NCBI GenBank assembly: GCA_026125595.1
Contig: JAHCKV010000004.1
Coordinates: 1 to 32,123, forward strand
Direction of reading: 5' to 3'
Length of the DNA stretch: 32,123 nucleotides
DNA from: Burkholderiales bacterium
Lineage (GTDB): Bacteria; Pseudomonadota; Gammaproteobacteria; Burkholderiales; Ga0077523
In this document: piece after piece, positions 1 through 32,123 of the stretch
How the letters are laid out: each line of letters starts with the position of its first letter
Numbering within the stretch: the first letter of the stretch is position 1
Program-made: the position numbers and the translations under genes
The notes under the pieces: model-generated
Databases searched by the model: none
What the model was told of the DNA's origin: nothing
The model's input: the letters and a program-made list of their open reading frames with translations, nothing else

Positions 1-585
1 ATGACCGTACCCATCAGCCAGTATCCCGTGCCGGAACTGAAGGACCTGCCCGAGGACATCCGCACCACGATGCTCGCCGTGCAGGAAAAAGCCGGGTTCA
101 TCCCCAACGTCTTCCTGACGCTCGCCCATCGCCCCGATGAATTCCGCGCGTTCTTCGCCTACCACGACGCGCTGATGCTGCGCGACTCCAGCCTCACGAA
201 GGCCGAGCGCGAGATGATCGTCGTGGCCACCAGCGGCATGAATCACTGCCTGTACTGCGTGGTTGCCCACGGTGCGATTCTGCGGATCTACGCCAGGAAC
301 CCGCTCGTCGCCGATCAGGTGGCCGTCGATTTCCGCAAGGCGGACATCACGCCGCGCCAGAAGGCGATGCTCGAATTCGCCGTGAAGCTGGCCCGCACGC
401 CGGAAGCCCTCGCCCCCTCGGATCACGAGATCCTCAAGGGCCACGGTTTCTCCGCCGAAGACATCTGGGACATCGGCGCGATCACGGCGTTCTTCGCCTT
501 GTCGAATCGGATGGCCCATCTGATCGAAATGCGCGCCAACGACGAGTTCTTCCTGATGGGCCGGCTGCCGAAGGCGGCGAAGTAG
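1..585 (+). CDS. AhpD-like peroxidase-related protein (carboxymuconolactone decarboxylase fold)
   Basis: A 194-residue protein that looks complete, although its ATG is the first base of the window, so its upstream region is not visible. The AhpD-fold signature is clear: the stretch GMNHCLYCVVAHG has the redox CxxC pair (CLYC) followed by a histidine three residues after the second cysteine, preceded by acidic residues in the helix KAEREMIV. This layout is typical of the uncharacterised peroxidase-related enzymes in the carboxymuconolactone decarboxylase superfamily, which are cytosolic, usually all-helical and use the two cysteines in peroxide reduction. The physiological substrate and the electron donor cannot be read from the sequence. 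It lies about 200 bases before aceE and need not share its promoter. Confidence 0.85.
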   Translation: MTVPISQYPVPELKDLPEDIRTTMLAVQEKAGFIPNVFLTLAHRPDEFRAFFAYHDALMLRDSSLTKAEREMIVVATSGMNHCLYCVVAHGAILRIYARNPLVADQVAVDFRKADITPRQKAMLEFAVKLARTPEALAPSDHEILKGHGFSAEDIWDIGAITAFFALSNRMAHLIEMRANDEFFLMGRLPKAAK

Positions 586-792
586 CGAGTCTGGCGGCAG
601 CGTCTGCTGTTCCGGCACGGAATGCCCGCCATTCCTGCCGCTTGCGGCGGAACCAGCGGCCGAAGTCGGAATCCCATGCGCGTTCGATTGCGATAACCTC
701 CCGCACCAACGGTCGCGGGTAGAATCGAAGCCCGTCCGCGCGGTACCACGTGTGCCGGAGTGACCACCCGAAGGTCCCAAAAGGTTGATGCC

Positions 793-3447
793 ATGGCAGC
801 GCTGCCCGATAACGATCCGCAGGAAACCAATGAATGGCTCGACGCACTCGATGGAGTGCTGGCCCAGGAAGGCCCCGAACGAGCTCACTACATCCTCGAA
901 CGCCTGATCGACAAGGCGCGCCGGTCCGGGGCCTATCTGCCCTACAGCGCCAACACGGCGTACATCAACACCATTCCGGTCGGTGAAGAAGAGCGTTCCC
1001 CCGGCGACCACGAACTCGAACACCGCATCCGCTCGTACGTCCGCTGGAATGCCGCTGCCATGGTGCTGCGCGCCAACAAGAACACCAACGTCGGCGGGCA
1101 CATCGCCAGCTTCGCATCGGCCGCGACGCTGTACGACGTCGGCTTCAACCACTTCTGGCACGCCCCGTCCGAGAACCACGGTGGCGATCTGGTGTTCGTG
1201 CAAGGCCACTCGGCGACCGGGGTGTATGCCCGCGCGTGGATGCTGGGCCGGTTGACCGACGAGCAGATGGACTACTTCCGGCAGGAAGTCGACGGCAAGG
1301 GTCTGTCGTCGTACCCGCACCCGTGGCTGATGCCGGACTTCTGGCAGTTCCCGACGGTGTCGATGGGTCTGGGACCGTTGATGGCGATCTACCAGGCGCG
1401 CTTCATGAAGTATCTGCAGGACCGCGGGCTGGTCGAAACCGAAGGCCGCAAGGTGTGGTGCTTCCTCGGGGACGGCGAAACCGACGAGCCCGAATCCATG
1501 GGCGCCATCGGCGTGGCGGCCCGCGAGAAGCTCGACAACCTGATCTTCGTCGTCAACTGCAACCTGCAACGGCTCGACGGCCCGGTCCGCGGCAACGGCA
1601 AGATCATCCAGGAACTCGAAGCCGACTTCCGCGGCGCCGGCTGGAACGTCATCAAGCTGATCTGGGGCGGCTACTGGGATTCGCTGCTGGCGCGCGACAC
1701 CAACGGCCTGCTGCAGAAGCTGATGGAGGAAACGGTCGACGGCGAATACCAGACCATCAAGTCGAAGGACGGCGCGTACGTGCGCAAGCACTTCTTCGGC
1801 AAGTACCCCGAGCTGCTGCAGATGGTCTCGAACATGACCGACGAGGACATCTGGCGCCTGAACCGCGGCGGCCACGACCCGCACAAGATCTACGCGGCGT
1901 ACTCCGCGGCGGTGAAGCACGCGGGCCAGCCCACCGTCATCCTCGCCAAGACCATCAAGGGCTACGGCATGGGCGAGGCCGGCGAGGCGCAGAACATCAC
2001 CCACCAGCAGAAGAAGATGGGCACGCACTCGCTGAAGGCGTTCCGTGACCGCTTCGAACTGCCGATTCCCGACGATCAGCTCGACGAGATCCCGTTCCTC
2101 AAGTTCGAGGAAGGCTCGCCCGAATACGAATACATGCGCGCCCGGCGCGAGGCGCTCGGCGGCTATCTGCCCCACCGCCGCACCAAGGGCGATCCGCTCG
2201 AAGTGCCGCCGCTGTCGACGTTCGAAGGGCTGCTAAAGAGCTCCGAGGAGCGCGAGTTCTCGACGACGATGGCGTTCGTGCGGATGCTCGGTCAGCTGGT
2301 GAAAGACAAGAACATCGGCAAGCGCGTCGTGCCGATCGTGCCCGATGAATCGCGCACCTTCGGCATGGAAGGCATGTTCCGGCAACTGGGCATCTGGTCT
2401 TCGGTCGGCCAGCTCTACACGCCGCAGGACGCCGACCAGCTGATGTTCTACAAGGAAGACAAGCACGGGCAGATCCTGCAGGAAGGGATCAACGAGCCCG
2501 GCGCCATGTCTTCGTGGATCGCCGCCGCGACGTCGTACTCGACCCACGGCGTGCAGATGATCCCGTTCTACATCTACTACTCGATGTTCGGCTTCCAGCG
2601 GATCGGCGATCTGGCCTGGGCCGCCGGCGACCAGCGCGCCCGCGGCTTCCTGCTCGGCGGCACCGCGGGCCGCACGACGCTGAACGGCGAAGGCCTGCAG
2701 CACGAAGATGGCCACAGCCACCTGATGGCGGCGACGATTCCGAACTGCATCGCGTACGACCCGACGTTCGCGTACGAACTGGTGGTGATCATCCAGGACG
2801 GCCTGCGCCGCATGTGTCAGGAGCAGGAAGACGTCTTCTACTACCTGACCGTGATGAACGAGAACTACCGCCACCCGGCCATGCCGGAAGGGGCGGAGGC
2901 CGGCATCCTGAAGGGCATGTACCGGCTGTCGACCGGCAGCGGCGGCAAGAAGACGCCGAAGGTGCAGTTGCTGGGCAGCGGAACGATCCTGCGCGAAGTC
3001 ATGGCGGCGGCCGAACTGCTGGCCCAGGAAGGCGTGTCCGCCGACGTCTGGAGCTGCACCAGTTTCAACGAACTGCGCCGCGACGGCATGGATGTCGAGC
3101 GCTGGAACCGGCTGCATCCCGAAGACAAGCCGCGCAAGGCCTACGTCACCGAGTGCCTCGAAGGCACGGACGGCCCGATCATCGCCGCCACCGACTACAT
3201 GCGCGCGTTCCCCGACCAGATCCGTCCGTACCTGGACCGCCGGTTCGTCGTGCTCGGCACCGACGGCTTCGGCCGTTCGGACACGCGCGAGAAACTGCGC
3301 AGCTTCTTCGAGGTCGATCGTCATCATGTGGTGGTCGCGGCGCTGAAGGCGCTGGCCGATGAAGGCACGATTCCCGCCGCCACCGTGACACAGGCGATCC
3401 GCAAGTTCGACCTCGCCGCGGACAAACCCAGTCCGTGGAAAGTCTGA
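793..3447 (+). CDS. aceE: Pyruvate dehydrogenase E1 component, homodimeric type
   Basis: AceE decarboxylates pyruvate with thiamine diphosphate and passes the acetyl group to the lipoyl arm of E2, feeding acetyl-CoA into the TCA cycle. From the ATG at 793 the protein is 884 residues, the usual length for the single-chain proteobacterial E1. The thiamine/Mg motif is intact: GDGE at residues 226-229, then NCNLQ at 255-259, which holds the second metal ligand. A GTG at 760 would add 11 residues. I prefer 793 because [15 protein letters not shown] lines up with the known AceE amino end and AAAAGG lies at a reasonable distance upstream. The 207 bases before it contain a TAGAAT (720-725) that could be a -10 box, but no good -35 at normal spacing. 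No PdhR-like regulator gene is adjacent. Confidence 0.98.
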
Positions 3448-3503
3448 ACCGGCCTCCCGAACACTCCACCCAGCGACTACAAAACCAAGGACGCACGACA
3501 CCC

Positions 3504-4850
3504 ATGGGAGCCATCAAGGAAGTCTTCGTGCCGGATATCGGCGACTTCAAGGACGTACCGGTCATCGAGATTCTCGTGAAGGCGGGCGACACGGTGAAGG
3601 CCGAGGATTCGCTGCTCACCCTCGAAAGCGACAAGGCCACCCTGGAAGTGCCCGCGCCGTTCGCCGGGGTCGTGAAAGACCTGAAAGTGAAGGTCGGCGA
3701 CAAGGTCTCGCAGGGCGTGGCGATCCTGACGCTGGAAGCCGCGGACGGAGACACCGCCGCACCGGCCGCCAAGGCCGAAGAGAAAGCCCCGGCCAAGGCC
3801 GCAGAAAAAGCGCCGGAACCGGCCGCACCCGCGCCCGCCGCTGCGGCGCCGGCGCCAGCACCCGCCCCGGCAGCTGCGCCCGCTGCCCAAGCTGCACCGG
3901 CCGCCGGCCCCGTCGACGAAGCCGGCTTCGCCAGCGCCCATGCCAGCCCGTCCGTGCGGCGCTTCGCCCGCGAACTGGGCGTCGACCTGGGCAAGGTCAA
4001 GGGCTCGGGCCCGAAAGCCCGCGTGCTGAAGGAAGACATCCAGTCGTTCGTGAAGGCCGCGATCGCCGGCGCATCGGCGGCCCCGGCCGCCGGTGGCGGT
4101 GCCGGCCTGGGCTTCGGTCTGCCGGCGTGGCCCGTGGTGGACTTCTCGAAGTTCGGCCCGGTGGAAACCCAGCCGCTGTCGCGGATCCAGAAACTCTCCG
4201 GCCCGTTCCTGCACCGGAACTGGCTGCACATCCCGCACATCACGCAGCAGGACGAAGTCGATATCACGCAGCTCGAAGCCTTCCGCAAGCAGCTGTCGGA
4301 CGAGCACAAGGCCTCGGGCCTGCGCGTCACGCTGCTGGCCTTCCTGATGAAGGCGGCGATTCCGGCGCTGAAGGCCTTCCCCGCCTTCAACAGCTCCCTC
4401 GCCCCGACCAACGACGCCGTGATCCTGAAGAAGTACTACCACATCGGGGTCGCCGTCGACACGCCGGGCGGGCTGGTCGTGCCGGTGATCCGCGATGTCG
4501 ACCAGAAGGGTGTGCTGCAGATCGCCAAGGAACTGGGCGAAGTCAGCGTCAAGGCGCGGGACGGCAAGCTCGGCCCCAACGACATGCAGGGCGGCACCTT
4601 CTCGATCTCGAGCCTGGGCGGCATCGGCGGCACGCACTTCACGCCGATCATCAACGCGCCGGAAGTCGCCATCCTCGGCGTGTCGCGCTCGGCCATGAAG
4701 CCGGTGTGGAACGGCAAGGAGTTCGTGCCGCGGCTGATCCTGCCGCTGTCGCTGTCGTACGACCACCGGGTCATCGATGGCGCCCAGGGCGCCCGCTTCA
4801 TCACGCAGTTGAACAACACCCTCGCCGACATCCGGCGCGTGCTGCTTTGA
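3504..4850 (+). CDS. aceF: Dihydrolipoyl acetyltransferase, E2 of pyruvate dehydrogenase
   Basis: E2 forms the core of the pyruvate dehydrogenase complex and transfers the acetyl group from lipoyl-lysine to CoA. The 448-residue chain has one amino-terminal lipoyl domain with the target lysine in ESDKATLE (K44), a long Ala/Pro/Glu-rich flexible linker (about 85-140), a peripheral subunit-binding domain beginning [14 protein letters not shown] (about 145-180) and the catalytic acetyltransferase domain ending in SYDHRVIDG, where H421 and D425 are the catalytic pair. An in-frame ATG further up at 3435 lies inside aceE. The ATG at 3504 is preferred because [13 protein letters not shown] is the normal start and AAGGA lies upstream. 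It follows aceE by 56 bases and is presumably co-transcribed. The E3 gene lpdA is not next in line: nadD follows instead. Confidence 0.97.
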
Positions 4851-4866
4851 TCCGGGACGGCTGCCG

Positions 4867-5535
4867 GTGAGCGCGCCGGTCGGCGTGCTCGGCGGCACGT
4901 TCGACCCCATCCATTTCGCGCACCTGCGCCTCGCCCACGAGGCGTGGGAGCGGCTCGGGCTGGACCACGTCCGGCTCGTTCCGAGCGCGACGCCACCGCA
5001 TCGGGCGCTGCCGGGCGTTTCGGCCGAGCACCGGCTGGCGATGGTGCAGCGCGCCGTGGCCGACCACCCGGGCCTGCGGGCCGACGGCCGGGAGCTGGAC
5101 CGCACCGGTCCGAGCTACACGATCGACACGCTGGAGGGGCTGCGCGCCGAACTGCCGCCGGCCACGCCGCTGTGCCTGATCCTCGGGGCCGATGCCTTTC
5201 TGCTGCTGACCACCTGGAAACGCTGGGAAGCGCTGTTCGATCAGGCCCATCTGGTGGTGGCCCACCGACCCGGGCACCCGCCCGACCGGTGGACCGCCGG
5301 CATGGAACCGGCGCTGCGCCGGGCATTCGAATCGCGGCTCACCGCCGGGATTTCGGACTTGCACGCGTCCGCCTCGGGCCGCATCTACGCGTTGGGGATC
5401 ACGCAACTGGACATCTCGTCGACGGCGATTCGCACTGCGATTGCGGCCGGCCGGTCGCCCCGTTACTTGCTTCCCCCAAACGTTATCGATTACATTGGCT
5501 TACAACAGTTGTACAAGGATCCGGATGCACGTTGA
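4867..5535 (+). CDS. nadD: Nicotinate-nucleotide adenylyltransferase
   Basis: NadD adenylates nicotinate mononucleotide with ATP to give deamido-NAD, the penultimate step of NAD synthesis. The 222-residue protein has the nucleotidyltransferase motif GGTFDPIHFAH near the amino end (residues 9-19, with the two histidines of the HxxH motif) and the carboxy-terminal ISSTAIR motif that binds ATP. The start codon is GTG, 16 bases after the aceF stop, so it may be expressed from the aceEF transcript. Its end overlaps rsfS by 11 bases. This linkage to rsfS and rlmH is standard for betaproteobacteria. Confidence 0.96.
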   Translation: MSAPVGVLGGTFDPIHFAHLRLAHEAWERLGLDHVRLVPSATPPHRALPGVSAEHRLAMVQRAVADHPGLRADGRELDRTGPSYTIDTLEGLRAELPPATPLCLILGADAFLLLTTWKRWEALFDQAHLVVAHRPGHPPDRWTAGMEPALRRAFESRLTAGISDLHASASGRIYALGITQLDISSTAIRTAIAAGRSPRYLLPPNVIDYIGLQQLYKDPDAR

Positions 5536-5917
5536 AGAGTTGAGTCGGCTCGCGGTCGACGCGCTGGAAGACATCAAGGCGCGGGACATCGTGGTGCTCG
5601 ACGTGAAGCGCATGAACTCATTGTTCGACCACGTGATCGTGGCGACGGCGGATTCTGCGAGGCAGACCAAATCGCTGGCTCACCACGTGCAGGAGAAGCT
5701 GAAAGGCCTCGGTGCGACGGTGATCGGCGTCGAAGGTCTGGAGACCGGCGAATGGGTGTTGGTGGATCTCGGCGATGTCGTCGTCCACATCATGCAGCCG
5801 GCCATTCGCGACTATTACAACCTCGAGGAACTGTGGGGCGGCCAGCGTCCGGCATTCCGGCCTTCCACGGCCAGCGCCCGCCTCGCGGATTACCCCGCCG
5901 ACGAGGCGCGCGTCTGA
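5525..5917 (+). CDS. rsfS: Ribosomal silencing factor RsfS (Iojap family)
   Basis: RsfS binds ribosomal protein uL14 on the 50S subunit and blocks joining to the 30S, lowering translation when nutrients are short. The 130-residue protein carries the family hallmarks: DHVIVATADSARQTKSLAHH in the first half and GEWVLVDLGDVVVHIM, followed by RDYYNLEELW, in the second. The reading frame is open further upstream to 5441, but that part overlaps nadD and has no family similarity. The ATG at 5525, preceded by AAGGAT, gives the normal MHVEEL start. The overlap with the end of nadD suggests coupled translation. Confidence 0.95.
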   Translation: MHVEELSRLAVDALEDIKARDIVVLDVKRMNSLFDHVIVATADSARQTKSLAHHVQEKLKGLGATVIGVEGLETGEWVLVDLGDVVVHIMQPAIRDYYNLEELWGGQRPAFRPSTASARLADYPADEARV

Positions 5918-5975
5918 TCCACCGGCGCCCACTTCGCCCGGGCGCCCGCCAATCCTCCCTACCCTCCCACCGGCC

Positions 5976-6455
5976 ATGCGTCTCGTCATCCTGGCCGTGG
6001 GACACCGTCAGCCCAGCTGGGTCGACATCGCGTTCCACGAGTACGCCAAGCGCATGCCGCGCGAGCTGCGCATCGAGCTGGTCGAGCTGCGGCCCGAACC
6101 CCGCCCGGACAACGCCGGGGAAGCGGCCGTGACCAAGCTGCTGGAGCGCGAGGCCGCCCGCATCGAGCAGGCCCAACCCAAGGGTGCGCTGCGCGTGGTG
6201 CTCGACGAAGCCGGCGAAGCCCTCGCCACCCGCGCCCTTTCGGCCCGGTTCGAGCGCTGGCTCGGGACCGGCCGGGACATCGCCTTCGTGATCGGCAGCG
6301 CCGACGGCCTGCATTCAACCCTCAAGACTTCGGCGGAACAGACGCTGTCACTGTCACCGCTCACGCTGCCGCACGGGCTCGCCCGTGTGCTGCTGGCCGA
6401 GCAGTTGTACCGTGCCCACGCCCTGTTGCGCGGCCACCCTTACCATCGCGACTGA
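5976..6455 (+). CDS. rlmH: 23S rRNA pseudouridine-1915 N3-methyltransferase
   Basis: RlmH is a SPOUT-class methyltransferase acting on m3-pseudouridine 1915 in helix 69 of 23S rRNA, on assembled 70S ribosomes. The 159-residue protein starts MRLVILAVGHRQPSW and ends ALLRGHPYHRD, both family signatures. The middle has LDEAGEAL and the cofactor-loop region FVIGSADGLH, where many relatives have IGGA-G. The start and the segment FHEYAKRMP resemble betaproteobacterial members more than xanthomonad ones, from memory. It follows rsfS by 58 bases in a functionally coherent ribosome/RNA cluster. Confidence 0.95.
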   Translation: MRLVILAVGHRQPSWVDIAFHEYAKRMPRELRIELVELRPEPRPDNAGEAAVTKLLEREAARIEQAQPKGALRVVLDEAGEALATRALSARFERWLGTGRDIAFVIGSADGLHSTLKTSAEQTLSLSPLTLPHGLARVLLAEQLYRAHALLRGHPYHRD

Positions 6456-6466
6456 GAACAACAACC

Positions 6467-7093
6467 GTGGCTTCATTCTCGCTGTCCCGTCCCGTCTACC
6501 TGGCCTCCCGCTCGGCGCGCCGCCGAGAGATCCTCGCGCAGATGGGTCTGCGCTACGAAATGCTGATCCTGCGCGAAGGCCCGACCCGCGCCCACGACTT
6601 CGACGAGGCGCCGCACCAGGGCGAAACGGCGGCCCAGTATGTCGAACGGGTTGCCCGCCTGAAGGCCGAGGTGGGCTGGCTGCGGATGAACCAGCGCCGG
6701 CTGATGAAGCTGCCGATCCTGTCGGCCGACACGACCGTTGCGCTCGACGACGAAATCATCGGCAAGCCGGCCGACAAGGCCCAGGCCACGGACATCCTGC
6801 GGCGTCTCTCCGGCCGCGACCACGAAGTGCTGACCGCCGTGGCCGTGAAGGTCGACGAGCGCGTGGAAGTGGCCATCTCCGTCTCGCGCGTGACGTTCAA
6901 GGAACTGGACGACGCCGCGATCCGCAACTACGTCGCCACCGGCGAGCCCATGGACAAGGCCGGCGCCTACGGCATCCAGGGCAAGGCTTCGCTGTTCGTG
7001 AAGCACCTGTCGGGCAGCTACAGCGGCGTCGTGGGCCTGCCGATCTACGAAACCGCCGAGTTGCTCTCGCACTTCGGCGTCACGATCCTGTGA
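6467..7093 (+). CDS. maf: Maf-family nucleoside triphosphate pyrophosphatase
   Basis: Maf proteins hydrolyse non-canonical or surplus nucleotides. Members next to rng are usually of the YhdE type (dTTP/UTP pyrophosphatase). The 208-residue protein has the start YLASRSARRREIL with the conserved S-R-R phosphate-binding residues, ILSADTTVALDDEIIGKP with the catalytic aspartate of SADT, and GAYGIQGKAS near the carboxy end. Translation starts at a GTG 11 bases after rlmH. The last four bases overlap the GTG start of rng, as GTGA, so the two are probably translationally coupled. Confidence 0.94.
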   Translation: MASFSLSRPVYLASRSARRREILAQMGLRYEMLILREGPTRAHDFDEAPHQGETAAQYVERVARLKAEVGWLRMNQRRLMKLPILSADTTVALDDEIIGKPADKAQATDILRRLSGRDHEVLTAVAVKVDERVEVAISVSRVTFKELDDAAIRNYVATGEPMDKAGAYGIQGKASLFVKHLSGSYSGVVGLPIYETAELLSHFGVTIL

Positions 7094-8541
7094 ACGACGA
7101 GATCCTCGTCAACGTCACCCCGCAGGAGACGCGGGTCAGCGTCATGCAGCAGGGCTCCGCGCAGGAGCTGCACATCGAGCGCGCATCCCAGCGCGGACTG
7201 GTCGGCAACATCTACCTCGGCGTCGTGAGCCGCGTGCTGCCCGGCATGCAATCGGCATTCGTGCACATCGGGCTGCAGCGCGCCGCGTTCCTGCACGTGG
7301 CCGACATCTGGGGCCATCGCAGCGGCGACGAAGCCCGACCCATCGAGAAACTACTGCACGACGGCGACCCGATTCTCGTGCAGGTCGTCAAGGACCCGAT
7401 CGGCACCAAGGGCGCACGACTGTCCACGCAGGTGAGCATCGCCGGGCGCTTCCTCGTGTATCTGCCGCAGGAATCGCACATCGGCATCTCGCAGCGCATC
7501 GGCGACGAAGCCGAACGCACGCTGCTGCGCGAGAAACTGCAGCAACTGCTGCCGCCGCAGACAGCAGGCGGATTCATCATCCGCACCATGGCCGAGACCG
7601 CCGGCGAAGAGGAACTCGCCGCCGACATCGCGTATCTGCAGCGGCTGTGGGCCGGCATCCAGGAACGCGCGCGGTCTTCATCGGCGCCCGCGCTGCTGTA
7701 CCAGGACCTCGACCTGAGCCTGCGCGTGCTGCGCGATTTCGCGACGACGGAAACCGAGCGCGTGCTCGTCGACTCGCGCGAGACCTTCCAGAAGATGGAG
7801 GCCTTCGCCCGCGAATACGCACTGCCCTTCACCGAACGGCTGCAGCACTACACCGGCGACCGGCCGCTGTTCGACCTCTACGGCGTCGAAGACGAGATCG
7901 AGCGCGCGATGGCCCGCCGCGTATCGCTGAAATCGGGCGGCTATCTGATCATCGACCAGACCGAAGCGCTGACCACGGTGGACGTCAACACCGGCAGCTT
8001 CGTCAGCGGCCGCACGTTCGACGACACCATCTTCAAGACCAATCTTGAGGCGGCGCAGGTGATCGCCCGCCAGTTGCGGCTGCGCAACCTCGGTGGCGTC
8101 ATCGTCATCGACTTCATCGACATGGACAACGACGTCCATCGCGAAGCCGTGCTGGCCGAGTTCAAGAAGACTATCGCCGCGGACCGCACCCGCATGACCG
8201 TGAGCGGCTTCAGCGCGCTGGGCCTCGTCGAGATGACGCGCAAACGCACCCGCGAAAGTCTCGCCCACGTGCTGTGCGAACCCTGCCCCTCATGCCACGG
8301 CCGCGGCGAACTCAAGACCGCGCAGACCGTCTGCTACGAGATCCTGCGCGAGCTCGTCCGCGAATCACGGCAGTTCGACGCCAAGGAGTTCCGCGTGCTC
8401 GCCTCGCAGAAAGTCGTCGACACCTTCCTCGACGAGGAAGCGCAGAGCCTCGCGATGCTCGAGGAATTCATCGGCAAGCCGGTGCGGCTGCAGGTGGAGA
8501 CCCTGTACAACCAGGAACAGTACGACATTGTGTTGATGTAG
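7090..8541 (+). CDS. rng: Ribonuclease G
   Basis: RNase G is a single-strand-specific endonuclease of the RNase E/G family that matures the 5' end of 16S rRNA and takes part in mRNA decay. From the GTG at 7090 it is 483 residues, normal for RNase G. Visible parts are the S1-like RNA-binding region near the amino end (GNIYLGVVSRVLPGMQSAFVHIG), the catalytic DNase I-like domain with metal-binding D298 (VDVNTGSF) and D341 (VIDFIDMD), and the zinc-link CxxC at C399 and C402 in CEPCPSCHGRG. The reading frame is open further upstream, but that portion is another frame of rlmH and maf. The RNase E carboxy-terminal scaffold is absent, which supports RNase G over RNase E. Confidence 0.97.
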   Translation: MNDEILVNVTPQETRVSVMQQGSAQELHIERASQRGLVGNIYLGVVSRVLPGMQSAFVHIGLQRAAFLHVADIWGHRSGDEARPIEKLLHDGDPILVQVVKDPIGTKGARLSTQVSIAGRFLVYLPQESHIGISQRIGDEAERTLLREKLQQLLPPQTAGGFIIRTMAETAGEEELAADIAYLQRLWAGIQERARSSSAPALLYQDLDLSLRVLRDFATTETERVLVDSRETFQKMEAFAREYALPFTERLQHYTGDRPLFDLYGVEDEIERAMARRVSLKSGGYLIIDQTEALTTVDVNTGSFVSGRTFDDTIFKTNLEAAQVIARQLRLRNLGGVIVIDFIDMDNDVHREAVLAEFKKTIAADRTRMTVSGFSALGLVEMTRKRTRESLAHVLCEPCPSCHGRGELKTAQTVCYEILRELVRESRQFDAKEFRVLASQKVVDTFLDEEAQSLAMLEEFIGKPVRLQVETLYNQEQYDIVLM

Positions 8542-8572
8542 CAGCGCGAGGTCGCCCAGGCGAGCCACGGCC

Positions 8573-8587
8573 CGCGCTTCGAGCGCG
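8573..8587 (+). terminator. GC-rich hairpin downstream of rng
   Basis: CGCGCT and AGCGCG form a perfect six-base stem around the three-base loop TCG, about 30 bases after the rng stop codon. There is no run of T after it, so it is not a classical intrinsic terminator. It could mark the end of the aceE-rng transcript or simply reflect high GC content. Confidence 0.25.
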
Positions 8588-8699
8588 CAGAAGTACCAGG
8601 CGCACTGACGTTGCGCAGGGTTGAAACTTCAGACCCGAGATAGCGTTGTTTGAGGACGTCGGCCTGAGGCATCCGGAATGGGTGCAAATGGGTGTCGGA

Positions 8700-9025
8700 A
8701 TGGCGTACTGCCTCGCCTGCCAGACCCAGGGCACCATCCGCACCGAGGCGCCGAATTGGCAATCGTGGTTGCTGTTCTTCCTGCGGTCTCTGGCGGAGCA
8801 GGTGAGGCGCCTGAACCGGAAGATCGAGCGCGAGAAGCTGGTACTGGCAACGCTACCGGAGCTGTCGCTGCAGATCATCGAGTTCGCGCGCGAGCATGGT
8901 CGAGTGACGATGGGGGACGCGATCAGGCTGACTGGCGGCAGCCGCAACACTTGAGGCAGCGCTTCCGGGCATTGGTCGAGCGTGGCTACCTGGACCAACA
9001 AGGCGGCGGCCGCGGCGGCCGACGT
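8700..9025 (+). pseudogene. Fic-family protein, carboxy-terminal remnant with frameshift
   Basis: Only the last part of a Fic-type protein is recognisable. One frame reads TQGTIRTEAPNWQSWL, then a basic helix (RLNRKIEREKLVL) and the first half of a winged helix, EFAREHGRVTMGDAIRLTGG. It stops at 8952-8954 just after SRNT. The next frame continues the same domain as LRQRFRALVERGYLDQQG. A single missing base in the CACTTGAGG stretch near 8950 explains the break. The Fic catalytic core with HPFxxGNGR is absent, so no AMPylating activity is possible from this copy. The Fic assignment rests on my memory of the carboxy-terminal winged-helix domain in Fic/DUF4172-like proteins. The 160 bases between rng and this fragment hold nothing else I can support apart from the hairpin at 8573. 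Confidence 0.5.
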
Positions 9026-9075
9026 GTTGTTTCACTCGCAAATCGATTTTCAACACCCGCTGAATTCGAGGATGG

Positions 9076-9101
9076 CAGTGAAATCGCTTACGATTTCACT
9101 G
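9076..9101. promoter_or_regulatory. 11-bp inverted repeat, candidate AbiEi operator
   Basis: CAGTGAAATCG and CGATTTCACTG form a perfect 11-base dyad around the spacer CTTA, about 50 bases before the ATG of the AbiEi-type gene. The half-site core TGAAAT recurs at about 9100 (CTGAAATG) and at 9142 (GTGAAATCC), just before the start codon. AbiEi antitoxins are known to repress their own promoter by binding inverted repeats, so this array of TGAAAT sites is a plausible operator. The region is AT-rich compared with its surroundings. Confidence 0.5.
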
Positions 9102-9149
9102 AAATGCCATTTTCAGCGTCTACTGAATTCGGTTATTCCGGTGAAATCC

Positions 9150-10238
9150 ATGAATCCGCGTGACGTCGACGACCTTTGGCCCGGCCTGCTCCAGCGCCTG
9201 CTGGAGACGTCGCCCATCGTCGCCGCGGTAACGACGCGTTCAGCCCCCCACCGCCGCGACGAGAGCGCCGAAGGTGAAGTCGACTTCGCTGTCGCCGGGG
9301 AACCTCACCGCCTGATCGTCGCTTGCAAAGCGTCGGGCCAGCCGCGCCATGTGCGGGATGCGATTGGCCGGCTCGCCCCGGTCGTCGCTCGCGCGGCCGA
9401 TCTGACACGCGGTCTCGTGTTCGCGCCGTTCATCTCACCGGCGTCGCGTGCCTTGCTCGTCGAACACAACATGGGCTGGCTCGACTTGGCCGGCAATGCT
9501 CGCGTGGCATTTCCGCGCTTCCACCTCGAGATCAGCAAGGCGGATCGTGATCCGTTCGCGACCAAGCGCGAACAACGCTCCCTTTTCTTCCCGAAGTCTG
9601 CGCGCCTGTTGAAGCTGCTGCTGCATGAACCTCATCTTTCGTGGAAGGTGGCGGATCTCGCGGCTCGAGCCGACGTCAGTGTCGGCCAAGTCAGCAATGT
9701 GCGCCGTGCGCTGATCGAGCGCGAGTGGGCGCATGCCGAGACGGGCGAAGGATTTCGATTGACGCAACCCGATGCGCTGCTCGATGCGTGGCGGGACGAT
9801 GGCGTACAAGCACCGAGCATCGCGCTGCGCGGCTATACGCTGAAGCACGGGCGCGCGCTGGATGCCGCGATCGAACAGGTGTTCGCCAACGGCGATTCGC
9901 AGAATGTGCGAGTACTGTTGGCATCGCATTCGGTCGCCCGCCGTGCAGCGCCCTATGCCCGTGTCGCCGGCGAGTTTTTCTATGCGTCCCCGGCAGGCAT
10001 CACATTGCTCGAACAGCACCTCGAACTTGTGGCCACCGACAAGGGCGAGAACGTGACGATATTTGCCCCGGGCGATGCCGGGCTGTGGCAAGAGACGATG
10101 GCACTCGCCCCCAACCTTCGCGGCACCGGTCCGATCCAGACCTATCTCGACTTGTTGGCCAGTGGCGACCGAGGACGCGAAGCAGCGAGCCATTGGCGCA
10201 CCGAGAAGATCGACCCGATGCTGGCCGAATCGTCATGA
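9150..10238 (+). CDS. AbiEi-like type IV antitoxin / winged-helix regulator
   Basis: A 362-residue protein from the ATG at 9150. The reading frame is open to 8982, but the earlier part crosses the operator-like repeats and has no protein-like character. It has an amino-terminal domain with alternating hydrophobic strands (VDFAVAGEPHRLIVACKASG, somewhat reminiscent of a nuclease-like fold), then a helix-turn-helix region around residues 150-205 (KSARLLKLLLHEP, then VADLAARADVSVGQVSNVRRAL), then a mixed carboxy-terminal domain. This matches the longer AbiEi-type antitoxins of type IV toxin-antitoxin loci, which act as transcriptional autorepressors and neutralise a nucleotidyltransferase toxin. 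The next gene starts inside its stop codon (ATGA), as expected for such a pair, but that toxin is broken here. The antitoxin may now be an orphan regulator. Confidence 0.65.
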   Translation: MNPRDVDDLWPGLLQRLLETSPIVAAVTTRSAPHRRDESAEGEVDFAVAGEPHRLIVACKASGQPRHVRDAIGRLAPVVARAADLTRGLVFAPFISPASRALLVEHNMGWLDLAGNARVAFPRFHLEISKADRDPFATKREQRSLFFPKSARLLKLLLHEPHLSWKVADLAARADVSVGQVSNVRRALIEREWAHAETGEGFRLTQPDALLDAWRDDGVQAPSIALRGYTLKHGRALDAAIEQVFANGDSQNVRVLLASHSVARRAAPYARVAGEFFYASPAGITLLEQHLELVATDKGENVTIFAPGDAGLWQETMALAPNLRGTGPIQTYLDLLASGDRGREAASHWRTEKIDPMLAESS

Positions 10239-10480
10239 CAGAGCCGCAGTCCCCGAACAACTATGACGAAGTCAGCGCCCAAGCTACGAGCGCCCTGCAT
10301 GTGGGCGATGACAGGCTGCGCACTGACTGGGTATGGCGAGCGTAAACACGCCTACGACATCTACTGTTCCGGTGGCGCATTCCTGGGCGGCATCAAGGCC
10401 TTCGCAAACGCATGCCGTCCTCTTCTCGACGATTCCATCACGCTGAAAGGTCAAAGCACACGAACTCGCCGGATACGGCC
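10235..10480 (+). pseudogene. Decayed AbiEii-like nucleotidyltransferase toxin
   Basis: An ATG at 10235 overlaps the antitoxin stop (ATGA) and opens a 36-codon frame, MTEPQSPNNYDEVSAQATSA and on, that ends at 10343-10345. In another frame from about 10335 the sequence reads ERKHAYDIYCSGGAFLGGIKAFANACRPLL. The KxAYDIY...GGI..........RPLL pattern resembles the carboxy-terminal part of AbiEii-type toxins (commonly KDAYDIYY...PGGI). I read this as a toxin that has lost its central nucleotidyltransferase core and its frame. The assignment is from remembered family patterns and is moderate at best. The adjacent - strand AIPR gene ends at 10506, so the island proper begins right after this remnant. 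Confidence 0.4.
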
Positions 10481-10505
10481 CCACGAGTTCTTCTGCCTCT
10501 ACACG

Positions 10506-12575
10506 TTACGCACTTCTGAACCCTTCCGCCTCCAGCCTCTTTCGAATTTCGAGAATCGCTGCCGCTTGGCGCTCGCTTGGAATCCTTCCAGCGGTGCCAG
10601 CGAGCAGCAAGAGTTGATCTTCCTTTGCCGTAAGTTCGTTCCGCCGGATTCCCCACTCGCGCATCGCGCGCCAGTTTGATGACTTGTAGTTCACCACCTC
10701 AGTAACAGCAGCAATTCCCGCGTCGATGCGCGCCGCACCGAGTGCGTCAGCCTTGCGCTCCAGTTCCTCAGACTGAGACACAAGTTCCTCAGCAAGTTCG
10801 GGCAGAAGGCGCACGTGCTGCTGCTGTGCGCGTTGCCAAGCCAGCTCCTTCTTGCACCACTCGGTGACGTTTTCCAGTCCCTGCTCTGGCGAAGTAAGCA
10901 CTGAATACATCACCGGCGCGACAACCTTCAACTGCGCGGACAGCGCCGATGAAATCGTCTGCGTCCGCCAGATTGACTGAACATTCAGTGCGCCTCCGGC
11001 TCCTTGCTCGGCGATGATCTGCGCCAGCTTGGCAATCGTGAACGTGACGATGTTTGCGCGGTAGCCACCATCGTACCAATCGGTCTGGGTCGGAACCAGT
11101 TGCTCCAGCTCGCGGAACACGATCGCGTGCGCAACTACGCACTTGAAGAACTCGTCGTTGAACTGCAGCGGCTTCTGCTGCCACTCCGAGACAACGAGTT
11201 TGCTGTAGACGTCAAAGTTCTTCTGGGCGCCTTTGCTGACCTCGTGTGGCAACTGGCGCCAAGAGTTCTCGATCTTCGCGAGGTCAGTCTTTGTGATGAC
11301 CTGCCGTCTTGGATTGTCGGCTTCAAATCGAAGCTTCTCGGCCGGACTCATCTTTGAAGTCTCGATGCGGTACTGCCCTTTTGCGCGCTCGTAGAACCAA
11401 GCCGTCGGCCTCTGCGAGCCCGCCCTTGGTGGTGCCTTGATCCGCCGCGACAACTCTTCGAGTTTTCGGTGGAATGCATGATTCGAGAACAAATCAGAGT
11501 CATACACCTTCGTCTGCCTGTTCGCGTACTCGGAAATCTTTGGAATCAGTTCGTTGGACTTGTCTGCGTCGACAACGGAGAGCTTCATCTGGACGAAGAT
11601 TCCGTTGAGGTCCGCACCGTCCTTGCGGCGTGCGAGGGCGAGCGATGCGGTGGTCTGCCCGCCATTCACGATCTGCAGATCCGTCGCCGCCAGAAGCCTC
11701 GGACCGTCTGGCGTGTCGTGCGTTTCGACCGACGTTGCAGTCGCTGCGATGCCGTTGTTGAATGCAAAGAACATCTCCGGGCTCCGCAGGGCGGTCTCCC
11801 GGATTGCCTTGTTCACTTTCACAGCCTTTCCCAAAAAGCTTCTAACGTTGCCTTCGAGCAGTCGGCTGCCGTATTCCTCGTACATCCGCGCCAGCGCATC
11901 ACCGGGCAGCACGCAGAGATAACCGCTGTACTCGGATTGGTTCAAACTGGCTTTGAGGCATGGAACTCCACCGGAGACGAGACCGCCGAAGTCGACGGTC
12001 AATGCCTCGCGCCCAGATCTCGACGAGAGCGCATCGTGTAACCGCGCAATGTCCCAGATGTGGAACTCCGCGGGAATGCCACCGATGCTCTGTTCCGGCC
12101 AATCTCGAATCCGATCGCTCAGGATCCCGTCGGTGACCAAGTAGAACCTTAGCCTCGTGATGTTCGGCTGATGAATCTGGAGCAGCCCGGAGAAGTCCGA
12201 GGCAGGATCTTCTTCGGCCGGAAGATGGTCGTCGTTTCCCGTAAAAGCCTCGTCCACAAAGGCAACGATCTTCGAGAAAGTCGCCTTCGCGGTAGTCTGC
12301 GTCACGGTAGCCGGATGCTGCTCGCCGTCGAACTCGACTATGACTAGGCGCAGGGATCCGTCGGCCTCGTCGAAGGCATATCCGTCGACGCCGAGGCTCC
12401 GTCGCCTGGTTCCGGTGCCACGGTACTGGCATGGGACGAAGTCGACGAGTTCCTCCGCTTCTTCCAGCATCTCGCCGACTACCGAACCGAAGCCACCTGC
12501 GGGGTTGCGCCCCCCCAACTCCGCCATGGCGCGCGCGATGACACCGTCGCGAAACGCCCTCAGTTGCTCGTCCAA
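10506..12575 (-). CDS. AIPR family protein (abortive infection phage resistance domain)
   Basis: A 689-residue protein divergent from the DISARM-like operon. The AIPR core is recognisable: LLEGNVRSFLG (about 239-249), FFAFNNGIAATAT (about 269-281, with the NNG motif), LQIVNGGQTTASLA (about 300-313) and ISEYANRQTKV. The amino end has VDGYAFDE (D64) and VIVEFDGE (E81, D83). This resembles the first strands of a PD-(D/E)xK-type nuclease, but with aspartate where a lysine is expected, so it may be inactive. The carboxy end is helical and charged. AIPR proteins occur in phage-defence and restriction-modification loci, but their activity is not settled. The start is a TTG at 12575, preceded by AAGGGGG seven bases away. 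No earlier start is evident. Confidence 0.75.
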   Translation of the reverse strand: MDEQLRAFRDGVIARAMAELGGRNPAGGFGSVVGEMLEEAEELVDFVPCQYRGTGTRRRSLGVDGYAFDEADGSLRLVIVEFDGEQHPATVTQTTAKATFSKIVAFVDEAFTGNDDHLPAEEDPASDFSGLLQIHQPNITRLRFYLVTDGILSDRIRDWPEQSIGGIPAEFHIWDIARLHDALSSRSGREALTVDFGGLVSGGVPCLKASLNQSEYSGYLCVLPGDALARMYEEYGSRLLEGNVRSFLGKAVKVNKAIRETALRSPEMFFAFNNGIAATATSVETHDTPDGPRLLAATDLQIVNGGQTTASLALARRKDGADLNGIFVQMKLSVVDADKSNELIPKISEYANRQTKVYDSDLFSNHAFHRKLEELSRRIKAPPRAGSQRPTAWFYERAKGQYRIETSKMSPAEKLRFEADNPRRQVITKTDLAKIENSWRQLPHEVSKGAQKNFDVYSKLVVSEWQQKPLQFNDEFFKCVVAHAIVFRELEQLVPTQTDWYDGGYRANIVTFTIAKLAQIIAEQGAGGALNVQSIWRTQTISSALSAQLKVVAPVMYSVLTSPEQGLENVTEWCKKELAWQRAQQQHVRLLPELAEELVSQSEELERKADALGAARIDAGIAAVTEVVNYKSSNWRAMREWGIRRNELTAKEDQLLLLAGTAGRIPSERQAAAILEIRKRLEAEGFRSA

Positions 12576-12708
12576 CCGATCGCCCCCTTGTAGATCGCCT
12601 TGCGCCCTCGCCTCGCTCGAGGCACCCCCACCCGCGGCCTGTTACCGAGGCGTAAGCACTGATATTCTACTTTCATAGGAAGAAGAAGATTCGGGGGGGC
12701 CGCACGCG
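12576..12708. promoter_or_regulatory. Divergent intergenic region between AIPR gene and DISARM-like operon
   Basis: This 133-base stretch separates two divergently transcribed defence genes and should hold both promoters. On the + strand TATTCT (12663-12668) in an AT-rich patch could be a -10 box, and a purine-rich stretch (AGGAAGAAGAAG, 12677-12688) plus GGGGGGG precede the GTG start at 12709. On the - strand AAGGGGG precedes the TTG start of the AIPR gene. I see no convincing -35 boxes and no strong dyad. Shared control of the two units from here is plausible but not demonstrated. Confidence 0.35.
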
Positions 12709-13713
12709 GTGTCCGTTGATGTGGATGAAGTCCTGGGTGCGCTGAAGCGCGATGATCTGAGCTTGCTGGTCGGCGGAGAACCGATTTCAATCCCTCCTTG
12801 GTGCGACTGGCTCGTATGGCTTGGCCAGTGGATGCGGGCGCAAGCAGCTCTAGATGGACGGCGAGTCGCGGTCGTGAGGATGCCGAGCAGGCGGCTTGGG
12901 GCGGCGTTCACGGCCTTAGGGGCCGCATTCGCGTCGGCAAGACTCCATGACGATTCGCTCCACTGGGACGCCCTCCGGGGCCTCGCTCCCGGAACAAAAG
13001 TATTCTGGCGAGAACTTGGTTCATGTCGGTCGGCAGGCTGGTCGGGGACCATTGCCGGCCTCCGCCAGATCGACGATGGTGGAGACTTCTTGGAAGTCGT
13101 AGTCGAGGCGCGGGGAAAGACTCCGCAGAACACGCGCCTCTTCAGCAAATGGGCTGCACTCTCCTACGGGATAACGCTCGGCTCAGTAACCGCCCAAACG
13201 GATGAGCGACTGGCTTCTGCAGAGAGTTTCTTCAGGGCCGTAGTAGCGGGTGCCGCGCAGGGATGGATGCGCTCGCCGGCTATCGAGTGCACCGTCATCA
13301 CAGAGCGCAGTTCCTTTCTGAGCGACCTGACTGGCTTGGCCTTCCGCGCCGGCGCTGGTGGCGAGGCGTCCTTATCCGAACTTCTTGCGATCGCTGATGC
13401 TGGTAGAGGAGCCTATGTGAAGACGAGGATAGCGCCGGCACGAAATAATGGTGTCCTCGACGAATCCGGATCGATCACGGTTCTCGACGGCGCCTCCGCA
13501 GCTGTCCGGATGGGCGACACCATTGCAAGGAGTATCGTGGTCCTGCTCGATCAGTCCGAGTATGACGAGGAAGTCGAGCAGCTGATTCAAACCTTCTTGG
13601 GCTCCGCGGTTGATGCCCACATCCATGCACCTAGTCGTGGCGTGAAGACATCGCCGGCGAGCGTAGAGGCCTTCATGTTTGGTCTGCCTCTGCAATCCCG
13701 ATCGCGGATATGA
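12709..13713 (+). CDS. Unknown protein 1 of DISARM-like operon (334 aa)
   Basis: I do not recognise this 334-residue protein. It has no signal peptide or membrane segment. It shows alternating alpha/beta character: LDGRRVAVVRMPSRRLGAAF, then LAPGTKVFWREL, then IECTVITERSSFLSDLTGL, which could be strands of a Rossmann- or RecA-like fold, but no Walker A or catalytic motif is visible. It starts at a GTG and is the first gene of the operon. Its stop overlaps the ATG of the next gene by four bases (ATGA). With the next protein it totals about 893 residues, lies upstream of drmA and has no homologue I can name. One possibility is that the pair replaces, or is a split form of, DrmE, the unknown protein of class 2 DISARM. 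That is a hypothesis only. Confidence 0.7.
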   Translation: MSVDVDEVLGALKRDDLSLLVGGEPISIPPWCDWLVWLGQWMRAQAALDGRRVAVVRMPSRRLGAAFTALGAAFASARLHDDSLHWDALRGLAPGTKVFWRELGSCRSAGWSGTIAGLRQIDDGGDFLEVVVEARGKTPQNTRLFSKWAALSYGITLGSVTAQTDERLASAESFFRAVVAGAAQGWMRSPAIECTVITERSSFLSDLTGLAFRAGAGGEASLSELLAIADAGRGAYVKTRIAPARNNGVLDESGSITVLDGASAAVRMGDTIARSIVVLLDQSEYDEEVEQLIQTFLGSAVDAHIHAPSRGVKTSPASVEAFMFGLPLQSRSRI

Positions 13714-15389
13714 CACGATCGAAAAGAAGTTCCGTTAGTCAGCTCATGCGATTCGCTGAGCATGCCCCTGGCAAGCCCGACGCGACCCGCTCGTCTAAAG
13801 TCACATCCGTACTGGGCTTAGCGTCCGCCTACCACGCAAACTCAATCAGTTGCCGCATAGAACGAGTAGCCATTGACTTCCCCACCATGGTGGAGGTTTC
13901 GAAAGCTTGCTCAAGGATCTTCTCCGAAGTTGATCGCGACGACTCCGTCCAGCGGCGGGCTGCTCGAGATGCGTGGCTTGTCAAGTCGACGCTCATGTTC
14001 ACGGCGCTGCCATTCAATGACCCGCGCTTGGAATTGGATAGCCTCCTGAACAACCTTGAGCACGTTGCTCTGAGCGTTCCGGGCATCCGGACAGCGGTTG
14101 GCGACTTGGCTAGATCGGTTCGATCTCTCGCGTCAGCAGCCGTCAATCCGAAGCGAGAGCGTTTGCTCGCGATGCTCGATTGCCCTCAGGACAGTGGAGC
14201 ACCGTTGGCGATACTCGCCAACATCTGCGGGTCACCAACTCCAGGGTGGCCGACTACTCTGGCCGCCGAAAGCGATCTTGGTTCAACAGCCATCGAGCTG
14301 GTCCGCCTGCGAAGACAGATCCGAAGTACCCTGTTCACGCGATTGATAATTCCCGGAAGCCCCTGGTTTGCGCCGAGAGGTCTGCTGTTTGACCTCCTGT
14401 ACGGCGGACGAGCTTCCAACATCACTGTACTGACCTACCGCGCCGAACGCGTTTCGATACCAGCTCCCAGGAGGTTGCCAAGAGACACCTACTTCCCGGC
14501 AGCCGGCACTCAGTCCGGGCCGCTTCCGGAGGCAAGCGAACCCAACGAGGATATCCAGCTTGATCGATGGACACATGAATCATTCTGGTCCTCGATCCAC
14601 GCGCAGCACTCCGATATGACACCAACTTCGGGGAAGGATGTCTCTGTCGACGCCAGGTTTGTCCTTTTTGCCGACGGCACCGGTGCGTTCCTTCCAACAG
14701 AAGCAAGTGTCGTGGAGATTTCAGATCTGTTCGAGGAGGGAGCGAACTTCGATGTCACGGAAGACAAGCTTCCTCGAACTTACGTCAGAGACCTGGAAGA
14801 AGGGGATCTGGTGATGCTCCGGTTGTCCGGAAGCGGCGACTATCTCGACGACGTGGCCGATTCGCTCATCGAGAAGGCCGGCGAGGCCGGTCTGCGTGGT
14901 AGAGCTCTGCAATGGAAGGATCGGCTGCACGAAGTCATCAAGCGTCACGGGGAAGGTGTCGTGGCGATGAAGGTTCGAAGTCTCGGCGTGGGACTCCGAT
15001 CTCCGCAGTACCTCTGGGCCTGGGCTGGTGACGCTGTCATGGCGCCTCAAGACCGGCAAACGTTTCACAGCCTGATTGCAGTCACCCTGCGACTCGAGAG
15101 TCGCGAGAGTGGCGATGAAGCCGCGGCCTATGCGGATGCGCGGTGGGACGAAATGGAGCGTCTGAAGGCGTACCACCACAAGGCCGGCGTTGCAATACGA
15201 GCTGCGTTGTTGACCCGGGTGCGAGGCCTTGTTGCCGAGCGTCGACGTATCGACTCGGTTGAGTCAATCGAGCTGCCAGGGGTAGCAGCCGGTCGAATGG
15301 GCCTTCTGCGTGTGTCTGCCGTCGACACCAAATCAAGGCGAGTCCCAATTTCGAGGCTGTTCCATCTGAGCAAGGTGAAGGTGACCTAG
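13710..15389 (+). CDS. Unknown protein 2 of DISARM-like operon (559 aa)
   Basis: A 559-residue cytosolic protein with no motif I can name. The first third is helical. SPWFAPRGLLFDLLYGGRASNITVL looks like the core of an alpha/beta domain. After a low-complexity segment near residues 265-290 (SGPLPEASEPNEDIQ), a second domain contains DARFVLFADGTGAFLP, then LEEGDLVMLRLSG, then a long helical part (LIEKAGEAGLRGRALQWKDR and following) and a charged helix near the end (ARWDEMERLKAYHHKAG). It overlaps its upstream neighbour by four bases and its downstream neighbour by one base (TAGTG), so the proteins are likely made in step and may form a complex. A DrmE-like role is possible given its place before drmA, but not shown. 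Confidence 0.7.
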   Translation: MTRSKRSSVSQLMRFAEHAPGKPDATRSSKVTSVLGLASAYHANSISCRIERVAIDFPTMVEVSKACSRIFSEVDRDDSVQRRAARDAWLVKSTLMFTALPFNDPRLELDSLLNNLEHVALSVPGIRTAVGDLARSVRSLASAAVNPKRERLLAMLDCPQDSGAPLAILANICGSPTPGWPTTLAAESDLGSTAIELVRLRRQIRSTLFTRLIIPGSPWFAPRGLLFDLLYGGRASNITVLTYRAERVSIPAPRRLPRDTYFPAAGTQSGPLPEASEPNEDIQLDRWTHESFWSSIHAQHSDMTPTSGKDVSVDARFVLFADGTGAFLPTEASVVEISDLFEEGANFDVTEDKLPRTYVRDLEEGDLVMLRLSGSGDYLDDVADSLIEKAGEAGLRGRALQWKDRLHEVIKRHGEGVVAMKVRSLGVGLRSPQYLWAWAGDAVMAPQDRQTFHSLIAVTLRLESRESGDEAAAYADARWDEMERLKAYHHKAGVAIRAALLTRVRGLVAERRRIDSVESIELPGVAAGRMGLLRVSAVDTKSRRVPISRLFHLSKVKVT

Positions 15390-17170
15390 TGGCAAGGATG
15401 ATTCCCCCTCTCGTCGCCGCTGATACACCGAAGGGCGAAAAGCAGTTGTTCGGCAAGCTGCGAGACGATCCTAAGGCAAAGGATTGGCTGGTCTTCCACT
15501 CCTTTGATATACGCAGGCATGTCGCGCGGGCCCAAGGTGAGGCGGACATGGTGATCGTCGTGCCCAGCCTCGGCGTGCTCTGCATCGAGGTCAAGGGCTG
15601 CGGCGTTGTCCGCGAGGGGGGGCTCTGGACCTACTCCTACGACCCGCCTAAGACATCTACCGTCGGTCCCTTTCGTCAGGCAAGCCAAGCCGCTCACTCG
15701 ATCCGGCAATACCTCGCGCTGAAGGATTCATCTCTCACGGCCCTCATGTTTCACTCCGCGGTCTTGTTCACGGAGATTGACTTCGCCGACAAGTCGCTTG
15801 AGTGGGAGCCATGGCAGATCATCGGGCGAACCGAGTTTCTCCGGCAGCCGATCTCGTCGCTCGTGACCCGCGTGCTGGAGGCAGCTCATTCCCAGTGCCG
15901 TTCGCGTAAGCCAGTGCCAATCTGGTACGGAAGCCAAAGTCGTCCCACGCTTCGGCAAGTGGAGACCGTCCTGAGGCTCATGCGACCTGATTTCGAGTAT
16001 GCCGCATCTGCTCGCAATAGCGTGGAGCTTGTCGAGGCGGCAATACGCCGCTTCACGGACGAGCAGTTCGAAGGCATCGATCACCTTGAGGACAACCGCC
16101 GTGTGCTGTTCAAAGGGCCGGCAGGGACGGGCAAGACGTTCTTGGCGATCGAGGCCGCGCGAAGAGCGGTTCGCCATGGGCGCAGCGTTGCGCTCCTGTG
16201 TTTCAACAGTCTTCTGGCGTCATGGCTGAAACACGAGGCCGAATCGATCGAGCAAGAGGCGAAGACGCGCTCACTCTCGTTTTACGTCGGCAACCTTTCA
16301 GGGCTCATGCTCAGCATTGCAAAGATCAATGTGCCGGCGCCGGCAAACCAGGAGTTCTGGGGAGTCGAACTACCCATGCGCGCGGTGGATGTCTTACTGG
16401 CCGATGGCCGTGACGTGCCAAGCTTCGACTTGCTACTCGTGGACGAGGCACAGGACCTGCTGTCCGAGCCGATGCTAGACGTCATGGAATTGCTTTTGAG
16501 CGGTGGTCTCGGAAGCGGATGCTGGGCGATGTTCGGGGACTTCGAAAGGCAGGCGATCTACGCCGACAAGAGCGCAACGCTGGGACTCGACAGGTTGCGA
16601 AGCCGGACAGCCGACAGCGTGTCCACATACCGTCTTCGAATCAACTGCCGGAATGCCACCAGGATCGCCGAGGCAGTAACTATCACCAGCGGAATGTCTC
16701 CCGGCTACAGCAGGATCCTCAATACTGCCGATTCGGCCGATGTCGAACCGGTCTTCTACCACAGCCCCTCGCACCAGGGAGACCTGCTGCTAGCAACGAT
16801 CGCGAAGCTCCTGAAGTCGTTCGCCCCGCAGGAGATCGTCGTCCTGTCCATGCGCGCTGATGCCTCGTCCTGCGCCACTCGACAGGCACGCGATCAGGCA
16901 GGCTGGCACTTCGCTTCCTATCGCGACGAGCCGGGCACCGGCGCTGCGATCCGCTACTCAAGTGTTCACGCCTTCAAGGGACTGGAGGCCGCGGCGGTTG
17001 TGCTGACGGATATCGAAGGCATCGAGGACGATCAGGCCAAGGCGCTGCTCTATGTCGGCATGTCACGAGCAAGAATTCGGCTGCATGTCCTGATGCACGA
17101 GCGTCTCCGTTCAATCTACGACTCGATGCTTGATGCCGGACTCAAGGCAGCACTTCGGAGGTCTTCCTGA
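15389..17170 (+). CDS. NERD nuclease-domain / UvrD-like SF1 helicase fusion
   Basis: A 593-residue fusion. The amino-terminal NERD domain (about 15-130) has GEKQL, then GEADMVIVV with D53, and CIEVKG with E67 and K69, the D...ExK pattern of a PD-(D/E)xK nuclease. The rest is a superfamily 1 helicase: Walker A GPAGTGKT (243-250), Walker B VDEAQD (351-356), LRINCRNATRIAEAV, VHAFKGLEA (motif V-like) and YVGMSRAR (motif VI, 555-562). Such fusions are predicted to unwind and cut DNA. It starts at a GTG sharing a base with the preceding stop codon; an ATG nine bases on is an alternative. Its stop overlaps the drmA start (TGATG). Lying between the unknown proteins and drmA, it is translated as part of the defence operon. 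It is not one of the named DISARM subunits. Confidence 0.85.
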   Translation: MARMIPPLVAADTPKGEKQLFGKLRDDPKAKDWLVFHSFDIRRHVARAQGEADMVIVVPSLGVLCIEVKGCGVVREGGLWTYSYDPPKTSTVGPFRQASQAAHSIRQYLALKDSSLTALMFHSAVLFTEIDFADKSLEWEPWQIIGRTEFLRQPISSLVTRVLEAAHSQCRSRKPVPIWYGSQSRPTLRQVETVLRLMRPDFEYAASARNSVELVEAAIRRFTDEQFEGIDHLEDNRRVLFKGPAGTGKTFLAIEAARRAVRHGRSVALLCFNSLLASWLKHEAESIEQEAKTRSLSFYVGNLSGLMLSIAKINVPAPANQEFWGVELPMRAVDVLLADGRDVPSFDLLLVDEAQDLLSEPMLDVMELLLSGGLGSGCWAMFGDFERQAIYADKSATLGLDRLRSRTADSVSTYRLRINCRNATRIAEAVTITSGMSPGYSRILNTADSADVEPVFYHSPSHQGDLLLATIAKLLKSFAPQEIVVLSMRADASSCATRQARDQAGWHFASYRDEPGTGAAIRYSSVHAFKGLEAAAVVLTDIEGIEDDQAKALLYVGMSRARIRLHVLMHERLRSIYDSMLDAGLKAALRRSS

Positions 17171-20100
17171 TGTCACTACTCGACCAGAATCTTGCCAACA
17201 GAGAGCAAATGCTCGCGCGACTCCGCGCCGAGATCGTTGGTCCGGACCCGGCCGGAAAGCCGGTGTCTCTGGCCGACAAGCAGGCGATGACATGGGAGGA
17301 ATACCGCATTCCTCGGATGCAGGCAACCGGTGAAGAAATCGTGTGGCAAGACCCGCCTACCAAGCGATTTGGTGCAGGAATCCTGTTCCCAATCGGATCC
17401 ACGGAAGAGGTCTTGGTCAACGCAACCGAGACAGAAGCACTGGCGCCGGTCAACTCGCCGGATCTGGCACCCCCCGGACTGCAGTCGGACGATGAACTGG
17501 CGGCTCGAGAGCGGGCGCCATCGTACGGCGCACCTGCTGACGATCCGGAGGAAGAGGATGTCACCCTGGCCAACGCGTTCCGACCCTCTGCGATCGGCAT
17601 CAGCTTCATGGCTGATCTTTCGACCGAGACGACCGGTCTGGTCGTTGAACTCGTCAATGTCGGACGGGTGGGTTCGGCCCGAACGGTCGAGCATGCCTGT
17701 GGAACGTATGCGCCGCTGACTCTTCATCTTGGCGGAGCCGTCGGCAAGCCGCCGACGCCGCGCAAGGTGTGGCTGCGAATGCCGGTCGTCGACAGCGAGG
17801 GCAAGGTGCCTGCCGTGAGCGTCTCCTCGGCGGATCTGCTCAAAGCGAACCGGCCCATCAGGTGCTCGATCGGACCGGTGGCGCTCGGACTGGAACTGGT
17901 CGTCGTCTCGCGCTCCTGGCATGCGGCGCCAAGCGGGGCGCATCGGCTCCTCACGATTTCGGTCGCCAACAAGAAGCAGGCCAAAGAAAAGGAGATTGAC
18001 TCGCAGTGTCTCTACCAAGCAGGAATTCGAGTCAGTGGCGCAAGCAGCAACCGATGGATCGATGCCTACCCTGAGAGTTTGATCGCGGACTTTCGGGACG
18101 CCGATCCTCTCGCCGACGAGAACGTCAATCGTGTCCTGTACAGGGAGAACCGGACGTTTGCCATCGGCCACGGTTGCGGCGCTGACTGGATCGATGGCCG
18201 TCCGGAACTGGTCGGGACAGTGTGGTCGGATGTGCTGCCGGTCTTTGAAACGCCGGCCACGAGCGCTGACCTCTTCGTAAAGGACCCTGACGGCAAGCTT
18301 GAGCCTCTACGGGTCAGCATGCGACTGTTGGCAGGCCTTGAAAGGGATGCCGACGGACTCGCCGACGTCGATCGACTCATGCTGGAATACCAAGCCTGGA
18401 TAGGCGCACTCGATTCGAAGGTCTCCACGATTGCGGAGCGAAATCGTCCAACGGCAACGGAACTCATCGAGAAGTGTCATCAGTGCGCGAAGCGGATTGC
18501 AGACGGTCTTTCGCTCCTGCGGCAACATGACTCGCAGGGCGATGTCGCGCGCAAGGCATTCAGGCTCGCTAACCACGCGATGCTGGTCGCCCAACTCCGG
18601 TCACGGCAGGAACTGCGGCTGCCGGATCGCGATCCCAGCGGCCGACTGACATGGTCGAGGCCCATTGCGGCCGTGGACCCGGCTGTTCGCAACGAGAAGC
18701 AAGGCTACTGGAGACCGTTTCAGATCGCCTTCCTGCTCATGTCGTTGCGCGGGATCTGCGATCCGGCGCATCAGGATCGCAACGTGGTGGATCTCATCTG
18801 GTTTCCCACTGGCGGCGGGAAGACCGAGGCCTACCTGGGACTGACCGCGTTCACCGTCTTCTTCAATGCGCTTTCGGGAGTTGCCAACGGCGGTGTCGAC
18901 GTGCTCATGCGGTACACGTTGCGTCTGCTCACCGCCCAGCAGTTCCAGCGTGCGGCGACGCTGTTCTGTGCGATGGAGCAGATCCGCCGCCGGGATACTG
19001 CGGCCTTGGGCAACCGGCCGTTCCGGATCGGTCTGTGGGTCGGCAGTGCCGCCACGCCGAACAAGCGAGAGGACGCTGTCGAGAAGTTGAGAGCTCTGCA
19101 GCGCGACCCCGATGCGGAGAACCCGTACGTCCTGCTCAGATGTCCGTGGTGTGCTGCCAAGTTCGGTCCGCACGAAGCAGCCTCTGCATCGACCCAGCGA
19201 ACCAGAGGGGGCCGTGGTCGCCAGGCGTCAGGAGCGCATGTGTATGGCTACTCGAAGGAAAGGGGACCATCTGGAGACACTGTGGTCTTCAGATGCGGCG
19301 ACAGCAATTGCGAGTTCGGCGGTCTGCCCGGTCTGTCCACACCTCCTCTGCCTATCGTTGTCATCGACGAGGACCTGCTGGATGCGCCACCCAATCTCCT
19401 GATCGGGACGGTCGACAAATTCGCGATGCTCGCGTGGACACCGGCGGCGCGGAGCATCTTCGGCCTCGACGATGCAGGTCGTCACCGCGGTGTGCCGCCT
19501 ACGTTGATCATCCAGGACGAATTGCATCTGATCTCCGGGCCGCTGGGTTCGATGGTTGGTGCCTACGAGACCGTCATCGAGGCATTGTGCGTCGACCCTC
19601 TCGGCGGAATGATCCTGCCGAAGATCGTTGCCTCGACTGCGACAATCAGCCGAGCTCGCGAGCAGATTGCCGGTCTGTATGCACGGACAGCGGTCATGCT
19701 CTTCCCGCCTTCCGGCTTAGACGCAGCTGATTCGTTCTTCGCGCGCGAGGCCGTTGATGAGCACGGCCGGCCGAAGCCGGGAAGACTCTATGCAGGCGTG
19801 CTGGCTCCTGCACATACGTCCCTGCAAACATCGGAAGCGAGAGTCTTCGCCACGCTGATGCAGCATGCTTCGCTTCTGGAAGGCGAGGCGCGCGATCTGG
19901 ATCCCTGGTGGACATTGCTTGTCTTCTTCAATTCCCTGAGGGAACTGGGGGGCGCCGCGACGCTGTTCACGGCTGACACCCGCGAATATCTCAAGGTCAT
20001 CCTGAATCGCCATGGCGTCGAGTACGCCAAGATCCGCCAGCTCTTCCACGTCGAGGAACTGACCAGCCGCATCCGGGGTGACCACATTCCGCGCCTGCTG

Positions 20101-20856
20101 GAGCGCCTGGAGGTGCCGATGTCGGTCCGGGAAAGAGCCGGTACCCCAATACCGAGTCCCGCGCCCATCGACGCTTGCCTTGCGTCAAGCATCATCGAGG
20201 TGGGCGTCGACATCCCGCGCTTGTCGCTGATGGCGATCGTGGGCCAGCCAAAGACAACGTCTCAGTACATCCAGGTTTCGAGTCGCATCGGCCGGGACTT
20301 GGACAAGCCCGGGCTCGTCGTGGTCATCTACGGCCAGACCAAGCCGAGAGACCGGAGCCACTACGAAAGGTTTCGCTCGTACCACCAGCGCCTGTATGCG
20401 CAGGTCGAACCAACCAGTGTCACTCCGTTCAGCCCGCCGGCTGTCGATCGGTCCCTTCATGGTCTGGTCGTCGCGCTGGTGCGACAGCTCGGGCGCGTCG
20501 GCCACGAGGCGGACACCCCTGACCCCTTTCCACTGGCTCCAGGCAGCCAATTGCGTCTGAAGGTCGAGGAGGTCATCCGAGATCGTGTACGGGCAATCGC
20601 GCCTGACGAAGAGGCTTCCGTGTTGGGCAAGCTCAAGCATCGACTTGATCAGTGGAAGGCCTGGAATCCAGCCGAGTACGGAGGCTTCTCGAAGACCCCG
20701 GAGCACCCACCGCTGATGCATCCGGCAGGTCGCACGGAGCTTTCCCAATGGGGTGGTCGCAGCTGGGCAACGATGTCTTCCCTTAGAAATGTCGACGCCA
20801 GCTGCGAGGCAGATCTCACGGCGGAGTACAACGACATCCCCGAGGCAACACCATGA
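17170..20856 (+). CDS. drmA: DISARM-type helicase DrmA
   Basis: A 1228-residue superfamily 2 helicase with the DrmA layout. The first 500 or so residues are a family-specific region opening LLDQNLANREQMLARLR. RecA domain 1 has Walker A FPTGGGKTEA (546-552), an inserted zinc-ribbon with C658, C661, C709 and C714, Walker B as DELH (783-786), and STATISRA. RecA domain 2 has the arginine-finger motif QVSSRIGRD (about 1035-1043), after SSIIEVGVDIP. In DISARM, DrmA works with DrmB on incoming phage DNA and is thought to bind and translocate on it. All helicase motifs look intact. It overlaps the NERD-helicase gene by one base and drmB by four bases (ATGA), so the order of translation is tightly fixed. 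Druantia helicases are related, but they carry DUF1998 in the same chain, which this one does not. Confidence 0.88.
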   Translation: MSLLDQNLANREQMLARLRAEIVGPDPAGKPVSLADKQAMTWEEYRIPRMQATGEEIVWQDPPTKRFGAGILFPIGSTEEVLVNATETEALAPVNSPDLAPPGLQSDDELAARERAPSYGAPADDPEEEDVTLANAFRPSAIGISFMADLSTETTGLVVELVNVGRVGSARTVEHACGTYAPLTLHLGGAVGKPPTPRKVWLRMPVVDSEGKVPAVSVSSADLLKANRPIRCSIGPVALGLELVVVSRSWHAAPSGAHRLLTISVANKKQAKEKEIDSQCLYQAGIRVSGASSNRWIDAYPESLIADFRDADPLADENVNRVLYRENRTFAIGHGCGADWIDGRPELVGTVWSDVLPVFETPATSADLFVKDPDGKLEPLRVSMRLLAGLERDADGLADVDRLMLEYQAWIGALDSKVSTIAERNRPTATELIEKCHQCAKRIADGLSLLRQHDSQGDVARKAFRLANHAMLVAQLRSRQELRLPDRDPSGRLTWSRPIAAVDPAVRNEKQGYWRPFQIAFLLMSLRGICDPAHQDRNVVDLIWFPTGGGKTEAYLGLTAFTVFFNALSGVANGGVDVLMRYTLRLLTAQQFQRAATLFCAMEQIRRRDTAALGNRPFRIGLWVGSAATPNKREDAVEKLRALQRDPDAENPYVLLRCPWCAAKFGPHEAASASTQRTRGGRGRQASGAHVYGYSKERGPSGDTVVFRCGDSNCEFGGLPGLSTPPLPIVVIDEDLLDAPPNLLIGTVDKFAMLAWTPAARSIFGLDDAGRHRGVPPTLIIQDELHLISGPLGSMVGAYETVIEALCVDPLGGMILPKIVASTATISRAREQIAGLYARTAVMLFPPSGLDAADSFFAREAVDEHGRPKPGRLYAGVLAPAHTSLQTSEARVFATLMQHASLLEGEARDLDPWWTLLVFFNSLRELGGAATLFTADTREYLKVILNRHGVEYAKIRQLFHVEELTSRIRGDHIPRLLERLEVPMSVRERAGTPIPSPAPIDACLASSIIEVGVDIPRLSLMAIVGQPKTTSQYIQVSSRIGRDLDKPGLVVVIYGQTKPRDRSHYERFRSYHQRLYAQVEPTSVTPFSPPAVDRSLHGLVVALVRQLGRVGHEADTPDPFPLAPGSQLRLKVEEVIRDRVRAIAPDEEASVLGKLKHRLDQWKAWNPAEYGGFSKTPEHPPLMHPAGRTELSQWGGRSWATMSSLRNVDASCEADLTAEYNDIPEATP

Positions 20857-22970
20857 GCCGCCCCGTCAGAAGGTCGCAGGCCGTATCTCCGTTTGGCGTC
20901 GGCGCATTGGTCGACTTTCCGGGACCTGTATCTCTGATCCATGCCGGCTTGGATGCCTGGCCCTTCGACGAGAAGAACCCCGACCATCGCGAGTTCAGAG
21001 TGGATGACGAGCCGAGACTAGCAAGGCGGCTCGGCGTCGACTTCTTCGTTCAGCCTCCGGACTTCAGGCAGGTCGAGCGCGGTGGCTCCGGGGACGCAGT
21101 CAATCTCGGTCTAAAGCTGCCCTTCCTTCGCTTCCCGCTCTGGCATTCCTGCCCTCGTTGCGGCCGGATGTTCGAGGCCAAGTATCACCACCGCTTGGCG
21201 CCGGAATGTGACGGGCCGATTGGAAGCGGTGCAGACAAAGGAAAGTCGCACAGGAAGAGGCGCGCGATACAGGTCCGCTTTGTCAGTGTCTGCCGATCAG
21301 GCCACCTGCGTGACTTCCCCTGGGTCGAATGGCTGGGGCTTGAGCGTGCCGAATGGGATGGCGTCAGAACCGACCGCTGGCTCCGATTGCTATCTACAGG
21401 CTCCGCGTCCATTGCAGGCGTTGTTGTGGTTGCCGAACGTGCTGCAAGCTCCGGGTTGGTCGAAGTTGCCCGCAAGTCGCTTGCTGGCGCGTTCACCGTC
21501 GAGTCGAGCGGGGCCTCGGCCTTCACCTTGATGAAGCTGATGTGCGATGGTCAAAACCCCGCGCTTGGAATCGGGGATGGTGGTGACGACCCGACTGACC
21601 CCTGCGGGCAGGACCTGAGGGCCGTGCTTCGTGGCGCCAGCAACCTGTACTTCGGCGATGTCCGGAGTTCGATCTACGTTCCGGAAGTAGAGGACAGCGG
21701 GCTGCCGCAGGACGTGCTGGACCTTCTCGACGATCACTCATTCAAGCAGGAACTGCTGAACGGCGCCCTGGCCTCGGAAAGTGGAACCCTGGGAGCCAAG
21801 GCTGCAGGCGTGATCCTGCGGCGACGCCATCCGGAATCCGAAGTCAAGGCAGAGGTGCTTGCAGCTGCAGTCAACAAGCACATCCTGCACGAAATATTGA
21901 CTCAGCCCCGACTGATCGCGACTGCGCTGGTACAGAAGGCAAAGACAGCGGTGGATGGAAGAGTCACATCGAAGATGTTGGCGGACCTCATCGAGGTTGC
22001 GGTTCCGGATTGGTCAGTTGATCCTGGCCTGCTGGTGGATTCGGTGAATTCTTGGCTCAGGCATCGCGAAGGACTTGAGGCCGCGGGTGCACAGCAGCGG
22101 GCGGAAGACGTCTCCGACTGCACCTATCGTGCAGAGGAATACCGTGCCTTCAGTCGCGATGGACAGGATGGCCTGCCGAAGGTCAATCTGCTCGTGCGCA
22201 GCAAGCCCATCGAGCAATACACCGATCTCGTGCGAAGGAGTTTTTCGCGCGTCGCGTTGCTGGACAAGTTGCGGGAGACCCGCGCGTTCGTCGGCTTCAG
22301 CCGGATCTACACCAGCTCGAATACGCCGCCTGTGGAACGATGGAAGCTCATCTCAAGGACTCAACGGAACTGGCTTCCCGCCGTGGTCGTGCGCGGCGAA
22401 GGCATCTTCCTAGTCTTCGACAACGAACGCCTCGCTCAGTGGAACACGAACTTCGGCGCAAACCACAAGGAGCGGCTGAAACATGCGAATCGGAATCTGC
22501 AGGCGCAGGCACAGCGTCGTGAGGTTCACGCTGAAGATGCATCCCCAACTCTCGTTCTGCTACACACTTTCGCGCACGTATTGATCAGTCAACTTGTGTT
22601 CGATTGCGGATACGGCTCGTCCTCGCTTCGTGAACGGATCTACTTCTCCGAGACCCATCCACAGATGACCGGGGTGCTGATCTACACCGCTGCAGGCGAT
22701 TCGGAAGGCACAATGGGCGGTCTCGTCCGGATGGGCGAACCAGGACAGCTCGATCGAACTATCGCCAGAGCGCTCGATCGAGCGCGCTGGTGCTCCAGCG
22801 ACCCTGTGTGCATTGAGAGCGCAGGTCAAGGTCCCGACAACTGTAATCTCGCTGCCTGTCATTCATGTGCACTCTTGCCAGAAACTTCCTGCGAAATGCA
22901 GAACCGTCTGCTGGATCGGGGCATGTTGATTGGGGTGTTGGACGATCCAGAGATCGGCTTTTTCTCATGA
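20853..22970 (+). CDS. drmB: DISARM protein DrmB (DUF1998)
   Basis: A 705-residue partner of DrmA. The amino end, RRSQAVSPFGVGALVDFPGP followed by HAGLDAWP, is characteristic of DrmB. A zinc-binding site is formed by C100 and C103 (SCPRCG), probably with C147 and H151 (SVCRSGH). The DUF1998 domain occupies roughly 565-700: LLHTFAHVLISQL, then YTAAGDSEGTMGGL, then a cysteine cluster (WCSSDPVC, CNLAACHSCALLPETSCE) that likely binds another metal. DrmA and DrmB are reported to form a complex that senses DNA ends or unmodified DNA in DISARM. The gene starts within the drmA stop codon. Normally drmC (phospholipase-D fold) follows. Here there are only 60 bases before the convergent vsr gene, and no drmC. 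Confidence 0.88.
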   Translation: MSRPVRRSQAVSPFGVGALVDFPGPVSLIHAGLDAWPFDEKNPDHREFRVDDEPRLARRLGVDFFVQPPDFRQVERGGSGDAVNLGLKLPFLRFPLWHSCPRCGRMFEAKYHHRLAPECDGPIGSGADKGKSHRKRRAIQVRFVSVCRSGHLRDFPWVEWLGLERAEWDGVRTDRWLRLLSTGSASIAGVVVVAERAASSGLVEVARKSLAGAFTVESSGASAFTLMKLMCDGQNPALGIGDGGDDPTDPCGQDLRAVLRGASNLYFGDVRSSIYVPEVEDSGLPQDVLDLLDDHSFKQELLNGALASESGTLGAKAAGVILRRRHPESEVKAEVLAAAVNKHILHEILTQPRLIATALVQKAKTAVDGRVTSKMLADLIEVAVPDWSVDPGLLVDSVNSWLRHREGLEAAGAQQRAEDVSDCTYRAEEYRAFSRDGQDGLPKVNLLVRSKPIEQYTDLVRRSFSRVALLDKLRETRAFVGFSRIYTSSNTPPVERWKLISRTQRNWLPAVVVRGEGIFLVFDNERLAQWNTNFGANHKERLKHANRNLQAQAQRREVHAEDASPTLVLLHTFAHVLISQLVFDCGYGSSSLRERIYFSETHPQMTGVLIYTAAGDSEGTMGGLVRMGEPGQLDRTIARALDRARWCSSDPVCIESAGQGPDNCNLAACHSCALLPETSCEMQNRLLDRGMLIGVLDDPEIGFFS

Positions 22971-23030
22971 CTACCTGTGCCATCGTCGCGGATACAATCG
23001 AAATCCACTCATCGAGAGTTCGGTCACCCG

Positions 23031-23453
23031 CTACTTGTGAGAAACCCCGAACACTATTCGCCAGAACAGTTCGTCTAGCAGCATCGGGTCGCGAGCCTGA
23101 CACTCCCACATCGTGAGGACCGTCCATCCAGAAGCCTCCAGCGCAGTGACATTTCCTGCGTCGCGCCTAACGTTCTGTGCGAACTTGTGCGACCAGAACT
23201 CGGCTCGTGAGGAAGGTGTCGTTGCATAGGGACAACCCTGGTGCCGATGCCAAAAACAACCATGAACAAAGACGACGGTGCCGAACCGTGGCAGAACGAG
23301 GTCCGGACTTCCGGGCAAGCGCTTGTCATGGAGACGGTAGCGCAGCCCGGTTGCATGCAAGTACCTGCGCACTGTCAGCTCTGGCCGCGTATCCCGGCTC
23401 TTGATTCCGCGCATCATGCGAGAGCGTGTTGCCGTGTCAACGATGTCGACCAA
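23031..23453 (-). CDS. vsr: Very short patch repair endonuclease (Vsr)
   Basis: Vsr nicks DNA 5' of T in T:G mismatches left when 5-methylcytosine deaminates, starting repair back to C:G. The 140-residue protein opens MVDIVDTATRSRMMRGI and has the family core GSPDLVLPRFGTVVFVHGCFWHRHQGC. With the TTG start at 23453 the key residues are E25, D51, H64 and H69, the same numbers as in E. coli Vsr as I recall them. Position 63 is valine where the E. coli enzyme has threonine. A GAGGAG Shine-Dalgarno at 23462-23467, eight bases upstream, fixes this TTG start; the open frame further up has no Vsr similarity. It faces away from the 5mC methyltransferase gene, the usual company for vsr, and converges on drmB. 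Confidence 0.92.
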   Translation of the reverse strand: MVDIVDTATRSRMMRGIKSRDTRPELTVRRYLHATGLRYRLHDKRLPGSPDLVLPRFGTVVFVHGCFWHRHQGCPYATTPSSRAEFWSHKFAQNVRRDAGNVTALEASGWTVLTMWECQARDPMLLDELFWRIVFGVSHK

Positions 23454-23461
23454 TTTTCGAT

Positions 23462-23467
23462 CTCCTC
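23462..23467 (-). promoter_or_regulatory. Shine-Dalgarno fixing the TTG start of vsr
   Basis: On the - strand GAGGAG stands eight bases before the TTG at 23453-23451. This strong site selects a TTG start that automatic callers may miss. Confidence 0.7.
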
Positions 23468-23647
23468 TCAAATCAATTCTGCGCTTGCTGCCGGTAACCT
23501 GATGCAAGAGAGTACGGCGCTTCGAAACGACGGGCCCGGATGACCGGAGATGACGACATCCTGATATGCCGCTTGGTACGTTCTGGATAGGCGATCCACG
23601 AGGCTGATGCCCATGTTGGCGTAGTAAACACGAGAAGAAGAGTATCC

Positions 23648-25270
23648 ATGCCTGTACCCGTGATCGACCTCTTTGCAGGGCCTGGGGGTCTTGGCGAGGG
23701 ATTCGCCCGTACCAACTCAGTCCGCTTTGACATAGCAGTCTCGATCGAGAAGGACGAGATGGCCTTTGAAACACTCCGGCTGCGCGCCGCGCACCGGGCT
23801 CTCGTTCGAAGTGGTCAAGCCACACGTGCCACGTGGTCCCGCTGGGATACAACTCTCCACGATTCACCTTGGAGCATAGCTTTCGAGATGCTTCGGAGGT
23901 CCGGCGACGCGGCTATTGAAGCCGCGTGCGAGGCCGCACGACAGGAGAGCTGGAATCTGGAGATGGGCCCGAAGAACAGAGCTCAAGTCTCTCAGGGAAT
24001 CAGACAACGCCTGCGGCCATTCATGAGACGCCAGCGTCTACCGGACAACATCGTGCTTATCGGCGGTCCGCCATGCCAAGCCTATTCCGTGGTGGGAAGG
24101 TCCCGGAATCGGGGAACAGAAGGATATCAAGCCGAAAACGACCACCGCCACTTTCTCTATCGAGAGTATCTGCAGGTGATCAACGAGTTCCGGCCAGCTG
24201 CGTTCGTCATGGAGAACGTGAAGGGCATTCTTTCCTCACGGGTGTCAGACCGACAGATTTTCGAGACGATCACCGCCGATCTCAAGCGTCCTGACCTTGC
24301 TTGCGGCCGGGACACTGATCTGGGCTATGTGCTGGTCGCGCTTCCGCATGGTTCGTCGACGCCAGCAGACCCGGACCCTTCGCACTACATTGTCGAGGCG
24401 GAAAAACATGGCGTGCCGCAAGCACGCCACCGAGTCATCATTCTTGGTTTCCGGCACGATGTGTTTGCCCGTGCAGGAATCGTACGAAAGCTCCGGCCCG
24501 GAAATCCCGCCACGGTCAATGACGTGATTCTTGACTTACCTCTCCTGCGTCCTGAGCTGTCTTTCAGGGGTAAGGGCATGACGTGGCTGGATAGCTTCGA
24601 CCTGCCGATGATGCCGAATGCGCTTGAAGAGTTGCGATCGACGGGGCGATCGACTGACAAGCGTGTGGCCGCGATGATGGAGAAAGTACGGGCGCGTCTA
24701 CGCGGTCGCTACGATCCAGGATCTGGTGCCGATCGCATTCTGTTCAATCGTGGTGCAATGCCTGGACCAAAAGTACATGCGCGTTGGTATCGCGATCGAC
24801 CGCTGGAACTGCTCGCAAACCATCAGTCTAGGTCGCACATGCCGAGCGACTTGGTGCGGTACTTGTTCGTATCGGCTTACGGCGTTGAGTCCGGAGAGAG
24901 TCCGCGGCTCTCTGACTTTCCGGTCACCCTGTTGCCCGAGCACCGCAACGTCAATCCTGCCAACTTGCAGGATGCGATCTTCAAGGATCGGTTCCGGGTG
25001 CAGATCGCCGATCGATGCAGCATGACGGTGACCAGCCACATCGGCAAGGACGGCCATGCATTCATTCACCCTGATCCTTTTCAGTGCCGCAGTCTCACGG
25101 CACGCGAAGCTGCACGAATACAAACTTTTCCAGACTCGTATGTCTTTCTCGGTAACCGCACCTCCCAGTACACGCAGATCGGGAACGCGGTTCCTCCTTT
25201 CTTGGCCGCTCAGATTGCCGATGTCGTTGCGGACGTGATGGTGAAGGCGAGAGTTGCAGTTCACTCGTGA
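23648..25270 (+). CDS. drmMII: DNA (cytosine-5) methyltransferase, DrmMII-like
   Basis: A 540-residue C5-cytosine methyltransferase. The ordered motifs are present: I DLFAGPGGLGEGF (7-19, SAM binding), IV GGPPCQAYS (139-147, nucleophile C143), VI MENV (188-191), VIII QARHR (about 258-262) and X QIGNAVPPF (about 510-518). The long stretch between VIII and IX (about 270-470) should hold the target-recognition domain. An extra insertion sits between I and IV. In class 2 DISARM the methylase DrmMII is of this type and marks host DNA as self. Its link here to drmA and drmB is by position only: it has its own start with GAAGAAGAG upstream and is separated by vsr. It could equally be an independent Dcm/Vsr pair or solitary methyltransferase. 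Confidence 0.85.
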   Translation: MPVPVIDLFAGPGGLGEGFARTNSVRFDIAVSIEKDEMAFETLRLRAAHRALVRSGQATRATWSRWDTTLHDSPWSIAFEMLRRSGDAAIEAACEAARQESWNLEMGPKNRAQVSQGIRQRLRPFMRRQRLPDNIVLIGGPPCQAYSVVGRSRNRGTEGYQAENDHRHFLYREYLQVINEFRPAAFVMENVKGILSSRVSDRQIFETITADLKRPDLACGRDTDLGYVLVALPHGSSTPADPDPSHYIVEAEKHGVPQARHRVIILGFRHDVFARAGIVRKLRPGNPATVNDVILDLPLLRPELSFRGKGMTWLDSFDLPMMPNALEELRSTGRSTDKRVAAMMEKVRARLRGRYDPGSGADRILFNRGAMPGPKVHARWYRDRPLELLANHQSRSHMPSDLVRYLFVSAYGVESGESPRLSDFPVTLLPEHRNVNPANLQDAIFKDRFRVQIADRCSMTVTSHIGKDGHAFIHPDPFQCRSLTAREAARIQTFPDSYVFLGNRTSQYTQIGNAVPPFLAAQIADVVADVMVKARVAVHS

Positions 25271-25321
25271 GCACTCGAGTAAGCGTTTGACGCTCATCGC
25301 TGAGGTGCGTGCGGAACGAGG

Positions 25322-25408
25322 CAATTCCATCGGCTGAGCGCGCTCGTGCGCCAGGTTGAGCAGCCGCTGCCGCACCGAGGCGCCGACGTTGCGCGGTCGG
25401 TCAGGCAT
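25322..25408 (-). pseudogene. AbiEii toxin, 5' remnant (about 29 codons)
   Basis: On the - strand an ATG at 25408, overlapping the end of the antitoxin gene by eight bases, begins MPDRPRNVGASVRQRLLNLA and continues HERAQPMEL. This is the standard opening of AbiEii/AbiGii nucleotidyltransferase toxins located after AbiEi. After codon 29 the similarity stops: relatives continue with LLxRYALERLLYRLS, but here the frame reads PRSARTSAM and on into the back of the methyltransferase gene. The catalytic GS-x-D nucleotidyltransferase motif is gone, so the toxin cannot work. The break near 25320 therefore gives a sharp right-hand junction of the island. Confidence 0.7.
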
Positions 25409-26024
25409 CGCCGGTCAGCGCCATCACGTAAGGCTCGATTCCGGCCCAAACGCCGGCAGCTTTGGCCTCACGCGCAATCTCCGCGGGCGTTGCCTTCCGC
25501 CGCCGCAGCGCTTGGCGCAGGCCCTCGAGGGCAAGGGCATCGCCCACCGTTCGACGATAGCGGAACAGGTCGGCTACGGTCTTGGCAACGCCGAACACGG
25601 GCACGGTTGTACCGGCGATCTTCTTGTGCTCGACGCCGCGGTGTAGAAGCTCGTCGGAGAATCGGGCGACTCGGATCGGCGGGTAGCTGACGCGAGGGCG
25701 CCAGTCCTTGCGGCCGATGGCGATCCAGACCTTCGGCGGCATTTGGTCGGTCAGTCCGTGGAAGGCCAGCGCAGATGCCAGGCAGATGATGCCCCTCGGC
25801 ACGAGCCGCGCCGCTTCAGCTAGCGATTGCTGGGGATCGAGCTTGGCGTCGGGCAGTTGGTACAGGCCACGAGCAAGACGCACGACCTCACCGGCACGCT
25901 CCATGCGGCCCACCGTGGTGGCGGTGATGCCCGCCTCGCTGAACTCAGCCAGCCGCGTCATGCCCCGCCGCCTGAGCAGAGCCAGCGCCTGGGCGCGTTG
26001 CGTGAAGATCTCAGAGTCGGACAT
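25401..26024 (-). CDS. abiEi: AbiEi-family type IV antitoxin
   Basis: A 207-residue protein beginning MSDSEIFTQRAQALALL. It has an amino-terminal winged helix (MTRLAEFSEAGITATTVGRMERAGEVVRLARGLYQLP, about 22-58) and a carboxy-terminal domain with IICLASALAFHGLTDQMP, HRGVEHKKIAGTTVPVFGVAKTVADLF and ALEGLRQALRR, all typical of AbiEi antitoxins. These repress their own operon and neutralise the AbiEii nucleotidyltransferase. The ATG at 26024 has GAGGAG nearby; an earlier ATG at 26093 lies before the promoter-like boxes and is rejected. The toxin downstream is truncated, so the antitoxin is either a relic or is kept as a regulator or as an antidote to other AbiEii toxins. Confidence 0.88.
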   Translation of the reverse strand: MSDSEIFTQRAQALALLRRRGMTRLAEFSEAGITATTVGRMERAGEVVRLARGLYQLPDAKLDPQQSLAEAARLVPRGIICLASALAFHGLTDQMPPKVWIAIGRKDWRPRVSYPPIRVARFSDELLHRGVEHKKIAGTTVPVFGVAKTVADLFRYRRTVGDALALEGLRQALRRRKATPAEIAREAKAAGVWAGIEPYVMALTGDA

Positions 26025-26063
26025 GTTGTGACTCCTCGGGTGAATCAACGAATTGTCCGAGGT

Positions 26064-26093
26064 TTTATACCACTCCGCGGCGCTTGCGAGCAA
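26064..26093 (-). promoter_or_regulatory. Predicted promoter of the right-hand abiEi
   Basis: On the - strand TTGCTC (26093-26088) and TATAAA (26069-26064) are separated by 18 bases, a fair sigma-70 match, 40 bases upstream of the ATG. Between it and the gene lies a six-base dyad (CCGAGG at 26057-26062 and CCTCGG at 26034-26039, 17-base spacer) that could be an autoregulatory operator. Confidence 0.5.
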
Positions 26094-26195
26094 CTTGGAT
26101 GCAGCGAAGCTCGCCGACCCCGTCGCGTATTGCGTACTTCAATGCATCGCCGGGGCCCGACCCGCGGCCCCGGCGAGATGCCATCGGACTACCGA

Positions 26196-26873
26196 TCACG
26201 CGGTCTTCGTCAGCGCTTCAGCGATCGCCTTGCCGACCAGGCCACCGGAAGCCGGGTTCTGGCCGGTGATGAGGCGGCCGTCGACAACGAGCTTGGGCTG
26301 CCACACGTCCGCCGCTTCGTAGCGCGCACCTTCCGAACGCAACGCGCTTTCGAGGTCGAACGGCACGTCGGGCCTGGCGTAACCATCTTCCTCAGCGGTC
26401 GAGAATGACGTGAGCTTGCGGCCGCGCACCAGCGGTGTGCCGTCGTCGAGCGTCACGCCCAGGAAGGCGGAGGGTCCATGGCACACGGCGGCCACGATCC
26501 GCTCGGCGTTCCAGGCGCGGCGCACGGCGTTCTGCACCTCCGGGTTACGGGTGATGTCGACCATCGGGCCCAACCCACCGGGGAAGAAGATCGCATCGTA
26601 GTCGAGCACATCCACCTCCGACAGCTTGCGGCTGTGCGCCAGGCGACGATAGGCCTTGCTCTGCAGAAAGGCAGTCTGCTCGGGGTCGTTGGCATCGAAG
26701 CCGTCTTCCGGTGGCTTGCCGCCCTGCAGGGATGCGAATTCCACTGCGATGCCCGCCTTGTCGAGCGCCTCGAACGGGTGGGCGATCTCGGGGAAGAAGA
26801 AGCCCGTGGCGCGATCGCGCGGGCCGATCTTGGCTGCGTTTGTCACAACGAACAGAACATACGGGACGCTCAT
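26196..26873 (-). CDS. DJ-1/PfpI (Hsp31-like) family protein
   Basis: A 225-residue protein of the DJ-1/PfpI superfamily, class I glutamine-amidotransferase-like fold. The nucleophile elbow is AAVCHGPSAF with C131 and H132, preceded by DAIFFPGGLGPMVDI. The conserved glutamate is E29 in FFFPEIAHPFEAL. The layout (GFFFPE, GGKPPEDGFDAND, LTSFSTAEEDG) matches Hsp31-like members, several of which act as glutathione-independent glyoxalases or protein/nucleotide deglycases. The real substrate cannot be told from sequence. A strong AAGGAG precedes the ATG. It diverges from a LysR regulator gene with 125 bases between, so that regulator probably controls it. Between this gene and the right-hand antitoxin, apart from the abiEi promoter, I see only non-coding GC-rich sequence. 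Confidence 0.9.
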   Translation of the reverse strand: MSVPYVLFVVTNAAKIGPRDRATGFFFPEIAHPFEALDKAGIAVEFASLQGGKPPEDGFDANDPEQTAFLQSKAYRRLAHSRKLSEVDVLDYDAIFFPGGLGPMVDITRNPEVQNAVRRAWNAERIVAAVCHGPSAFLGVTLDDGTPLVRGRKLTSFSTAEEDGYARPDVPFDLESALRSEGARYEAADVWQPKLVVDGRLITGQNPASGGLVGKAIAEALTKTA

Positions 26874-26998
26874 GATTTTCTCCTTTCGTGTCGAAATCCC
26901 GAATGGCTTCGGGCTGGTTGAACGATAAGGAGAGTCCGGCTGGTCGAGTAGCCGTGCCCGGATTGACAGATTGGAAAACGGAACAAGACAATCGGCCC

Positions 26999-27901
26999 AT
27001 GAATCAAGACACGTCGATTCTCGACGAACTGCGGGCCATGGCGGTGTTCGCCATGGTGGTGCGCAGCGGCAGCTTTGCCGCCGCCGCCCGCACGCTGGGG
27101 CTCTCCCGCGCCGTGGTGAGCCACCACGTCCGCACGCTCGAGATCAAGCTCGGCGTGCCGCTGGCCCAACGCAGCACACGCAGCTTCAGCCTCACGCCTG
27201 CGGGCGAGGCGTTCCGCGTGCATTGCGAGCGTTTGCTCGAAGAAGCGTCCGACGGTCTCCGCGGCATGGAACTGCTGCGCAGCGAACCGCGCGGTGAAGT
27301 GCGACTCACGTGCTCCCACCATTTCGGCCACAAGCGCATCCTGCCGGCGCTGTTGACGTTCCGGCGGCGCTATCCGGCCATCCGTCTGCATGTGGCCATG
27401 GGTGACGCCAACGTCGATCTGGTGCAGAAGGGCATCGAGCTCGCCGTGCGGGCGGGGCCACTGCCGGATTCCGACATGGTCGCTCAGCTACTCGTGCGCG
27501 AGGCGACGATGCTGTGTGCTTCGCCGGCCTACCTGCGTCGCCATGGCACGCCGAAGACGGTTGCCGATCTGACGCAGCAACGCTGGGTGGTGTATCCGCC
27601 CGGCCAGCGCGCGGTCACCGTGCACACAGAAGGGCGCAGCATCGAGGTGCCGGTGCAGGGTGACGTCGTCACCGACAGCGCCGCGTCGCGGCTGGCCTTC
27701 GTGCTGGCCGGTGAAGGCATCGCGCGGCTGCCGGCCTACGACGCCGCCACGCCACTCGCCGCCGGCGAACTCGTGCGCCTGGTGCCAGAGGTCGAAACCA
27801 CCCCGCTGGAGATCTTCCTGCTGCACTCGAAGCGCATCGGACCCAGCGCCCGACTGCTGCGGGATTTCCTGCTGACCACGGCGCGAGAGCTGGGGCGGTA
27901 G
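26999..27901 (+). CDS. LysR-family transcriptional regulator
   Basis: A 300-residue LysR-type regulator. The winged helix-turn-helix is at the amino end (MAVFAMVVRSGSFAAAARTLGLSRAVVSHHVRTLE). The carboxy two-thirds are a substrate-binding domain starting near LLRSEPRGEVRLTCSHHFG. Features such as IELAVRAGPLPDSDMVAQLL and ASPAYLRRHGTPKTVADL place it in the large CrgA/DsdC-like group of LysR proteins, whose members often control a divergent neighbour. The ATG at 26999 gives the normal start; the frame is open to 26888, but that part is the shared promoter region. The stop codon is inside an eight-base dyad (GGCGGTAG at 27894 and CTACCGCC at 27921) that might end the transcript, but there is no T run after it. 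Confidence 0.92.
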   Translation: MNQDTSILDELRAMAVFAMVVRSGSFAAAARTLGLSRAVVSHHVRTLEIKLGVPLAQRSTRSFSLTPAGEAFRVHCERLLEEASDGLRGMELLRSEPRGEVRLTCSHHFGHKRILPALLTFRRRYPAIRLHVAMGDANVDLVQKGIELAVRAGPLPDSDMVAQLLVREATMLCASPAYLRRHGTPKTVADLTQQRWVVYPPGQRAVTVHTEGRSIEVPVQGDVVTDSAASRLAFVLAGEGIARLPAYDAATPLAAGELVRLVPEVETTPLEIFLLHSKRIGPSARLLRDFLLTTARELGR

Positions 27902-28002
27902 GCCGGACTAAGCCGATCGACTACCGCCAGAAAAAAGTTGGCGGCCTGGAGAAAAATGAAAATAAATCCAATTTTCGTCGATATCATGCAATTATCGGCT
28001 TT

Positions 28003-28019
28003 GTTTTCGCCACGAAAAC
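28003..28019. promoter_or_regulatory. 7-bp inverted repeat just upstream of the RloA-like gene
   Basis: GTTTTCG and CGAAAAC flank CCA, five bases before the ATG at 28024. It lies in an unusually AT-rich leader (about 27930-28010) that contrasts with the GC-rich surroundings and may hold the promoter (TTGGCG at 27938, AATAAA at 27961, 17-base spacing, a weak match). The dyad would overlap the ribosome-binding site, so it could act as an operator or a translation-blocking hairpin. Confidence 0.35.
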
Positions 28020-28023
28020 CGCC

Positions 28024-29345
28024 ATGCTCCTCGAATTCCGAGTCCGCAATTTCCGTTCGATCCGCGACGAGCAGGCTTTCAGTCTGGTCGCGGCCTCTGC
28101 CGACAAGGAGCTGGCCGGCACGCATTTGGCGCCCACCGGCCTGAAGCCCCTGCCGGCCGCTGTCCGTTCTTCGGTGGTCTACGGGCCCAGACCATTAGCG
28201 GCAAGAGCACGTTGCTCTTCGCGATCAATTACCTGCGCGCCATGGTGGCCGAATCAGCCACGGTGGTGCAGCCGGGGCAGACCTTCAACGTTCAGCCGTT
28301 CCGGTTGGATCCTCGTTCGGCAGGCGAGCCCACCGAGTTCGAGATCAGCTTCCTGGTAGATGGCGTGCGCCATCAATACCGGTTTGCGATGACGGCGCAG
28401 CGCATCGTCAGCGAGCAACTGATGGTGTGGCGCACCAGCCAGCGAAGCCAGTTGTTCAGTCGGCAGCCCAATGCTGCAGGCGATGGCTCCGAGTACGAAT
28501 TCAGCGCTTACCTGACTGGACCACGCAAACTGTGGCAGGAAAGCACTCGCCCCAACGCATTGTTCCTGTCGACGGCCGCCCAACTGAACAGCGAGTTGTT
28601 GGGGCCTGTGCATCAGTGGCTGGTGCAGAACCTTGTGATGCTGCCGGCCGGTGCCGCCTTCGACCCTGCGTTCACCACCGCGCTGCTGGAGAGCGTCGAA
28701 GGGCGAGCTGCCGTTCGCGACTTTCTGGTAACGGCCGATATCTCCATCGCAGACGTGCTGGCTGTGCCACGCAAGGGACTTCGCGGGCAGATCCTGTTCC
28801 AGCCTGGCGGCGTCGCCCAGGCGCAGCAAGAAGAAGGCGAGTTTCTGTTTCCGGTCTTCGAGCACCGCACGGAACGCGGCACCGCGAAGTTCGACCTGCA
28901 CGAGGAGTCGGAGGGAACCCAACGCCTGTTCAGCCTCGCCGCACCGGTGCTCGACGCGCTGAAGAATGGCCGTGTGTTGATTGTGGATGAACTCGATCGC
29001 AGCCTGCACACGTTGCTGGTGCGTAGACTGATCGGCCTGTTCCACGACGCTGTTTTGAATCCTCATGGCGCCCAGCTCATTTTCAGCACCCATGACACAT
29101 CGCTGCTGGACCACACGCTGTTCCGCCGCGATCAGATCTGGTTCACCGAGAAGGACGAGAGCCAGGCCACACGCGTCTATCCGCTCACCGGCTTCAGTCC
29201 GCGCAAGCACGAGGCCTGGGAGCGCGGCTATCTGATGGGCCGATACGGCGCTGTGCCCATGTTCCGCGAGCTTCCGGAATCGGCCGCGTCGGCAGGCACG
29301 CCACCGATGTCAACGCCGACGACGGGTTCCACGGTCGCCGCCTGA
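28024..29345 (+). pseudogene. AAA15/RloA-like (AbiLi-type) ATPase, frameshifted in the P-loop
   Basis: The start MLLEFRVRNFRSIRDEQAFSLV is typical of AAA15/RloA/AbiLi ATPases related to RecF and OLD. This frame runs to SSVVYGP (GGG CCC at 28183-28188). Then the P-loop continues in another frame as SGKSTLLFAINYLRAMV from 28197. The gap between GP and SGKST is 8 bases, two more than the usual N-x. The rest is intact: an inserted coupling domain, EGTQRLFSLAAPVLDAL (signature-like), VLIVDELDRSLH (Walker B), LIFSTHDTSLLD (H-loop), GRYGAVPMF near the end. Without recoding or a sequencing error no functional ATPase is made from this copy. The following rloB gene, 13 bases on, is intact. Together they form an RloAB/AbiL-like defence pair. 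Confidence 0.75.
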
Positions 29346-29358
29346 ATACGGCTACCCT

Positions 29359-30048
29359 ATGGGCAAGGACGATCAGCCCAAGCATCGACAGATCGCGCGA
29401 GACCTACGCCGCCGCACGGCCCAGCGCCAACCGGCTGACCGGCTGCTCATCGTGTGCGAGGGCGAGAAAACCGAACCGCGGTACTTGAACGAAATTCGCC
29501 AATCACTGCGACTTTCGTCGGCAAACGTACAAGTCCGGCCGGCCACGTGGGGCACGGCGCCGATGCAGGTCGTCGAATACGCCGAGACGCTGTTCTCGAA
29601 AGGCGATCGATCCTTGGGTGTCGCCGCCCGCAGCTTCGATCGAATCGTCGCCGTGTTCGATCGGGACGATCACCCCTCCTATCACGCTGCGCTCGACAAG
29701 GCGGCTGCTCTGAACGGACGGATGACGAATGACGAGAAAGTCCGCGTTCCGTTCGATGCGGTCGCGTCCGTCCCCTGTTTCGAGTTGTGGCTGTTGCTGC
29801 ATTTCGAAGAGGTGCTCGCCCCGCTCCATCGCGACGCAGTTTTGCAACGGCTGCGAGCGCATCTTCCGAACTACGAGAAGGGGCAGCCTGGTCTCTGGCG
29901 CTCGACGAAGGACGTCGTCGCGACCGCGATGCAGCGAGCCAATGCGCTGAAAGAAGCGGGCCACACGGCCCGCGACGGCCAGGCGCCCTTCACCGGAATG
30001 CACGGGTTGGTCGATCGGCTGCTGCACCTGAAGGATCAACCGCGGTAG
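29359..30048 (+). CDS. RloB family protein (AbiLii-like, TOPRIM-related)
   Basis: A 229-residue RloB-domain protein. The amino-terminal motif LLIVCEGEKTEPRYL (E34 and E36) and the segment IVAVFDRDDHPSYH (D101, D103, D104) are the acidic positions of a TOPRIM-like metal site. SVPCFELWLLLHFEE (138-151) is the RloB signature. RloB and AbiLii proteins are found after AAA15-type ATPases in restriction-linked and abortive-infection loci, where the pair is thought to be a nuclease effector with an ATPase sensor. The gene begins 13 bases after the RloA-like gene and looks complete. Because its ATPase partner is frameshifted, its activity or restraint in this strain is uncertain. Confidence 0.85.
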   Translation: MGKDDQPKHRQIARDLRRRTAQRQPADRLLIVCEGEKTEPRYLNEIRQSLRLSSANVQVRPATWGTAPMQVVEYAETLFSKGDRSLGVAARSFDRIVAVFDRDDHPSYHAALDKAAALNGRMTNDEKVRVPFDAVASVPCFELWLLLHFEEVLAPLHRDAVLQRLRAHLPNYEKGQPGLWRSTKDVVATAMQRANALKEAGHTARDGQAPFTGMHGLVDRLLHLKDQPR

Positions 30049-30057
30049 AGCGGATCC

Positions 30058-30077
30058 GGGAGCGAGCTTTCGCTTCC
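30058..30077 (+). terminator. Hairpin after rloB
   Basis: GGGAGCGA and TCGCTTCC pair over eight positions (one G-T wobble) around the loop GCTT, ten bases after the rloB stop. There is no T tract downstream, so it is only a possible terminator. Confidence 0.35.
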
Positions 30078-30215
30078 CCACCTTGGCGACCCACGGCCAT
30101 CTGCGGCATATTCCGCATCGCGCCGCTCGAAGTCTCGCGCCCGCCCACCCCGTTTCAAGCCGCCGACATCATGATGATGTGAAACCCCGCGCGGCTGTAC
30201 TTCCAGAAAAGCGAC

Positions 30216-32123
30216 ATGCAAGAAGACCTTGGCAGTTCCTTGCCGCACGAGGCGCACTTCCTTCCGGACGGAACACCCACGGGGCCGCTGCTGCGCGACC
30301 ACGATTGGGCAGCATCGAAGCTCGGGCACCCAACCCAGTGGCCACGACCCCTGCGGGCGACGGCAACGCTGATGCTGGACTCTCCCGTGGCCATGTGGCT
30401 CGGCTGGGGAGCCGAGCTGAACATGGTCTACAACGCACCCTACGCGCAGCTCCTCGGCGACAAACATCCCGGAGCGCTGGGTGCACCTCTGCGGGAGGTG
30501 TGGTCCGAGATCTGGCCGGACGTGGACGCTCTGGTGGCCGCCACGTTGTCGGGGCAGGCGCTGTTTCGCGAAGACATGCCGCTGCAGGTGAATCGGCAGG
30601 GTCGTGACGAGCAGGCGTGGTTCACGTTCTCGTATTCGCCGCTGCGTGACGACAGCGGAGCCATCCGGGGTCTGATCTGCACCGCCTGGGAGACGACCCA
30701 CAAGGTTCTGGCCATCCGCCGGATAGCCGAAAGCGAGTCGCGTCTGAAGGCGCTCGCGCTCGCCAGCACCAACGTGATCTATCGGATGAGCGCGGACTGG
30801 AACCGCATGCTCGAACTGAACGGCCAGGGTTTCGTGGCCGACACGACAGCGCCGAGCACGTCCTGGGCGGACAACTACATCCACCCGGACGATCGCCCGA
30901 TAGTGGATGCCGCCATTCAGCATGCCATCCGGACGCGAAGCAAGTTCGAACTCGAACACCGCGTGACCCGCATGGACGGCACCCTCGGCTGGACGCTGTC
31001 GCGAGCGATCCCCGTGCTCGATGAGACCGGCAGCATCGTCGAGTGGCTCGGCACGGCCACGGACATCACGAGCCGCCGCGCAGCACAGCAAGCGCTGGAG
31101 GAAACCAATCGCAGCCTCGAATTGCGCCTCGAAGAAGCCGTGGCGGAGCGGAAGCTTTTCGCCACGATCGTCGACTCGACCGACGCCATGGTGCAGGTGG
31201 CGGATCTCGATGGCCGTTGCGTTGCACTGAACCGCGCGGCGCGCAGCGGGCTGGCAGCGGTATATGGCGTCGAGCCGCGGATCGGCGACAACGTTCTGCA
31301 GCGTCTCGGCCCGGCCGACAACGGCGCCTGGGCGGCCGCGTGGCGCGCCGCACTGGAGGGCAAGGAATCCACCACGCTGGTTCCGTCGAGTAACCCGGAC
31401 CGACGAACAAGCACCTACGAAGTCCGCTTCAGCAATCTGCGCGACGGCGCCGGGCACGCCATCGGCGGATACCTGATCGCCACCGACGTCACGGCCCGGC
31501 TCGACGAGCAACGGCGCCTGACGGAAGCCGAATCGGCGTTGCGTCATGCCACGCAACGGGAAACCGAAGAGCGCTATCGGTTGGCGGTGCTGGCGACCAA
31601 CGACGCCATCTGGGACTGGCGACTCGCCGATGCCCACGTCGTGTGGAACAAGGCTCTGACAACACTGTTCGGGCATGACCACGATCAGACGAGCGCCGAC
31701 TGGTGGCTCGAACACATCCACCCGGACGACCGCTCCCGCGTCGAAGCGAGCATCCATGCCGTCATCGACGGGGGCGGAACCGCGTGGTCGGAGGAGTATC
31801 GCTTTCGCCGCGCGGATGGCAGCTACGCGGATATCTTCGACCGCGGAACGGTACTGCGGGACGACCGCGGCCACGCGCTGCGAATGATCGGCGCCATGCT
31901 CGATCTCACCGAGCGCAAGACGGCAGCGGCGGCGCTGCGCGAAAGCGAACGGAAGTTCCGGACGCTGTTCGATTCGATCGACGAGGGCTTCTGCGTCATC
32001 GAGTTCCTCGACGGTCCGCACGGTCCGCTGAGCGACTACGTGCACGTCTCGGCGAACCCCGCCTACACGGCCAACGCCGGCATCCCCGATGTCGTCGGCC
32101 AGCGCGTGCGCGACATGGTTCCC
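30216..32123 (+). CDS. Multi-PAS sensor protein, 5' part (runs off the window)
   Basis: The frame is open from an ATG at 30216 to the last base, 636 codons with no stop. It has at least four PAS-type sensor domains. Domain 1 is about residues 45-170 (PVAMWLGWGAELNMVYNAPYAQLLG; SYSPLRDDSGAIRGLICTAWETT). Domain 2 is about 180-300 (NYIHPDDRP; ending EWLGTATDITSRR). Domain 3 is about 320-430 (IVDSTDAMVQVADLDGR; ending GGYLIATDVTARL). Domain 4 is about 455-570 (HIHPDDRSRVEASI; ending MIGAMLDLTERK). A fifth begins near 590 (FRTLFDSIDEGFCVIEF). A coiled-coil linker lies at about 295-325. No transmembrane segment is visible, so it is probably cytosolic. Proteins starting this way usually end in a histidine kinase or a diguanylate cyclase; the output domain is outside the window. 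An alternative start cannot be excluded. Confidence 0.85.
   Translation, partial: MQEDLGSSLPHEAHFLPDGTPTGPLLRDHDWAASKLGHPTQWPRPLRATATLMLDSPVAMWLGWGAELNMVYNAPYAQLLGDKHPGALGAPLREVWSEIWPDVDALVAATLSGQALFREDMPLQVNRQGRDEQAWFTFSYSPLRDDSGAIRGLICTAWETTHKVLAIRRIAESESRLKALALASTNVIYRMSADWNRMLELNGQGFVADTTAPSTSWADNYIHPDDRPIVDAAIQHAIRTRSKFELEHRVTRMDGTLGWTLSRAIPVLDETGSIVEWLGTATDITSRRAAQQALEETNRSLELRLEEAVAERKLFATIVDSTDAMVQVADLDGRCVALNRAARSGLAAVYGVEPRIGDNVLQRLGPADNGAWAAAWRAALEGKESTTLVPSSNPDRRTSTYEVRFSNLRDGAGHAIGGYLIATDVTARLDEQRRLTEAESALRHATQRETEERYRLAVLATNDAIWDWRLADAHVVWNKALTTLFGHDHDQTSADWWLEHIHPDDRSRVEASIHAVIDGGGTAWSEEYRFRRADGSYADIFDRGTVLRDDRGHALRMIGAMLDLTERKTAAAALRESERKFRTLFDSIDEGFCVIEFLDGPHGPLSDYVHVSANPAYTANAGIPDVVGQRVRDMVP

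Follow-up and report, generated by a model that had tools for sequence, protein, structure and literature searches.

A putative DISARM variant from a Burkholderiales bacterium in which DrmE is probably divided between two overlapping genes

The operon and its relation to class 2 DISARM

Class 2 DISARM comprises DrmA, DrmB, DrmC (a PLD nuclease), DrmE and DrmMII. Its DrmE, a protein for which we know of no described function, is encoded by one gene ahead of that for DrmA and is accompanied by DrmA, DrmB and a C5 methyltransferase; a single chain of ~800–900 residues is a usual, though not a defining, trait. A NERD nuclease is instead found in TALON, described as a YprA-family system (ARMADA-like helicase with TPR-CSD and TBP genes; PMC12458937). 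We analysed a 32,123-nucleotide stretch of a Burkholderiales genome (the window; contig JAHCKV010000004.1), whose sequence points to a new variant of DISARM with a putative defence function, with the following features:

10506..12575, reverse strand: AIPR (abortive infection) protein, encoded divergently to X1; Pfam AIPR 3.3e-95; exact start uncertain
12709..13713, forward strand: X1, 334 aa, GTG start (ORF call); putatively the N-terminal chain of a DrmE encoded by two genes
13710..13713, forward strand: ATGA stop/start overlap of X1 and X2, read from the sequence
13710..15389, forward strand: X2, 559 aa, ATG start; predicted C-terminal chain of a two-gene DrmE, with DrmE_C in the last ~270 residues
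15389..17170, forward strand: fusion of a NERD nuclease and a UvrD-like (SF1) helicase, 593 aa; Pfam NERD 7.1e-11, UvrD_C_2 1.5e-9
17170..20856, forward strand: DrmA, SF2 helicase, 1228 aa; NF038325 858 bits (just under the cut-off of 950), PADLOC DrmA 3e-210
20853..22970, forward strand: DrmB, DUF1998/MZB, 705 aa; NF038324 392 bits (cut-off 240)
23031..23867, reverse strand: Vsr endonuclease; Pfam Vsr 5.3e-30, also PADLOC
23648..25270, forward strand: C5 cytosine DNA methyltransferase, DrmMII-like, 540 aa; PF00145 2e-44, PADLOC DrmMII 2.4e-84

The locus resembles class 2 DISARM in having DrmA, DrmB, a C5 methyltransferase and a DrmE-like component, but differs from it in its AIPR and Vsr neighbours. 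Moreover, no DrmC was found among the window ORFs tested (12709 to 32045), a NERD/UvrD nuclease-helicase is present, and DrmA falls outside the class 2 clade and far from it; the operon is not a standard class 2 DISARM. Like TALON, the window has a YprA-type helicase together with a NERD nuclease, but, judged by the description of TALON, it differs in encoding the DISARM proteins DrmA and DrmB in separate genes. The literature searched, to which the founding DISARM paper did not belong, contained no report of a split DrmE or of a NERD protein in DISARM.

The catalytic D53/E-x-K and the Walker A/B motifs of the NERD-UvrD protein are intact. Its gene adjoins DrmE, whether split or fused, in the window, in G909 (a genome from another family of the same order), in Rhodococcus and Deinococcus, and in the genomes G820 and G495. 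Searches of Nostoc and Priestia loci did not reveal it, a point against the reading favoured below. The methyltransferase, with its PPCQ, ENV and QxRxR motifs, is only a possible member of the operon, since it is separated from DrmB by the reverse-strand Vsr gene. The true start of the latter probably lies further in because the 5′ part of the ORF overlaps the methyltransferase start. Vsr also occurs near the methyltransferase in G909, G495 and the Rhodococcus locus.

An AIPR gene lies divergently beside the operon in three genomes from two phyla, those of the window, G909 and G820 (window 10506–12575, L035 5632–7704 and L037 3103–4872, all on the reverse strand); its place in G909 matches that in the window. 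Since the window and G820 copies share only 31% identity, this association does not reflect a recent shared island. Elsewhere in the window are a 418-aa protein with a weak AbiEi_2 match just before the AIPR gene (8982–10238, forward), an AbiEi-type antitoxin or regulator for which we identified no partner toxin (25401–26093, reverse; PADLOC AbiEi 1.4e-78), and an AAA_21 ATPase and RloB-like pair matching PADLOC AbiLi/AbiLii (28212–30048, forward), which adds a second defence system to this island.

X1, X2 and the C-terminal domain of DrmE

The first-pass annotation had described two proteins of 334 and 559 residues that overlap by ATGA, total about 893 residues, lack a Walker A motif and lead the operon just 5′ of the helicase genes. 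All of this was borne out: the joint length is 893 aa, no P-loop match occurs in either protein, and the NERD/UvrD helicase, DrmA and DrmB genes follow, the GTG of the first overlapping the X2 stop by one base at 15389. The ORFs are not chance ones, since G909 carries both (62% and 64% identity for X1 and X2 respectively) with dN/dS of 0.19 and 0.08, values that indicate purifying selection on each. The region around X1 showed no consensus for a promoter or terminator, PDB sequence searches gave no credible match, and the viral contigs searched contained no relatives.

That neither protein has a nameable motif was correct for X1, which matched nothing in Pfam, PADLOC or NCBIfam, but not for X2, where a weak, correctly placed match to DrmE_C had been missed. 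Window X2 scores 18 bits against Pfam DrmE_C (PF24957; E=0.0024, profile positions 29–176 of 181), below the cut-off of 27 bits, which its Nostoc and Priestia homologues exceed (35.5 and 28.8 bits). With hhalign, a profile of the C-terminal half of X2 matched a profile of six DrmE proteins at E=7.8e-15, or 1.8e-15 in another build. Four of the six come from DrmE–DrmA–DrmB operons in which, by annotation or by our reading, DrmB is followed by a phospholipase-D-type gene. Columns 618–865 of the joined X1+X2 profile aligned to DrmE 612–858, the region in common spanning ~235 residues. In four of the five split systems compared, the DrmE_C-like part of joined X1+X2 begins at residue 600–638, and in the fifth, Rhodococcus, at ~550 (552), as against near residue 600–670 in single-chain DrmE, the starts for partial matches being extrapolated from the profile position. 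The N-terminal half of X2 alone gave no significant match to DrmE (best 0.016), and a 480-column X2–DrmE alignment was dropped, as later builds did not reproduce the match outside the C-terminal 235 columns. On these profile matches, X2 carries the C-terminal domain of DrmE and is identified as its C-terminal part.

Split and single-chain systems

The two-gene arrangement is old and common to several lineages: X1–X2 pairs were found in Nostoc, Rhizonema, G909, the window and plasmids of Deinococcus, Rhodococcus and Priestia, the split loci thus spanning five phyla (Pseudomonadota, Actinomycetota, Deinococcota, Cyanobacteriota and Bacillota). An X1 homologue stands directly 5′ of X2 in nine loci beyond the window, and the two genes overlap in all ten split loci, by ATGA in eight and over a longer stretch in two; the joint length in the other split systems is ~811–897 aa. 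X2 is frameshifted on the Priestia plasmid and interrupted by an insertion sequence on one Nostoc plasmid. Among sampled genomes, X2 occurred in one of 398 from the window's phylum (the window's own genome) and in two of 200 from its order, and DrmE_C in three of 386 from cyanobacteria.

A search for genomes with the pair fused, proposed in the first-pass annotation, found the predicted arrangement in NERD–DrmA–DrmB operons of G820 and G495, whose single-chain DrmE proteins of 863 and 917 aa score 47–48 bits against DrmE_C. The order in G820 is AIPR (divergent), NERD helicase, DrmE, DrmA, DrmB and C5 methyltransferase, and in G495 C5 methyltransferase, DrmE, NERD helicase, DrmA and DrmB. In a DrmA tree (a small sample of 21 sequences; midpoint root, several long branches), the seven split systems group in a single clade (100/99) whose sister is the fused G820 (100/99), and class 2 DrmA forms a separate clade (100/100). 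Because the split systems share one DrmA clade with a fused system as its sister, it is simplest to suppose that DrmE underwent a single fission and that the split form then spread horizontally.

Two further loci came to light. On Lactiplantibacillus plasmids, an 801-aa protein lies between the C5 methyltransferase and DrmA (L014, 5829–8234); taken as a DrmE candidate, it was set aside for having no DrmE_C match, but the DrmA of this locus groups with that of the fused-DrmE G495 (88/96) and the protein is possibly a very diverged DrmE. A Tsukamurella plasmid carries a RelA/SpoT-domain protein (L012, 5648–7042) followed by UvrD helicase, DrmA and DrmB, a possible further DISARM variant.

X1, alternative readings and a proposed mode of action

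Comparison of X1 with DrmE N-terminal halves by blastp, HMMER and hhalign (local, global and with sub-profiles) revealed no significant similarity, and global and local shuffle z-scores and an ordered conserved-block test were likewise negative. Such tests have little power here, because the N-terminal halves of accepted DrmE proteins (class 2 versus fused NERD systems) also fail to detect each other. In a MAFFT alignment of X1 and DrmE, P-[TS]-R, LxxGTxV and VxDGA blocks looked suggestive by eye but were rejected as statistically unsupported; AlphaFold2 models of X1 and X2 were uninformative (pLDDT 35 and 36), and an X1-like match in G1059 was dropped because a chemoreceptor gene runs across it in a different frame. 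The split DrmE surmised in the first-pass annotation is thus partly supported: searches of each protein and of their concatenation, as proposed there, bear it out for X2 (Pfam and hhalign) and for the joined C-terminal columns, and gave no significant match for X1. Since no method tied X1 to the DrmE N-terminal half, we infer that identity from position, length and overlap.

Class 2 DrmE and the X1–X2 pair have in common the DrmE_C domain, the joint length and the place ahead of DrmA, which in the corresponding operon of the sister lineage is held by a DrmE of one chain; they differ in that the window has two overlapping genes (334 + 559) with an unalignable N-terminal half and lacks the single chain that its fused relatives have. 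We consider it likely that X1 and X2 are the halves of a DrmE split by one gene fission within a DISARM branch, and that they probably form one two-chain DrmE.

X1 might instead be an unrelated accessory subunit acquired by the operon, in which case X2 would be a DrmE that has lost its N-terminal half or had it replaced. Although no sequence test connects X1 to DrmE, we regard this as unlikely, since X1 accompanies X2 in ten of ten loci and, in the loci read, never adjoins a single-chain DrmE, and since X1+X2 is as long as DrmE and has the C-terminal domain in the corresponding place. Less probable still is that X1 and X2 are not DrmE but a separate DISARM accessory pair with only a small helical domain in common with it. 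The PADLOC 2.0 DrmE models do miss X1 and X2, as well as the single-chain G820 and G495 proteins, but they also overlook a Streptomyces DrmE that lies in a canonical operon and passes Pfam DrmE_C; moreover, the common region of ~235 residues occupies the same place in chains of equal total length. An ordinary DrmE with its frame broken by sequencing error or recent mutation, as the fragmented, 64% complete window assembly might suggest, is refuted by the loci with the same overlapping split, namely G909, where it lies on a single contig, and the plasmids and genomes from five phyla; the purifying selection on both genes also speaks against it.

For the two-chain DrmE that we favour, coupled translation across the X1/X2 overlap would produce both chains, which would then associate and probably act as one protein. 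In another system, DrmAB was shown to bind DNA that has a 5′ single-stranded overhang, and unmethylated DNA stimulates its ATPase activity (PMC9142583); window DrmAB may similarly load on phage DNA that is unmethylated and offers a free 5′ single strand. X1–X2 could bridge DrmAB to the NERD nuclease-helicase, which would destroy the phage DNA in place of DrmC, while self DNA would be marked by the C5 methyltransferase, Vsr would repair the mismatches created by 5mC, and AIPR may serve as a fallback suicide effector. With slightly more confidence than doubt, we see here a distinct, unnamed DISARM class, made up of DrmA, DrmB, a once-split two-chain DrmE and a NERD nuclease-helicase replacing DrmC, with AIPR as a possible linked suicide arm, that has spread horizontally among the five phyla.

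The X1/X2 break, natural and selected, would mark where DrmE can be divided and suggests that its architecture is one of two modules, providing two smaller chains usable for expression and structural work on DrmE. NERD-DISARM systems escape the PADLOC DrmE models, and the NERD protein in the operon suggests which nuclease cuts where DrmC is absent.
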